In this document: in pieces, positions 1 to 50,355 of the stretch
How positions within the stretch are numbered: the first letter of the stretch is position 1
Layout: each line of letters starts with the position of its first letter
Origin: a virus
Length of the DNA stretch: 50,355 nucleotides
IMG/VR virus record: IMGVR_UViG_3300033149_001173
Location: 1-50,355 of that record
Direction: 5' to 3' (one strand)
Made by a program: the position numbers and the translations under genes
Notes under the pieces: generated by a model
Database searches by the model: none
What the model saw: only the letters and a program-made list of their open reading frames with translations
What the model was told of the DNA's origin: nothing

Positions 1-156
1 TTTCTTTAGTTCATTACGTAATTTATCTTTTTCATGTTCCCTTAAATCTAATAGAAACATAACTTCAGATTCTCTTTCTCTGACCATTTCATCAATTATC
101 TCGAATACTAATGTTGTTTCTTTGTCTACCATTTCAGATGTAAAATAATATAACAT
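1..156 (-). CDS. Hypothetical protein, C-terminus cut by window edge
   Basis: The reading frame starts at ATG 156, behind AAAAGGAAC, and runs off the left edge after 52 codons. The visible part begins MLYYFTSEMVDKET and becomes a charged, helix-prone stretch rich in Glu, Arg and Lys, so a coiled coil is likely. It continues the same leftward operon as the deaminase-like gene that ends just upstream. I do not recognise a family. Confidence 0.6.
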   Translation of the reverse strand, partial: MLYYFTSEMVDKETTLVFEIIDEMVRERESEVMFLLDLREHEKDKLRNELKK

Positions 157-170
157 TTATTTTGTTCCTT

Positions 171-485
171 TTATAAGTTTTTATTAATTGTTACTATCTT
201 TATTCCCAATCGTTTTGCTTTACCAGCACAAGTTTTACATGGGTGGATGGGTAGTATGCTTGTACCACTCTTGTTCGTGCGGCAAATGATTATGGTGGAT
301 AACACTTGCCCATATTGATTCATTAGTGCCTCTTCAGCGTGGATAGAGCCCCCTTTTCTGTGGATGTAAGGTTTATTGTGCGCGAATGCTACAACATTGT
401 TTTGTTCATCTAAACCAATAGCGCTGACTTTATAGCGGCAAGATGATTGTTGGGCTTTGCGAATTAATCGTTTTGTGATGGTCAT
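171..485 (-). CDS. CMP/dCMP deaminase-like zinc enzyme
   Basis: At 104 residues this is a compact member of the cytidine/deoxycytidylate deaminase fold. It has the zinc-binding and catalytic signature His49-Ala50-Glu51, followed by Pro82-Cys83-x-x-Cys86. In this family the His and both Cys hold the zinc and the Glu shuttles protons during deamination of a cytosine or related base. The protein is shorter than typical dCMP deaminases and lacks extra regulatory segments. The substrate is inferred: dCMP would fit with the ribonucleotide reductase in this genome, but a free base, RNA or a modified nucleotide cannot be excluded. Confidence 0.75.
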   Translation of the reverse strand: MTITKRLIRKAQQSSCRYKVSAIGLDEQNNVVAFAHNKPYIHRKGGSIHAEEALMNQYGQVLSTIIICRTNKSGTSILPIHPCKTCAGKAKRLGIKIVTINKNL

Positions 486-502
486 AACATGAAAATCCTG
501 GT

Positions 503-889
503 TTATTGTGTTTTTATTCCTTTTATTATTATTTCTAGTCTATGTTCCATCAATTTGTCAAAAATAATAAAACTACTTTCTTTGGTTATGTTTTCATCAT
601 CTAACATTTTCCTTATTTCCAGTAAATCATTGGCTGGAATAATGAGACAAAATAGTTCTTTACTTAAGTTTCTTTCTTTGTAATAGGGGACTATATCGTT
701 GCAAAACCATTTGGCTACCTTTTGTCCGTCACCGTATAAATCAGCAACTGTCTCAAATCTTCTACTAAAGACCCAGTAATTATTTAGGATAATGTTTGTG
801 AGGGAATCTTCTAAATTGTATTTATGTCTAAATCTTTTTTTTACGTTTAATGGTAAATCAATTTCATACCCTTTATACTTATTTGTCAT
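503..889 (-). CDS. Hypothetical protein, 128 aa
   Basis: This frame begins at ATG 889 behind AAGGGGAATTAAA. The protein is charged and probably helical, with no signal peptide or membrane span. It is the first gene after the strong promoter at 995-1023, and its ribosome site lies just beyond the leader hairpin at 908-958, so it is the best candidate for control by those elements. No family recognised. Confidence 0.65.
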   Translation of the reverse strand: MTNKYKGYEIDLPLNVKKRFRHKYNLEDSLTNIILNNYWVFSRRFETVADLYGDGQKVAKWFCNDIVPYYKERNLSKELFCLIIPANDLLEIRKMLDDENITKESSFIIFDKLMEHRLEIIIKGIKTQ

Positions 890-907
890 TTTAATTCCCC
901 TTGATAA

Positions 908-958
908 ATAAGGCCATAAGAGTAGAATAAATGTAGAAGAAGCCTCTTATGGCCTTAT
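908..958 (-). promoter_or_regulatory. Leader hairpin between promoter and gene 503-889
   Basis: A perfect 15-bp inverted repeat (908-922 with 944-958) encloses a 21-nt loop. It lies downstream of the leftward promoter and about 20 nt before the start of the 128-aa gene. No T-run follows it in the direction of transcription, so it is more likely an mRNA-stabilising or regulatory leader than a simple terminator. Confidence 0.6.
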
Positions 959-962
959 ATTA

Positions 963-1023
963 TTTGTTAGATTGTCCTACATTCATTCTATTTTATTATA
1001 CACCACAATCTAACAAAAGTCAA
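963..1023 (-). promoter_or_regulatory. Leftward sigma70-type promoter with flanking operator-like inverted repeat
   Basis: On the minus strand TTGACT (1018-1023) and TATAAT (995-1000) are separated by exactly 17 nt. A perfect 13-bp inverted repeat (963-975 and 1005-1017) brackets the -10 box; one arm fills most of the spacer next to the -35 box and the other lies just past the expected start site. This geometry suits a repressor operator. It drives the genes leftward from 889. Confidence 0.8.
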
Positions 1024-1053
1024 GGGGGAAAATAAAATATTTTTTTAGTAAAA

Positions 1054-1128
1054 TGGTGGGCTGGGCTGGATTCGGACCAGCACCCAAGGAATTATGAGTT
1101 CCCCACTCTACCGTTAAGTTACCAGCCC
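1054..1128 (-). tRNA. tRNA with CAT anticodon (Met or Ile2)
   Basis: The 75-nt cloverleaf is complete. It has a perfect 7-bp acceptor stem (GGGCTGG with CCAGCCC), a D-stem ACTT/GAGT, an anticodon stem GGGAA/TTCCT with loop CTCATAA, a T-stem GCTGG/CCAGC, discriminator A and an encoded CCA. The anticodon is CAT with A37. It could be elongator Met, or an Ile2 tRNA that reads ATA once lysidine is added; the sequence alone does not decide. Confidence 0.9.
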
Positions 1129-1139
1129 ACCTTATACCG

Positions 1140-1544
1140 CTACGAAATCATATTTTGTAAAACGCCAATTACATAAAGCCTTGGTGCAATAAGTATATAA
1201 AGCAGATTATAGACCCCAGAAAAAAATATGGGAACACATATAACACCAAAAAAGATTCCCAACAACCACGTTATAATTACACCACTGCTCCAATCATCGT
1301 CATATTTATTAGGGAACCATTTAAAACTCTTAGTGCAAACAATAACAATGGTGATTATTCCTACAAAACCAAATAGCATCATTAATCCACTCTTATAAAT
1401 CCCCCAATTGATTACTTCATTTATAACTAGTGGTGTTTGTTCGACTACAAAATCTTTAGTACTTCTTACCCATTCTAATACTTCCTCAAGAACATCAGTA
1501 GAAATTGCGCCTAATTTTTGCATAGTCTCTTGTTCCATTTTCAT
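1140..1544 (-). CDS. Small membrane protein, 134 aa
   Basis: A soluble amphipathic N-terminal half (about residues 1-50) is followed by two or three hydrophobic segments, at about 51-70, 88-107 and 110-130. No signal-peptide cleavage site is evident. It heads a leftward gene string downstream of the tRNA. Function is unknown; a membrane-acting phage accessory protein is the most that can be said. Confidence 0.65.
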   Translation of the reverse strand: MKMEQETMQKLGAISTDVLEEVLEWVRSTKDFVVEQTPLVINEVINWGIYKSGLMMLFGFVGIITIVIVCTKSFKWFPNKYDDDWSSGVIITWLLGIFFGVICVPIFFSGVYNLLYILIAPRLYVIGVLQNMIS

Positions 1545-1550
1545 TTTCCT

Positions 1551-1934
1551 TTATCTGTTCAAATGACCAAACTCTTCCATAAATCTACTCCAGATTATTG
1601 GTTTATCTTTCTCATTAATGTAATGTTCTGGGCTTTGTTTTAACGCTCTTTCCAGTGCAATCCTTTTGCCCGTAAATCTATTAGGTTTATCATTAGTGTT
1701 CAATACAGTGCTCCCTCTTGCTATTACTGTATCATCGTATCTTAATTGGCAATATGTTCTGTAACTTGTTTCATAACCTTCACTTATATATCTCTGAATT
1801 GTGTCACCTACTGTTTTTGTTGGGTCCATATCCATTGGGACCCAATAAGAATAATAATCTTGTTTTGGCTTGAAAACATGCCTTTTGTAAAAAGTTACAT
1901 ACAAGGTTGCTCGGTTGGACAATGTAACCTTCAT
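1551..1934 (-). CDS. Hypothetical protein, 127 aa
   Basis: This basic, soluble protein begins MKVTLSNRATLYVTFYKR and is predicted mostly beta. It has no membrane span and no cysteine motif. It lies 6 nt from the membrane-protein gene and 11 nt from the next gene, as expected in a tight phage operon. Family not recognised. Confidence 0.65.
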   Translation of the reverse strand: MKVTLSNRATLYVTFYKRHVFKPKQDYYSYWVPMDMDPTKTVGDTIQRYISEGYETSYRTYCQLRYDDTVIARGSTVLNTNDKPNRFTGKRIALERALKQSPEHYINEKDKPIIWSRFMEEFGHLNR

Positions 1935-1945
1935 TTTAAAACTCC

Positions 1946-2188
1946 TTACATCATTTCGATATCACTGATGATTTGTCGTTTTATTTCTTCCCACATTTCA
2001 TCCCGTAATCTGTTTTTGATTTCTTCTGTAGGTTCTGCATCAATACGTAAAGTACATAATTTATTGGAAGGTTTACTTGGGATTCCCAATTCTTTTAATC
2101 TTCTATTTAGTAACTGTAAATCTAGTTCTTCATTGTAGTTTTCTGCTTTTAATTGCAGGATTTTTTCTTTTGTTATTGAGATTCTCAT
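1946..2188 (-). CDS. Hypothetical protein, 80 aa
   Basis: A small charged, helix-rich protein. Its ATG overlaps the stop of the upstream gene by 4 nt, so the two are probably translationally coupled. It has no cysteine or membrane segment. Function unknown. Confidence 0.6.
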   Translation of the reverse strand: MRISITKEKILQLKAENYNEELDLQLLNRRLKELGIPSKPSNKLCTLRIDAEPTEEIKNRLRDEMWEEIKRQIISDIEMM

Positions 2189-2415
2189 TTTCTTTTTCCT
2201 TTATTGTTTGCGAACTCTATTTCTTCTAGTAGGTTGTTTTCCAGACTTTTCATTTCCAATATTATGTCTTCCAATTCATTATTAATTTTCATCAATCTCG
2301 CTAGTTTTTCTGGCAATTCACTATCAAAAATTACACACTCCTTCAAATTAAATAGAGCATCGACACAATTATCTATTTTTGTTTTGATTAATTGTTTTTG
2401 TGTTTTTATGTTCAT
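2185..2415 (-). CDS. Hypothetical coiled-coil protein, 76 aa
   Basis: Heptad-like spacing of Leu and Ile between about residues 20 and 65 points to a coiled coil. The start overlaps the stop of the preceding gene and its own stop overlaps the next start, so three genes form a coupled string. No known domain seen. Confidence 0.6.
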   Translation of the reverse strand: MNIKTQKQLIKTKIDNCVDALFNLKECVIFDSELPEKLARLMKINNELEDIILEMKSLENNLLEEIEFANNKGKRK

Positions 2416-2738
2416 TGTTTTTCCTTGTTTAAATTATGGTAATTTATCCAAAGTCTAAATGCTTTTGGCATTTTTACACGGAAACATAAAAGAAACTCAC
2501 CAAATCTGGGCCAATCAGGTTTGTATGGTATTCTATTTTCGTACCTTCCAAAGGTTCCAGTATGGTAGTCTAATAAAAGATATAACTTATGTTTTCTATT
2601 TCTAAAAAGGTATAAGTATGCCCATTCAAAACCATAAAGACTATATTCCGATACTTTTGAGTAATTATCTATTAGATATTTTCCATTTTTTAGTACCTCT
2701 ATTGCTTTGTCGTAACTAGTGTGCATTTTTATATCCAA
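2412..2738 (-). CDS. Hypothetical protein, paralogue of gene 6257-6550
   Basis: This 108-residue protein shares an N-terminal motif of the type YDxAIExLKxG and a C-terminal motif PDWPRFGE followed by KMPKAF with the 97-residue protein at 6257-6550. The conserved Trp, Pro and aromatic residues suggest a small folded domain. The two genes lie 3.5 kb apart on the same strand, so this is a duplication within the accessory module. Function unknown. Confidence 0.65.
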   Translation of the reverse strand: MDIKMHTSYDKAIEVLKNGKYLIDNYSKVSEYSLYGFEWAYLYLFRNRKHKLYLLLDYHTGTFGRYENRIPYKPDWPRFGEFLLCFRVKMPKAFRLWINYHNLNKEKQ

Positions 2739-3106
2739 TTAGCATCAGGGAATAAACTTGCTGCACGTTCCCAGCATCGGGAACAATGTCTTAATAGTTC
2801 TTTTCTGTTTTGGTACGTGTCCACATTGTTCATGGGCCGTTGATTCACAATTACATTATAATATTTGTGGTCCTTTGGAACAATTATATCTAGAGGGTTA
2901 TTATTCCAACACCCTCTGATTTCCATTTCTTTTTCAAGTTCATCATGTCGTTTCTTTAATTGCCCCAAATCAAATAATTTATTATCTACAAACTCCTCTA
3001 CATCAAAGTTATTTTTTATCATATCTCCTATAACATGAATACTACGATGTTCCTCTTCTAAATGTTGACTGCACATAACTTCCGGGTTAACTAAATACAT
3101 TTTCAT
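2729..3106 (-). CDS. Pyrimidine-dimer DNA glycosylase (T4 endonuclease V/DenV family)
   Basis: The N-terminus MKMYLVNPEVMCSQHL aligns with T4 DenV around its Gln15-His16-Leu17. The later segment LKKRHDELEKEMEIRG matches the conserved helix of the family. DenV enzymes cut the glycosidic bond at UV dimers using the N-terminal amine and Glu23. I place the start at ATG 3106, behind AAGGAGCACCAAG; an upstream in-frame ATG at 3148 lacks such a site. At the position aligned to Glu23 this protein has Ser22, and residue 2 is Lys rather than Thr, so activity is uncertain. Confidence 0.7.
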   Translation of the reverse strand: MKMYLVNPEVMCSQHLEEEHRSIHVIGDMIKNNFDVEEFVDNKLFDLGQLKKRHDELEKEMEIRGCWNNNPLDIIVPKDHKYYNVIVNQRPMNNVDTYQNRKELLRHCSRCWERAASLFPDANWI

Positions 3107-3117
3107 CTTGGTGCTCC

Positions 3118-3618
3118 TTACATTTCGTTTTTCTTGAATACTCGCCAACCATTACCAATACCAACAAATTTACCATCCAATTCATTTTCCAAGATTTTGC
3201 ACATGTGTTCGCTAATGTCTGTAAATACACCTATTTTTTCCATTCGTTGTCCAAGTTTAATAATCTCTTCACTATCATCGGTTTGAAGGTTATGTACTAT
3301 CTCATCAAATGAATCTTTGCTATCGCAACAACATCGGTAAATCAAATCGGCTGGAATATCATCCCACTCTAAATCAGTTTCCTCGGCGTAATCACCAACA
3401 ACTACAACTCTATCACCAATCCATCGGCCTATATATTCATTTTTTTCGCAATCACCCCCACCTCTTACTTTAGGGTGGGAAGTTAACAACAAAAATAATG
3501 CTTCCGGTGCACCGGGGTGATTAGCAATCTGTTCCCACATTTTTAACCCACTTGCTAGTTTGTGGGGATGAATAAACTCTTTCTTATCAAGGTTTGCTAC
3601 AACCCAATATTGTCCCAT
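3118..3618 (-). CDS. Conserved phage hypothetical beginning MGQYWVVANLD
   Basis: The start at ATG 3618 is supported by AAGGAGAACTAAA; the longer reading from 3639 has no comparable site. Proteins with an MGQY...NLDKKE...HPHK start recur in phage and bacterial genomes without assigned function, so this is a conserved but uncharacterised family. The 166-residue product is soluble and acidic, with a Cys-Cys-Cys run in the middle (IYRCCCDSKD) that might bind metal. Confidence 0.7.
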   Translation of the reverse strand: MGQYWVVANLDKKEFIHPHKLASGLKMWEQIANHPGAPEALFLLLTSHPKVRGGGDCEKNEYIGRWIGDRVVVVGDYAEETDLEWDDIPADLIYRCCCDSKDSFDEIVHNLQTDDSEEIIKLGQRMEKIGVFTDISEHMCKILENELDGKFVGIGNGWRVFKKNEM

Positions 3619-3619
3619 T

Positions 3620-3721
3620 TTAGTTCTCCTTTCTGTCAAATAATTTTCTTATTCCCACACCCACTAAACCACCGATTACTGCGCACGCAAAAATGAGTAA
3701 TATTTCTTCATACGTAATCAT
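3620..3721 (-). CDS. 33-aa single-span membrane peptide
   Basis: MITYEEILLIFACAVIGG begins an almost entirely hydrophobic span that ends in a basic tail RKLFDRKEN. ATG 3721 is preceded by GAGGACTAAA, and the frame ends one base before the next gene. Such tiny membrane proteins are common among phage early genes, but its role is unknown. Confidence 0.6.
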   Translation of the reverse strand: MITYEEILLIFACAVIGGLVGVGIRKLFDRKEN

Positions 3722-3722
3722 T

Positions 3723-4058
3723 TTAGTCCTCATTTCTGTATTCTTTGGCAATTTTTTCTACATCAAACCATTTATTTTTTGTAATGTGCCCAATCGAGTA
3801 GACTTTGTTATCATCTTGTTTCACTCTACAATGTTCTCCTGGGATTTGTTCCCAAGTATCGACTTCCAATGTTCGTAGTAATTGTCTAATGAACTCCATA
3901 CCGAAGGCGTTACCTACAGGGTGACTAATAGCACCAAAACAATAACCGCCGAAACTTTGCCCCATTTCATCATAATCCAAGTTAAGATAGGCAGTTAAAA
4001 TACCATGGTCCTCTACACCTAAAAACGTGCTTTTGATTTTTGCATTTCTAGTCTTCAT
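3723..4058 (-). CDS. Conserved phage hypothetical, 111 aa
   Basis: The start ATG 4058 follows AGGAGGACTAAA, a strong ribosome site; the upstream extension lacks one. The middle carries SFGGYCFG and SHPVGNAFGMEFIRQLL, a segment I recall from many phage hypotheticals, so the family is widespread but without assigned function. The fold is probably mixed alpha/beta and soluble. Confidence 0.7.
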   Translation of the reverse strand: MKTRNAKIKSTFLGVEDHGILTAYLNLDYDEMGQSFGGYCFGAISHPVGNAFGMEFIRQLLRTLEVDTWEQIPGEHCRVKQDDNKVYSIGHITKNKWFDVEKIAKEYRNED

Positions 4059-4059
4059 T

Positions 4060-4575
4060 TTAGTCCTCCTGGTCCTCTTTACCTTTATAAGGTTTGAATG
4101 GAAACAATGGGCATGAATAACTACTACATCTTGCAACTTCAGCCCTTTGACCACCACAACAATCAATACAATATAATGTTATTGCGGCTCTCATACTACC
4201 ATTACGTAATTTTTTCAGTTTTGAATCAAATGAATCGTCTTTGAAATGTTCATCAATTGCGTCTAACGACTTGAGTATCATAGGGTCACTTGCAAACTTC
4301 TTCTTTCTAGCAGTTCTTTTTCCATTACCACTACCAAAACCTTTACTCCTACCTCTTTTACCTTTTACAGTTTTGTAAGATAGTCCGAACTCCTTGATTC
4401 TGAGATAAACAATTGACTTGTTAATCTCCTTCAAATCATCAGTCTTTAATTCATTATACTTATTTGCTGCTGCTTCTTGCATAGTTGTTAAATTGGGAAA
4501 GGTTGTTGTTTCTTCAACTTGGTTGATTGCTTCTTGTAACAATTCTTTATCGACTATAGTTTTAATTCTAGGCAT
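4060..4575 (-). CDS. Putative DNA-binding protein with C-terminal cysteine cluster
   Basis: Translation probably starts at ATG 4575 behind AAAGGGATTAGG. The N-terminal half is helical and could hold a helix-turn-helix (about residues 10-75). A very basic linker KGKRGRSKG and GKRTARKKK follows. The C-terminus has CIDCCGGQ...CSSYSCPLFPF, a cysteine cluster that recurs in phage proteins and probably binds zinc. A nucleic-acid-binding or regulatory role is inferred from this composition. Confidence 0.65.
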   Translation of the reverse strand: MPRIKTIVDKELLQEAINQVEETTTFPNLTTMQEAAANKYNELKTDDLKEINKSIVYLRIKEFGLSYKTVKGKRGRSKGFGSGNGKRTARKKKFASDPMILKSLDAIDEHFKDDSFDSKLKKLRNGSMRAAITLYCIDCCGGQRAEVARCSSYSCPLFPFKPYKGKEDQED

Positions 4576-4596
4576 CCTAATCCCTTTCATTTAAAC

Positions 4597-5331
4597 TCAC
4601 TGTTCATTCAACAGATTTTCCAAAATTGGTGTTTTTGATTCACCAATCTTTGTCGAAGGAAAATCTTCCATAAAATGATTAGCAAAATAAGCATCACCTT
4701 GATTAACTCTTTGAGGGTTGCTTAGAGATTGAAACCATTTTTGAAAATCATCTCTAAAGTCTGCATTTTTCAACCAATCCATAAATTGTTTGTATGTTTC
4801 GTTTGTTACTCCAATCCATTGTGCTTCATACCTTTCTTTCATTGGGAGTTTGTATTCTTTGGGTTTTCTTGCAAAATTATCATCTTTCCACAGATTAATG
4901 ATAACTTCTTCTTCATCCCCACAAGTGTAACTTAACATATAATTCTTCCAATTATCTAGATTAATTCCTAAATCTTCGGCTACCCTTTCCTCAGGGCTGT
5001 CATATCCGTAACAACCAATTCCCGCCATTCTTTTTGTTTCGTGTTTATCATTTTCGACATGATAATTAGTTGTTTCGACATAAGCAAAAATGGCATTTTG
5101 TGGTCCTCTTGTTGCTTTAATATCAAAATTTGCTATTGTAACATTACCACTTTCTATTAAAGCGATGGTTTCATTAATAAAACCCCTTTTTTCAGTAAAC
5201 ATTTTTGCATCTTTAACATACAACCAATTTTTGTAGATTTCTACTGATTGCCCGTCAAAACCTGTCAGTTTTCCATTAGACGGTTTTCCATCAGGTCCAA
5301 ATGCTAATGTATCCCAATTAGATAGAGCCAT
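4597..5331 (-). CDS. Hypothetical protein, 244 aa
   Basis: An acidic soluble protein with mixed beta-rich N-terminal and helical C-terminal halves. It begins MALSNWDTLAFGPDGKPSNG, a turn-rich start that suggests an exposed N-terminus. It has no signal, membrane span or catalytic motif that I recognise. It is one of the larger genes of this leftward operon, with 21 nt to the next gene. Confidence 0.65.
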   Translation of the reverse strand: MALSNWDTLAFGPDGKPSNGKLTGFDGQSVEIYKNWLYVKDAKMFTEKRGFINETIALIESGNVTIANFDIKATRGPQNAIFAYVETTNYHVENDKHETKRMAGIGCYGYDSPEERVAEDLGINLDNWKNYMLSYTCGDEEEVIINLWKDDNFARKPKEYKLPMKERYEAQWIGVTNETYKQFMDWLKNADFRDDFQKWFQSLSNPQRVNQGDAYFANHFMEDFPSTKIGESKTPILENLLNEQ

Positions 5332-5360
5332 TTTATGCTCCTTTTGTTGTTTATCCTTCG

Positions 5361-5897
5361 TTAATCACTGTTTCGCCAGGTTAAAATGCAATCTTTTCGT
5401 TCCCACTTATTATTTTTATCCCCTAGTATTTCGTATTGTTTTCCTCCAAACTCATTTTGTATTTCAATTGATACTTTGATCCACGCTTCTAGTTGTGGTG
5501 CTTTTTTATCAATTTTGGCTTTTCTCATTCTGAAAATATCACAACCACTATTTAGGAAGTTTTCAATATGTTTTGAAACGCTTTCCCAATATATCCATTG
5601 TGTAAAATCGGAACCATACTTACCATTTTTGTCAAGTATCATTTCAGAATGTAAATCATGTGCCCACCTACCGTAAACTTCATACCACCACTTATTTGAA
5701 AAGAAATAATCGTCAATAGTAACTTGTTTAGGGGCGGGAATTAGATAACCTTCCATGTTGCGTTGGTGGCAAGCACAACCGCCAACTTGATTATAATACA
5801 CAATACCTGTTTTTTCTGGGACAATGATTACAGGATTTGCTAAATCATATAAACAAATCCAAATTCTTTTGTCTGTTTTTGCTTTTTTCTTAGCCAT
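5361..5897 (-). CDS. Hypothetical protein, 178 aa
   Basis: A lysine-rich N-terminus (MAKKKAKTDKR) leads into a tryptophan-rich protein. A small cluster GGCACHQR (about residues 34-41) could bind metal. No recognisable family. It is preceded by AAAAGGAGTATAAA and lies in series with its neighbours. Confidence 0.65.
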   Translation of the reverse strand: MAKKKAKTDKRIWICLYDLANPVIIVPEKTGIVYYNQVGGCACHQRNMEGYLIPAPKQVTIDDYFFSNKWWYEVYGRWAHDLHSEMILDKNGKYGSDFTQWIYWESVSKHIENFLNSGCDIFRMRKAKIDKKAPQLEAWIKVSIEIQNEFGGKQYEILGDKNNKWERKDCILTWRNSD

Positions 5898-5915
5898 TTT
5901 ATACTCCTTTTCGTG

Positions 5916-6197
5916 TTACACAATAACCCAATTTCGTTTGATATAGTTACCTTGCGTCCAAACAACACTAACAAATCTGTCAATTCCGTAATTATTACGT
6001 TCTTCTTGGTCCATTTGTCTAATGTTCATAATAACATTACTGAACGCTGCTTGTGCATCAGAGAAACTATCAGTGGGTTCTAACACAACACCCTTGAAAC
6101 TTTTACCAGATAGGTATACTTCATGCTTACCATTGAATACAGGGCCACATTTATTAGGTGCTCTATGTCGTTTAGATTTGATAACTATAGTGGACAT
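5916..6197 (-). CDS. Hypothetical protein, 93 aa
   Basis: The start at ATG 6197 is set by AAGGAGTAGTAAA. The apparent upstream extension is translation of a GC-rich repeat (6214-6240) that sits in the leader, not protein. The product is basic at its N-terminus (KSKRHRAPNK) and otherwise mixed alpha/beta. Function unknown. Confidence 0.65.
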   Translation of the reverse strand: MSTIVIKSKRHRAPNKCGPVFNGKHEVYLSGKSFKGVVLEPTDSFSDAQAAFSNVIMNIRQMDQEERNNYGIDRFVSVVWTQGNYIKRNWVIV

Positions 6198-6213
6198 TTT
6201 ACTACTCCTTAAA

Positions 6214-6240
6214 CGCCTCCGAAAGCCAAGGGTTTCCGGG
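6214..6240 (-). repeat. Copy 1 of dispersed GC-rich repeat
   Basis: CGCCTCCGAAAGCC followed by AAGGGTTTCCGGG. It lies directly upstream of the ribosome site of the 93-aa gene. Related copies are at 7459-7484 and 7572-7612. The motif can fold weakly through CCGAAA and TTTCCGG. Confidence 0.65.
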
Positions 6241-6256
6241 AACATATTTTAGGTGG

Positions 6257-6550
6257 TTATTTATTTGCTTCTTTCCATTCTTTAAATGCTTTTGGCATTT
6301 TATACCTTAAATAGAGACATAATTCACCAAATCTAGGCCAATCAGGATGGTAACCTATTATCGTGGCATTACTACCATCTAAATCGTCAACACGGATTTC
6401 GGAAAAAAAACTATACCATAAATCACGTTCATTGTATCTAATTAAGTTTCCAAGATTGTAATATATTTTTTCACTTTCTTTTAATTCGTGCCCTTTTTTT
6501 AATATCTCTATTGCTTCATCATAATTTTTTGCTTCGGGGTAATCTACCAT
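6257..6550 (-). CDS. Hypothetical protein, paralogue of gene 2412-2738
   Basis: This 97-residue protein carries YDEAIEILKKG near the N-terminus and HPDWPRFGE...RYKMPKAFKEW at the C-terminus, the same two blocks as in the protein at 2412-2738. The centre differs. The duplication suggests that the fold is useful to the phage, perhaps as two partners or two specificities of one activity, but no function is known. Confidence 0.65.
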   Translation of the reverse strand: MVDYPEAKNYDEAIEILKKGHELKESEKIYYNLGNLIRYNERDLWYSFFSEIRVDDLDGSNATIIGYHPDWPRFGELCLYLRYKMPKAFKEWKEANK

Positions 6551-6568
6551 ATATCATACCTTAACTTG

Positions 6569-6657
6569 TGGTAGGCGAGGTGGGAATCGAACCCACACGA
6601 GCAATAATGCTCAAATGGTTTTAAGCCATTCTCCTATGCCAATTCGGATACTCGCCC
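6569..6657 (-). tRNA. tRNA-Leu(TAA)
   Basis: An 89-nt class II tRNA. The acceptor stem is GGGCGAG with CTCGCCT, the anticodon stem AATGG/CCATT has loop CTTAAAA, and a long variable arm (GAGCA/TGCTC) is typical of Leu. T-stem GTGGG/CCCAC, discriminator A and CCA are all encoded. It reads TTA codons, which are frequent in this AT-rich genome. Confidence 0.93.
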
Positions 6658-6660
6658 CAG

Positions 6661-6837
6661 TTATTCTTGCTTATCTTTGCAATTATTGCACCTTTTTTCC
6701 TCTTTGACTATCTCCCAGCCTTTTCCTATAATAATACCTTCATCATTCTTGTAAACTCGGTTTCTTATTTCAGTAACAACTTTGTTACAAGGTTCACCAC
6801 TTTTGCTACACTTGTGGCAATAATCACAAATAAACAT
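6661..6837 (-). CDS. 58-aa zinc-ribbon-like protein
   Basis: The frame starts at ATG 6837 behind AAAGGAAATAAC. It encodes MFICDYCHKCSKSGEPC at the start and CNNCKDKQE at the end, giving a CxxC pair near each terminus. Such paired cysteines usually hold one zinc ion. The first residues resemble those of the next upstream gene (MFICPCCG), so the two may be related. Function unknown. Confidence 0.65.
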   Translation of the reverse strand: MFICDYCHKCSKSGEPCNKVVTEIRNRVYKNDEGIIIGKGWEIVKEEKRCNNCKDKQE

Positions 6838-6838
6838 G

Positions 6839-7036
6839 TTATTTCCTTTCTAAGACTTTGAGGATTGATTCTAAATCTGTTTTAATTTCTAATTGATCCT
6901 CATTTAATTTAGTTTTAGAATTACTGAGAAAATGTAGCAGTGTTTTTACGCCTTGTTGTAATTTAACGTTGTTTTCTCCGTAGACACTAGGTTTGTGTAA
7001 TTGGTTTGGTCTACCACAGCAGGGACAAATAAACAT
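6839..7036 (-). CDS. 65-aa protein with N-terminal CPCC zinc knuckle
   Basis: The N-terminus MFICPCCGRPNQ has one CxxC knuckle. The C-terminal half is helical and charged and has no second cysteine pair, so a complete zinc site would need a dimer or a partner. It ends one base before the 58-aa gene and shares that gene's opening residues. Confidence 0.6.
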   Translation of the reverse strand: MFICPCCGRPNQLHKPSVYGENNVKLQQGVKTLLHFLSNSKTKLNEDQLEIKTDLESILKVLERK

Positions 7037-7047
7037 GATTGATTTCC

Positions 7048-7257
7048 TTACAATGTATCAACCTTAATAAACCCTTTCAATTCAACAATTTGTTCGTCAT
7101 CAACAGTAACTAGTTCTCTGCTATGGAACAAGAATACTTCAATATAATTCCTTTCCGATGAGATTTCACTTTTTCCAACAATTAATCCGTCAACACACCC
7201 CGCATCATCGTACTTTACAGAAGCAATTCTTCCAATGTCATTCTTTTTGACTTGCAT
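7048..7257 (-). CDS. Small beta-rich hypothetical protein, 69 aa
   Basis: The start MQVKKNDIGRIASVKYDD and the spacing of strands suggest a small beta barrel of the SH3 kind, as in many phage control proteins. AAGGAGAATTAAG precedes ATG 7257. No catalytic residue stands out. The fold is inferred from pattern only. Confidence 0.6.
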   Translation of the reverse strand: MQVKKNDIGRIASVKYDDAGCVDGLIVGKSEISSERNYIEVFLFHSRELVTVDDEQIVELKGFIKVDTL

Positions 7258-7268
7258 CTTAATTCTCC

Positions 7269-7439
7269 TTAGTTTAGTGATACATGTTTATCAGCCCAAT
7301 GGTAATCTAATCCGTGTGTTTTACAGAATTGCTCGTCCATTAAATCTGCTGTTTCTTCGAGAATATGTTCTGTCATTTTTGTTATCAATCTTGCTATTTC
7401 CTGTTCAGATAATTTACTTGATTCTTTGGGGTTATTCAT
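7269..7439 (-). CDS. 56-aa hypothetical protein
   Basis: ATG 7439 follows AAGGAATTAATTA and encodes a helical, acidic peptide (MNNPKESSKLSEQEIARL at its start) ending THGLDYHWADKHVSLN. A copy of the GC-rich repeat lies immediately upstream of the ribosome site, as at the 93-aa gene. Function unknown. Confidence 0.6.
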   Translation of the reverse strand: MNNPKESSKLSEQEIARLITKMTEHILEETADLMDEQFCKTHGLDYHWADKHVSLN

Positions 7440-7458
7440 TAATTAATTCCTTGTCTAT

Positions 7459-7484
7459 CGCCTCGGAAAGCCAGGGTTTTGGCC
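7459..7484 (-). repeat. Copy 2 of dispersed GC-rich repeat
   Basis: CGCCTCGGAAAGCCAGGG followed by TTTTGGCC. As with copy 1 it lies just upstream of a ribosome site, here of the 56-aa gene. Confidence 0.6.
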
Positions 7485-7571
7485 TCCACACTATATTGTA
7501 TGTGGAATCGGGAACCCCGTCAAGGAAAATCTGCCAGAAAACTTTAGATTGAGTGTTGTAGATACCTCCCA

Positions 7572-7612
7572 GCGCCTCCGAAAGCCTGTCCGAAGCGCCT
7601 CCGGAAGCCAGG
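7572..7612 (-). repeat. Copies 3a and 3b of dispersed GC-rich repeat
   Basis: GCGCCTCCGAAAGCC (7572-7586) and GCGCCTCCGGAAGCCAGG (7595-7612) stand in tandem, separated by TGTCCGAA. They lie within a GC-rich block about 130-170 bp upstream of the 56-aa gene. Confidence 0.6.
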
Positions 7613-7703
7613 CGGTTCGCCCCGCGCTCCCCCGCCCACCAATACAATCTATTATAAACTAATAAACATACCTATTAGCAGATATATTTATCTATCTATA
7701 ACT

Positions 7704-7740
7704 AATATGGGGCCAAGTCTTATTAACTTAGCCCCATATT
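7704..7740. terminator. Strong hairpin after gene 7752-7856
   Basis: AATATGGGGC (7704-7713) pairs perfectly with GCCCCATATT (7731-7740), and AAGT/ACTT can extend the stem inward. It begins 12 nt past the stop of the 34-aa gene on the minus strand. The following T-run is weak, so it may end transcription only partly or protect the mRNA 3' end. Confidence 0.55.
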
Positions 7741-7751
7741 CTTTTGTCTTG

Positions 7752-7856
7752 TCATTTAATGATTCTGATTCTAACAATGCCCGTCATTACCCCGATGCTA
7801 GTTAACATTGTGCACAATCCGATACCCCCGATTACACCCATAGCGAACATGAACAT
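7752..7856 (-). CDS. 34-aa membrane peptide
   Basis: A glycine- and isoleucine-rich hydrophobic span begins MFMFAMGVIGGIGLC and ends in a basic tail RIRIIK. AGGAGGTAATACT gives a strong ribosome site, which overlaps the end of the upstream gene. Glycine-zipper spacing suggests self-association in the membrane, but the role is unknown. Confidence 0.6.
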   Translation of the reverse strand: MFMFAMGVIGGIGLCTMLTSIGVMTGIVRIRIIK

Positions 7857-7860
7857 AGTA

Positions 7861-8022
7861 TTACCTCCTGAAAAGTCTGCCCATGAATCTACCTGTATAG
7901 TGCCCTACAATACGCCTTAAGATACGTTTAATCAATTTGCCACTAAACAAAGCGATAATGTCGTTAATGATTCGCAAAGTCGGATACATTATCGCCCTAA
8001 ATGAACGTAGCATCTTAAGCAT
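7861..8022 (-). CDS. 53-aa arginine-rich basic peptide
   Basis: ATG 8022 follows GAAAGGAAAATTAAC. The product starts MLKMLRSFRAIMYPTL and ends in a run of basic residues (RLFRR). It is cationic and amphipathic, compatible with membrane or nucleic-acid contact. It lies 1 nt from the 174-aa gene and 4 nt from the 34-aa gene, so all three form one unit. Confidence 0.55.
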   Translation of the reverse strand: MLKMLRSFRAIMYPTLRIINDIIALFSGKLIKRILRRIVGHYTGRFMGRLFRR

Positions 8023-8023
8023 G

Positions 8024-8548
8024 TTAATTTTCCTTTCTATCTTCCATTTTTGCTAATACCTCGTCTGCCCAAGCCTCGCCTGCGTAGTCCTGAATATACT
8101 CCTTTGCGACTTGCTTACCCTCGTTAAGGTCGCGGCGGATTGCGCTGCGCCTGCGGCGCTCAATCTCTCTTTCCGTAACGACTTCATTCGCAAGTTGCAG
8201 CGCTTCTTCACGGGACATTTCCGATAGGCTGCGCAGTTGTGCTGGCCGTTTGTATCGTCGGAAATAATCGTCGATGGCCCGCACTCCGCTCGTAACCTCT
8301 ACGGTGTCTGGCGCATTGGCCGCTCGGTAACCGGTAATCCGGTCATTGCCATAACGCGATAATCGCTTCTCTGGAATAATAATGTTTTGCGCCATCGCGT
8401 CGGAGACGGTGAAACCATACTTAGCGTAGGCTTCAGATGATTGTTCCAAAAACTTACGTTTTGATTCCGGGACGGGTTTGGCGCGCGAGCGGATTTCGTC
8501 GGCACGGCGCTTGGCATCGGGAGATAACCTCATTTTTACTCCTTCCAT
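8024..8548 (-). CDS. Hypothetical basic helical protein, 174 aa
   Basis: Two starts are possible: ATG 8548 behind AAAGGAGAATTAAG, used here, and ATG 8533 behind GGAGTAAAA. The protein is rich in Arg, Glu and Ala and mostly helical, with a cluster EREIERRRRSAIRRD near the C-terminus. Its DNA is visibly more GC-rich than the genes to its left, which suggests a different origin. No family recognised. Confidence 0.65.
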   Translation of the reverse strand: MEGVKMRLSPDAKRRADEIRSRAKPVPESKRKFLEQSSEAYAKYGFTVSDAMAQNIIIPEKRLSRYGNDRITGYRAANAPDTVEVTSGVRAIDDYFRRYKRPAQLRSLSEMSREEALQLANEVVTEREIERRRRSAIRRDLNEGKQVAKEYIQDYAGEAWADEVLAKMEDRKEN

Positions 8549-8583
8549 CTTAATTCTCCTTTCCGTTGTTCATGTTTTAGTTA

Positions 8584-8615
8584 ACTTAGAGTGTAAGGAA
8601 AATGTGGCATTTGCA
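8584..8615. repeat. Cassette 1, left arm of inverted repeat
   Basis: This 32-bp arm contains GAGTGTAAGGAAAATG and GGCATTTGCA. It matches the reverse complement of 9016-9047 with one mismatch. It lies 29 bp beyond the stop codon of gene 8645-8995. Confidence 0.9.
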
Positions 8616-8644
8616 TAGGTTAGCGGGTTAGTTACTTTACGATT

Positions 8645-8995
8645 TTACTTGGTCTTGGCAGTTTGCTGCGTATTCGTCTTGACAGTTTGCTGCTTCTTCA
8701 GGTCACTAAAATCAACCTTCTTTGGCGTTTTACTCTTTGATTGCCGACCGTTGACGGATAGCATTTCTGCGCCAGTCAATTGACGGGCGAACATACGAGC
8801 GCAATTAAGTGGTTTGTCCCTGCCCTTGTTCAATTCTGCGGCAATGGCCAGGACGTGCTCGGACGTTGGAATCTGGTCGGCGACACCGGCATCCTTCATC
8901 CGTTGACCAACGTTGCGCAGGACCTCAGCATGAGCATTCATCAGCATAACTGGCTTTTTTGGGTCGAGTGTAGCATCAGCGGGGATAATCAACAT
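8645..8995 (-). CDS. Cassette 1 hypothetical protein, 116 aa
   Basis: The protein begins MLIIPADATLDPKKPVML. It has a folded N-terminal two thirds and a disordered Lys/Thr/Gln-rich tail (KTNTQQTAKTK). ATG 8995 follows GGGAGGATAAGTT. The gene is the sole content of the first inverted-repeat cassette, with only 20 bp between its start and the right arm. No family recognised, and no transposase or recombinase motif. Confidence 0.65.
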   Translation of the reverse strand: MLIIPADATLDPKKPVMLMNAHAEVLRNVGQRMKDAGVADQIPTSEHVLAIAAELNKGRDKPLNCARMFARQLTGAEMLSVNGRQSKSKTPKKVDFSDLKKQQTVKTNTQQTAKTK

Positions 8996-9015
8996 AACTT
9001 ATCCTCCCAATGTGT

Positions 9016-9047
9016 TGCAAATGCCACATTTTCCTTACACTCCAAGT
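9016..9047. repeat. Cassette 1, right arm of inverted repeat
   Basis: Reverse complement of 8584-8615 with one mismatch in 32 bp. It directly abuts the first base of the next cassette's left arm at 9048. Confidence 0.9.
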
Positions 9048-9075
9048 GCCTTGCCTCTGATTAGAGGCTGATAAC
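9048..9075. repeat. Cassette 2, left arm of inverted repeat
   Basis: A 28-bp arm, perfectly complementary to 9567-9594 and unrelated to cassette 1. It contains the small palindrome CCTCTGATTAGAGG. It begins 8 bp past the stop of gene 9084-9320. Confidence 0.9.
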
Positions 9076-9083
9076 AGTTTGGA

Positions 9084-9320
9084 CTAATCTAAATCGGTGG
9101 GCATTTCAATGGGGAAATCCCCTTGTATCTGTCCACAATTTAGACAATAACCAAACTCAACGTAATCCCCCCCACCAATGCCCATATACATTGGCACATA
9201 CCCTTCGTAATCAATAGGAGTGCCATCGTCAGGTGGGTTATGGAAAAGGGAGAATCTGTCAGAGCACTTGGCTTGAACGTAAACCACCTTGTTAGACCTA
9301 CACCTTTGGCATCTTGTCAT
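9084..9320 (-). CDS. Cassette 2 zinc-ribbon protein, 78 aa
   Basis: Two CxxC knuckles, CQRC at residues 4-7 and CLNC near residue 60, frame a typical zinc ribbon. The stretch between them is rich in Gly, Tyr and Asp (GIGGGDYVEFGY). Zinc ribbons of this kind usually contact nucleic acid or protein partners. The start follows AAGGAGTCTTGAT. It shares its cassette with another cysteine-rich gene. Confidence 0.7.
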   Translation of the reverse strand: MTRCQRCRSNKVVYVQAKCSDRFSLFHNPPDDGTPIDYEGYVPMYMGIGGGDYVEFGYCLNCGQIQGDFPIEMPTDLD

Positions 9321-9331
9321 ATCAAGACTCC

Positions 9332-9532
9332 TTATGCTAGTGGTAGAACGGTCATGTAATCATGCACATGGCCGCAAACACAACACACGGGTGGGTAATC
9401 CCAGTCGCTATCGACAAAGATAGGATATACGTCTTCTCTGCCGATATCGACAGGCAGGCATTCGTTGCAGTATACTTCATCGTCGAATACACATGCCTCA
9501 AAGTCATATGCTTTGTAAGCAGGTAGCCTCAT
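9332..9532 (-). CDS. Cassette 2 cysteine-rich protein, 66 aa
   Basis: Cys-x-x-Cys pairs occur at CNEC (residues 22-25) and near CCVCGHVHD at the C-terminus, with nearby His residues, so zinc binding is likely. The centre is acidic. Similar small cysteine-rich proteins turn up in other phages without assigned role. ATG 9532 lies 34 bp from the right repeat arm, with AAGGAATGTTGCT as ribosome site. Confidence 0.65.
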   Translation of the reverse strand: MRLPAYKAYDFEACVFDDEVYCNECLPVDIGREDVYPIFVDSDWDYPPVCCVCGHVHDYMTVLPLA

Positions 9533-9566
9533 AGCAACATTCCTTGAGATGGTGGAATCTTGATAC

Positions 9567-9594
9567 GTTATCAGCCTCTAATCAGAGGCAAGGC
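9567..9594. repeat. Cassette 2, right arm of inverted repeat
   Basis: Perfect 28-bp reverse complement of 9048-9075, separated by only 3 bp from the left arm of cassette 3. Confidence 0.9.
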
Positions 9595-9597
9595 TTT

Positions 9598-9622
9598 GCC
9601 GATACCACCATTTACGGGGATT
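9598..9622. repeat. Cassette 3, left arm of inverted repeat
   Basis: A 25-bp arm, GCCGATACCACC then ATTTACGGGGATT. It matches the reverse complement of 10306-10330 with one mismatch and ends 20 bp past the stop of gene 9643-10266. Confidence 0.9.
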
Positions 9623-9642
9623 CCTCTATAAGGATTGAAGGG

Positions 9643-10266
9643 TTAAAAAGGCTCCGGGTCACCGTAACTGCGAAGGCAAGTTGCTGCATGTTGGAACACA
9701 CGCGCCTTTTCGTCTTTTCCTTCTTCTTTTACAACCCTTCCCAGTTCTTCGAGATACCTTGCGCACCTTTCCATAGTGTCATGGTCCAGTTTGTTTTTGG
9801 GCGGTTTGGCAGGGGAATCCAACGTATCTGCATCTTTAATCGCGCGATACACTAGATTCCACAAATTCTTTTGGTAGTCCTTTAGTCCGGACTTCCACAA
9901 GTATGGTCTCAGTAATTCTTGAGCCTTGTGCTTTAAATCGACATTCTCTTGTAACTGCACGTCGATTTGCTCGGTGCCCGGACCTCTCCAACGATAAACG
10001 TATGCACAATTATCGTCGTTATAAGCACCGTCTACGTTGTAGTCGAAAGGCCCAAGAAGGAAAAACCCCAATTCGGCAAGGAACGTTCTTATGCTCGTAT
10101 CCTTGGAATCATGTTCCGTTGCCGATGCGTAGAAATCCCAATCACTCTCAGGTTTGGCGGTCCCAAAGAATCGGGAACCGGTCAACCAGAAGTTGAATGG
10201 GGATTTCTCCATTTCGTCCAGGACGTTTTGCATCCTTGCGGTTTGCCCTTGCGTATTATGCAACAT
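9643..10266 (-). CDS. Cassette 3 nucleotidyltransferase-fold protein, 207 aa
   Basis: FWLTGSRFFGTAKPESDWDF carries the minimal nucleotidyltransferase signature: Gly30-Ser31, then Asp42 and Asp44 for metal binding. Asp102 in the strand IDVQL is a candidate third acidic residue. A helical C-terminal part (about 125-207) may be the partner or substrate domain. Enzymes of this superfamily move a nucleotide onto protein, RNA or small molecules; which applies here is unknown. ATG 10266 follows AAGGAGAGTCGAT. It is the only gene in the third cassette and the first in the leftward transcript. Confidence 0.75.
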   Translation of the reverse strand: MLHNTQGQTARMQNVLDEMEKSPFNFWLTGSRFFGTAKPESDWDFYASATEHDSKDTSIRTFLAELGFFLLGPFDYNVDGAYNDDNCAYVYRWRGPGTEQIDVQLQENVDLKHKAQELLRPYLWKSGLKDYQKNLWNLVYRAIKDADTLDSPAKPPKNKLDHDTMERCARYLEELGRVVKEEGKDEKARVFQHAATCLRSYGDPEPF

Positions 10267-10305
10267 ATCGACTCTCCTTAAACAGGGTTCCCGGTTGTGC
10301 CGAGA

Positions 10306-10330
10306 AATCCCCGTAAATGGAGGTATCGGC
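10306..10330. repeat. Cassette 3, right arm of inverted repeat
   Basis: Reverse complement of 9598-9622 with one mismatch in 25 bp. It lies 39 bp upstream of the nucleotidyltransferase start codon and marks the right end of the three-cassette array. Confidence 0.9.
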
Positions 10331-10687
10331 GTTTATCCACTTGTCAATGAACAAATCCTACCGGATTATCTATCTTAACGTGGAATAGTCTGTAATGAAT
10401 CATGTAGTTAATCCAATGTTGCGCAGGGGGTAAACCACTTAGTCGGCCCGTACGGTCTGCGGTTTCGGCCCGCTGCCAGCCGTAACAGATAAGGAGGATT
10501 ATCTAGATATTCACCAATCCCCGATAATCACTTATCTGATAGAGGACTAACAACCGACAAACCGCACACAACCCGTATCAGACCAAACTTAGGCCATGCG
10601 TCCTTGCACAGACCACCCAAGTTAAGGTACACAACCCGCTTTGTCAAAGACCACTAGGGCAGGCAAATTGCCCTATCCTCTACCTTA
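10331..10687 (-). ncRNA. Candidate structured noncoding RNA or long leader
   Basis: No gene is visible in these 357 bp, yet pairing is dense. A two-step hairpin forms from 10487-10503 with 10523-10537. GGTCTG (10454-10459) and the adjacent GCGGTTT can pair with CAGACC (10579-10584) and AAACCGC (10559-10565). TAGGGCA pairs with TGCCCTA at 10655-10675. The leftward promoter at 10688-10716 would transcribe it before entering cassette 3. I could not match it to a known RNA class. Confidence 0.5.
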
Positions 10688-10716
10688 AGTGTACCATAAG
10701 GGATTTTGCGCGTCAA
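10688..10716 (-). promoter_or_regulatory. Leftward sigma70-type promoter
   Basis: On the minus strand TTGACG (10711-10716) and TACACT (10688-10693) are 17 nt apart. A short inverted repeat CCTTA...TAAGG surrounds the -10 box. It would drive the candidate RNA and the inverted-repeat cassettes. Confidence 0.65.
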
Positions 10717-10810
10717 GAAAAAATCCTGGATTTTTTTTGATTCAGTTAGGGTTCTGTTAGGTGGCTTGTCGCATAGACCAAAATAGATAGGTTAATCTTC
10801 ATTTCCCCCC

Positions 10811-10845
10811 TTGACTTCCTCATTGTGACGGTGTATAATGAGGAT
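10811..10845 (+). promoter_or_regulatory. Rightward sigma70 promoter with inverted repeat around the -10 box
   Basis: TTGACT (10811-10816) and TATAAT (10834-10839) have ideal 17-nt spacing. TCCTCATT (10817-10824) and AATGAGGA (10838-10845) form an inverted repeat that covers the spacer start and the end of the -10 box, so a repressor site is plausible. It drives gene 10888-11163. Confidence 0.8.
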
Positions 10846-10887
10846 GGTGTAGGATCAGGCGAACGTTTTGTTAAAGGAGATTAAGTT

Positions 10888-11163
10888 ATGGATGCTTCAA
10901 CGATAATTGAAATGTGTTCGGAAGATACTCTTAAGGAATTGTCTGTTCTTATCAAATGTGAACAACAAAGACGTGAATCATTAAAACTAGGTTTATACAA
11001 GGATAATGAGGAATGTGAGGTTGCACCTGGTGATATGTCGTTAGATGATATATCTTGGCAAGATGTTAGTACGGTTGGTCAGTTACAAGACACTGTAATG
11101 ATTCTTAATGATAGTGGACTAGATAAGTTGAGTGGATTGGTTAATGGACGTTTGGCAATGTAA
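10888..11163 (+). CDS. Hypothetical acidic protein, 91 aa
   Basis: ATG 10888 follows AAAGGAGATTAAGTT and lies about 45 bp from the expected transcription start. The protein is acidic and helical with no cysteine motif or membrane span. It is the only gene behind its own strong promoter and faces the leftward module, a position often taken by early or regulatory phage genes. Family not recognised. Confidence 0.65.
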   Translation: MDASTIIEMCSEDTLKELSVLIKCEQQRRESLKLGLYKDNEECEVAPGDMSLDDISWQDVSTVGQLQDTVMILNDSGLDKLSGLVNGRLAM

Positions 11164-11629
11164 TGATGTGAATCAAGTTTGTAGACTTAGGGTATGTTTA
11201 TTTTTTGCACCATTTTTATGTTTATATGTTTATAGATTTCAGCGTTAGAGCATTTTTGTGTATATTTTTCAACGGTGTGATTCTATGTTGATAATTTTCA
11301 ACATTATGGCATTGAAGCCGCCCAAACACATAGATATGTCTACATACGCACGTATTATGGCATATTTACACTCAAATATGCACCCAAGTGCATACTATAG
11401 ACCCCACCAAAACAAGTATTCATTGTTAACATGTTAGTTATGTCGTATACTACATATAGTGTATTCACTCTTGGCATGGCAATTATATATTAAAGTATAT
11501 AATTTTCTGTACACAGAGGGGGGGTTCCAAAATTTTGTATATTTAAGTATATATTATTCGCCCCAATTCTGATAAATATCACTTATGTTGTATACCATAT
11601 ATTGTATACACACCTCTGAAACCTATTGT
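11164..11629. other. AT-rich noncoding region
   Basis: About 465 bp without a convincing gene. It contains runs of TATATA-type sequence, a small hairpin ATGTTGA/TTCAACAT near 11283-11305, and many TATA-like steps. An AT-rich stretch next to two repeat arrays would suit DNA unwinding at an origin, but nothing here proves that. Confidence 0.4.
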
Positions 11630-11791
11630 CCGAAAAATCACTGTCGGAAAACTGCTATCCGAAAAATCACTGTCGGAAATCTGCCGTCGGAAACCGTGCC
11701 GTCCGCGAAATGCGTCCGAGCGCCTCTTGTCGGCAATCTGCGGTCCGAAAAACCTTGTCGGAAATCTTGCGTCGGCGAAAGTCGCCTAGTG
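11630..11791. repeat. Tandem array of about ten degenerate 14-16 bp units
   Basis: Successive units start with GTCGGAAA or GTCCGAAA and end in variants of TCTGCC, for example GTCGGAAATCTGCC. Spacing is close to one and a half helical turns. Reading frames across it are repetitive and lack ribosome sites. The arrangement resembles iterons bound by a replication initiator, or a partition or silencing site. Confidence 0.7.
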
Positions 11792-11841
11792 TGCTCCGGC
11801 CACAGTTTCACATGGACCCTAATGATTAACTTCAATACCAT

Positions 11842-12166
11842 CCAGGTCATATGCAATCTGCTCCATGCCAAATTAAAATCCCATAGATTTCGCGTTTGGC
11901 ACGTTACTTGATTCACACCCCTTGGTTACTTTGCAAGTTTCGTGCCAAATTGAAATTCCGTGGATTTTGCGTTTGGCATAATGATTGCACACAAAGCGAG
12001 TGTGCAAGTTCCGTGCCAAGTAAATCGGCCCGATTCGTAAACCCTTTGTTTACAAGGACTTACGCGATTCTAAAAAACCGCCAGGACATATTGAATCTGC
12101 TCCATCAAAGTTTTTTCGTAAAATTGCCGTAAACCCTTTGTTTACAAGGGCTTACGCAATTCTAAA
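11842..12166. repeat. Three interleaved direct-repeat families
   Basis: Family A: 36 bp at 11866-11901 and 11943-11978 with 5 mismatches; each copy begins TGCCAAATT and ends GCGTTTGGCA, so its ends are inverted. Family B: 38 bp at 12037-12074 and 12129-12166 with 2 mismatches; each contains GTAAAC...GTTTAC. Family C: 25 bp at 11842-11866 and 12081-12105. A third partial A half-site lies near 12013. The set looks like protein-binding sites in a replication or control hub. Confidence 0.7.
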
Positions 12167-12180
12167 TTTCTCAGAAAAAC

Positions 12181-12463
12181 TAGGATCGCGTTTGACCGCC
12201 GGTCGATACAGTGTATAGTAGTAGTGGATTTGGAAGCGGTCTTTGGCAAGTGAACGCACGGCTAGGTAATGCGGAAAGTCTTGTGCTGGCGGACAGGTTG
12301 AGACCTTGGACTAGTAACCGCCGATGGACAGCCCTTGTGTGATCAGGGTGGTGGTGAGGGAGGCAAGGCAACCCGGACGCGATAGTACGGCATCGGGCAA
12401 GTAAGCAAGGTAGCCTAGCCTATGGTAGGTAACCGTGGGCTGTCTAACACAAGGAGCAGACCG
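12181..12463 (+). promoter_or_regulatory. GC-rich structured leader of the 12.5-14.0 kb operon
   Basis: No gene is seen in this 283-bp stretch. GACAGCCC (12327-12334) can pair with GGGCTGTC (12437-12444). The next bases TTGTGT (12335-12340) can pair with ACACAA (12447-12452), which overlaps the AAGGAG ribosome site of the first gene. The order of the arms makes the pairings either a pseudoknot or alternatives, so a translational switch is possible. Ligand, if any, unknown. Confidence 0.5.
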
Positions 12464-12625
12464 ATGGAGTGCATGACAGCAGAGCAATTGTGGCTTGTGG
12501 TCGATGAGGCTATGGTGGACGCCAGGGATTACTACAGAGAGCGAGATCCGGTCGCTCTGACGGATGCGTTACACCGTGCGTATACGACCGCCCAAGAGGC
12601 GTTGGCCAAGATGTCGGAGGCGTAA
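12464..12625 (+). CDS. 53-aa hypothetical protein, first gene of GC-rich operon
   Basis: ATG 12464 follows AAGGAGCAGACCG; an upstream in-frame ATG lacks a ribosome site and lies in the leader. The product begins MECMTAEQLWLVVDEAM and is acidic and helical. Codon use is richer in G and C than in the structural genes. Function unknown. Confidence 0.6.
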   Translation: MECMTAEQLWLVVDEAMVDARDYYRERDPVALTDALHRAYTTAQEALAKMSEA

Positions 12626-12635
12626 CGACAGTGGA

Positions 12636-12679
12636 CGGCATAAGGGCAAGAGTGTTATTGTCCTCTTGCCCTTATGCCG
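12636..12679 (+). other. Perfect 17-bp hairpin between operon genes
   Basis: CGGCATAAGGGCAAGAG (12636-12652) is perfectly complementary to 12663-12679 across a 10-nt loop. No T-run follows, so it is not a standard terminator. It lies between two genes of one operon and could be an RNase III site, an mRNA-stability element or an attenuator for downstream genes. Confidence 0.75.
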
Positions 12680-12704
12680 CAGTGCTAACATAAGGAGCGG
12701 ACCG

Positions 12705-12932
12705 ATGGAAACCCCGGAGATTCTCGAACGAACGCACGTAGTGTGCTCTTATGGTGGCGAGTTGCCACAAATCGCCCGTGACGTTCTGCGCGACTTGCTG
12801 AGCGCAACGGCCCGGCGGACACTTGCGCAGACACTCAAATCGGCCGCAAAAGAGACAAGAGTGTCGGGTTGTCCAGAAACCGCAAAAGAGTTTCGGGCTT
12901 TGATTCCGCTTGTCTGGCAAGAGGGAGCCTAA
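12705..12932 (+). CDS. 75-aa hypothetical protein
   Basis: ATG 12705 follows AAGGAGCGGACCG, nearly the same start module as the 53-aa gene (AAGGAGCAGACCG). The protein is helical and basic, with one patch of Arg and Thr in the centre. No family recognised. Confidence 0.6.
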   Translation: METPEILERTHVVCSYGGELPQIARDVLRDLLSATARRTLAQTLKSAAKETRVSGCPETAKEFRALIPLVWQEGA

Positions 12933-12934
12933 TC

Positions 12935-13129
12935 ATGCGAAAATTGCTAAATCAAGAAGTCAAAATGCCCACCTACAAAGCGGACGAATGGAGCGATGGG
13001 CAATGGGCAGTTTGGTGGTGGCGATGGTCTGGCTGGACTATCCTGAAACTCTGCGATAGCCAAGAGGCGGCAGAGCGGCTGGCCGCTGCGATGGAGAGCG
13101 ATGCGGGCGATTTCGCCAGCAATTATTAA
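12935..13129 (+). CDS. 64-aa tryptophan-rich hypothetical protein
   Basis: The start ATG 12935 is preceded by GGGAGCCTAATC. The segment WSDGQWAVWWWRWSGWTILK packs seven tryptophans into 20 residues, followed by a helix with Ala and Glu. Such density is unusual and might favour a membrane interface or a compact aromatic fold. Function unknown. Confidence 0.6.
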   Translation: MRKLLNQEVKMPTYKADEWSDGQWAVWWWRWSGWTILKLCDSQEAAERLAAAMESDAGDFASNY

Positions 13130-13140
13130 GGAGCCTAGCA

Positions 13141-13233
13141 ATGCTCTATCTCGGCTTGGCGGTTGTGTGTGTGCCTTATGCTATCATGTTGATAGCAGGG
13201 CTAATCTACGATGCTCAGAAGCGGAAAGGATAG
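13141..13233 (+). CDS. 30-aa single-span membrane peptide
   Basis: A hydrophobic span starts MLYLGLAVVCVPYAIM and ends with the basic tail DAQKRKG. AAGGAGCCTAGCA precedes ATG 13141. It is one of two tiny membrane peptides in this operon. Confidence 0.55.
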   Translation: MLYLGLAVVCVPYAIMLIAGLIYDAQKRKG

Positions 13234-13289
13234 GTTATGCTAGCAAGTTTCGCAAGGCTATGGGTGCTCCACTAATAGGAGGGTAACAT

Positions 13290-13391
13290 ATGCTAGCAAT
13301 CATGCTTATCTTGGCCCCTATCACTGCGTTAGTGATTGTGGGCGTAGTGGCAGAGTGGGGGCATGACCCGCGTATTAACCCTTGGGCGTAA
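13290..13391 (+). CDS. 33-aa single-span membrane peptide
   Basis: The sequence begins MLAIMLILAPITALVIVG and ends in a short polar tail. ATG 13290 follows AGGAGGGTAACAT. A 12-codon frame at 13237-13275 (MLASFARLWVLH) sits just upstream with its own AAAGGA and could act as a leader peptide; I do not call it as a gene. Confidence 0.55.
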   Translation: MLAIMLILAPITALVIVGVVAEWGHDPRINPWA

Positions 13392-13402
13392 GGAGGCATG
13401 CC

Positions 13403-13594
13403 GTGAAATTGCACATCGAGATTGATTGTGACCGCTACGGTCACAATTGGCCTGCCGAGATTAAGCGGGTGCTCGCAAGGTTCGCGCACGAAATCCCGCA
13501 GCATCCACAAGACGATTGGGAGGGCAAGGGGCTTGTGTTGTGGGACGCGGCAGGCGCTTGCGAGTGTGGCAAAGTGTACGTGACAAGGGACTAG
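13403..13594 (+). CDS. 63-aa protein starting at GTG
   Basis: GTG 13403 follows AAGGAGGCATGCC; the ATG in that spacer stops at once, so GTG is the practical start. The protein has a CxC pair near its end (ACECGKVYV) and several His residues, which might bind metal. Function unknown. Confidence 0.6.
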   Translation: MKLHIEIDCDRYGHNWPAEIKRVLARFAHEIPQHPQDDWEGKGLVLWDAAGACECGKVYVTRD

Positions 13595-13615
13595 TCAATG
13601 TTAAGGGGCCTAATC

Positions 13616-13780
13616 ATGGACGATAGACAATTGACACAATTCGTAAGAGAACTGAAACATGCATTGACGTATGAAGCGGAAATGGCAAGGGAGATTGACG
13701 AAAACTGGGAGCGCGAGAAAACGTTTCTCGACGCCAGAAAGATAGTCGAGAATCTGGCAAGGGATTACGTGGGAGCCTAA
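13616..13780 (+). CDS. 54-aa helical acidic protein
   Basis: ATG 13616 is preceded by AAGGGGCCTAATC. The product is helical with alternating acidic and basic residues and no hydrophobic span. It belongs to the same start-module series (GCCTAATCATG) as its neighbours. Function unknown. Confidence 0.55.
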   Translation: MDDRQLTQFVRELKHALTYEAEMAREIDENWEREKTFLDARKIVENLARDYVGA

Positions 13781-13782
13781 TC

Positions 13783-13968
13783 ATGCACAATCGACTTGAC
13801 GCGCTTAGGACTGCTGCGGCGTTAGAATCCTATGCCGCACGCCTGCGGCGTAGGGCAAGGGTTCTAGGTCGCACAACCGATGTGCGGCCGCTAATCCGAT
13901 TAGCCGACAGGGACGTGGCCCTGGCATCGGCTATTCGGTCCAGTAGGGCAACCGTTAATCAAGACTAG
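13783..13968 (+). CDS. 61-aa arginine-rich protein, last gene of the operon
   Basis: ATG 13783 follows GGGAGCCTAATC, 2 bp past the preceding stop. The protein is very basic (LRRRARVLGR) and helical, so binding to nucleic acid is plausible. The operon ends 50 bp later at a strong terminator. Confidence 0.55.
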   Translation: MHNRLDALRTAAALESYAARLRRRARVLGRTTDVRPLIRLADRDVALASAIRSSRATVNQD

Positions 13969-14017
13969 AGGATGGAGTGGCTAAGCCCGTCCAGCACTGA
14001 GGATAACTAGTATATCT

Positions 14018-14056
14018 AATCCCCTGCACCTGTTATGGGTGTGGGGGATTTTTTTT
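14018..14056 (+). terminator. Rho-independent terminator
   Basis: AATCCCCTGCACC pairs with GGGTGTGGGGGATT around a short loop, and an unbroken T-run follows (14049-14056). It closes the GC-rich operon. Confidence 0.9.
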
Positions 14057-14090
14057 GCGCTATGATATGCAGATGTTAAGATGGGCAATA

Positions 14091-14192
14091 TGTGCAGTGT
14101 GATAAGGTGTGCAATGTGATAAGATGTGCGTTCTAATTGCACATACAATCTAATCACGCATGGGTTATAATCAGATGTGCAATGTGATAAGA
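14091..14192. repeat. Iteron-like 17-bp repeats
   Basis: TGTGCAGTGTGATAAGG (14091-14107) and TGTGCAATGTGATAAGA (14108-14124) stand in tandem, followed by a partial unit. A third copy lies at 14176-14192. An inverted partial copy lies between them. The spacing and the noncoding position suggest protein binding, for instance by a replication initiator. Confidence 0.7.
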
Positions 14193-14463
14193 TATGCACT
14201 ATAATGAATTGTATTGGAACCAAGATATGTAGATATGTAGACGTGAGTCGCCCAGTTCTCCGCAAAATTAATCCTCGCGTGTGTGTAGAAATAAAAAATT
14301 TTTACATTACACACGTGTGTAGAGAAATTATTAAACTTAGTTCAAAATCATTACACTTTGGTTAAATCTACAATAATCATTACACTATGATACTTCTTTT
14401 CCAATTAGTCTTATTTTAGTTAACCGGGTTATTTAAAAAAATTTCCATATTTTCCCGTGCGTA
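14193..14463. other. AT-rich intergenic region, no gene seen
   Basis: About 270 bp with two copies of AATCATTACACT (near 14347 and 14376) and several A/T runs, between the iteron-like repeats and the end of a small leftward gene. No reading frame with a ribosome site was found. Confidence 0.4.
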
Positions 14464-14565
14464 CTAAAACTTAAACAGGTTCTTAAAGATTAACCTTAAA
14501 TCCTTAAAAATTGGGTAAGCCCCACAAGTAATAATTGTCAAAAATAACCACTTGAGCATTTTCAT
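14464..14565 (-). CDS. 33-aa membrane-associated peptide
   Basis: ATG 14565 overlaps the stop of the upstream gene (ATGA), with AAAGGAA as ribosome site. The peptide starts MKMLKWLFLTIITCGAY, hydrophobic with a basic edge, and continues as an amphipathic helix rich in Phe, Leu and Lys. Translation is probably coupled to the 96-aa gene. Function unknown. Confidence 0.5.
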   Translation of the reverse strand: MKMLKWLFLTIITCGAYPIFKDLRLIFKNLFKF

Positions 14566-14852
14566 TTCCTTTCTTTATTTGATTTTCCCAATTTCTTTTT
14601 ATTCTTATCAAAGTTCTCTCGAAATTGTTTTATTCTGTCAATTTCTTCCTTAGTCGTTGTGCCTACATTAAACCAACGATATTCACGTTTCTTTTGTTTA
14701 CCACCTTTGTTATAATACCAATCGTGTAGTCGTTCTCTATTACACTGATTACAAATACTATCTTTACCTGATTTGCAATTTTTATTAGATGCAAATTCTT
14801 TCAATAACTTGACTTTCTTACAAATTCTACACTTTCTCGTTTTTGGTTTCAT
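14562..14852 (-). CDS. Zinc-binding phage protein, 96 aa
   Basis: CRICKKVKLLKEFASNK and CNQCNRERLHDW supply two CxxC knuckles separated by about 22 residues. This is the pattern of the zinc module found in phage proteins related to recombination endonuclease VII and HNH enzymes. The catalytic HNH residues are not evident, so I call only a zinc-binding, probably nucleic-acid-contacting protein. It has its own promoter and is transcribed against the direction of the structural operon. Confidence 0.7.
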   Translation of the reverse strand: MKPKTRKCRICKKVKLLKEFASNKNCKSGKDSICNQCNRERLHDWYYNKGGKQKKREYRWFNVGTTTKEEIDRIKQFRENFDKNKKKLGKSNKERK

Positions 14853-14882
14853 TGTGTTAGCATTATCCTTTCCTTATACTAT

Positions 14883-14911
14883 ATTGTACGGTTCCGGGGG
14901 CAAAAAGTCAA
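14883..14911 (-). promoter_or_regulatory. Leftward sigma70-type promoter
   Basis: On the minus strand TTGACT (14906-14911) and TACAAT (14883-14888) are 17 nt apart. Gene 14562-14852 starts about 30 bp further on. Confidence 0.8.
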
Positions 14912-14960
14912 GGAAAATTCCAGAATTTTTTTAGAAAAATGTTCTACGAATGCCATTAAG

Positions 14961-14996
14961 TATATAGGAGAGACTATATTTTATCTTTTCTATATA
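14961..14996 (+). promoter_or_regulatory. Inverted repeat upstream of structural operon
   Basis: TATATAG (14961-14967) and CTATATA (14990-14996) flank an AT-rich core with a TATA-like step. No clear -35 box is present, so this may be a late promoter needing a phage activator, or an operator. Confidence 0.4.
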
Positions 14997-15009
14997 TGGA
15001 AAGCGAGCG

Positions 15010-15273
15010 GTGGAAGAAAATCCTGTTATAAAGATGAGTGCATTCGTCAGGGATGTGACTCCTGAAGGTGCGAATTTTCGAGAGTACGAATCCGCAAAGG
15101 ATGTTTTTTTGTTAAAGTTAATTTTTAATGACGTTATTTATGAATATGTATGTTTAACTGGTAATGCAAAGATTAATAAAGTAAATGAATTAAAGAAACA
15201 AGGTTTCATTATTAATGACGAGGATGAAACAACTAAAGTTCTTAAATTTCTAAAACAAGAAACCGATGCCTAA
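15010..15273 (+). CDS. Hypothetical protein, first gene of the structural operon
   Basis: The frame can start at GTG 15010 or ATG 15034; neither has a strong ribosome site. The 87-residue product is small and alpha/beta, ending in a charged helix. It overlaps the next gene by 8 nt. Function unknown. Confidence 0.55.
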   Translation: MEENPVIKMSAFVRDVTPEGANFREYESAKDVFLLKLIFNDVIYEYVCLTGNAKINKVNELKKQGFIINDEDETTKVLKFLKQETDA

Positions 15274-15526
15274 AACGTATTTCAGCCCTGGTGAAAGAAT
15301 CAAAGTAAATAATAATACGACCTTTGAGGGTTCGGAGTCTATGGATTACAAATTTGCCGGGTTAGTTGGTAAGGTAGAAAAATCAGGACATAACCTACTT
15401 AGTGTTATATTTGATAAAAAAGACTTCTCAGGCAATAATATTACCGGATTAATTTGGAAATGGAACTGTACAAAGGAGAAGAAAGATTCCGCTGCCAAAA
15501 CCTCGAAAAAACGAACAAAAAGATGA
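15266..15526 (+). CDS. SH3-like small protein, 86 aa
   Basis: A beta-rich body (FSPGERIKVNNNTTFEG, then FAGLVGKVEKSG) is followed by a Lys-rich tail KKRTKR. The first half resembles small barrel domains of the KOW/SH3 type. Its last 41 nt are shared with the next gene in another frame. Function unknown; fold inferred. Confidence 0.6.
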   Translation: MPKTYFSPGERIKVNNNTTFEGSESMDYKFAGLVGKVEKSGHNLLSVIFDKKDFSGNNITGLIWKWNCTKEKKDSAAKTSKKRTKR

Positions 15527-15701
15527 ATTTATCAGTCGTTGTATGAGTAACGATAACGTCCGTTCCGAGTTTGATAATCAGAAGCAACGAGTAGGTTATT
15601 GTTACGGTGCTTGGAGAAACAAAAAGAATAAGATGCTTAAAGAGTTATTGTTGGATGCTGCTGATAAACTGGACAGTTTAAAAGAAGGGAGTGAAACATG
15701 A
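15486..15701 (+). CDS. Conserved phage head-region protein, apparent ATT start
   Basis: The frame encodes PKPRKNEQKDEFISRCM near its N-terminus, then SEFDNQKQRVGYCYGAW. These are hallmarks of a small protein often found beside phage portal, protease and capsid genes. Those proteins usually begin Met-Pro-x-Pro-Lys-Pro. Here the equivalent first codon is ATT 15486 (ATT CCG CTG CCA AAA CCT), 7 nt behind a perfect AAGGAG. Upstream the frame is open only to 15453 and has no ATG, GTG or TTG. Initiation at ATT, or a frameshift from the overlapping gene, is therefore needed. Its stop overlaps the next ATG. Confidence 0.75.
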   Translation: MPLPKPRKNEQKDEFISRCMSNDNVRSEFDNQKQRVGYCYGAWRNKKNKMLKELLLDAADKLDSLKEGSET

Positions 15702-15949
15702 AATCAGTAATTATTACAATAGTGAGTATGTCATTAATCCTTTTATCACTTGGTTGCAGCCCTGCTCAAACACGTGATTATGGCGTTCAAGGATACCGAT
15801 TGTATACTAATTGGATTGCCGATAGTCCTTATTGGCCTGATGATGTTGAGCGATTAACCGATGAACAAGTTGATGCTTTTGCCAAGGCTTCTTGGGCAGA
15901 ACATGAACGTGTTTATAATTGGGTAGATGAACAATTAAAAGATGATTAA
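15698..15949 (+). CDS. Putative lipoprotein, 83 aa
   Basis: A signal peptide (MKSVIITIVSMSLILLSLG) ends at a lipobox LSLGC, so Cys20 would be lipidated and the mature protein anchored on the membrane. The remainder is acidic and aromatic. Within a structural operon it may act in lysis, superinfection exclusion or the cell surface. Its start overlaps the previous stop (ATGA). Confidence 0.7.
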   Translation: MKSVIITIVSMSLILLSLGCSPAQTRDYGVQGYRLYTNWIADSPYWPDDVERLTDEQVDAFAKASWAEHERVYNWVDEQLKDD

Positions 15950-16088
15950 ATAAAATTATTAGTAGAATGAAGAGGCTTAACGGCGCTTTTCAGAGACTAT
16001 GCTGTAATGACTACAGGATGGTTTTCTTTATATCTGATTAAAATAATTAGAATTGATTTTAATAGATATTGATAAATAGGAGAAAAAT

Positions 16089-17285
<1,197 letters not shown>

Positions 17286-17311
17286 ACTAGATATAATATT
17301 AGGAGAAAATA

Positions 17312-18427
17312 ATGAAGATTTCTAAGAAATCAAAAAATAAAATTCGTAAACGCCTTATTGCTAAGATGGAAAAGGCTATGCAAGAACGTATTAAGGCTAC
17401 TGCAAAACGCAAGAGTTCTGAACCTGAGTTTGAAAATCAGGAGTTTGACTCTAACGATAAAGAACAAATGGCCAAGTTTTATCGTGGTGCTTTAACTGGT
17501 GATTGGCGTTCTGCTAATGCACAGTATAAGTTATATAAACGATTAAACAAGGCTCAGGCTGAAGGGTTGGGTACTACCGGTGGTTTCTTGGTTCCCCCAG
17601 AACAAGACCGCACGCTTATCGAGTATATTCGTGCCAAAACCGTTGTGCGTGGTATGCCGGGGATTCGTACTTACAACATGAAATCGAATATCCTGGAAAT
17701 GCCCCGCATGGATTCCGGCGCTACTGCTTCTTGGGGTGCTGAGAATACAGCAATTACTTCAAGTGCCGTTAATTTCGGTCAAGTTCAGATGATTCTGCGT
17801 AAGTGCGTTGGGTTAGTTCGTATTTCCAATGAACTTATTGAAGATGCGGACCCAAGCATTGTTGATATGATTAATCGTGACTTAACCGAGGAAGTTGCAA
17901 AACGTGTTGATATCGGCTTACTAGAGGGTACTGGTGGTGATCAACCTCTTGGTATTTATTATCAACCACGTATTAACTGGACTGACCTTGGTTCTTCCCC
18001 TGATTTTGATGATTTTTATGATGCTTTATATCAGGTACGTTTACATAATCACGAAGTTAATGCATGGGTGAGCCACCCACGGCTAGAAAATACACTGCTT
18101 AAGTTACGCACTGGTGATTCCCAATATCTGCGTCCTTACGTTGAGGGCGTTTCCGGGAATGAGCCACGACTACCGCGATTAATGGGCTTGCCTATTTATT
18201 ACACTACTAATATTCCTATTACTGGCCGTGATTCAACTGATGATTCTTATTGCATTGGTGCCGACTGGTCACAAATTATAATTGGGGATCATAACGGATT
18301 AAGACTAGAAGCCAGCCGTGAAGATCGATTTGAATATGATCAAACAACTGTTCGCGCAGTTTATCGAGTTGGTATTATGTTACGACATCCAGAAGCAGTC
18401 GTTCTAATTAAGGGCATTGATGCTTAA
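17312..18427 (+). CDS. Major capsid protein, HK97 fold
   Basis: After a charged helical N-terminal segment (about residues 1-85) the protein shows GLGTTGGFLVPPEQ, the usual entry to the HK97 fold in phage_capsid-family proteins. VRISNELIEDADPSIVDMI and EGTGGDQPLGI follow, also typical of the family. The length of 371 residues fits, and the charged N-terminal arm may be a delta domain that is cleaved off. AGGAGAAAATA precedes ATG 17312. It will form the icosahedral shell. Confidence 0.92.
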   Translation: MKISKKSKNKIRKRLIAKMEKAMQERIKATAKRKSSEPEFENQEFDSNDKEQMAKFYRGALTGDWRSANAQYKLYKRLNKAQAEGLGTTGGFLVPPEQDRTLIEYIRAKTVVRGMPGIRTYNMKSNILEMPRMDSGATASWGAENTAITSSAVNFGQVQMILRKCVGLVRISNELIEDADPSIVDMINRDLTEEVAKRVDIGLLEGTGGDQPLGIYYQPRINWTDLGSSPDFDDFYDALYQVRLHNHEVNAWVSHPRLENTLLKLRTGDSQYLRPYVEGVSGNEPRLPRLMGLPIYYTTNIPITGRDSTDDSYCIGADWSQIIIGDHNGLRLEASREDRFEYDQTTVRAVYRVGIMLRHPEAVVLIKGIDA

Positions 18428-18471
18428 GAATAGCATCATTAACTAAGAAAAAGATATGGAGGTATAATATA

Positions 18472-18933
18472 ATGGCTTTCGACCTATATTCTAAATCAAG
18501 AACTGTTGACTTTGGTGGTGCTGCTACTACTCCAAATGCCGCTGTTTGGGGTAGTGAAATGTTTATTGGTGATGCTTATGACGGCATTCTTTATGTTAAT
18601 CTTGAGAGTGCTAGTGATGAGATGTCCAATATATCCGTGCGTGTTAGCGCAACTAGTGATTTCAATGCTAGTGCTGCTACTTGTGCCAGTGCCGCAGTTA
18701 ATGCTATAGTTTCAGATTGTGTTGGCACACCAACAATTACTGGTGGTAAAATTAATGCTAGTGATGGTGTGGCAGACGCACAATATGTGTTTTATGTCAG
18801 CAAACTGAAACCATTTGTGAAGATTTATGGTGCTGGTGACTCCGGTGAAAATGGAGAGATGACAGCAGTTCTAGTTGCTACCAATCTCGGTGAAGCACCA
18901 CACAAATATAGTGATGTTGTTGCTACTTACTAG
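18472..18933 (+). CDS. Probable head decoration or minor structural protein
   Basis: A 153-residue, Ala/Ser/Thr-rich, beta-strand-rich protein with no charged tail and no signal peptide. It lies directly behind the major capsid gene, where decoration proteins are usual, and has a strong ribosome site GGAGGTATAATATA. A string of small residues near the middle (AATCASAAVNAIVSDC) resembles a self-assembling structural protein. Assignment is by position and composition only. Confidence 0.55.
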   Translation: MAFDLYSKSRTVDFGGAATTPNAAVWGSEMFIGDAYDGILYVNLESASDEMSNISVRVSATSDFNASAATCASAAVNAIVSDCVGTPTITGGKINASDGVADAQYVFYVSKLKPFVKIYGAGDSGENGEMTAVLVATNLGEAPHKYSDVVATY

Positions 18934-18957
18934 TAATTAAATAACAATTTCCTTCCT

Positions 18958-19074
18958 CTGTGTTGGATTGATGAAAAGGAGCATCCTTTCATATGAAATG
19001 CAACACAGTTTTCATGGTGAGGAAATAGATAAAGGCTTTCTACTGCTCCTTTCACTTTATCTATTTCCTACCAT
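18958..19074 (+). other. Two strong hairpins with complementary loops
   Basis: CTGTGTTG (18958-18965) pairs with CAACACAG (19001-19008), with a second stem near ATGAAA...TTTCAT inside. The next hairpin pairs GGAAATAGATAAAG (19021-19034) with 19055-19068 perfectly, and flanking ATGGT/ACCAT extends it past one bulge. The first loop contains AGGAGCA and the second TGCTCCT, so the loops could kiss. No T-run follows. It sits between two virion genes. Confidence 0.7.
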
Positions 19075-19149
19075 ACGATATGAACTAGAGCAATCTCCTA
19101 GATTCATACGTGGAAGGTGAAGAGATGCTAAAAATTAAGGAGAAATATA

Positions 19150-19854
19150 ATGGCTTTAGCCGCAAATAGAAAACAAGGCGCATTACAAGTACAATATAAT
19201 TCTGTAACAATGCGTGACGATAAAAAGTTTTATTTTGGTGATGATTGGGATGTATCATTAGAATATGATGCAAATGGTACTGGTTGTTTATCCATTGATG
19301 GTGGTGATACTCTTGTTGAAGATGGACATTATCTTTACTTTGGTAATGGTAAAGATGGTTCAATTCGAGAAAGTGAATCAACTGTATATACGGCAGGCGC
19401 TTGGGATTTTACCGGCGCTACTACTTTAACAACTCCTATTCCTACTGCTACTGCTGATACCGGTATAAAAACAGAAACGATTACCGTTAGTGCCGCCAGT
19501 ATGATTGATGGTGGTACTACTACTGCAAGTGTTTCTAGCGCATCTAATGTATTTGAAGTTGGTGATTTTGTTTTAGGTTATGCTGCACAAGTGACCGCTG
19601 GTTTCACAGGGGGTGGTAATACTTCTGTTACTGTTGAAGTTGGTGATGGAACTGATACTGATAGGTTTGGCCCTGCTACTGATGCATCGTGCCATACTGC
19701 TGCTGAAATTGGTGGACTTTCACAAGGCATTCCTGTTATTGATGCTGCCAAACCACTTCATGTAACTCTTACTTGTGATAGTGATTTTAGTAGTATTATT
19801 GCTTCTGATGTGGGTTTAATGAATGTTAAGGTATTTTATATTAATGCATTCTAA
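19150..19854 (+). CDS. Putative virion surface protein, 234 aa
   Basis: The N-terminus has FYFGDDWDVSLEYDANGTG, a block seen in phage structural proteins. The rest is Thr/Ser/Gly-rich beta structure, as in head fibres or decoration proteins. It lies between the capsid gene and the carbohydrate island and ends at a terminator. The many Ser and Thr residues could serve as glycosylation sites, which is inference. Confidence 0.6.
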   Translation: MALAANRKQGALQVQYNSVTMRDDKKFYFGDDWDVSLEYDANGTGCLSIDGGDTLVEDGHYLYFGNGKDGSIRESESTVYTAGAWDFTGATTLTTPIPTATADTGIKTETITVSAASMIDGGTTTASVSSASNVFEVGDFVLGYAAQVTAGFTGGGNTSVTVEVGDGTDTDRFGPATDASCHTAAEIGGLSQGIPVIDAAKPLHVTLTCDSDFSSIIASDVGLMNVKVFYINAF

Positions 19855-19868
19855 TATTAATTCATAAT

Positions 19869-19904
19869 AGGTGTAGAGGTGGAGGAGGCCTCTACACCTT
19901 TTTT
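19869..19904 (+). terminator. Rho-independent terminator
   Basis: AGGTGTAGAGG (19869-19879) pairs perfectly with CCTCTACACCT (19889-19899) and a T-run follows. It would reduce transcription from the capsid genes into the carbohydrate island, giving high capsid expression. Confidence 0.85.
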
Positions 19905-19921
19905 AAGAAAGGAGAATAGTT

Positions 19922-20227
19922 ATGGCCAAGAAAACGGAAGTAAAATGTAAAGTTGTTAACAATGGTTATGTAGTTTTCAAGAGTGTTGAAAAGGATGCAG
20001 AAGGTAATGAAAAGGTGGTTCATCACAGTTATAAAGATGGGCAAATATTCATGTGTCCGTTAAAGAAAGCATTAGAATATGCACAAATTCAACCATTTCC
20101 ACTGGTAGAAATTCTTGACGAAGATGAAGATGAAATCCCACCAGAGGTTGAAGAAGATGCAGAAGAAAGTCCAGAAAAAATTACTACAAAAGTAACTGGT
20201 AAAGATGGTATAAACAGAAAAAGTTAG
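19922..20227 (+). CDS. Small acidic-tailed protein, 101 aa
   Basis: A beta-rich first half (KCKVVNNGYVVFKSVEKD) is followed by an acidic stretch DEDEDEIPPEVEEDAEESPE. Proteins of this shape occur near phage capsid genes and may help head completion, but the family is not recognised. AAAGGAGAATAGTT precedes ATG 19922. Confidence 0.55.
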   Translation: MAKKTEVKCKVVNNGYVVFKSVEKDAEGNEKVVHHSYKDGQIFMCPLKKALEYAQIQPFPLVEILDEDEDEIPPEVEEDAEESPEKITTKVTGKDGINRKS

Positions 20228-20232
20228 ATATT

Positions 20233-20247
20233 ATCATTGAAAGGAGA
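20233..20247. repeat. Left copy of 15-bp direct repeat flanking the carbohydrate island
   Basis: ATCATTGAAAGGAGA, identical to 26169-26183. It ends in a ribosome site that now leads only into a 14-codon frame at 20252-20296. Confidence 0.5.
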
Positions 20248-20340
20248 GATAATGTGTTCTTTGACAAGTAAATATGGTAGGAGGATGGTATACTAGTAAT
20301 TAACATTATTAGAAATATGGAATAATTTAAAGGGGCAGAA

Positions 20341-21054
20341 ATGAAAAAGTTAATTGTAACTCGTTGTCATAGACAAAAAGAACATGATATGATTTCTTTA
20401 ACCCATCCCATTCTTGAAAATTATGCAAATAAATGTGGTGCTGACTTTTTAGTTTTGGATGAATTAAAATATTGGGATTTACCAACTGATGATATTTTTC
20501 CAAAAGCCATGTATGCTGTATTTAGATGTAAAGAATTGTTAAATGATTACGATAGAATACTTAATATTGATTCCGATGTGTTGATTACTACAAATTGCCC
20601 AAACTTATTTGAAATTGTTCCATATGATTACATTGGTGGGGTTTGTGAGGATGTAGGTTCCAGAAAACATAATCGAAGACACCTTATTCAGTTAGTTCAA
20701 GAAAGATTTGGGGGAATAGGATGGACATCGGATTTTATAAATGGTGGTTTATGGGTAGTATCAAAACCACATGCTAATATTTTTTCTGCTATTAATGGTG
20801 AACTATGGAATTTATTTGGTTTGGAAATGACACATATAAACTATACTTTACAAAGGTTGGGGCATACTTTATGTAAATTACCGTTCGTATTTAATCATAT
20901 GTCAATGTTTAGTGAACCTTGGAATAATAATGCAGATAGACTAAAGTCCCATATTATTCATTATGCTGGTGGAGCAAAGTTCCCTGGTAATGATAAAGAT
21001 AGGGTTGAGTTGATGAAACAAGATGCTAAACAATTGGGGTTGACAGATGCTTAA
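20341..21054 (+). CDS. Glycosyltransferase, GT8-like GT-A fold
   Basis: The N-terminal Rossmann-like half ends with LNIDSDV, where Asp77-x-Asp79 is the metal- and sugar-nucleotide-binding DxD motif. FINGGLWVVSKP follows and resembles the acceptor loop of GT8-type enzymes. HYAGG near the C-terminus (about residue 215) is the expected metal-binding His. The 237-residue protein would be cytosolic. It opens a run of sugar-modifying genes and overlaps the next gene by 8 nt. Donor and acceptor unknown. Confidence 0.75.
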   Translation: MKKLIVTRCHRQKEHDMISLTHPILENYANKCGADFLVLDELKYWDLPTDDIFPKAMYAVFRCKELLNDYDRILNIDSDVLITTNCPNLFEIVPYDYIGGVCEDVGSRKHNRRHLIQLVQERFGGIGWTSDFINGGLWVVSKPHANIFSAINGELWNLFGLEMTHINYTLQRLGHTLCKLPFVFNHMSMFSEPWNNNADRLKSHIIHYAGGAKFPGNDKDRVELMKQDAKQLGLTDA

Positions 21055-21754
21055 ATTATATCAAATGTTTCATAATAAGGAAACATTTGAACAATGTAGT
21101 AAAGATAAAAGAATCATAAAATTATGTGTAGGGTATGATTTAAGAAACTATGAAAATATAAATGGGGAATTTATTCTAGCAAACGAAGGTAAATACACTC
21201 AAAATCAATTAGTTGAATATCCTGGGTTTTATTGGGCAGCCAACCATATTGACAATGAAAAATATATTGGGTTTAGTGTATATCGACACAACAAAGTATG
21301 TAGGACTAAGAGATCAATAGAACAAGTTGTTTCATTAGATTATGATAACTTATTTCTGAGTACGGGTGTGGTTGCTTTTACTTATCATCCTTGGAATAAT
21401 TTAATAAAACATGATAATATTGTTCACCCTGGTATGTGGGATTTTATAGGGAAGTGGTTGGTTGGAACAAAAAATATAACTGAGAATGAATGGAAAGACA
21501 TTTGCAGAATTTCTTCACAAAAAACAAGTATTCTACGAAATTGTTTTATACTACCAACAAAATTATTCGTTGATTATTTCAGATTTTTGACTGATTTTGT
21601 TGAATATATCGATAAAAATTATAATATTGAAGCATACTCGTTAGATATTAAGGTTCCTGATAGAAATAGGGGGTGGGCTTATTTTTGTGAAAGAATAATA
21701 AATATTTACTTATTACATAGATACGGAAAAGATTTACGAATAGGAATAATTTAA
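21047..21754 (+). CDS. DUF4422-like glycosyltransferase
   Basis: EYPGFYWAANHID then YIGFSVYRHNK, together with the C-terminal NRGWAYFCERIINIYLL, matches the layout of DUF4422 glycosyltransferases. In that family a YIGxxHYRR segment and a Rxx(Y/F)xxER segment are conserved. Here the His-Tyr-Arg-Arg block reads VYRHN, so it is a divergent member. The length of 235 residues is typical. It probably transfers a sugar to a glycan begun by its neighbours. Confidence 0.65.
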   Translation: MLKLYQMFHNKETFEQCSKDKRIIKLCVGYDLRNYENINGEFILANEGKYTQNQLVEYPGFYWAANHIDNEKYIGFSVYRHNKVCRTKRSIEQVVSLDYDNLFLSTGVVAFTYHPWNNLIKHDNIVHPGMWDFIGKWLVGTKNITENEWKDICRISSQKTSILRNCFILPTKLFVDYFRFLTDFVEYIDKNYNIEAYSLDIKVPDRNRGWAYFCERIINIYLLHRYGKDLRIGII

Positions 21755-21755
21755 A

Positions 21756-22445
21756 ATGAATTCTAAATACATTCTAACTTGTCAAAATAAAAGATTTATT
21801 TATTATTTTATACCAAAATCTGGTTGTACTTCGTTAGCTGTATGGACACTTGAACAATGTGGGTATAGACAAGAAGATATATTAAAAAGTTACGACGCTG
21901 ATAACCCAGTAACAAAACTTGCTAGAAACTTAATTGGTGTTGATATTGTAAATCCAAATAATAATTATTTTAAATTCACATTTGTTAGAAATCCATTAGA
22001 TAGAGTGGTATCAGTTTTCTTAGAAAAAGTTATTAAAGACAGGGGAGAAACAGCAAGAACAATAGAAAGTAGATTAAGTTTAAATAATCCAACTTTTATT
22101 GATTTTGTTACCTCCTTAGAAAATATTAATATAGAAGAATTCGATGAACATTTAGCCCCCCAAAGTTCTTTAATAAAGGGGTTTGATTTGGATTTTGTTG
22201 GTAAGTTAGAAAATTTTGAGGAAGACTTTAGATGGTTACAAGAAAAAATCAATGTTAGTTCTTGGCCTTTAAGATTAAATAAAACGAAGATAGATAAAAA
22301 TAAAAATGGGGATTATTCTTTAGTTAGTAAAATGGAACTGAGTAAAATGGATGGGTACCCCCCCTATTCTTGTTTTTATACAAAGGATATTAAAAGTAAA
22401 TTAAATAGAATTTATCAATCAGATATTGACAAATTTGGGTATTAA
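21756..22445 (+). CDS. Sulfotransferase, family 2 type
   Basis: IPKSGCTSL at residues 19-27 is the 5'-phosphosulfate-binding loop, and FTFVRNPLDRVVSVF (about 74-88) is the 3'-phosphate-binding segment of PAPS-dependent carbohydrate sulfotransferases. DEHLAPQ and VGKLENFEEDF also match the family. The enzyme would move sulfate from PAPS to a sugar hydroxyl. It has no membrane anchor, unlike Golgi relatives. The gene starts 2 bp after the DUF4422-like gene. Confidence 0.8.
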   Translation: MNSKYILTCQNKRFIYYFIPKSGCTSLAVWTLEQCGYRQEDILKSYDADNPVTKLARNLIGVDIVNPNNNYFKFTFVRNPLDRVVSVFLEKVIKDRGETARTIESRLSLNNPTFIDFVTSLENINIEEFDEHLAPQSSLIKGFDLDFVGKLENFEEDFRWLQEKINVSSWPLRLNKTKIDKNKNGDYSLVSKMELSKMDGYPPYSCFYTKDIKSKLNRIYQSDIDKFGY

Positions 22446-22459
22446 GAAAGGTAGCAGTC

Positions 22460-23458
22460 ATGGATAATGTTCTTACGCATTATGAATCTATAAAACAATT
22501 ACAACAAGGAATAATGTGTAAACCTAGATTTGCAAGTTTGCATACTTCTAATTGTTGTAATCAAAATTGTAAAGGTTGTGCCTATGCAAATATAATTAAT
22601 GGACAAGTTTTGGACTTTGATAATCAGAGAAAGATATTAATTGATTTAATGGATTTAGGTGTTCGAGGATTTGAGTTTGCTGGTGGTGGAGAACCACTAT
22701 TAATACCACAAATTGTAGATTTATGGAAATTGCTCATTGACAATCAAAGAAAATTTGGTGTTCTAACCAATGGTACATTATTAACAGATGAAATGATTAA
22801 TTTTATTGTTCGTCATGGAACATACATTAGAATTTCATTAGAGGCTACTGATGAAGACACTTATAGTAAATATAAAAGAGTTCCCAAAGATATTTGGAAC
22901 AAGGTGTTAACAAATGTGGAAAAGTTAGTTGCTTATAGAGATGAGTTTAATTCATCGTGTGAAGTTTCAATAAAGTTTTCAATAGGCAAATCCCTAAAAG
23001 GTGAAAAGTTCATACAAAATGGAGTATTGCTAGGAAACAGATTAAAAGTAAACAATGTTCAATTTAAAGCGTTAAGACATGAACCAGAGGAATTAAGTTT
23101 AGATGCTAAACATGAACAAGAAATATTTCTAAATCATTATTGCCAAGACAAGAAATTTAGATGGTGGGTTATTCCTTGGGATTATGAAGATATTCCACAA
23201 TGTTGGTTAAACCCATTACACGTGGTTGTGGATTATAATGGAGATGTACACCTTTGTTGTTATTATTATTATAGAGATAATTATAAACTGGGAAATATGT
23301 TACAAACCCCAATTAAAGAATTATGGTATAGTGATAAGCATTTTGAGTTAATAAAGAATATTAAAAGAGAGGAATGTGCAAAAGTTGATTGTAAGTTTTT
23401 TAGGCACCACAAAATAGTAGACGAAGCGTTCAAGAATGGAGCAATTGAGTTTCTATAA
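22460..23458 (+). CDS. Radical SAM protein with SPASM-like C-terminus
   Basis: Cys33-x3-Cys37-x2-Cys40 holds the [4Fe-4S] cluster that splits S-adenosylmethionine, and GGGEP (75-79) binds SAM. The C-terminal part (CWLNPLHVVVDYNGDVHLCC, then ECAKVDC) has the cysteine spacing of a SPASM or twitch domain with an extra cluster. Such proteins modify peptides or act on sugars and aldehydes. Placed among glycosyltransferases, it may modify a sugar or a virion peptide. Its stop overlaps the next start. Confidence 0.85.
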   Translation: MDNVLTHYESIKQLQQGIMCKPRFASLHTSNCCNQNCKGCAYANIINGQVLDFDNQRKILIDLMDLGVRGFEFAGGGEPLLIPQIVDLWKLLIDNQRKFGVLTNGTLLTDEMINFIVRHGTYIRISLEATDEDTYSKYKRVPKDIWNKVLTNVEKLVAYRDEFNSSCEVSIKFSIGKSLKGEKFIQNGVLLGNRLKVNNVQFKALRHEPEELSLDAKHEQEIFLNHYCQDKKFRWWVIPWDYEDIPQCWLNPLHVVVDYNGDVHLCCYYYYRDNYKLGNMLQTPIKELWYSDKHFELIKNIKREECAKVDCKFFRHHKIVDEAFKNGAIEFL

Positions 23459-24375
23459 TGAATACAATAATAACTACTACTATTAACCCACCAACAGAAG
23501 CAATTATTAAATATGACAATATGCTTGATTGGAATCTTATTGTTGTAGGTGATGAAAGAACTCCTGAAGATTATAAATTAGAACATGGAACATTTTTATC
23601 CATTGATTATTGTAAAGAAAATTATCCTGATTTACACAAGATAATTGGTACAAACAATATTGACTTAGGGCGTATGATTGGGTTTATTGAAGCATATAAA
23701 AATGGTGCAGATATAATTGCCACTATAGATGATGATAACATACCATTAGAAAATTGGGGTAAGAATATTGCAGTAGGGCAGGAAGTAGATGCTTTTGAAT
23801 ATTTCTCAGTTGAAAAAGTATTTGACCCATTAGGTGTAACAGAACATGCTAATTTGTGGCATAGGGGATTTCCGCTAGAACTTATTGATAGACGTAATTA
23901 TTTACGTGGTAATTATGTAAAAGTAAACCCATTGGTACAGGCTAATTTGTGGAATGGTGCCCCTGATATTGATGCAATTTGTCGCAAGATGTACCCTTAT
24001 GATGTAAACTTTGGTATAAGTCATTATTTCTATGGTAAACGTATGATTTGCCCATTCGATACCCAAAATACTATAGTTCATAGAAGCATTTTAAAATATT
24101 ATACTACATTACCACATATAGGTAGAATGGATGATATTTGGGGAGCATATTTACTGCAATCAAAAATAAAAGATTGTGTAGTATTTGGACCTGCTACGGT
24201 TTACCAAGATAGAAATATACATGATTTGAATAAGGATATTGATGAAGAAATATTAGGGTATAAGTATTCTATGGAGTTTATTGAAGCATGTTTAGACAGT
24301 TATGAAAGTGCGTTAGAATATTTACCAACTAGAACAAGAGAATGTTATTTGGCTTATCAAGAATATTTTAATTAA
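23458..24375 (+). CDS. STELLO/DUF288-like glycosyltransferase
   Basis: The opening TTTINPPTEAI and LIVVGDERTPEDY match the N-terminus of STELLO and DUF288 proteins, whose usual form is TTxxPPTxA...VVGDxKTP. DDDN at 91-94 provides the DxD metal site. Glycosyltransferase activity is inferred from the GT-A-like fold of the family. The 305-residue protein lacks membrane spans. The start overlaps the radical SAM stop by one base. Confidence 0.7.
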   Translation: MNTIITTTINPPTEAIIKYDNMLDWNLIVVGDERTPEDYKLEHGTFLSIDYCKENYPDLHKIIGTNNIDLGRMIGFIEAYKNGADIIATIDDDNIPLENWGKNIAVGQEVDAFEYFSVEKVFDPLGVTEHANLWHRGFPLELIDRRNYLRGNYVKVNPLVQANLWNGAPDIDAICRKMYPYDVNFGISHYFYGKRMICPFDTQNTIVHRSILKYYTTLPHIGRMDDIWGAYLLQSKIKDCVVFGPATVYQDRNIHDLNKDIDEEILGYKYSMEFIEACLDSYESALEYLPTRTRECYLAYQEYFN

Positions 24376-24386
24376 GAGAAAGACTG

Positions 24387-24956
24387 ATGAATATAGATAA
24401 AATAAAGAATTATCCTAAATATAAAAACATAAATAGTAGAAGTGGGCCAGGAGCAGAGAAATTAATATATCCTAAAATTATTAAACACAATGCTTCTATT
24501 GTATTAGAAATAGGAACACATAAAGGGCATTCAACAGCATATTTGGCCGCCGCTTGTAAAGAAACCAATGGAAAAGTATATACTATTGATATAGACAAAA
24601 ATGCACAAAATCAAGCCAAAGAATTTATTGAATGGTTAAAACTCGATAATGTAGAATTTATACTTGGGGATTCATTGGAAAAGTTACCTGTTTTGTTAAG
24701 TTCTATTACACCAGTGATAAGTTTTATAGATGGTAAACATTCTTATGAATATGCTTCACAAGAATTTAATCTTATTTGGAATAAATGTAATAAATTAAGC
24801 AATTATGCAATCATTTTAGATGATATAGGTTACGTACATATTGATGGTAAAAAGGATGGTGGTATTCCTAAACTTATTAAAGAGATAAAAGATAGAAATA
24901 TTTCTTATACTATAGAAATGGAAAGATACGCAGTGATAGAAAAGGAACAGATATGA
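24387..24956 (+). CDS. Class I SAM-dependent methyltransferase
   Basis: VLEIGTHKGHSTAYLA (39-54) is motif I of the Rossmann-type methyltransferases, VYTIDID gives the acidic residue that binds the SAM ribose, and ISFIDGKHSYEYA corresponds to motif IV. The pattern is that of the Methyltransf_24 group, often found beside sugar-modifying genes. It probably methylates a sugar hydroxyl. The 189-residue length is normal. The stop overlaps the next start. Confidence 0.8.
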   Translation: MNIDKIKNYPKYKNINSRSGPGAEKLIYPKIIKHNASIVLEIGTHKGHSTAYLAAACKETNGKVYTIDIDKNAQNQAKEFIEWLKLDNVEFILGDSLEKLPVLLSSITPVISFIDGKHSYEYASQEFNLIWNKCNKLSNYAIILDDIGYVHIDGKKDGGIPKLIKEIKDRNISYTIEMERYAVIEKEQI

Positions 24957-25837
24957 AAAAAGTAGTGTTATTCATGGTAGCAGGTATAGGTAACATTGTT
25001 GAAGCAACTCCTATGGCTGTAGCATTGGAAAAATTAGGATACGTTGTTGAGATTGTATTAAGTTCTAATTTCCCAGGTATGGAAGATTTGTTACCTTGGA
25101 AATGTTACAACCCGGAAAAAGTTAATTTGGAAAATTGTTATGATATTGGTTTATCTTATTGGGCTAGAGGTAATAAGTTCCCTGATAAAACTCCTGATGG
25201 TAAAAAGTTAAATGTTTATAGTACCAGACTTAATATTCAAGAATATAGTGAAATAGAATGTAATATGGATGTAGCAAGACAAATGGGGTATGAAGATGAC
25301 ACCCCTGCTACTAAATTAGTTGTTCCAAAAGTGAAAAACCCTGTGGATGTTAGTAATTATGTAGTTATTTGCCCAGGTTACCAAAAGTCAACACAACATG
25401 CTAATTGGAGTAATAAGGCATACCCACGATGGGGTGAAGTTATTGAACTTATTGATAAACCTGTAGTTGTAGTAGGCACAGAGGATGAAAATGAAGATTG
25501 TTTTGAAAAAGCAGATATTAACATGTGTGGCAAAACCGACTTATTACAGTTGGCAAAAATATTAAGTGAGGCAAATGGAGTTATTGCTTGTGATAATGGC
25601 CCAGCACATATGGCGGATGCTTATAAGGTGCCTACGGTTGTATTGTTTGGACCTACAAGCACATTAAAAAATGCTTACTACCAGGCTAAAATTATGTTTA
25701 TGCCTAATAATGTGGTAAATTGTCGCCCTTGTCAACAAAACATAGAAAAGATGAGCAATTGTAAAAATAATATATGTATGAAATATTTAGAACCAAAACA
25801 AATAGTTGCAACTTTAAATAAAGCAATGGAGGAATAG
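24953..25837 (+). CDS. GT9 (heptosyltransferase-like) glycosyltransferase
   Basis: The C-terminal half has CDNGPAHMADAYKVPTVVLF then GPTS, the conserved nucleotide-sugar site of family GT9. The N-terminus is a GT-B Rossmann domain (VVLFMVAGIGNIVEATPMA). Bacterial GT9 enzymes add heptose to lipopolysaccharide core. This 294-residue version is somewhat short, so its donor may differ. It acts in the cytosol. Confidence 0.82.
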   Translation: MKKVVLFMVAGIGNIVEATPMAVALEKLGYVVEIVLSSNFPGMEDLLPWKCYNPEKVNLENCYDIGLSYWARGNKFPDKTPDGKKLNVYSTRLNIQEYSEIECNMDVARQMGYEDDTPATKLVVPKVKNPVDVSNYVVICPGYQKSTQHANWSNKAYPRWGEVIELIDKPVVVVGTEDENEDCFEKADINMCGKTDLLQLAKILSEANGVIACDNGPAHMADAYKVPTVVLFGPTSTLKNAYYQAKIMFMPNNVVNCRPCQQNIEKMSNCKNNICMKYLEPKQIVATLNKAMEE

Positions 25838-25839
25838 TA

Positions 25840-26127
25840 ATGGCCACTCAAGTATGGACAACTTCTGGCAGCGATATGGTTACAGTCACGTCTGCTGCTA
25901 CAAATATAATTGCGGCACAACCAGATAGAACATTTTATCACGTAATGATTTCCAATGGTGATTCTGGTTCTGATTTATTATACAGTCTTGATGGTGGTTC
26001 CCATTGGGGGCGTATTGAAGCAGATAATTCTAAATCATTTGATGGTGTTCGTATAAAAAATACTAATATTCAAGTAAAGGCTATTGGTAGTGAAATTGTT
26101 TCTGATGTATATGCGGAGGCATGGTAA
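25840..26127 (+). CDS. Small beta-rich virion protein, 95 aa
   Basis: The protein starts MATQVWTTSGSDMVTVTSAA and is rich in Ser, Thr, Gly and short strands (DLLYSLDGGSHWGRI). Proteins of this look are common minor structural or decoration proteins. It is embedded in the carbohydrate gene run, 2 bp after GT9, so it is a candidate acceptor or surface protein. That role is inferred from place and composition. Confidence 0.55.
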   Translation: MATQVWTTSGSDMVTVTSAATNIIAAQPDRTFYHVMISNGDSGSDLLYSLDGGSHWGRIEADNSKSFDGVRIKNTNIQVKAIGSEIVSDVYAEAW

Positions 26128-26168
26128 TAATTTCAACAAAACCAAGGCAATTACAAAGTTTCAAATTA

Positions 26169-26183
26169 ATCATTGAAAGGAGA
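26169..26183. repeat. Right copy of 15-bp direct repeat
   Basis: ATCATTGAAAGGAGA, identical to 20233-20247. Here it supplies the ribosome site of the GT4-like gene. Confidence 0.5.
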
Positions 26184-26188
26184 TAAGT

Positions 26189-27406
26189 ATGAGTATTCGT
26201 TGTGCCCACATCGTTGCAGTAACACCACATAGAGCAGGTATTTATGAAACTGCAAGAGAAATAGTTATAGGGGAACGGTCACAAGGAATTGATGCTAGGA
26301 TTGTTGACTGTGGTAACAAATGTGAAGCAGGTTTAGTTAATAAAAAACGCAAAGAATTGGAACCTTACTTTGCACATTTGGGTGTTGCCAGAAATGCTGG
26401 TATTGAAGGCGCAATTAATTATCTAAAAACCACAGAAGCATTCAATGTTGAATGTGTTAAAAAAGGAACTGAAGATAGAGGAATTATCATTGAAGACAAT
26501 GAGTGGGTTATTAATGAAGCAGATATAATAGTAGGACATAGTGGTTTTCATAATGAAATACAGAATCTAAATAAACCATATATTATGTGTGCTCATGGTA
26601 GACCTAAAAGTTCTTTCTTATTAGAATATTACAAAGAGTACTCAGTTTATGCTAGTTATGTAAACATGAATCACGATAAAAGGATTCTTAAGTTTATCAC
26701 TTTTTGGAAAGAATATATTCCTAACATTGCTATGTTAGTTAATCCTGAGAAGATTGAGTATGTTCCTCCTTGTGTAGATACGAACTTCTTTAATCCTGAA
26801 GGTGAAAAGTTTGATTTCCCAGATAACAAAAAGTTTAATATTATCATTGTTGATGTGTGGAGAAAGGATATTGACCCTTATCACGTAGTACATTGTTGTC
26901 ATTGGTTTTGTAAGAAACATCCAGAAGCACAATTTCATATGTTCGGTTGTAAACCACCTGATGATATGGGGCCTTGGAAAATATTATTAGGCAAATGCCA
27001 AAAGGAAGGCACATTAGGTATAGTTACTGGAATGATAAAAGAAATCGACAAGGTATATCGCAGTGCGGATATGATGGCAACACCTCACACGATTGCCACA
27101 CGTACTGTTAGAGAATCGCTTGCTAGTGGATTACCATTAGTTGCAGAGGAAGGAAATCCTTATACTAATTATCATGCACCATTATATAATTATGATAGAT
27201 TTATAGGTGAAATGGAAAGATGTTATAAAAGTATACAACTTGATAAACAATCTACTAGCATGAAGATGAGAAAATCTGCTGAAAAACATTTTAGTATGGA
27301 AAATACTGGTAAAGCCATGAAAAAAATCATTGAGAACACTCTAGAGGAATGGAAAAGTGTTGATTTAACACCTGAACAAGTATTACACGAAGCAGTAGTT
27401 ATGTAG
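26189..27406 (+). CDS. GT4-like glycosyltransferase (GT-B fold)
   Basis: YVPPCVDTNFFNP (about residue 190) and TRTVRESLASGLPLVAEEGNP (about 307-327) are the usual linker and C-terminal nucleotide-sugar signatures of retaining GT4 enzymes. The acidic residue of the ExxxxxxxE motif is at RESLASGLPLVAEE. The 405-residue length fits a full two-domain enzyme. Family members transfer sugars from nucleotide donors. The start has a strong AAAGGAGATAAGT. Confidence 0.8.
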   Translation: MSIRCAHIVAVTPHRAGIYETAREIVIGERSQGIDARIVDCGNKCEAGLVNKKRKELEPYFAHLGVARNAGIEGAINYLKTTEAFNVECVKKGTEDRGIIIEDNEWVINEADIIVGHSGFHNEIQNLNKPYIMCAHGRPKSSFLLEYYKEYSVYASYVNMNHDKRILKFITFWKEYIPNIAMLVNPEKIEYVPPCVDTNFFNPEGEKFDFPDNKKFNIIIVDVWRKDIDPYHVVHCCHWFCKKHPEAQFHMFGCKPPDDMGPWKILLGKCQKEGTLGIVTGMIKEIDKVYRSADMMATPHTIATRTVRESLASGLPLVAEEGNPYTNYHAPLYNYDRFIGEMERCYKSIQLDKQSTSMKMRKSAEKHFSMENTGKAMKKIIENTLEEWKSVDLTPEQVLHEAVVM

Positions 27407-27436
27407 AAAACTAAATTATAAATAAAGGAATTAACC

Positions 27437-27649
27437 ATGAATAAATTATTAGCAAGCATCGGTGGTAGAAAATGGATTGCTACATTAATCGGTATGGGCC
27501 TGATATCTGCTATGGTGTTTACTGGTCAAGATTTGGAAACTATTAAGTGGTTTGGTTTGTTCGTATCCAGTGTTGTAATAGGATACAATATAGGACAGGG
27601 CTTTGCTGACGGTGTTTCTAACGGGAGAACTTCTTCTAAGGACAGGTAA
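27437..27649 (+). CDS. Holin-like two-span membrane protein, 70 aa
   Basis: Two hydrophobic segments (about residues 14-30 and 39-58) with a short polar link and a charged tail NGRTSSKDR. Size and topology fit small phage holins, but the gene lies far from any visible endolysin, so it may instead be a virion or membrane accessory protein. Confidence 0.5.
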   Translation: MNKLLASIGGRKWIATLIGMGLISAMVFTGQDLETIKWFGLFVSSVVIGYNIGQGFADGVSNGRTSSKDR

Positions 27650-27913
27650 ATGTCAATTCCAGAATGCACTAGTATACGAATGTTCAAAGATTTACTAAAG
27701 GAAATCTTACATGATTCGTGGTATAGAAATGACTTACATTTTTCCGAGAAACTAGCGCAAAAGGCGCAAAAGGCGCTAGACTTGCTTGATGAAATGGTGT
27801 ACACAAATGGAACTGATATGTATGCTGAGTTCTTATCACTACTAGAACAACCTTTAGACATATTAATAGAAGATATGAAAAATAGATTAATAGAAAGGGG
27901 AAATAATGGCTGA
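27650..27913 (+). CDS. Hypothetical protein, 87 aa
   Basis: An acidic, helical protein that begins immediately after the stop of the holin-like gene and overlaps the following gene by 8 nt. No cysteine, membrane or catalytic pattern. Function unknown, probably structural or assembly related by position. Confidence 0.55.
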   Translation: MSIPECTSIRMFKDLLKEILHDSWYRNDLHFSEKLAQKAQKALDLLDEMVYTNGTDMYAEFLSLLEQPLDILIEDMKNRLIERGNNG

Positions 27914-28505
27914 GATTCTTTTTAAAGTAGGTGATTCTGGTGGTTCAAAGGATGGTGATATTATTAGTATCAAACCCGATGGGTGGTTAATCCCCGCTTC
28001 TGATATGGTCGAATGGATTGATAATGATATTGAACCTACTATTTTAAGTGAAATGCCCAATTATTTACAACGACGTTGGCGCCAACGAATTTGTGAATTA
28101 AAATGGAAATTAAATCATACAGCAAAAGAAATAGCCAAAGAGTTTAATCTTGGTGATGAGGAATCTGGTAATATGGAAAAAGAAATTGCTATTAAGAACG
28201 CTAATAATTTTAAAACTGAAGGTGCTGATACATCATGGGGAAGAATGGACCTTGTGACTCATGCAGCAATTAGAGTAGATGGACTTTCATTACATGATAT
28301 AAATGAATTAACTGATCGTTTTCGTGATGAAGACCATGTTGGGTATATTAGAAACAAACGTAGGTATGGTTTACAATACCGAAATATTTTACCAATTAAA
28401 AAAATTAATATGATTTTAGATAAAAAACGACGTGTGAATGTAGATAGACGAAACCCAATATCTAAAACACAATTATTAGCAGCAATACGGGAGAAAACAA
28501 GATAA
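27906..28505 (+). CDS. Hypothetical virion-region protein, 199 aa
   Basis: The N-terminus FKVGDSGGSKDGDIISIKPDG looks like a small beta domain. The remainder is helical and basic (LQRRWRQRICELKW), with a C-terminal run KKRRVNVDRRNP. It lies just before the fibre genes and shares one base with the next gene (TAATGG). Family not recognised. Confidence 0.55.
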   Translation: MAEILFKVGDSGGSKDGDIISIKPDGWLIPASDMVEWIDNDIEPTILSEMPNYLQRRWRQRICELKWKLNHTAKEIAKEFNLGDEESGNMEKEIAIKNANNFKTEGADTSWGRMDLVTHAAIRVDGLSLHDINELTDRFRDEDHVGYIRNKRRYGLQYRNILPIKKINMILDKKRRVNVDRRNPISKTQLLAAIREKTR

Positions 28506-29485
28506 TGGCTTGGCCCGATGGTGGTACAAATGAAGTAGTTGAAAGTATTGGTGCAACTGGGCGTGATTATTCCACTATCGCCGCCTGGGAATCTGCTACG
28601 GACGAGGATTGCACAACAGGTTGGGGTACAGGCGTTTATGCTGACCCGTGCTCACCAATGGGTGACTGTTACGACGATGCGGATTTTGACGAAAGATATG
28701 TTTTGAGTGGAGCGACGACGGATTCTACCCATTATCGCCGATTGACTGTTCATGTTGGAGAACGACATGTGGGCAAGGAAGGCGCCGGAGTGACACTCGT
28801 TATTGACCAGGAATATGATGTAGTGATACAAGACTTATACATCGTTATTGAGTGGTTCTTACTGACGGGAACGGGAAACAGATCTGGCCCAAACAATGCC
28901 CCCGAAAACTCGCGGTGCATGATACGCAACATCGTCTGCGCCACAACAGAATCCATGAGTTTTTATATTGCGAATTGTGGAGCGGGTACAGAAGCCTATC
29001 TCCGCAACTGTAGTATTTATGGAATGTCTCAGTATGGGATTCATGGCGCTTCAACCATACCCTGGATTGTCCAAAATTGCAGTATACTTGGCACGGCTGA
29101 TTATACGCTAAGGTATGCAACTTGCACAAACGTAATTGCCTCGTCTTCGACGGGAACACACATATTTTTTAACTGTACTGGCGATTACAACATCGGCTCG
29201 GACACAAGCGCCCCCGGCGGTCACAGTATCCACAGCATTGCTCCGGCTGACTTGTTTGAGAGTATTGTGAGTGGATCGGAGGACCTGCACCTCAAGGATG
29301 ATAATACAGCCGCATCGGGTGCGGGCAGCGACTTGAGCGCTAGTTTCACTACTGATATTGATGGCGAAACAAGGACTGATTGGGATATTGGAGCAGATGA
29401 ATATGTAAGTGCAGCACCACCTACAGGTGGTAGATTAATAAGTCCTAGAGCATTATATCACTATAGAATGAGGAGGGCTGGATAA
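28505..29485 (+). CDS. Parallel beta-helix fibre or tailspike protein
   Basis: Repeated short strands such as VVIQDLYIVIEWF, SRCMIRNIVCA and AYLRNCSIYGM indicate a right-handed parallel beta-helix, the fold of many phage depolymerase tailspikes. The C-terminus DIDGETRTDWDIGADEYV is a common ending of secreted beta-helix proteins in Planctomycetota and relatives. The middle of the gene is visibly GC-richer than both ends, which suggests a transferred segment. No catalytic residues are certain. Confidence 0.65.
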   Translation: MAWPDGGTNEVVESIGATGRDYSTIAAWESATDEDCTTGWGTGVYADPCSPMGDCYDDADFDERYVLSGATTDSTHYRRLTVHVGERHVGKEGAGVTLVIDQEYDVVIQDLYIVIEWFLLTGTGNRSGPNNAPENSRCMIRNIVCATTESMSFYIANCGAGTEAYLRNCSIYGMSQYGIHGASTIPWIVQNCSILGTADYTLRYATCTNVIASSSTGTHIFFNCTGDYNIGSDTSAPGGHSIHSIAPADLFESIVSGSEDLHLKDDNTAASGAGSDLSASFTTDIDGETRTDWDIGADEYVSAAPPTGGRLISPRALYHYRMRRAG

Positions 29486-32400
29486 GTGAGATATTTGCGG
29501 CAAAATACCGCAGTTTCAGAAATAATTGGTCCATTTGTAGATGTATCTGATGCTGTTACCCCTGAAACTGCTCTTATTGGTAGTGATATGACTTGTGCTA
29601 TCTTTTTCGGCCCACAGATTCAAATATCCGATTTCCTTGATTCTTCCAGGTTTGTTCATAAGAAGTATGGCTATTACACATTATCCTTAACGGCTAGTGA
29701 TACAAACACTACTAGTGGAATTGTAATCACTTTAGCCAGTGATAGTGTTTGTCTTCCCGTTTGGGTTAATTATAGAACTCTTCCTACTAATGTGTACGAT
29801 TCTCTGTTCAAAGGTAATGATTATTTACAAGTTGATACTCAATACTTATCTGGCAATGCTATTCAACAAACTGGTGGGCACGTTCATGCTTACGATGATG
29901 TTGGTAACGCTATTGCTACTAGTGCATCTATTGCAGGATTGAACGATATATCAATAAATGATATTACTGGTGATGGTACAACTGTTAGTGCCTTACAAGT
30001 ATATGGTGATACTTCATGGACTACCGCTACAGGGTTTAGTACCCATGCAGCAAGCGATGTTTGGAATGTCGCTACTAGAGAATTGACTGCTGGTACTAGG
30101 GATACTGAGATAGATAGTATTAAAACAACTACCGATAAAATACAGTTCAATGCAAATAGTGATGTTCTTGCCACTCTTGATGGTGAAACTGTTGTCTTAA
30201 ATGCTACTCAAAACGAATATACCCCTGCTACATCTGCTGCTGTTGTAGATATAAAAACACAAATAGGTCGTTTATCAACAGGTGTAGGTGGTTTAAACGT
30301 ATTAGCAGAAGGTTTTGCGAAGGATGCTAATGAACCTGAAACAAACGATTACACCTTTACACAAGAAGGTGATGAAACTTATCATATTGTTGAAGATGAT
30401 GGTGGTAACATTAATTTCTATTACCAATTCGATGTAGGCGGTAATGGTGTAGCAAAGGCTTTTGAGTGGTTAGGTTACGTACAAAGTAAGGGTGATAGTG
30501 TAGATGTAAAATATTATGATTGGGACAGTTCATCCTATAAACAAATTACAATACTAGAAGGTGATAATGGCACAACCCCCATTGCAGAAATATTTAGTGT
30601 CCCTATAAACGCTACAGGTACGGGTAATAATTTAGGCAAAGTAAGATTACGATTTGAATCGACAAGTGCTACTGCTATCGCTACTGATAGGGTGTTGTGT
30701 GAAAAATCTGTTGTCACTAAATCTGTAGGTTATGCTGAAGGCGCTATATGGATAGACACTAACGCTGATAATACTAATACTGAGAGTTATGTTGACGGTA
30801 CTGCCGATAATCCGGTAAGCACTTGGGGAGCCGCAAAAACAATATCCAGTGATATGAATATCACAAAATTTGAGATAAAGAATGGTTTCTCTATCACTAT
30901 GGATACTAATTGTGATAACTTTGTATTTAACGGTTACGGGTATAACTTTGATTTAGGTGGCCAACAGTTTAAAAATGCACATATTAAAGGTGCAAACATT
31001 AGTGGTACTGGTACGAGTGGTGATGGTAAATTACACCTTATTGGGTGCACTGTAAGTGATTGTGTGCTTGGTAAAACAAACATGAATGATTGTTTATTCA
31101 TAGGTACAATTTCACTGTCTACCTCTGATACTTACACATTTAATGATTGTGTAGCAGGGGATTCTGGTAGTGCCCCACCAATAATTGATTTCAACGAAAA
31201 GACTGCTGCTGTTGGTTTGCGTGGTTACAAGGGTGGAATTAGATTAAAGAATATGAACTCAGGTAGTAAGTTTACTATACAAGGTAATGGTAAACTTATA
31301 ATAGATTCTTCTTGTAGTGATGGTGGTACTATTGGGGTTCACGGTTGTATGACAATGAGTGATGGTGTTGCTGGTGGTTTTAGTGGTACTATTAATGATG
31401 ATTCACGCATGGAGGTTAGTAATATTAGCACTGGTTTGTGGAGTTATGATACAAGAACATTAAGTGCTAATACTAATCTGAATGACCCTACTGCTAGCGA
31501 TATTGCTGACGCGGTTTGGGATGAGTTGGTTAGTGACCATACAAATGTTGATTCATTTGGTAAAGCAATTTCCGATATTAATATAAATAATTGGAATTGG
31601 TTTGTTGATGGAACTAATGGTGATAATAATAATACAGGACGAAATTGGACAGAATCACTATCCACTGTGAGTGCTGCTGTTAGCAGGGCTTCTAACGGTG
31701 ATATAATTAACATAGCCCCTGGTACTTATAATGAAAACGTAGATGCTTCTTCATTATCCCCAATAACATTTAGAGGAGCCGGTTGGACAAATACAAAAAT
31801 TAGTGTTGATACGAGTGATGCAGCATTACAGTTCAGTTCGGATATAGCATTATATGATATTTGGGTGGATAGTACTAATAGTGGTAGTCATGGTTATGGC
31901 GCAGTATTTACGAATGATGGTGGGGACGTATTTATTGAAAATTGCAAAATTACTGGGCCTAAACGTTTTGCACTTAATTTAAGTAATGCAGAGAAAAATG
32001 TTATAATTAGGAAATCTATAATTCTTGGTAGCGAGTATGGAGTCCCTACTTTTGTAACAGATAATTTATTGGTTGAAGATTCAATTTTTGGTGTTTCGGA
32101 TTGGACAAATTGTTTGTCTGCGAACTTCGTTGCTACAATAAATAACGTTGGAATAATTAGAAATTCGTTATTCTATGCTTATGATGGTTGTGATTCATTC
32201 CCCGTAACTGCACTTGGTGTTGTTGGTAATGTTTTAATTGAAGATTGTTGTATAGATGCTAGAAACATAAATGGTAGTAGCGCTTTTGGTATCGTGAGTG
32301 GTGAGGGAACAACATATGTTAAAAATTGTGCTATTACTACTTCAGATATTACTGGTTCTGATAGTTATGATTTATCTAATGAAAGTGGTACATTATATGT

Positions 32401-33415
32401 ATGTAATACTTCATATGATAGAACTAAAACAAATGGTACACTTACGGAAGTTTACCCAACAATGGAAGACACAATTGATGCAATTTGGGATGAACTAATT
32501 AGTGACCATACTACTGCTAGCACATTTGGCAAGGCTATAAGTGATATAGACACAGATACAGATGATTTGGCTACTAGTGCAGCAATAGCAGAACTAAATG
32601 ATATCGCAGCAAGTGATGTTACTGGTGGGGTTACCGTTAGTGAACTACAAACATATGGTGCTAGTTGGGTTACTGCTACAGGATTCAGCACCCATGCAGC
32701 AAGTGATGTGTGGAATATTGCAATTAGAACACTAACTGCTGATACCAACATAAATTATCCAAGTAGTGATGCTATTGCTGATGCAGTTTGGGATGAAGTT
32801 ATGTCAGACCACATAACTGCAAATACTACGGGTGATTATCTTAGTGATGCTGCTAATGTTACTATTTCCATAAGTAATACAGATATATCAGATATAGTAG
32901 ATGGTGTGTGGGACGAACCTATGACAGACCATACAATTGCTGGTAGTACTGCTGATGTTTTGTCTGATGCTGGACAAACAGGTACAAGTGCCGAATTAAT
33001 TGCTGATGCAGTTTGGGATGAACTAATTAGTGACCATACTAATATCGGTACAACAGGCAATGCTATGTCTGATATTAGTTTGCTATCAAATGACGGTTTA
33101 GCGGATGCAGTTTGGGATGAGTTGGTTAGTGACCATCAAACTACTGGTACTTTTGGTGCTTATATGTCTGATATTGATACTGCCGGTCATGGTGCAACCC
33201 CTAAAACTTATACAATTACGGATGACAATAATAACCCGATTGAGGGTGTAAGTGTTTGGGTAACAACTGACGTTTCCGGCAATAATATAATTGCTAGTGG
33301 TACTACGGATTCTAATGGTCAAGTAATATTTTATCTAACATCTGGTGATACAGTATACATATGGTCAAGAAAAGACGGGTACACGTTCACAAATCCTGAT
33401 GTGGAGGTTGTTTAA
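29486..33415 (+). CDS. Long repetitive tail fibre protein, 1309 aa
   Basis: The start is GTG 29486, directly after the previous stop and behind AGGAGG. Six copies of a module of the form ADAVWDELxSDHTxxxTFG occur at about 31.5, 32.47, 32.77, 32.89, 33.0 and 33.1 kb. A second duplicated block contains ATGFSTHAASDVWN. A beta-helix-like region (about residues 700-980, NIAPGTYNENV and many NCxI turns) lies between. The C-terminus is an Ig-like carboxypeptidase-regulatory-type domain (NNPIEGVSVWVTTD). It probably contacts the host surface. Confidence 0.8.
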   Translation: MRYLRQNTAVSEIIGPFVDVSDAVTPETALIGSDMTCAIFFGPQIQISDFLDSSRFVHKKYGYYTLSLTASDTNTTSGIVITLASDSVCLPVWVNYRTLPTNVYDSLFKGNDYLQVDTQYLSGNAIQQTGGHVHAYDDVGNAIATSASIAGLNDISINDITGDGTTVSALQVYGDTSWTTATGFSTHAASDVWNVATRELTAGTRDTEIDSIKTTTDKIQFNANSDVLATLDGETVVLNATQNEYTPATSAAVVDIKTQIGRLSTGVGGLNVLAEGFAKDANEPETNDYTFTQEGDETYHIVEDDGGNINFYYQFDVGGNGVAKAFEWLGYVQSKGDSVDVKYYDWDSSSYKQITILEGDNGTTPIAEIFSVPINATGTGNNLGKVRLRFESTSATAIATDRVLCEKSVVTKSVGYAEGAIWIDTNADNTNTESYVDGTADNPVSTWGAAKTISSDMNITKFEIKNGFSITMDTNCDNFVFNGYGYNFDLGGQQFKNAHIKGANISGTGTSGDGKLHLIGCTVSDCVLGKTNMNDCLFIGTISLSTSDTYTFNDCVAGDSGSAPPIIDFNEKTAAVGLRGYKGGIRLKNMNSGSKFTIQGNGKLIIDSSCSDGGTIGVHGCMTMSDGVAGGFSGTINDDSRMEVSNISTGLWSYDTRTLSANTNLNDPTASDIADAVWDELVSDHTNVDSFGKAISDININNWNWFVDGTNGDNNNTGRNWTESLSTVSAAVSRASNGDIINIAPGTYNENVDASSLSPITFRGAGWTNTKISVDTSDAALQFSSDIALYDIWVDSTNSGSHGYGAVFTNDGGDVFIENCKITGPKRFALNLSNAEKNVIIRKSIILGSEYGVPTFVTDNLLVEDSIFGVSDWTNCLSANFVATINNVGIIRNSLFYAYDGCDSFPVTALGVVGNVLIEDCCIDARNINGSSAFGIVSGEGTTYVKNCAITTSDITGSDSYDLSNESGTLYVCNTSYDRTKTNGTLTEVYPTMEDTIDAIWDELISDHTTASTFGKAISDIDTDTDDLATSAAIAELNDIAASDVTGGVTVSELQTYGASWVTATGFSTHAASDVWNIAIRTLTADTNINYPSSDAIADAVWDEVMSDHITANTTGDYLSDAANVTISISNTDISDIVDGVWDEPMTDHTIAGSTADVLSDAGQTGTSAELIADAVWDELISDHTNIGTTGNAMSDISLLSNDGLADAVWDELVSDHQTTGTFGAYMSDIDTAGHGATPKTYTITDDNNNPIEGVSVWVTTDVSGNNIIASGTTDSNGQVIFYLTSGDTVYIWSRKDGYTFTNPDVEVV

Positions 33416-34314
33416 TGAGTAATTGGACTGGTGTTGGTACAGCATCTACTGATGGAAATTATAAATTATGCACATTGGCAGATGTTAATTCTTATTTGGG
33501 GTATACTTTAGGTGATGACACAAATAGAGATACTTTGTTAAATAATCTCATTGATAGAGCCACTGATGCCATTGAAGAATATTGTGGTAGAAAGTTTAAA
33601 CAAAGAACATATAGATTAGAGCGTTATGATGGTGATGGTGATAAACTATTATTCCTAAATAATTATCCTATTTACTCTATTGACAGGGTTGCTACAGCCA
33701 CTAAAACAGCATTTAGTGTTAAATGTAGCGTAGATGACGCTACATTTGCTAGCATTGATATTGATTCTGATGGTGTTACTGTTACACAAATAGGTGGAAC
33801 AAATGAAGGCAGTAGTGACATTTTGTTCTCTAATTATGCTACAATATCAGCAGTTGTTGCACAAATAAACACATATACAGATTGGACTGCTACAGTTGCA
33901 ACCAGTATGGGTGGTTATGTTTCCAGTGATTTACTTGATGTTTGGGGTGCATATTGTCTAGACCAGACATTAGATGTTTACACAATTGATACACCAATAT
34001 ATGATTTCTTGGTATGGCGTGAGGGTGGTAGGGAAATGGGTATTCTTTATCGTAACAGTGGGTGGCCAAATGGTAGAATGAACATTTCGATTAGTTATAA
34101 TGCTGGTTACGCAACTATTCCTGATGATGTAAAACAAGCATGTATAGAAACTGTTGCGGCATTTTTCAATAGACGCAAACGAGATACTGGGTTAAGTGGT
34201 GAAAAATTAGGTGATTATAGTTGGACTGCTGCTGGAGGTAACGTGGGTTATGCTTTGCCACAACATATAAGGGATATGTTGATTACACGTAAGCACATTC
34301 CAATCATAGGATAA
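33415..34314 (+). CDS. Head-tail connector, gp6-like, with insertion
   Basis: CTLADVNSYLG then LIDRATDAIEEYCGRKF at the N-terminus and PDDVKQACIETVAAFFNRRK at the C-terminus are the hallmark helices of the gp6/gp15-like head-tail connector family. At 299 residues it is much longer than the usual 100-200. The extra beta-rich part (about residues 85-190) fills the middle loop. It forms a ring below the portal. Confidence 0.8.
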   Translation: MSNWTGVGTASTDGNYKLCTLADVNSYLGYTLGDDTNRDTLLNNLIDRATDAIEEYCGRKFKQRTYRLERYDGDGDKLLFLNNYPIYSIDRVATATKTAFSVKCSVDDATFASIDIDSDGVTVTQIGGTNEGSSDILFSNYATISAVVAQINTYTDWTATVATSMGGYVSSDLLDVWGAYCLDQTLDVYTIDTPIYDFLVWREGGREMGILYRNSGWPNGRMNISISYNAGYATIPDDVKQACIETVAAFFNRRKRDTGLSGEKLGDYSWTAAGGNVGYALPQHIRDMLITRKHIPIIG

Positions 34315-34318
34315 TAAA

Positions 34319-34657
34319 ATGAGTCTCAGTAGTTTACTAGACAAGGAAATAATTATACAGAAAAAGTCTACTGGTTCAGTAAGTTCCATAGGTGCTCATA
34401 CCGGCAGAGGTTATGAAGATTGGATTAGTGACGTTAATGCACGTATTCAACCGTTAAGTGGTGAAGAACGCAATTTATATGATCAAACAGTAAGTAAAGT
34501 TACGCATAAAATATACATAGAACCTATTGCGAATAGTGATATTGTTGCTACAACTTGTCGAATTAAATATGGAACTAATTATTATAATATAAGTGCTGTA
34601 CGTAACATAGATGAACAAGATAGATTAATAACGCTCGAATGTGAAAAAGAGGATTAG
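34319..34657 (+). CDS. Head-tail joining (closure) protein
   Basis: At 112 residues with the pattern IIIQKKSTG...WISDVNARIQPLSGEE and a C-terminal strand YYNISAVRNIDEQDRLITLE, it fits the phage head-tail joining family (SPP1 gp16 type). This ring binds below the connector and closes the head. Gene order directly after the connector supports the call. Confidence 0.78.
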   Translation: MSLSSLLDKEIIIQKKSTGSVSSIGAHTGRGYEDWISDVNARIQPLSGEERNLYDQTVSKVTHKIYIEPIANSDIVATTCRIKYGTNYYNISAVRNIDEQDRLITLECEKED

Positions 34658-34660
34658 TTC

Positions 34661-35062
34661 ATGTTTGACATATTTGAAGGCATTTATTCCGCGTTTGTAA
34701 GTGATAGCACATTAAGTGGAGCAGTTACGGGTTTATACCCTGTTGTTGCTCCTGAAGATGCAGATTTCCCATATATTACGTATCATTGGATTGCCAGTAA
34801 CCAGGAATGGGACTTTGGACTTGTTAAATACGAAACACCATTAATACAATTTAGCATTTTCTCAGATGATGTAGATAATCCTAGTGAGATATTACAAATA
34901 TGGAGTGATTTAACAGCAGTATTTGATAATGTATCATTATCACTAGACAATTATAATCAAGTATATTTTACCAGGGGTAATTCAATTGGCCCTATGAGAA
35001 TTGAAGGAGAAGAAGTGCTTGTGCTTACAACTGATTATGATGGAATGTTCAGGGAGAAGTAA
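34661..35062 (+). CDS. Tail terminator (DUF3168-like)
   Basis: The 133-residue protein has VVAPEDADFPYITYHW followed by LIQFSIFSDDVDNPSEI and a C-terminal strand pair. This is the usual arrangement in tail completion proteins of the DUF3168 group. It should cap the tail tube and join it to the head. It lies before the HK97 gp10-like gene, whereas the reverse order is more common. Confidence 0.72.
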   Translation: MFDIFEGIYSAFVSDSTLSGAVTGLYPVVAPEDADFPYITYHWIASNQEWDFGLVKYETPLIQFSIFSDDVDNPSEILQIWSDLTAVFDNVSLSLDNYNQVYFTRGNSIGPMRIEGEEVLVLTTDYDGMFREK

Positions 35063-35065
35063 TAT

Positions 35066-35509
35066 ATGCCTAGCGTTCGAGATTTTCACATAAATTGGCA
35101 TGGTAAAGAAATTACTGATAAGGTTATACATCATCTTAAAGGTAAAGTTAATGATATGGGTAACTATGTCAAAGATGAGGCCATTAGAAGTATGAAGCAT
35201 GACCCAAAGAGTGGTAGATATTACTATGGTAGAAGTGGTAAAGTTTATCAGGCATCCGCTCCCGGTGAAGCCCCTGCTGTTGATACTGGTAGTTTAGTTA
35301 GAAGTATGAGTGTAAATACTAAAACGGGAAAGGATAGTATTGTTGCTTATGTAGGAACTATGAATGAAAGTAAACATGATACTCAATATAGAAAGGGAGT
35401 TTCGCTTGTTTTAGAGATGGGTTTAGGTAAATTGAGAGATTGCCCTAGACCATTCTTACGACCAGCATTAAAGAAATTGGAAAAAGATGTTAAAAAATTT
35501 ATGGAATAG
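35066..35509 (+). CDS. HK97 gp10-like neck/tail protein
   Basis: SGRYYYGRSGKVYQASAPGE and PAVDTGSLVRSM are diagnostic for the HK97 gp10-like family, with a C-terminal PRPFLRPALKK helix. The 147-residue length is usual. These proteins help head-tail joining. ATG 35066 follows AGGGAGAAGTAATAT. Confidence 0.85.
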   Translation: MPSVRDFHINWHGKEITDKVIHHLKGKVNDMGNYVKDEAIRSMKHDPKSGRYYYGRSGKVYQASAPGEAPAVDTGSLVRSMSVNTKTGKDSIVAYVGTMNESKHDTQYRKGVSLVLEMGLGKLRDCPRPFLRPALKKLEKDVKKFME

Positions 35510-35519
35510 AGAGGTAGGT

Positions 35520-35810
35520 ATGGATGAACTTGAAACAAAAGTAGCAACTTTAGAAGAGCGCCAAAAGGCGCAAGATGATAAATTCTTAACCTTCCAAAAT
35601 TTAATAAAAGAAGATTTAAAGGAAATTAAAGATACCATAGCACGAATTGAAAAAAGACAAGTTGGTAACGGTGTTGGAGGGTATGGTATTCGTATTGATA
35701 GACTTGAACAAAGTGAAAGAATTAGAAATAAACGATATTGGTGGTTATTAGTACCAATTTCGTTGTCAATCATGGCAATTGCGTTTCGTGTTGTTGTTTG
35801 GGGTTTTTAG
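35520..35810 (+). CDS. Coiled-coil, single-span membrane protein (XhlA-like)
   Basis: The start ATG 35520 follows GAGAGGTAGGT. The N-terminal two thirds form a charged coiled coil (ELETKVATLEERQKAQ...), and the C-terminus is one hydrophobic span (YWWLLVPISLSIMAIAF). This matches the layout of XhlA-type hemolysin or holin-helper proteins. The position between neck and tail tube is unusual for lysis genes, so the call is tentative. Confidence 0.6.
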   Translation: MDELETKVATLEERQKAQDDKFLTFQNLIKEDLKEIKDTIARIEKRQVGNGVGGYGIRIDRLEQSERIRNKRYWWLLVPISLSIMAIAFRVVVWGF

Positions 35811-35873
35811 TTGTAACTTAAGGTTTTAATGGGAATAAGTCAGTTTTGGATCAATTAAATAAGGAGGAAAACA

Positions 35874-36266
35874 ATGTCGGCTTATCATGGTCGTGGTGGA
35901 AGTGTAGCATGGACTAACATGACACACTTAAATGCAAATGTAAATAGTTGGACAATAGATATATCTGGTGATGAAGAAGAAGTAACTGCTTTCGGTTCAC
36001 CGACTAATTCGGCACCATACCCACGTCAATATATTCCTGGTCTTACTGCGTGGTCAGGTAGTTATGATGCAAGAATGGACTCTGTTTCGGGTGGCAGTGT
36101 AAGTATGTCGGATGTAGGTACAATGGACACATTGACTTTGGAAACCGGCAATGTTACTTATACGGGCAGTGCTTTCATTACCGGATTTAGTCCAACTATT
36201 CCTGTTGATGGTGTTGCAACCGTAACTGTGACATTTCGCGGTAAAGATGCAGTTACCATTAGTTAA
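35874..36266 (+). CDS. Major tail tube protein
   Basis: A 130-residue beta-rich protein with MSAYHGRGGSVAWTN, WTIDISGDEEEVTAFG, APYPRQYIPGLTAWSG and a terminal strand TVTFRGKD. The pattern fits short tail tube proteins, and the gene lies between the neck genes and the tail chaperone. AAGGAGGAAAACA gives strong translation. The next gene is its enlarged paralogue. Confidence 0.75.
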   Translation: MSAYHGRGGSVAWTNMTHLNANVNSWTIDISGDEEEVTAFGSPTNSAPYPRQYIPGLTAWSGSYDARMDSVSGGSVSMSDVGTMDTLTLETGNVTYTGSAFITGFSPTIPVDGVATVTVTFRGKDAVTIS

Positions 36267-36292
36267 TATGTAAACAATTAGGAGACTAGATT

Positions 36293-37342
36293 ATGAGTGC
36301 GTTTCATGGTAGAACGGGTGCAGTATATATTGGGCAACCGTATTGCTTAGAGTTATCGAACGATGCTTCTACAACTGTTGCAGATGATAGTGTATTCGAT
36401 TTTCATAACACAAATTACTCTATTGAAGTATGGTTTTCTAGCAGTAGTAACCCCGCAGCGAAAACCAATATAATTAGCAAAAGGAATGGTGCTGCTGATA
36501 CTATTTGCTCTGATGCTGGTTGGGAAGCCATAATTAGACCAGATGGTAAATTTCACGTTGTTTGTGATAACCAATCAGGTAATTCTGATACAGTATCTAG
36601 TACATCCTCTGATATATGTGATGGAACATTAAAACATCTCGTTTATACACAGGATGCTAGTACAGCTTTTGGAACCGTTAAGATATTTGTTAACGGTGAA
36701 TTTGACAATTCTGATACCCAATATACCCCTGATATTAATGATTCTGACATTATTATTGGTGGGAGTGGTGGAGAATGTTTCTTACACCAACTGAGAATAT
36801 ACAATGACGATTTAAGTAATGCAGAAATATCAGATTTGTACAAAGGCAGAAAAGCAGCAAGAAATAAATGTGTTGCTGATTGGCGATTTGGTAATGGTCG
36901 TGGTACTTCTGTTTATGACCAATCAGGCAATAGCCATACTGCTACTTTGGGTTCTACTGATTTATGGAACTCGGCTAATGCAACTAGCGATATGTTAATT
37001 ATTGGCTTGGGGTTCCACGAATGGTCATTGGATATAACTGCTGATGAACATGATTGTACTGAGTTTGGTGGTGCTACTGGCAATGCACCTTATCCACGCC
37101 AATTTACACCTGGGTTAACCAGTTGGACTGCTACAGCAGACCGTTATTTGCAATCACCTGATTTTGCTTATAGAGTTAATAATAATGTGTTTGTGAGATT
37201 ATATTGGAATGAAGATAATGACGAAAGATATGAAGGATGGGGTATAATTACAGGTGTTAGCCCAACTGCCCCTGTAGATGATTTAGTAACAGAAACAATT
37301 ACTATTCGTGGTAAAAGTACATTATCAATAGCAACAACTTAA
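36293..37342 (+). CDS. Tail tube paralogue with inserted LamG/concanavalin-type domain
   Basis: Residues 1-14 (MSAFHGRTGAVYIG) and about 235-349 (EWSLDITADEHDCTEFG, APYPRQFTPGLTSWT, ETITIRGKS) match the shorter tail tube protein. Between them about 220 residues form a LamG-type jelly roll: YSIEVWF, NIISKR, KHLVYTQD, VKIFVNGE and LRIYNDDLSNAEI are its typical steps. Such domains often bind sugars. The result would be a tube or tip protein that displays a carbohydrate-binding module on the tail surface. Confidence 0.75.
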   Translation: MSAFHGRTGAVYIGQPYCLELSNDASTTVADDSVFDFHNTNYSIEVWFSSSSNPAAKTNIISKRNGAADTICSDAGWEAIIRPDGKFHVVCDNQSGNSDTVSSTSSDICDGTLKHLVYTQDASTAFGTVKIFVNGEFDNSDTQYTPDINDSDIIIGGSGGECFLHQLRIYNDDLSNAEISDLYKGRKAARNKCVADWRFGNGRGTSVYDQSGNSHTATLGSTDLWNSANATSDMLIIGLGFHEWSLDITADEHDCTEFGGATGNAPYPRQFTPGLTSWTATADRYLQSPDFAYRVNNNVFVRLYWNEDNDERYEGWGIITGVSPTAPVDDLVTETITIRGKSTLSIATT

Positions 37343-37368
37343 CCAATAACAGAAAGGAGAAATGAATT

Positions 37369-37860
37369 ATGGGTAAAAAGTTGCAACCAACAATTGAAGA
37401 TGTGGTAGGGGAACCAGTAGAAATTGAATTACAAGGCAAAAAGTTTACTCTGTCCCCTCCAACATTGGCAGATTTAGCATCTCTTGCTCAATTTGTTAAG
37501 GACGAAGAGCGTAAAGAAACGGAAAAAAATCTGCAACAATATGTAACAGTTGCCAAAAACTCAAATATTCCGATTGAGGACCAAATTAAAGTTATTGATA
37601 AGTTAGCAAGTAAGAATATGGATAAAGGTATGGGAATATTGGAAAATCTTGATTCCCCTATCTATACCCAATATTTATTATGGAAGTGTTTGAGTAAAAA
37701 ACACAAGAAATTAACTTTTGAACAAGTAGGGGAATTAGTCTCCTTTAATAATATGTCAACTATTAATGATGCTCTGATTACCATATTGTTTGGTAGAAAT
37801 GCTGAATTAGAAAATGATATAGAAGGAGACCAGGAAAACCCTACTCAAAAAGGGAAATAA
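37369..37860 (+). CDS. Tail assembly chaperone, short (G-like) product
   Basis: A 163-residue helical acidic protein directly upstream of the tape measure gene. It has the size and layout of gpG-like chaperones, which coat the tape measure protein before the tube polymerises. The gene ends TQKGK, then TAA, in an A/G-rich run where the ribosome may slip into the next frame. Confidence 0.75.
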   Translation: MGKKLQPTIEDVVGEPVEIELQGKKFTLSPPTLADLASLAQFVKDEERKETEKNLQQYVTVAKNSNIPIEDQIKVIDKLASKNMDKGMGILENLDSPIYTQYLLWKCLSKKHKKLTFEQVGELVSFNNMSTINDALITILFGRNAELENDIEGDQENPTQKGK

Positions 37861-38063
37861 ATTGGGCTAGAGAAATATCTATGTTGGTCTATTTTTATGG
37901 GTTTTCCCATAAAGAAGTTATTAATTTTACTCTTCCACAATTTTTAATTTATATTAACAACATTGAATATTTAATGAAGTTTTTCAGGGGTGAAGATACC
38001 AGAGATATTAATACCACAAAAAGTGACATAATAAATAGTTTTAGAAAAAGAGGTATAATCTAA
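37848..38063 (+). CDS. Tail assembly chaperone, T-like extension made by -1 frameshift
   Basis: This frame has no good start of its own; its first ATG lies mid-domain. In the -1 frame relative to the G-like gene it reads KREINWAREISMLVYFYGFS and then FTLPQFLIYINNIEYL, the usual W-x-x-E...YG pattern of the T extension. The two frames overlap at CAAAAAGGGAAATAA (37846-37860). A slip of tRNA-Lys on the A-run would give the GT fusion before the stop is reached. The frame ends right at the tape measure start. Confidence 0.78.
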   Translation, partial: KREINWAREISMLVYFYGFSHKEVINFTLPQFLIYINNIEYLMKFFRGEDTRDINTTKSDIINSFRKRGII

Positions 38064-41000
38064 ATGAAGAATTTTGGTTCTGTAGGTGAAGCATTTGTTG
38101 AAGTTGGTTTGGATATTAAACCATTCAAACGACAATTGGCTTTACTCAGAAAATCTACTAAAAAAGTAGGTACATTGATTGGCAGGGACTTAAGCCAAAC
38201 AACGGAGAGGTTTGGCAAAGTACTTGCTATCTCCGCTGCGTCCATGAGCGCTTTTACTGGAATTATTGGTTCTTTAAGTACGGCAATATTGGTTACAGTT
38301 AAAGAGTTTGCTGAATTTGAACAACGGATGGCTAATGTTCAATCGGTTGTTCAAGGAACTGATGCTGAACTTGCCAAGTTAAGTAGTCTTGCAATGAAAC
38401 TTGGGCCAACATTCAACTACAGTGCCATGCAAGCCGCTGATAGTTTATACTATTTGGGTAGTGCTGGCCTAAATACAAGACAGATTGCCGAGATGTTCCC
38501 TAATGTTTTAGCATTGGCTAGAGCAACTATGAGTGATTTGGCAATGACAGCAGAAACTACAGTCAATGCTATCAATGCCTTTGGTATGGAAACATCAGAA
38601 GCAAAAAGATTAGTTAATGTTTTTGCTGCTACAATATCTAGTTCACAAGCCACATTGGAAAAATTACGGACTTCAATGGGCTATGTTGCTCCTATCGCAA
38701 AAATTGTTGGTTATAGTGTAGAAGAGACTGCTGCTGCTTTGGGGATTTTGTATAATCGTGGTCTTGAAGCGTCTATGGCTGGTACTGGTTTACGTATGTC
38801 TCTAACCAGATTAAGTAAACCTACTAGACAAGCACAAGAAGTATTAGATAAATTAGGATTATCTGCTGAAGATATTAACCCTTATTTAAATGATTTAGGT
38901 ACTATTATAGATAAATTATCTGAGAAAGGTGCTACTTTAGCAGAGTTGTCTGGTTTAGTGGGTGTTCGCGCCGGTACTACGTTAGCCAACTTAGTAAGCG
39001 CTGGAAGTGATGCATTGGCTGATCTTCAAGAAAAAATTACTGGTACAAATAAAGCCTTCAAAATGGCAAATATTCAAATGAATACCATTCAAGGCTTATT
39101 GGGAAGAACAACAAAAGAAGTTACTAATTTAGCCATTGAATTTGGTAAACTTTGGAAGGATGAAATAAGAATGATAATTTCAATGGTTAAAGAATTAGTA
39201 GATTGGTTCCGTAATTTATCACCAGCAATGAGAACAGTTGTAAAACTAACAACAGTATTTGTCGGTGGGTTATCTTTATTAGGTACGGGATTAAGTGCTG
39301 TGGGTATAGCATTAAGCGGTCTGATAATATTATATACGAAGCTTATTAGTAAACAAGTAGAAAGTAATATTGCAACTAACGCAATGGTTGGTGCAAACGC
39401 TAAATTAACAGCGTCCTATGCTGCATTAACTGCTGCTCTTGCTGCTAATACGGCTGCAATGCACGCTAATAGTGCTGCAGCTGCTGCCGGTCTTGGACCA
39501 AGAATTGTAAAACCCCTTGTTGGTGGTGCTGTTGCTGGTGGTGGGGCAGCTGCTGGTGAAGGTGCAGTAGCGGCTGCTGGTGGTGGGCTTCTTGCTAGTG
39601 CTGCTATCATAGCAGCGGTTATAGCAGCTGTTTTGGCTATTTTTGGTACTATTATATATTTAAATAGAAAGAAAGCCGCAGAATTAGAGGATGAAACTCA
39701 GAAATTAAAACAGAAAACTTTGGAAACACTTGATTCTGTTGGTAAAAGAGAAGCCGCTATAAAGAAAGAAACAAAAACAACAGGTAGGATTCTTGCGCTT
39801 CAAAAAATGGGTTTGGGATTATCAAAAGAAGCTAGGGCGGCAGGGGAACAACTTGCTAAAGACATTGAAAATACTAATGAAGTCTTTAGAAAAACTAGTG
39901 AAAAACTATCAGAATCACAAGGTCGAAGACCGGATTCTCCAACGTGGGAAAATCAATTAGCAAATTGGCGAAAATTGAATGATGTAACAGAAGAAACAGA
40001 AGAACAACTTAAAAAATTAATAAAGGGATTTGTTGGTGTAACTGAAGCAGCCCTAAGAACAACAATTGCTTTGACACCAACTGAGGAGGAAAGATTACGT
40101 GCTCAAGAAAAACAAACTGCTCTTGGCGCTAAGTATCTAAGATCAAAGGCTGCAACAGCGCGTGCTAGGGGGGATGAGAAGTACGCTATTGAATTGGAGC
40201 GTTACGCTGGAGTTATGGAAGCAAAATCTAGTGTAAAACAACAAATACGTGAAATGTATGATGAACGCTTAAAAATAATGGACCAAATGAGAGAAAACGA
40301 AAGATTGTTAGAGCGAAATAATAAAATAATACAAAGTGGAATTGATGATGCTAAAAAAACTGAAATTTCAAGGGTAAATGCTAAATTAAGATATTCACAA
40401 GAACAATTAAGTAAAAGATATGAGAATTTAGCAAAGAGTATAGAACAAGTAAAAAAGGCTAGAGATGCTGAAGTAGAACAAATTAATGCTACAGCAAAGA
40501 AACGAATAAGTGAAATTGAAGAACGAAAAGCAAAAGAACGAAAAACATTAGAAGAACGATATACTAAATATCTCATGGGTGAACATGCAAAACGATGGGA
40601 ATCTACTGAACAATTTGAAGAAGCATTTTTGCGGGCTACAGGGCAAAAAAGACAAATACAAATAAATAAATTGAAAGAACAAATTGCTGGATGGATGAAA
40701 ACAGGGTTTGGTTCTTTTCTCAAAGGATCAGCTCGCTATGTTATCAGGAGCGTAGAAGATATAGAAGAAATAAGAGCTGGTGAAGGGGCATTTGGGGGGT
40801 GGGCAGAAACCACAAATAAATTAGCAACAATTATAAGAAAGCAGTTGGAAGAATTAGGTACTACAACTATAGGTGGTGAAATTGGTGGTGCAATAAGTCA
40901 ATACTTACCTAAATTTGAGGCTTTTGGTGTAGTTACAGAAGCAGATGTAAATAAAACAATAGTAGAATCTGCTAAAAGGGCAGAAAATGAGACAAATCGT

Positions 41001-41093
41001 CGTATACAATCTTATGAGGCTGCTGTTGAAACAGCAAAAACAACAAAGGATATAAATAAAAAACTAGAAAGAATTAATTTAGGACTAGATTAA
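38064..41093 (+). CDS. Tail tape measure protein
   Basis: Residues about 75-290 match the TP901-type tape measure core: FEQRMANVQSVVQG, MQAADSLYYLGSAGLNT and RGLEASMAGTGLRMSL. Hydrophobic segments lie at about 390-430 and 505-535, separated by an Ala/Gly-rich linker. The rest is long coiled coil with many Lys, Glu and Arg, as expected for a protein that sets tail length. At 1009 residues it implies a long tail. The start follows the T extension directly. Confidence 0.93.
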   Translation: MKNFGSVGEAFVEVGLDIKPFKRQLALLRKSTKKVGTLIGRDLSQTTERFGKVLAISAASMSAFTGIIGSLSTAILVTVKEFAEFEQRMANVQSVVQGTDAELAKLSSLAMKLGPTFNYSAMQAADSLYYLGSAGLNTRQIAEMFPNVLALARATMSDLAMTAETTVNAINAFGMETSEAKRLVNVFAATISSSQATLEKLRTSMGYVAPIAKIVGYSVEETAAALGILYNRGLEASMAGTGLRMSLTRLSKPTRQAQEVLDKLGLSAEDINPYLNDLGTIIDKLSEKGATLAELSGLVGVRAGTTLANLVSAGSDALADLQEKITGTNKAFKMANIQMNTIQGLLGRTTKEVTNLAIEFGKLWKDEIRMIISMVKELVDWFRNLSPAMRTVVKLTTVFVGGLSLLGTGLSAVGIALSGLIILYTKLISKQVESNIATNAMVGANAKLTASYAALTAALAANTAAMHANSAAAAAGLGPRIVKPLVGGAVAGGGAAAGEGAVAAAGGGLLASAAIIAAVIAAVLAIFGTIIYLNRKKAAELEDETQKLKQKTLETLDSVGKREAAIKKETKTTGRILALQKMGLGLSKEARAAGEQLAKDIENTNEVFRKTSEKLSESQGRRPDSPTWENQLANWRKLNDVTEETEEQLKKLIKGFVGVTEAALRTTIALTPTEEERLRAQEKQTALGAKYLRSKAATARARGDEKYAIELERYAGVMEAKSSVKQQIREMYDERLKIMDQMRENERLLERNNKIIQSGIDDAKKTEISRVNAKLRYSQEQLSKRYENLAKSIEQVKKARDAEVEQINATAKKRISEIEERKAKERKTLEERYTKYLMGEHAKRWESTEQFEEAFLRATGQKRQIQINKLKEQIAGWMKTGFGSFLKGSARYVIRSVEDIEEIRAGEGAFGGWAETTNKLATIIRKQLEELGTTTIGGEIGGAISQYLPKFEAFGVVTEADVNKTIVESAKRAENETNRRIQSYEAAVETAKTTKDINKKLERINLGLD

Positions 41094-41875
41094 TGGCAAA
41101 TACAGAATTACATGATGATCGTAAATTAACCAAGAGTAGAAAAGGTTATAATGGGACTAGAAAGTTCTATGGTCCACAATCAACCATTGTTAGTGATTTA
41201 CCATCATTAGGTGATCCGTGGCCCCAGGACTATGCTTATAGTGGTTGGACTAATGTATCAGATTGTGTGGTTACATCTATTGACTTAGAACATAAATTTG
41301 GGCAAACTGATGCCCTTGCAACAGTTAATTATAGTACATCAGGAGAAGGTAGCAAAGGTGAAGGCGAAACTAGTACTAGAACAAGAATGTTAACTACTAG
41401 AATAGAAAAACTTAATTTAGTAGCAACAGAAGATACAGAAAAATTAAATTTTGTATTTAAGGACCAAGATGGTCTTGAAATACATGCTACAAAACGTGCA
41501 GAGATTCCAGTTCCTATGGCTAATTTACGACAAACCATGTGGGTTGCTAGTGAACCATCAATAAGTAGTTTATTAACTATAGTAAACAAAATAAATAGTG
41601 TTGCATGGGAAGGATTAGCTGCTTCTAACTGGTTGTGTACTAATGCAGGGTGTACCCAAACCGATGATAATTACGAATTAACCTTTGAATGGATAGGCTT
41701 ATGCGATACTCCTTTCCATTGGAATCAAACAATAAAAATCCCTAATACAAAAGATGAGTATTATAGATGGTTTAACTCCACCGATTTTGAGGCGGTATTA
41801 AAATCATTTAATGGTGGTAGTTCTTATAGTACAGATAAATGGGTTTATCAAGGGGTAGAAATGGAATGGACATAG
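41093..41875 (+). CDS. Tail tip-region protein, 260 aa
   Basis: A beta-rich protein that overlaps the tape measure stop by one base, the usual place of distal-tail or tip proteins. Segments such as VVTSIDLEHKFGQTDALATV and TFEWIGLCDTPFHW suggest stacked beta domains. No family is certain, so the role in the tail tip rests on gene order. Confidence 0.6.
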   Translation: MANTELHDDRKLTKSRKGYNGTRKFYGPQSTIVSDLPSLGDPWPQDYAYSGWTNVSDCVVTSIDLEHKFGQTDALATVNYSTSGEGSKGEGETSTRTRMLTTRIEKLNLVATEDTEKLNFVFKDQDGLEIHATKRAEIPVPMANLRQTMWVASEPSISSLLTIVNKINSVAWEGLAASNWLCTNAGCTQTDDNYELTFEWIGLCDTPFHWNQTIKIPNTKDEYYRWFNSTDFEAVLKSFNGGSSYSTDKWVYQGVEMEWT

Positions 41876-41883
41876 GATTTTAA

Positions 41884-43452
41884 ATGAAACCGGGCAATAT
41901 ACCACCAAAAAGAAAAAAAGGACACAGACTTAGTGCTAGAAGGGATTGGAACCCTATTGTAGAAGCAGTACGTACTTTAGCAGGGGGTGAAACTAATCCT
42001 GATAATGAAGTAACAGACAACTTTATTTGTAAAATAATTGACACTGGCCCCCTTGGTACTGAACCGGATTATTCAGATAGCAGATATTGGGTACAGAGGC
42101 AATATGTTGCATTAACCACAAGTGACAACACAGCAAGTTTAAGTGACGCATTTAGTGACTTTGGCAGCACTACGTCTGATGGTGTTCCTACATCTGATTA
42201 TATATTTACTGCTACAAATCTTGGTGAATTAGAAACTAAAACACATAATAAAAGTGTGGGTGATTTTGTTCACGTTCATAAGGTTTTAGATAAAAGTAGC
42301 ACTCCTCATTTCCATTATTACTTTGATTCCCCCCAAGTAGTTGGTAATATTTGGACTGCAGAAGTTTCAGAATGTTTTAATATTGAAGGAAATGTATGGA
42401 CAAGTTTTAAAACTGATGGTTGGATTGCTACTGTTACAGCACGTCCTCATTATGGTGATGGATCATTAGATAGTGAGACTGTTCTATATTTAAAAGCTAC
42501 TGATTTTCCTAGTGATAATCTTGGTGGTGGTAGTGATGTATCAGTAGGTTTTACTTCCATGTTGGCTGGTGATGTAATTGGATATGTTATTAATCCTAAT
42601 GGAGAAGAAATTCCAGGAATAGCAAATTCAGATTATAATGGATGGATATTACCTCATGGTGGTAAAGAAGGTGCCACGTTTGATTCCATGTATGAAATAT
42701 TGGGTTATGAAGGTATCACTATAGCAAGTGATATAGGTACTCCTTGGCCAAATAGATTTCTACGACCCAGAATAAAAGCAGACCCTGATTTGAGTGGTGG
42801 TTTAGAGTGGAATGAAAACCCAGTAACAAGTGATAGTAAGTTTAAAGTCAAAGCTGGATATGGATTAGATATTGATCATTCTAATAAAGGTGGTTTATAC
42901 GTAGTAGCTGGCGATGGTCTTGAAACCGTAAATGACGAAGTTCATGTTATATTATCAGACCAAGCATTAGATTTTACCATAAACCACGAGTTATATTTAA
43001 AGGAAAATGTCGAAAAGGGATTAAAAACTGATGTTAACGGATTATATGTAAATGCTGATACTACTAATGGGCCTTTGTTTTTTGACGCTAATAATGACTT
43101 TAAACTAGACGTTGCAGTAAGTGATGGTTTAAAGGTTTCAGATGGTGGTTTGATGGTTGATATTGAACCTAATGGGCCATTGTGTTTTACTGGCGGGCAT
43201 TTGGATGTTGGAGTTACTGATGACACTGATAATTTTATCAGTTTTGATAGCACAGGTGATTTACAAGCGTTGGTTTCAGGTATCAATTTAAGCCACAATA
43301 ATGTACCAAATAGTGATGCTATAATTCATACTACGCCAGGACCAGAAGCATACACAGATAGTAATATACATGGGTGGTCAATGGATGCCAATGGTCATAT
43401 GCGGTGGATTCTAGTCGGTGCTGGACAATACAAAGGTCCAGCACCACCATAG
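41884..43452 (+). CDS. Tail tip or baseplate fibre protein, 522 aa
   Basis: The N-terminus HRLSARRDWNPIVEAVRTL is a helical attachment segment. The C-terminal third has internal repeats of the type GLYVNADTTNGPLFF, GLKVSDGGLMVDI and NGPLCFTGGHLDVGV, a pattern typical of trimeric beta-rich fibres. The middle contains aromatic and Gly-rich strands. It probably forms a tip fibre. Confidence 0.65.
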   Translation: MKPGNIPPKRKKGHRLSARRDWNPIVEAVRTLAGGETNPDNEVTDNFICKIIDTGPLGTEPDYSDSRYWVQRQYVALTTSDNTASLSDAFSDFGSTTSDGVPTSDYIFTATNLGELETKTHNKSVGDFVHVHKVLDKSSTPHFHYYFDSPQVVGNIWTAEVSECFNIEGNVWTSFKTDGWIATVTARPHYGDGSLDSETVLYLKATDFPSDNLGGGSDVSVGFTSMLAGDVIGYVINPNGEEIPGIANSDYNGWILPHGGKEGATFDSMYEILGYEGITIASDIGTPWPNRFLRPRIKADPDLSGGLEWNENPVTSDSKFKVKAGYGLDIDHSNKGGLYVVAGDGLETVNDEVHVILSDQALDFTINHELYLKENVEKGLKTDVNGLYVNADTTNGPLFFDANNDFKLDVAVSDGLKVSDGGLMVDIEPNGPLCFTGGHLDVGVTDDTDNFISFDSTGDLQALVSGINLSHNNVPNSDAIIHTTPGPEAYTDSNIHGWSMDANGHMRWILVGAGQYKGPAPP

Positions 43453-43465
43453 TAAAGGAAGCATA

Positions 43466-44056
43466 ATGAAACCTTCACAATTATTAATAAAAAAGTTTGT
43501 ATACCCCAATCAACCTTTAAATAGAGTTTTAGATGGTTGGTTATATCAACTATCCAACATAGGTTATAATGTGCAAAATACTCATTTTGATTTTAGGGTA
43601 GATTTAGTAAGAAACAGAGAAATAGGTGATTTTTTAGATAGTAATTTTGATTGTTTATTAATGATTGACGGTGATATGGTGCCAATTCCTGAAACTAATA
43701 ATATTCTTACTATGCCAGGGGATGTTTTATATTGTAGACATGTTTCTCAATTGGGCAAAGAGATAAAAATAGAAGAAAAAGGAATACCCACAGGTTGTAT
43801 ACGAATTCATAGAAGGGTGTTTGAAAAAATAGAAGAACCTTGGTTTTATTGGAACACTGATGATAAAGTTAGAAAAACCAACTTCAGTGAGGCATATTAC
43901 TTTTCTAAGAAACTTGTTAACAATGGGTTTAAACCCATTAGTGCTGGTAGAATAGGACATAGAATACCATTAGTTGGCATTCCACCTACTGAAGGTCATG
44001 TTGCTACAGATTGGCATTGCGAACATGTTATAATGAAACAAATGGGGTTATCGTAA
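43466..44056 (+). CDS. Glycosyltransferase, GT-A/GT2-like
   Basis: The start is ATG 43466 behind AAAGGAAGCATA; the longer reading overlaps the fibre gene. LLMIDGDMVPIPETNN carries a DxD motif (Asp69-Gly-Asp71), and the region after GIPTGCIRIHRRVF resembles the acceptor domain of GT2-type enzymes. It is the last rightward gene and ends one base from the facing leftward operon. It may act with the island at 20-27 kb. Confidence 0.68.
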   Translation: MKPSQLLIKKFVYPNQPLNRVLDGWLYQLSNIGYNVQNTHFDFRVDLVRNREIGDFLDSNFDCLLMIDGDMVPIPETNNILTMPGDVLYCRHVSQLGKEIKIEEKGIPTGCIRIHRRVFEKIEEPWFYWNTDDKVRKTNFSEAYYFSKKLVNNGFKPISAGRIGHRIPLVGIPPTEGHVATDWHCEHVIMKQMGLS

Positions 44057-44057
44057 A

Positions 44058-44288
44058 TTACTCTTTTCTTGAATCAAAGATATTATTCATTATTTTAATA
44101 AAATATTTTCTATAATCTTTTGCATCATCATATATTTTATTCCACCAATTTTGATATTTCTTCATACACTTTATACACATCCCACCGAAAGTAAAATATT
44201 TATATTCCGCATTTTTTCTATTATCTGATTTAATATTGAAGACATTATTCCATTTAGCACATTTAAACTTGTATGATTTATAGTTCAT
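44058..44288 (-). CDS. Basic CxxC protein, 76 aa
   Basis: The protein has CIKCMKKYQNWW (one CxxC) and a further Cys near the N-terminus, in a strongly basic Lys/Tyr/Trp-rich context. It may bind metal and nucleic acid. It is the last gene of the leftward operon and faces the rightward module with no terminator between them. Function unknown. Confidence 0.55.
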   Translation of the reverse strand: MNYKSYKFKCAKWNNVFNIKSDNRKNAEYKYFTFGGMCIKCMKKYQNWWNKIYDDAKDYRKYFIKIMNNIFDSRKE

Positions 44289-44574
44289 CTCTTAATTCTT
44301 TTATTGCCCTTCGCACATCTAGTGTTTCTGCATTATGCACCCATGCTTCATCATATAACACTAATGCTGCTTGTTTGTCACATAAATTGATATATGGTAT
44401 GGCTTGTCCTTCAGTAAACATGTCTATTTCTATAGTATAATAAATGTCCTCTTTTCCTATTTCCCCAGGCAAACCATATAACCACCATTTACTATTGTTA
44501 GATTCGTCTATACCACTACACAAACATATTCCGTTATTCATGTCTTTAATTACTTCTTTAATGGTTTCGTTCAT
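44278..44574 (-). CDS. Hypothetical protein, 98 aa
   Basis: A soluble acidic protein that overlaps the following gene by 11 nt. KWWLYGLPGEIGKEDIYYTI and a C-terminal helix stand out, but no family is recognised. It is preceded by AAAGGAGTATTTAG. Confidence 0.6.
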   Translation of the reverse strand: MNETIKEVIKDMNNGICLCSGIDESNNSKWWLYGLPGEIGKEDIYYTIEIDMFTEGQAIPYINLCDKQAALVLYDEAWVHNAETLDVRRAIKELRDEL

Positions 44575-44937
44575 CTAAATACTCCTTTCTTTGTTATATA
44601 GAATATTAATGATTTTATTTTTAAACCATTTAGGAAATTCATAGTAATCTAAATCCTCTTTTAATTCCTTGTAAAAAACATAATGAAGATTGTTTGAATA
44701 GTACCATTCTTTATCTTCTTGCCACGCTTTAATGCGTAAATCTAAGTGCTTCTTCCCTAAAGCATACCCATTAATCATGTTTGTTGAAAATGGGTTCATC
44801 TCTAAATTACCTTTTCCTGTTGATTCATACTTGAACATTTCTTCTGCCGCCTCTTTTGACCAATCTAGTTTATAGTCTTTTGGCGCAAATTGTTTATATA
44901 TCTTAGCCATTTTCCACCATTTTTTAGTTGGCTTCAT
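44575..44937 (-). CDS. Hypothetical protein, 120 aa
   Basis: A Lys/Trp/Tyr-rich soluble protein. The start follows AAAGAAAGAGTTGA and overlaps the region of the previous stop. A second in-frame ATG (MAKIYKQF) 27 nt inside is possible. No family recognised. Confidence 0.6.
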   Translation of the reverse strand: MKPTKKWWKMAKIYKQFAPKDYKLDWSKEAAEEMFKYESTGKGNLEMNPFSTNMINGYALGKKHLDLRIKAWQEDKEWYYSNNLHYVFYKELKEDLDYYEFPKWFKNKIINILYNKERSI

Positions 44938-45231
44938 TCAACTCTTTCTTTGTTTTTGCAATTCAGTAATAGTATGCCCCGGTTCCCTATGTGATTTAAA
45001 TGGTTCTTCTTTACAAACCATCCATTCTGCGTCACAACCCAAGAATGGTCCTTCACAATCAATCCCCTTTCTTTGTGATTTCAGATATTTAGCATAATCA
45101 TCTCGGCATAGTTTACACCAATGCCGTTTAGTATAATTTTCGGCGGCTTTTTTAGTTTTAAAACCACCTCTTGATGGATCATCTTCTATGTTTATACTAG
45201 GCAAATAAAACGCTTCATAAGTTTCATCCAA
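44938..45231 (-). CDS. Cysteine-containing hypothetical protein, 97 aa
   Basis: The sequence has HWCKLCRDDYAKYL and later CEGPFLGCDAEWMVC, giving several Cys that could bind zinc. The rest is charged. It directly follows the ribonucleotide reductase gene in the operon. Function unknown. Confidence 0.6.
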   Translation of the reverse strand: MDETYEAFYLPSINIEDDPSRGGFKTKKAAENYTKRHWCKLCRDDYAKYLKSQRKGIDCEGPFLGCDAEWMVCKEEPFKSHREPGHTITELQKQRKS

Positions 45232-45257
45232 TTAATTTGTTCCTTAAATATTCTCCT

Positions 45258-48200
45258 TCATCCACAAATTGAATACCCACACATACTGCAAATTACGCAA
45301 CCACCTTGATATATTAGTTTCCCACCACACTTCTCACAATTGTCCCCGGTTACACTTGTTCCATCCTTTATCATTTTTCTTAATGTTCTTGCAAGTGCTT
45401 TTTCAAATGAAGTAATGTTTCCTTTTGCTTTATCTAGCTGTTGAGCAATGAATTCAACAGAACTACCATGCCTCAATGCAGTAGAAACTAATCTGGTAAT
45501 TGCTTCTTGTGTTGGTGTTGCGTTCTTCATCAAATCTTCTATTACATAGTTATGTTCTAACTCTGCTTTATAATGACCCCTCTTTATCTTAATAATTTTG
45601 CCGGTTTTAGTATCTTTAGACAAATTATGTCCATAAGTAACAAATACTTCGTAAGGTTCATTATTATATAAACCAATTAATACGGTATATGGTTTACCAA
45701 GAACAATAGGGTGAAATACTTCACATGGTAAAACCTTTGGTCGCTTCGGTGCTTTAGTTTTTTGTATCTGTGAACTATCAATCAATACACCACTACGACT
45801 ACCTTTACGATATATGGTAATACCCTTTAACCCCATTTCCCACGATAACATGTAAATATTACTTACTTCTTCATTAGTTATATCTTCCGGGCAATTTATA
45901 GTGCTACTTATTGCACTATCAATGTGTCGTTGAATCGTTGCTTGCATCTTTACTCTTTGTTTCCAATCTAAATCTTCTGCACAACAATTATGCCAAGGTG
46001 ATTTCTCTAAATTATCCTTGTTAGTTATTGATTGCCATAGTTTTACTTTTGGATGAATAACATCATATTCTTGCCATTTATCACCATTTTGGTCTATATA
46101 ATCAACTCTAGAACCTTTATCATTATTATTTATTTTCTTTCTGCGTTTATATTTCATTTGGTATAAAGGTTCTATTCCACTACTTGTACCACTAAGTATA
46201 GACAAAGAACCAGTTGGAGCAGAAGTAAGACAAGCAATATTCCGTCTCCCATACGATTCCATATCACTGTATAACTGTTTATCTTCATTTTTAATTCTAT
46301 TCAAAAATGGATTCTTGCGTTCTAATTTTGCATCGAAAATTGGGAAAGCACCTAATTCTTTCGCTATGTTTACACTGGAACGATAGGCACCTAGTTTAAG
46401 CGTTTCATATATCTTATCCGCTATCTCAATGCTTTTAGGACTACCATATTTATATCCTAATGCTGCAATTGTATCACCTAATCCGGTAGCACCTAGTCCT
46501 GTGCGCCTACCTTTAATTAGAACATCTTTGATATTCTGCCATAATTCCAATTCTGTTGCTTTTACAGATTTCGGTTCAGGGTCATTTTTAATCTTTTTGA
46601 TAATGGAATTGATTTTCTCTATTTCAATATCAATTAAATCGTCCATCAACCGTTGTGCTAAAATGCTATCTTTTTTGAAAGAATTATAATCAAATGATGA
46701 TTTATTGGTAAATGGGTCATTTACGTATGAAAACATATTTAATGAGCCGAGCAAACATGCCCCCCAATTATTAAGAGGAAGCTCGGAACAATTTGAAATA
46801 TTAAATCCATTACACCAAAAAGTATGAGATTTATTATGAACTGTTATATCGTAAACATCGTCTTTACCTATCTTTGTAGAATGATTAATTTCATAAGATA
46901 TTTTACTCTTTTCTTTGGTTTTTCTATACCCCTGCTTATCTCTTTTGTTTAAGATTTCCTCTAACTTTTCAGATTTATATTTTTGGATGAAACCAATTCT
47001 ATTATAAAATATATCAATATCTGAAGTAATATTTATATCATAACTTTGTTTTGATTTGTAGACTCCATTATTCCATTTGATATTATTAGATTTGTTTGTT
47101 GTTATATAACTCTTAATCCCCACAGAAGATAACATAAATTGAACTTGTCTAACTAACTTCTTAGACGCTGCTTTTAACGTCACTCTTGGTCCTGACATAC
47201 ATCCATTTGCAGAAAACAAACCTCGTAAAAATGCGCAAACATTAATAGAGTTATTATAAATAAATCTATCAGGAATAAACCTATCATAGGTACATGGAAG
47301 TTCTTTTTTACCATCTATTGTCGTTTTTATTTCATAGGCAGTTTCGCCAAAAGCATCTCTTTTTCGCCCTATTAAACCAGCAATCTCGCTATCAAAATAA
47401 TCATAATCATTAGCCCCAATATGAAGATAAACTAAATAATTTGACGCTTTGTGTTTAGAACCATCACCAATAACTAACCCATCCATAATGTCTTGTTTGT
47501 ATGAAGATAATAAGGACGGTGATAGGCATAGACAATCTTTGTTTTTGATTAACCCACTTAAAATATCTATTTTTTTAGCATTTTGTACTTCCACCTTTTC
47601 CCCATCTTGAACTACTTTATGGTCTTTGGTGCTATAAAATACCCCAGCATTAGTTTCATATTCAAAAACATCTTGTTTACCTTGATATTTTTTATTTACT
47701 ACCATAGTCCATTCTGTTTCTGACCAAATCAAATCCCCAATAGCAATATCACTAATTTTTTTTATCCCATTCGGTGTTAATACATTAGACCAAGAAGGTA
47801 AACACGCATTGGTTGTTGTAGTTTCAAAGCCGTAATCTTTATAACAATCAGCAGGGGATTCCCTTTGTACTGTGTCCCAAAACAATACTCCTGGTTCTGC
47901 TGTGTTTCTAGCACACTTTACAATTTCATTCCACACATCTCTAGCGTTTACCTTATTAGATATTTTAGGGTTTTTATCATTAATAGGCCATCTTTGTTCA
48001 TAAACATCGTTATTTCTTACTGCCTTCATAAAATCATCGGTTATTTGAACAGATATATTTGCACCAGTAACTTTTGCCAAATCTTGTTTTGCATGAATAA
48101 AATCTATTATTTGTGGGTGGTGAACATTAAGCATTAATAATAAAGCGCCCCTTCGTCCTTTTTGTCCTACTTGACGAATGGTACTACTATATCGTTCCAT

Positions 48201-48683
48201 AAATGTAATAATACCACTACTTGTTTTCGCAGCATTTTGTGTTGCAGTTCCTATAGGTCGTAGATTAGAAATACTAAAACCGATACCACACCGTCTTTTG
48301 CTTAGTTGTGAAACATATTCATCTATTTGATGTATAGAACCAAAACTATCGAGCGGAGCGGGAATCCCTAAACAATTTGCCAAACTTACTGTTTGGTACT
48401 CATTCCCAACCCCAAACATACAACTACCAGCAGGAATAAATCGCTTAAAATCTTTCAATAATTCATAAATATCATTTTCAGTTAGTGGATTCTTAAACTT
48501 ACTCTTTTCAATTCTTGCCAGTTCTTTGGCTATTCTATGGTGCATATCATCAGGTGTTTTCTCCAATAACTCATTTTCTTCATTACGCAAAGCATATTTG
48601 TTCAAAAATACACTTGTTGCTAAATCATTACCATCAAAATAATCTAAAGTTGCTTCTCGTGCTTCCTCATAAGTATAAACCAT
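45258..48683 (-). CDS. nrdJ: Class II (B12-dependent) ribonucleotide reductase with intein
   Basis: This enzyme reduces ribonucleotides to deoxyribonucleotides using adenosylcobalamin. The full product has 1141 residues; removal of a 338-residue intein leaves 803, a normal NrdJ size. Catalytic residues are Asn292, Cys632 (thiyl radical) and Glu634 in N-x-C-x-E, which the intein splits. The redox pair is Cys104 and Cys643. The C-terminus CGGKLIYQGGCVICSMCGYS is the expected cysteine tail. ATG 48683 follows AAAGGA; ATG 48701 has no site. It needs no oxygen, so the host may grow with little oxygen. Confidence 0.9.
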   Translation of the reverse strand: MVYTYEEAREATLDYFDGNDLATSVFLNKYALRNEENELLEKTPDDMHHRIAKELARIEKSKFKNPLTENDIYELLKDFKRFIPAGSCMFGVGNEYQTVSLANCLGIPAPLDSFGSIHQIDEYVSQLSKRRCGIGFSISNLRPIGTATQNAAKTSSGIITFMERYSSTIRQVGQKGRRGALLLMLNVHHPQIIDFIHAKQDLAKVTGANISVQITDDFMKAVRNNDVYEQRWPINDKNPKISNKVNARDVWNEIVKCARNTAEPGVLFWDTVQRESPADCYKDYGFETTTTNACLPSWSNVLTPNGIKKISDIAIGDLIWSETEWTMVVNKKYQGKQDVFEYETNAGVFYSTKDHKVVQDGEKVEVQNAKKIDILSGLIKNKDCLCLSPSLLSSYKQDIMDGLVIGDGSKHKASNYLVYLHIGANDYDYFDSEIAGLIGRKRDAFGETAYEIKTTIDGKKELPCTYDRFIPDRFIYNNSINVCAFLRGLFSANGCMSGPRVTLKAASKKLVRQVQFMLSSVGIKSYITTNKSNNIKWNNGVYKSKQSYDINITSDIDIFYNRIGFIQKYKSEKLEEILNKRDKQGYRKTKEKSKISYEINHSTKIGKDDVYDITVHNKSHTFWCNGFNISNCSELPLNNWGACLLGSLNMFSYVNDPFTNKSSFDYNSFKKDSILAQRLMDDLIDIEIEKINSIIKKIKNDPEPKSVKATELELWQNIKDVLIKGRRTGLGATGLGDTIAALGYKYGSPKSIEIADKIYETLKLGAYRSSVNIAKELGAFPIFDAKLERKNPFLNRIKNEDKQLYSDMESYGRRNIACLTSAPTGSLSILSGTSSGIEPLYQMKYKRRKKINNNDKGSRVDYIDQNGDKWQEYDVIHPKVKLWQSITNKDNLEKSPWHNCCAEDLDWKQRVKMQATIQRHIDSAISSTINCPEDITNEEVSNIYMLSWEMGLKGITIYRKGSRSGVLIDSSQIQKTKAPKRPKVLPCEVFHPIVLGKPYTVLIGLYNNEPYEVFVTYGHNLSKDTKTGKIIKIKRGHYKAELEHNYVIEDLMKNATPTQEAITRLVSTALRHGSSVEFIAQQLDKAKGNITSFEKALARTLRKMIKDGTSVTGDNCEKCGGKLIYQGGCVICSMCGYSICG
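46791..47804 (-). mobile_element. Intein with LAGLIDADG-type homing endonuclease, inside nrdJ
   Basis: The in-frame insert runs from Cys294 to Asn631 (338 residues) and is followed by extein Cys632. CLPSWSNVLTPNG and IAIGDLIW form the N-terminal splicing block, STKDHKVV is block B, and YDITVHNKSHTFWCNGFNIS ends the C-terminal block. The endonuclease part has DGLVIGDGSKH and FLRGLFSANGC, two dodecapeptide motifs. The penultimate residue is Ser instead of His. It sits directly before the radical cysteine of NrdJ, a conserved site favoured by such elements. Confidence 0.9.
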
Positions 48684-48697
48684 AAACTCTAGTCCTT

Positions 48698-49060
48698 TCA
48701 TGTTTCATAGGGGAAATGCAACCATTTGTTGTGATTAACTAATTCAACATAAAACTTCGGTTTAGGATTACAATTATATCTTACGTAAACTGAAGCAATA
48801 TCATAATTATATTTATTCCACTTTTTAATGGTATTACCAGTATCACATATATCATCAACAATTATTTCAGCATCCATGTAATTATGAACAATAATAAACG
48901 TTGGATTCTGGTAACTAAGTAAACTTTCTATTATCAACCCACCACGAGCAATACCCCACAAACGGGAGTTGTTTGGTAATTGATTGGCAAGAATTGCAAT
49001 ATTTTTCATCAATTCCGGCCAAGTGATTATTTCTAATTTATCTTCTTTTGTATGTATCAT
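48698..49060 (-). CDS. Phosphoribosyltransferase
   Basis: EIIVDDICDTGNT (65-77) is the PRPP-binding motif of type I phosphoribosyltransferases, with Asp69 and Asp70 binding the metal-PRPP. WGIARGGLIIESLL gives the ribose-phosphate loop. At 120 residues it is shorter than bacterial PRTases, and the hood that defines the base is reduced, so the substrate is open (xanthine, hypoxanthine, uracil or a regulator). A longer reading to 49111 runs into the tRNA gene, so I start at ATG 49060. Confidence 0.78.
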   Translation of the reverse strand: MIHTKEDKLEIITWPELMKNIAILANQLPNNSRLWGIARGGLIIESLLSYQNPTFIIVHNYMDAEIIVDDICDTGNTIKKWNKYNYDIASVYVRYNCNPKPKFYVELVNHNKWLHFPYET

Positions 49061-49081
49061 TTCAATATACCACGTTATAAA

Positions 49082-49156
49082 TGGTAGCGGGGGTGGAAGT
49101 CGAATCCACATTTCATGGCGAATGAAGCCACTGTGTTACCATTACACTACCCCGCA
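49082..49156 (-). tRNA. tRNA with CAT anticodon, unusual
   Basis: The 75-nt cloverleaf has D-stem GTGT/ACAC with a 7-nt loop, anticodon stem GTGGC/GCCAT with loop TTCATTC (anticodon CAT, T at position 37), T-stem GTGGA/TCCAC, discriminator A and encoded CCA. Positions 1 and 72 are T and T, a mismatch as in bacterial initiator tRNAs, but the three G-C anticodon-stem pairs of initiators are only partly present. It may be Met or Ile2. Confidence 0.85.
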
Positions 49157-49161
49157 CTCAA

Positions 49162-49425
49162 TTATAGTACGTAATGAACAGATTCACCATTTGGTAAATC
49201 TTGCACTTCTATATTTATACTATTCAATAAATCTCTTATTTCATCTGCTTTCTTATAATTTTTATTTGTTTTATAATCTCGTCGCAAATCTAATAGATAC
49301 TTTGCCAAACAATCAATTTTATTTATCCAAAAACTTTCAATCCTACTTCTTTCTTGCCAATATGGATTTGTCCATAAATCTTCTTCTTTTTCAATTAATG
49401 CTCCCAATTTATAATATAGTGCCAC
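49162..49425 (-). CDS. Orphan CysRS C-terminal-like domain, 87 aa
   Basis: YLLDLRRDYKTNKNYKKADE followed by IRDLLNSINIEVQDLPNGES matches the end of cysteinyl-tRNA synthetases, which usually reads RxxARxxKxFxxADxIRDxL...GIxxxDxxxG. The catalytic Rossmann domain is absent. As a free domain it may bind tRNA or modulate the host enzyme. It lies 5 bp from the CAT tRNA and overlaps the S4-like gene by 31 nt. The identification rests on motif resemblance. Confidence 0.65.
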   Translation of the reverse strand: MALYYKLGALIEKEEDLWTNPYWQERSRIESFWINKIDCLAKYLLDLRRDYKTNKNYKKADEIRDLLNSINIEVQDLPNGESVHYVL

Positions 49426-49784
49426 AAATTATCTCCACCTATCAAATACCCGATTTTATAATCTTTGTCTTTTTGTTTTTTTTCTACCTCATATCTCCAT
49501 TCTTCCCAGGGGATTAATAATTTACACCATTTTCTTTTTCCTATAGATAACAACAGTTCATCATGCTTTGGTGTGTAAATCATAATAGCATTAGGGTTAT
49601 TTATGGATTTGCCATTTACTTTAACTGCTCCTTGTTTAATCATATTTCTGGCTTTTGAAGTAGTGTTTGGAAAATTGGATTCTGGCATTAATTTGCTTGC
49701 CAACACTATCATATTGGCAAGTCTAAAAACAAAAATATCCGTTTTAGACAAATATTTTATTGATTCTTCCGTCATTATTCCCAA
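49395..49784 (-). CDS. Orphan S4 RNA-binding domain, TyrRS C-terminal-like, 129 aa
   Basis: FPNTTSKARNMIKQGAVKVN followed by GKSINNPN is an S4 RNA-binding signature, and LLLSIGKRKWCKLL corresponds to the closing strand of bacterial tyrosyl-tRNA synthetases (xVGKRxF). The N-terminal 30 residues (FRLANMIVLASKLMPESNFP) resemble the linker before the S4 domain of TyrRS. No catalytic domain is present. It may bind structured RNA such as the phage tRNAs. Confidence 0.68.
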   Translation of the reverse strand: MGIMTEESIKYLSKTDIFVFRLANMIVLASKLMPESNFPNTTSKARNMIKQGAVKVNGKSINNPNAIMIYTPKHDELLLSIGKRKWCKLLIPWEEWRYEVEKKQKDKDYKIGYLIGGDNLWHYIINWEH

Positions 49785-50176
49785 TTATTAAGTACCCATT
49801 TACCATTGACTTTGACCATTTTATCAAGATTTTCTAGGTCTCTGATTACTGGAATAAAATGCTCACTTGCTAATTCTAACTCTTTTGCTACTCCTGATGA
49901 AATAGTCACATCTCTTGGTAAATAAACCACATCACATTTTAGCAACATTCCTAAACTATTATTATATACATCTTCACTATTAACGTCCACACCATGTGAA
50001 AATGCAATCAAGAATCTTAAGAAATCTTCACATGGAGAATAACAAACATAACCTAGTTTCCATAATTCCAATACATTATTTTCCATCAGGGCTATATTTC
50101 TAATATAACCCAACGGGTGTTCATTAGTCAATTGCCCTGCCACATATATAACTGGTTTGTTTTCAAATCTATTCAT
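49775..50176 (-). CDS. Nucleoside 2-deoxyribosyltransferase-like protein (DUF4406 type)
   Basis: VIYVAGQLTNEHPLGYIRNI, KLGYVCYSPCEDF, LLKCDVVYLP and SSGVAKELELASEHFIPVI follow the standard order of the nucleoside 2-deoxyribosyltransferase fold: an N-terminal YVAGP-like strand, then cD-x-v-x-l, then S-x-G-x-x-x-E. In the enzyme the last Glu is the nucleophile, here Glu in KELELA. It may exchange or hydrolyse bases on deoxynucleosides. It lies in the nucleotide-metabolism module. Confidence 0.72.
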   Translation of the reverse strand: MNRFENKPVIYVAGQLTNEHPLGYIRNIALMENNVLELWKLGYVCYSPCEDFLRFLIAFSHGVDVNSEDVYNNSLGMLLKCDVVYLPRDVTISSGVAKELELASEHFIPVIRDLENLDKMVKVNGKWVLNNWE

Positions 50177-50349
50177 TTCTGCTCCTTTATTATGTTCACT
50201 ATTCTTAATGACCCTTTTTTAAATATCATATAAATCGAATCATTATCGCTTATATTTAATTTTTTATCAATTTTTGTTATTACATTTTGTAAAAATAAAT
50301 CAGATATTCTCTTTTTAGTATCATCACCTTTTAAATAAATGTTTATCAT
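50173..50349 (-). CDS. Small hypothetical protein, 58 aa, near right edge
   Basis: ATG 50349 encodes MINIYLKGDDTKKRISDLFL and a basic C-terminus that ends IIKEQK; the stop overlaps the next start (ATGA). A longer N-terminus beyond the window edge is possible. The sequence is helical and basic. Function unknown. Confidence 0.55.
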   Translation of the reverse strand: MINIYLKGDDTKKRISDLFLQNVITKIDKKLNISDNDSIYMIFKKGSLRIVNIIKEQK

Positions 50350-50355
50350 TTTATT

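Follow-up and report, generated by a model that had tools for sequence, protein, structure and literature searches.

The virus record studied here (50,355 bases, taken whole and called the window below) raises the question of why three inverted repeats should lie end to end between positions 8584 and 10330, each pair bracketing one gene module, and whether such repeats act in DNA or in RNA. A sequence-only reading of the region had described three adjacent units with their own long inverted repeats, and all three are present where it had placed them. The first repeat (I1, 8584-8615/9016-9047; 32 bp with one mismatch) and the second (I2, 9048-9075/9567-9594; 28 bp, perfect) were reproduced, as were the gaps of 0 and 3 nt between neighbouring units. 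The third (I3, 9598-9626/10302-10330) had been correctly located, but it is 29 bp long with two mismatches and not 25 bp with one. Likewise, the middle unit had been credited with a single gene at 9084-9532; it holds two, at 9084-9320 and 9332-9532. In all, four genes are enclosed, all on the minus strand and each with a Shine-Dalgarno sequence (SD). The features of the array are as follows:

8584-8615, minus strand: 3' arm of unit 1 (left arm of I1), 29 nt past the stop codon of the 116-aa gene
8645-8995, minus strand: gene of unit 1, 116 aa, SD GGGAGG, without a family match
9016-9047, minus strand: 5' arm of unit 1 (right arm of I1), 20 nt ahead of the start codon
9048-9075, minus strand: 3' arm of unit 2 (left arm of I2), abutting unit 1
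9084-9320, minus strand: gene a of unit 2, 78 aa, CxxC pairs, zinc-ribbon-like (weak, below cut-off)
9319-9331, minus strand: candidate nested 3' arm, 13 nt, over the SD and start of gene a; pairs with 9554-9566
9332-9532, minus strand: gene b of unit 2, 66 aa, CxxC pairs
9554-9566, minus strand: candidate nested 5' arm; pairs with 9319-9331
9567-9594, minus strand: 5' arm of unit 2 (right arm of I2), 34 nt ahead of the gene b start codon
9598-9626, minus strand: 3' arm of unit 3 (left arm of I3), 3 nt from unit 2
9643-10266, minus strand: gene of unit 3, 207 aa, nucleotidyltransferase-like motif GSRFFGTAKPESDWDF
10302-10330, minus strand: 5' arm of unit 3 (right arm of I3), 29 bp
10331-10880, minus strand: intergenic leader upstream of the array, with a candidate minus-strand promoter at 10716-10688

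On the transcript, the 5' arm precedes the start codon by 20, 34 and 35 nt in units 1, 2 and 3, and the stop codon precedes the 3' arm by 29, 8 and 16 nt; the distances between arms and coding ends thus span 8-35 nt when recomputed, where 8-39 had been given. Every arm lies outside the SD-ORF-stop units, even with 81% of the array taken up by coding sequence. Comparison of arm with arm bore out the claim that the three pairs have no sequence kinship and a common geometry. The 3' arm of unit 2 (9048-9075) also contains a 6-bp internal palindrome, GCCTCT-GATT-AGAGGC.

Could repeats of this kind arise by chance? The three score 30.5, 28 and 24.5 and are the top three in the window, where every other inverted repeat scores ~17 or less (50 kb scanned); the best score in 1000 Markov shuffles of 8000-11000 was 17.5. 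The same scorer was applied to ~3.0 Mb of other phage DNA, in loci that partly overlap, and to a further 0.8 Mb. In the ~3.0 Mb, scores of at least 22 came only from opposed genes on one contig, which we take from their sequence to be tRNA genes. In the further 0.8 Mb, the sole score of at least 22 was that of one 27-bp repeat (22.5). Neither a gene-enclosing equivalent nor a second set of three in tandem was found in these ~3.8 Mb. Phage DNA thus very rarely has gene-enclosing repeats of such length, and a chance origin is ruled out by the shuffles together with the survey. An artefact of assembly is unlikely, because the arms, at just 28-32 bp, are shorter than the k-mers usually used in assembly. 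The 27-bp repeat lies at 12028-12362 of a 320-kb phage contig (L220) and encloses 281 nt beside a tRNA-Asn gene; this interior gave no convincing gene and no known RNA family, and the repeat may be the stem that closes an undescribed RNA.

The enclosed ORFs look real, because GC is higher at their first codon position than at their second. The array genes have a GC content of ~0.46-0.48 and a GC3 of 0.45-0.56, compared with 0.34 and ~0.25 (two genes tested) in the rest of the phage. The neighbouring gene at 8024-8548 has the same high GC3, yet no arms; the region is therefore a composition island of accessory genes. As to function, the 207-aa gene has a nucleotidyltransferase-like GS...DWD motif with weak matches to a PHROG (E 0.01) and to Pfam NTP_transf_2 (E 0.12); its structure, predicted without an alignment, had a mean pLDDT of 53.6, too weak for a useful fold match. 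No defence family matched, and profile searches gave no family for the 116-aa gene. Beyond chance matches, there were no relatives of the 207-aa gene in viral contigs, genomes, phages or plasmids, none of the 116-aa gene in viral contigs or phages, and none of gene 2a or of the 8024-8548 gene in phages. Searches of the array region and of the structural genes against phages by blastn gave nothing or chance matches. An Rfam scan of the array found no known RNA; a U1 match at 9104-9240 was far under the gathering score and was taken as chance.

No minus-strand promoter or terminator match falls between 7600 and ~10650, which makes co-transcription of arms and genes probable, and the minus strand of the array probably forms one polycistronic transcript. 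The candidate promoter in the leader, at 10716-10688, scores 9/12 with an extended -10 and is not above shuffle expectation. We folded a 1.86 kb coding-strand transcript, taking the minimum free energy (MFE) structure and helix probabilities. All three helices appear in the MFE structure with a predicted probability of 0.997-1.0, the third with an internal U:U mismatch, and masking the arms costs a predicted ~52-55 kcal/mol of fold energy per unit. The three units have 5'-3' flank duplex energies with z values of -9.9, -9.5 and -6.5; the next best gene in the window reaches -3.0. The array thus has the feature of an mRNA with paired 5' and 3' UTRs, in that complementary flanks of a putative common transcript are predicted to pair, and also that of a processing stem, in that a predicted helix of 28-32 bp closes each unit (with the U:U in the third). 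An inverted repeat of 28-32 bp pairs as well in DNA, however, and the predicted fold thus does not separate RNA from DNA.

The choice between RNA and DNA rests on anatomy. The genes lie on one strand and the arms outside the SD-ORF-stop units, and the arms share geometry and not sequence, as they should if it is pairing that counts and not the sequence itself. There is also a lean in the mismatches: on coding-strand RNA the single mismatch of I1 becomes G:U, and those of I3 become U:U and G:U. The pairing scores of the coding strand (31.3/28.3/25.3) are higher than those of the other strand (29/28/23.3) because two of the three arm mismatches become G:U there; this lean rests on three mismatches, and both transitions would fall this way by chance about 1 in 4 times. 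Among the three interpretations that the sequence-only reading had offered, an mRNA panhandle fits these properties and the predicted pairing (~99%) best; a set of invertible segments is not supported, for the reasons given below, and a modular cassette array has part of the expected anatomy, but target-site duplications, a shared end sequence and further copies were looked for without success.

We consider the chances evenly balanced that the repeats act in RNA, as helices that close each module on a polycistron and serve as an RNase III cut site, an end-protecting panhandle or both. A helix of 28-32 bp would close each module into its own loop, with three loops side by side in the fashion of pre-rRNA. 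Being long and perfect or near-perfect double-stranded RNA, the helices would be likely substrates for RNase III, of which perfect helices of such length are the classical substrates. A cut within the helix would free each module as a separate mRNA, and the leftover stem would tie the 5' end to the 3' end and so shield the mRNA from exonucleases; we infer RNase III cutting and end protection alike. The gain would be separate half-lives, protection from decay at the 5' and 3' ends, or closed-loop re-initiation. Two further points count against the RNA model: translation and the order of transcription could stop ends that are 400-700 nt apart from pairing in time, and the gene at 8024-8548 has a similar base composition and no arms.

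The closest parallel is in pre-rRNA, where 16S and 23S rRNA each lie within an inverted repeat that is cut by RNase III. As in the array, tandem loops of hundreds of nucleotides on one transcript each have their own long helix, and the helices are unrelated in sequence. In pre-rRNA, however, the loops hold rRNA, whereas in the array they hold phage protein genes, and cutting of the array is a proposal. We put forward tentatively, and with less confidence than action in RNA as such, that this is a pre-rRNA-like phage operon, in which each protein-gene module has a private processing or panhandle helix and the polycistron is cut into mRNAs with tied ends. A small literature search limited to open papers found neither the same arrangement in phages nor a description of a pre-rRNA-like architecture for bacterial or phage protein genes.

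The array shares parts of several known systems and is a clean member of none. Pairing of the ends might act on translation, keeping each mRNA inactive until it is processed and so giving late or signalled expression, as in hok, aapA and icaR. Bacterial long-distance 5'-3' pairing that governs translation is documented (PMC6733600, PMC3868564): the 5'-3' UTR pairing of icaR in S. aureus covers the SD (UCCCC motif) and is an RNase III substrate (PMC7821165, PMC3868564), and the type I toxin mRNAs hok and aapA have a long-distance 5'-3' interaction (PMC6733600). In hbs of B. subtilis a 14-nt pairing of the ends shields the mRNA from RNase Y (PMC7821165). The array is predicted to pair its mRNA ends across whole coding regions, as icaR and hbs do, and to pair them stably, as hok and aapA do. 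The pairings of icaR and hbs are short, however, and the icaR SD is covered, whereas the array has helices of 28-32 bp, SDs clear of the arms and three adjacent modules; hok and aapA trap the SD of a small-peptide toxin and have an antisense RNA partner, whereas the array encodes proteins of 66-207 aa with SDs untrapped by the arms. The known translational switches trap the SD itself, while the main arms here end several nucleotides ahead of each SD, and SD exposure computed for free and for masked arms hardly differs (0.29/0.23, 0.24/0.24 and 0.31/0.38). The SDs of the array are therefore not sequestered by this comparison, and that the arms barely alter their exposure argues against repression of the icaR/hok type. 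What would favour such a switch is a nested 13-bp helix (9554-9566/9319-9331; predicted probability 0.998), which encloses gene b and is predicted to cover the SD of gene 2a; its flank duplex z is just -2.0, and we keep this weak helix only as a possible part that may be due to chance. A translational switch is, on balance, improbable. The same helices could instead promote translation, by bringing each stop codon near its own start and thereby letting ribosomes that terminate there begin again on that mRNA. The spacings (8-29 nt from stop to helix, 20-35 nt from helix to start) would set the stop beside the SD, and SD exposure unaltered by the arms fits such a closed loop. Double-stranded RNA of 28-32 bp would, however, meet RNase III cutting in most hosts, and we know of no established bacterial precedent for closed-loop re-initiation; the prospect is a decidedly slim one.

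If the repeats act in DNA, the units could be mobile elements without a transposase (like mobile insertion cassettes or passenger-carrying MITEs). Their arms would be terminal inverted repeats that an enzyme from another locus recognises, and three distinct elements would have landed end to end. Mobile insertion cassettes such as MIC231 and mic-qnrD are genes bracketed by inverted repeats with no transposase and usually with a target-site duplication (PMC3913671). The units have this IR-gene-IR anatomy, with terminal inverted repeats of 28-32 bp (24 bp in mic-qnrD) around passenger genes and no transposase, and the array genes look acquired, with GC and GC3 above the rest of the phage. Yet, as the sequence-only reading had noted, no target-site duplication is visible: neither the single units nor the array as a whole are flanked by a direct repeat of more than 3 nt. 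The ORFs scanned in this record, which is a fragment, gave no recognisable transposase, integrase or invertase. The arms have no second copy in the window, and in searches by exact matching the cores of arms 1 and 2 were absent from 2.9 million viral contigs, while the 19-base core of arm 3 had two isolated matches in 257 Gb of genomes, where by our own arithmetic about four are expected by chance; neither match had an inverted partner. The array also differs from mobile insertion cassettes in that exact matching of the arms turned up no related IS ends, in its near-perfect arms and in that three different, mutually unrelated arm pairs abut within 0-3 nt with all genes on one strand, and the neighbouring gene at 8024-8548 shares the unusual composition and has no arms. 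Unrelated arms, no further copies, no target-site duplication and no recombinase together speak against a common recombination system, and we regard mobile cassettes as unlikely, though as the chief rival to action in RNA. Local template switching or inverted duplication might alternatively have made the arms as an inert by-product, neutral since. Quasi-palindrome repair, which can perfect inverted repeats, offers a route, but three events would be needed, each precisely around a gene module and together tiling the region, and ~3.8 Mb of phage DNA shows nothing similar; a by-product is very improbable. Least credible of all is a switch that turns genes on and off, with a recombinase inverting each unit between its arms. 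Genes flanked by inverted repeats do recall phase-variable loci, but with private arms each unit would require a separate recombinase site, all genes have one orientation, no minus-strand promoter match lies within the units, and the ORFs scanned in this fragment contain no recombinase.

If the repeats act in RNA, as we prefer, the phage would have evolved a separate end-closing helix for each of several consecutive protein-gene modules. Such helices would be a cheap, portable way to let every module in an operon have an mRNA fate of its own. If the repeats act in DNA, the units would be abutting gene cassettes with neither a transposase nor a known mobiliser. Either would, as far as we have found, be new for phages.

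The record, with genes for a tape measure protein and an HK97-type major head protein, is apparently a fragment of a tailed phage, and an orphan one: its major capsid protein has distant relatives only (~25-33% identity), and the relatives of its ribonucleotide reductase are from phages otherwise unrelated to this one. Beside the array, 11600-12170 is largely non-coding and densely repetitive, with TGTCGGAAA.../TCCGAAAA repeats of 29-nt period, two copies of a 39-nt sequence, CGTAAACCCTTTGTTTACAAGG(A/G)CTTACGC(G/A)ATTCTAAA, and two copies of a 36-nt sequence with inverted ends, TGCCAAATT(A/G)AAAT...TTTGGCA. These repeats look like iterons, operators or origin elements. The stretch at 12200-14000 is GC-rich (0.52-0.54), and its tiny ORFs, on the plus strand, have recurrent sequences at their start sites (CTAACAYAAGGAGCRGACCGATGGA twice, GGRGCCTAATCATG twice), which resemble start-associated sequences of some mycobacteriophages. 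Ahead of these ORFs, 12230-12440 resembles by eye a structured non-coding RNA and had no match in an Rfam search; between two of the tiny genes, at 12636-12679, is a hairpin whose perfect stem of 17 bp closes a 10-nt loop (CGGCATAAGGGCAAGAG / CTCTTGCCCTTATGCCG).

Elsewhere in the window, glycosyltransferases, a sulfotransferase, a radical SAM/SPASM protein and a methyltransferase are clustered at 20341-27406, with the head gene on one side and the head-tail connector genes on the other, which suggests sugar or surface modification by the phage. At 45258-48701, a LAGLIDADG domain interrupts the large subunit of ribonucleotide reductase and is probably an intein. There are also three tRNA genes and, as translation-related pieces, a GatB/YqeY domain and an S4 RNA-binding domain in small phage proteins (503-889 and 49395-49784).

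Follow-up and report, generated by a model that had tools for sequence, protein, structure and literature searches.

The island described here occupies positions 20341–27406 of a siphovirus-like IMG/VR record of 50 kb (the window, 50,355 nucleotides). It consists of nine closely packed ORFs on one strand, with head genes on one side and fibre-like genes on the other (Table 1). The junctions between successive ORFs measure, in order, -8, +1, +14, -1, +11, -4, +2 and +61 bases. The ORF positions and junction lengths agree with the order, strand and tight spacing given in the original prediction, and its GT8, DUF4422, GT9, sulfotransferase, radical SAM/SPASM and methyltransferase calls all scored above the Pfam cut-offs. 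We consider the gene identities at the family level, the gene order and the spacing to be established.

Table 1. Coordinates of the island genes and neighbouring features, with the evidence for each assignment
Feature	Coordinates	Strand	Evidence
Terminator-like hairpin with T-run	19869..19899	+	Between the 19150-19854 gene and the island; 12-bp stem, 6/12 pairs G-C
GT8-family glycosyltransferase, 237 aa	20341..21054	+	PF01501 7.6e-9, above cut-off; DxD at residues 77-79
DUF4422 protein, probable glycosyltransferase, 235 aa	21047..21754	+	PF14393 1.8e-6, 28.4 vs cut-off 25
PAPS-type sulfotransferase (Sulfotransfer_2), 229 aa	21756..22445	+	PF03567 5.7e-20; phrog_3347 1.4e-13
Radical SAM/SPASM protein, 332 aa	22460..23458	+	PF04055 1.7e-17, PF13186 4.7e-10, both above cut-off
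GT75-type NDP-pyranose/furanose mutase homologue, 305 aa	23458..24375	+	MtdL homology, predicted fold, active-site residues
Class I SAM methyltransferase (Methyltransf_24), 189 aa	24387..24956	+	PF13578 3e-16; also RMNT_CmcI 1.1e-6
GT9 (heptosyltransferase family) glycosyltransferase, 294 aa	24953..25837	+	PF01075 5.5e-17
95-aa protein, possibly a small virion protein	25840..26127	+	S+T 0.21
Possible GT4-like (GT-B) glycosyltransferase, 405 aa, weakly supported	26189..27406	+	Glyco_trans_1_4 0.0041, below cut-off
Earlier 'GT2-like' ORF, 196 aa, unsupported	43466..44056	+	DGD (DxD) motif only

On its flanks are the genes for the major head protein (17312), the head-tail adaptor (33415), a tail protein (36293) and the tape measure (38064), which places the island in the late region. 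Downstream, two products look fibre-like: that of 28505 gives a weak beta-helix profile match and that of 29486 contains repeats. The earlier description 'inside the structural operon' is qualified by the terminator-like stem that parts the 19150 gene from the island. With this stem and T-run between the capsid-side gene and the island, read-through or a separate promoter would be needed. The region contains 8 terminator-like sites against 6.6 in shuffled sequence, a statistically weak difference, and a promoter scan gave no excess over shuffled sequence. The GC content of the island enzyme genes is 0.27–0.34, with 0.16–0.24 at third positions. A foreign origin, suggested by the higher AT content of the island, was rejected because the third-position GC resembles that of the structural genes.

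Regarding the sugar genes, five glycosyltransferases of different families had been predicted, of which GT8, DUF4422 and GT9 stand, while 23458 was reassigned (see below) and the GT4 call for 26189 fell short of its cut-off (17.8 against 27 bits for Glyco_trans_1_4). For 26189 we found no PDB relative by sequence, and a single-sequence fold model was unusable (pLDDT 36). The DUF4422 protein had no phage relative by tblastn, and the NCBIfam heptosyltransferase II model matched the GT9 protein far below its cut-off. A further GT2-like gene, proposed at 43466, is unsupported: searches of Pfam, PHROGs and NCBIfam and a phage tblastn all came back empty for its product.

The ORF at 23458 had been read as a STELLO-like glycosyltransferase. 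No Pfam family matched its product at E values up to 0.1, and Pfam presumably includes a STELLO entry. Instead, the protein resembles the GT75 NDP-pyranose mutase MtdL (phmmer 6.8e-14), and its predicted model (pLDDT 91) retrieved MtdL first in Foldseek (4.3e-20), then rice UAM2 (9.6e-9), with other glycosyltransferases at 5e-5 or worse. Fold comparison gave a Z of 32.8 for MtdL (303 residues, 2.4 A), followed by 22.6 and then by values of at most 14.5. The predicted fold is shared with MtdL (PDB 7xps, 7yua; PMC9937993) along the whole length, at 23% identity and with 305 residues against about 372. The DDD motif (D91–D93) and R136, the counterpart of an Arg that undergoes reversible glycosylation in plant members, were invariant in the 80 viral and 67 cellular homologues aligned, and so were D170, Q203, R223 and D226, which correspond to MtdL Asp195, Gln229, Arg257 and Asp260; the active-site roles of the MtdL residues are given in passages of PMC9937993. 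The model and alignments thus display a mutase fold and its active-site residues, with differences: Ser228 of MtdL is Thr202, and the Mn ligand His287 is Q250, as in 147 of the 147 homologues. Because of the Gln at the Mn-ligand place, we class 23458 as a GT75-type homologue, from a subfamily whose metal ligand differs, and not as a proven mutase. MtdL Asp87 was paired by phmmer with D69, and in the MAFFT column most homologues have Q, the local alignment being uncertain. By homology, 23458 is a mutase relative, which would change a sugar ring and not attach sugars. We infer mutase activity on this sequence basis, and a module with a GT75-type member probably makes a furanose donor besides transferring sugars. 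GT75-type homologues of 23458 were found in 206 viral stretches.

The sulfotransferase at 21756 scored 72.9 bits for Sulfotransfer_2 against a cut-off of 22, and contains PKSGCT at residue 20 and RNPLDRVVS at residue 78, which we take to be the PAPS-binding loops. Such an enzyme had been called unusual in a phage gene set of this sort, a view at odds with its relatives in 246 viral stretches, often as tandem copies. These relatives came from an alignment query; as single queries against viral contigs, neither 21756 nor the radical SAM protein gave a match. The genes beside viral sulfotransferases were chiefly further sulfotransferases, methyltransferases and sugar genes; in a set of 130 neighbours, the 25 most frequent families included no head genes. 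A search for the phrog_10 head family in the records of 50 of 79 sulfotransferase loci gave one weak match, with stops, and the head proteins of sulfotransferase-bearing phages seem to belong to other families. In the prophage CBW1004C-Prop1, a Sulfotransfer_2/phrog_3347 gene comes straight after the major head gene within the head module and precedes a head-closure gene. It is a lone sulfotransferase with no annotated glycosyltransferase adjoining, and is about 30% identical to 21756 over 41% of the query.

Sulfotransferase–GT75 pairs recur in viral stretches: 4 of 80 mutase loci had a sulfotransferase nearby, and 2 of 79 sulfotransferase loci had a mutase, the two sets overlapping in L076 and L094. 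At contig level, 6 of 50 mutase contigs and 0 of 44 random contigs had a sulfotransferase above cut-off (Fisher 0.028); at E 0.001 the counts were 8/50 and 2/44 (Fisher 0.098). Conversely, the mutase occurred in 2/50 sulfotransferase contigs and 0/44 random ones (Fisher 0.50), so that co-enrichment is suggestive only. The mutase contigs, of 20 kb or more, were taken from the 80 loci in list order (L074, L081, L083 and L084 fitted and were left out; L076, with both genes, was too short), the 50 sulfotransferase records were drawn from the 79 loci, and the controls came from 80 random loci, of which the contigs reaching 20 kb were kept. Islands of this sugar-decorating type are common among phages from the environment.

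Close phage relatives were not found by megablast of positions 17–41 kb against 50,697 phage records, and the major head protein as single query gave no match in IMG/VR. The tape measure retrieved two distant contigs with only that gene in common, plus a weak adaptor match in one, and the RNR of this record retrieved 13 contigs which, on comparison of the flanks, shared only RNR. A literature search, whose scope did not take in Iyer 2013 and Freeman 2023, returned no report of a phage mutase–sulfotransferase island.

In the T4-like cyanophages S-T4 and Sf-CH8, a mutase 45% identical to 23458 lies among sugar-nucleotide, methyltransferase and glycosyltransferase genes, fucosyltransferases included. 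The IMG/VR record that we took as S-T4 also has a Sulfotransfer_2 match, elsewhere in the record. Unlike the island, these clusters had no position between capsid genes and tail genes in the stretches inspected; they contain heptose and fucose precursor genes, none of which was found in the window, and no relative of the island GT8, DUF4422 or GT9 protein was found in them. Passages of PMC9602691 report GDP-fucose and GDP-galactose genes in cyanophage S-SCSM1.

The gene set gives good support to a module that assembles a glycan and caps it with methyl and sulfo groups, and the probable product is a small sugar that is both methylated and sulfated. The GT75-type mutase would convert a host nucleotide sugar from the pyranose to the furanose form; by analogy with MtdL, its substrate would most likely be GDP-linked, for instance GDP-L-fucose or GDP-L-galactose. 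The GT8, DUF4422, GT9 and perhaps 26189 enzymes would add sugars stepwise, the methyltransferase and the PAPS-dependent sulfotransferase would cap the product, and the radical SAM/SPASM enzyme may make one more change, on the sugar or the acceptor. Both the substrates and this order of steps are what we infer. Candidate acceptors are a head protein, the 95-aa protein and the downstream fibre proteins; that a virion protein is the acceptor is our guess.

We give an even chance to a cytosolic assembly module whose glycan is most likely placed on a co-produced virion protein, and virion decoration, at about one-half confidence, is the best single reading, with modification of the host surface as the main rival. 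Of the sulfated, methylated virion glycan first predicted, the capped module is well supported and the virion placement plausible. This placement draws on the late position, on the sulfotransferase next to the CBW1004C-Prop1 head gene, and on two negative searches. Neither the island, by Pfam and hydrophobicity, nor the family matches of the other ORFs yielded a gene for a membrane protein, flippase, polymerase or lipid-carrier transferase; island proteins lack strongly hydrophobic segments (highest 19-residue mean 1.66, at the GT9 N-terminus). Similarly, no integrase, lysogeny or sugar-lipid gene turned up when 59 other ORFs were matched to families. For siphophages apart from this one, virion glycosylation is established (PMC11256854 and PMC12619734, citing Freeman 2023). 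Mycobacteriophage Che8, likewise a siphophage with phage-encoded glycosyltransferases, has glycans on capsid proteins; the citing passages mention no sulfotransferase, radical SAM enzyme or mutase for it, and its genes lie elsewhere.

The 19150 and 25840 proteins had been proposed as acceptors for their Ser/Thr richness. Both have an S+T fraction of 0.21, which is not enriched over all late proteins (p 0.11 and 0.20); 35874 is richer and 29486 equal. We counted this against the virion reading, along with the terminator-like site and the lipopolysaccharide-core link of GT8 and GT9, and also the lack of head genes among common sulfotransferase neighbours, the His to Gln change and the Asp87 column.

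In the host-surface alternative, which we rate as possible and well short of even, the enzymes would add or alter sugars on the lipopolysaccharide or capsule of the infected host; this might stop released phages from binding debris, for instance, or shut out a second phage. Synthesis of lipopolysaccharide cores is another role of the GT8 and GT9 families, and weak matches to NCBIfam heptosyltransferase models were obtained. The heptose genes of the cyanophage mutase clusters fit as well, and passages of PMC9602691 show that such genes were read by their authors as cell-wall or cell-surface genes. S. meliloti LpsS sulfates lipopolysaccharide (passages of PMC12445080), but that paper lists it under the Stf0 family and not Sulfotransfer_2. 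The late position and the missing membrane and lipid-carrier genes speak against this alternative, and with no lysogeny gene found there would be no gain from lasting conversion.

In a far less probable scheme, the radical SAM/SPASM enzyme would lead the tailoring of a peptide or protein, with the 95-aa protein as its substrate and the sugar genes acting later (RiPP-like or glycopeptide). The enzyme has a CNQNCKGC motif (CxxxCxxC) and SPASM cysteines at 248, 266, 267, 306 and 311, the small ORF lies within the island, and several weak NCBIfam matches, among the best 25 of 47 families, are peptide maturases. However, other weak matches are sugar or cofactor enzymes, such as cytosylglucuronate decarboxylase, and no equivalog among those 25 exceeded its cut-off (top 63.5 against 380 bits). 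Moreover, three genes separate the two ORFs, and no transporter was found among family matches. The 95-aa protein had no significant match in Pfam, PHROG, NCBIfam or phage tblastn. Sugars and sulfate on phage DNA bases are very improbable: such systems are reported (Iyer 2013, as cited in PMC10829341) and the record has an RNR and a deaminase-like gene, but no base hydroxylase or similar appeared among family matches, the island sits in the structural region and its families match polysaccharide enzymes.

Returning to virion decoration, we propose tentatively, as rather unlikely in full, that the particle bears a sulfated, methylated, furanose-containing glycan made via a GT75 mutase with a variant metal ligand, and that modules combining such a mutase with a sulfotransferase and a methyltransferase are a widespread, unrecognised source of a negatively charged sugar coat in environmental phages. 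If present on the virion, the glycan would alter the charge and adsorption of the particle and the way antibodies or predators recognise it, and phage coat chemistry would gain furanose sugars and sulfate. Whether or not this holds, the change of call from 'glycosyltransferase' to GT75-type mutase homologue extends to the 206 viral stretches; phage GT75 is already mentioned in a passage of PMC12016548.

The gene at 23458, for which a STELLO-like glycosyltransferase had been proposed, had no match in Pfam and NCBIfam searches, and its product was placed instead with MtdL, a GT75 NDP-pyranose mutase, by phmmer (6.8e-14) and by fold. Its structure model (pLDDT 91, built with 12 sequences) aligned to MtdL with a Z score of 32.8 (2.4 Å, 303 residues), followed by rice UAM2 (22.6) and ordinary glycosyltransferases (up to 14.5), a ranking with which Foldseek agreed. 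According to PMC9937993, MtdL activity requires the DDD motif, Arg159, Asp195, Gln229, Arg257 and Asp260, and His287 is a Mn ligand. Our alignment shows equivalents of all the required residues in the 23458 protein, but the position of His287 is occupied by Gln250, with Gln in all the homologues aligned (80 viral and 67 cellular), and the counterpart of Asp87 is uncertain. Because of the MtdL-like fold and the kept residues, and in view of these two positions, we refer to it as a GT75-type mutase homologue of predicted activity. Relatives were encoded at 206 of 283 pattern matches in IMG/VR and, across many phyla, at 119 of 255 in genome contigs.

The rightward late genes of this 50,355-base IMG/VR virus record span about 15.0-44.1 kb. 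Nine ORFs on one strand (20341-27406), with junctions of -8 to +61 bases, form an island between the head side and the fibre-like genes 28505 and 29486. The families assigned to six of them passed the Pfam cut-off, while the proposed GT4 was sub-threshold and a GT2-like gene at 43466 found no support in profile searches. In the second fibre-like protein (29486-33415, 1309 aa) the motif DAVWDEL(I/V)SDH recurs, and the C-terminus matches CarboxypepD_reg weakly. Directly ahead of the head genes, a small ORF (15698-15949) carries a lipoprotein-type signal (LLSLGCS).

Late-region genes and ORFs of the island
Feature	Position	Context or match
Major head protein	17312	Rightward late region
GT8	20341	Above Pfam cut-off
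DUF4422	21047	Above Pfam cut-off
Sulfotransferase	21756	Sulfotransfer_2, above Pfam cut-off
Radical SAM/SPASM protein	22460	Radical_SAM + SPASM, above Pfam cut-off
Mutase homologue	23458	
Methyltransferase	24387	Methyltransf_24, above Pfam cut-off
GT9	24953	Above Pfam cut-off
95-aa ORF	25840	No significant match (Pfam, PHROG, NCBIfam, phage tblastn)
Possible GT4-like ORF	26189	GT4-type, sole Pfam match, sub-threshold
Head-tail adaptor	33415	Rightward late region
Tail protein	36293	Rightward late region
Tape measure	38064-41093	Rightward late region

We put the chance that the glycan decorates the virion at about even. This reading draws on the late position of the island, on a sulfotransferase found immediately after the major head gene in phage CBW1004C-Prop1, and on the virion glycosylation known in mycobacteriophages (as cited in PMC11256854 and PMC12619734). 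Besides, no likely membrane protein was found among the island proteins, nor any lipid-carrier transferase, flippase or integrase among the family matches of the window ORFs. The same position and missing genes speak against modification of the host surface, which we regard as possible but rather unlikely, even though the enzyme families are of lipopolysaccharide type and cyanophage genes are read in this way by their authors (PMC9602691). The terminator-like site preceding the island favors the host surface or counts against the virion, as does the absence of an acceptor signal: the S+T content of 19150 and 25840, once proposed as Ser/Thr-rich acceptors, does not exceed that of other late proteins. 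Peptide tailoring by these enzymes is improbable, and DNA as their target more so.

The sulfotransferase, first thought unusual in a phage, is ordinary among environmental phages, since its alignment retrieved 246 relatives among 343 IMG/VR pattern matches, at least two matches were present in 33 of the 50 records searched (drawn from 79 loci; maximum 11), and it matches phrog_3347, an existing phage sulfotransferase family; yet tblastn matched only 2 of 50,697 phage records. In the L088-L166 contigs (e.g. G090, G093 and G085) the sulfotransferase matches form arrays, with 2 to 11 on a phage contig. The Pfam families most often matched by 130 ORFs next to 68 non-redundant sulfotransferases were Sulfotransfer_2 (14), methyltransferases (6), cytidylyltransferase-like (4), sugar transferases, small terminase (2) and APS kinase (2), the last of which would supply PAPS.

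Of 80 mutase loci, four (L032, L070, L076 and L082) have a sulfotransferase no more than 8 kb from the mutase; of 79 sulfotransferase loci, two (L094 and L142) contain the mutase. The genes overlap each other in L076 and L094. This association above random contigs is suggestive but not firm. Relatives of the window radical SAM protein were near the mutase in one of 80 viral (L055) and one of 80 cellular loci (L219), and one immediately precedes a sulfotransferase in L100, where (5177-7953) the radical SAM ORF overlaps a 647-aa ORF starting with a sulfotransferase domain, with another sulfotransferase nearby. Phage glycan islands are already known as a kind, and phage sulfotransferases and one phage GT75 have appeared in print (PMC10829341 and PMC12016548, respectively). 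New here are the placement of the 'STELLO-like' gene as a mutase homologue whose metal ligand differs, the repeated pairing of mutase and sulfotransferase, and the presence of the complete set inside a siphovirus-like late region; a literature search whose coverage excluded most subscription papers returned none on this combination.

The window (1-50355), in which neither terminase nor portal was recognised, is probably a fragment, or these genes are very divergent. The N-terminal part of the tape measure has its best phage-record match in a Methanosarcinales virus (41.8% over 71%), and for this reason the host may be other than an ordinary bacterium. The minus strand (45258-48701) encodes the large subunit of a ribonucleotide reductase. 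Its alignments with 13 viral relatives largely skip residues 301-637, breaking at 300 in nine of the 13 and at 638 in nine. As the insert begins with Cys, is directly followed by another and contains intein-like motifs, it is probably an intein. Finally, GC content reaches 0.53 at 7400-14000 (about 0.33 elsewhere), a stretch with short ORFs only, a strand switch and, at 11627-11703, short GTCGGAAA/TCCGAAAA repeats.
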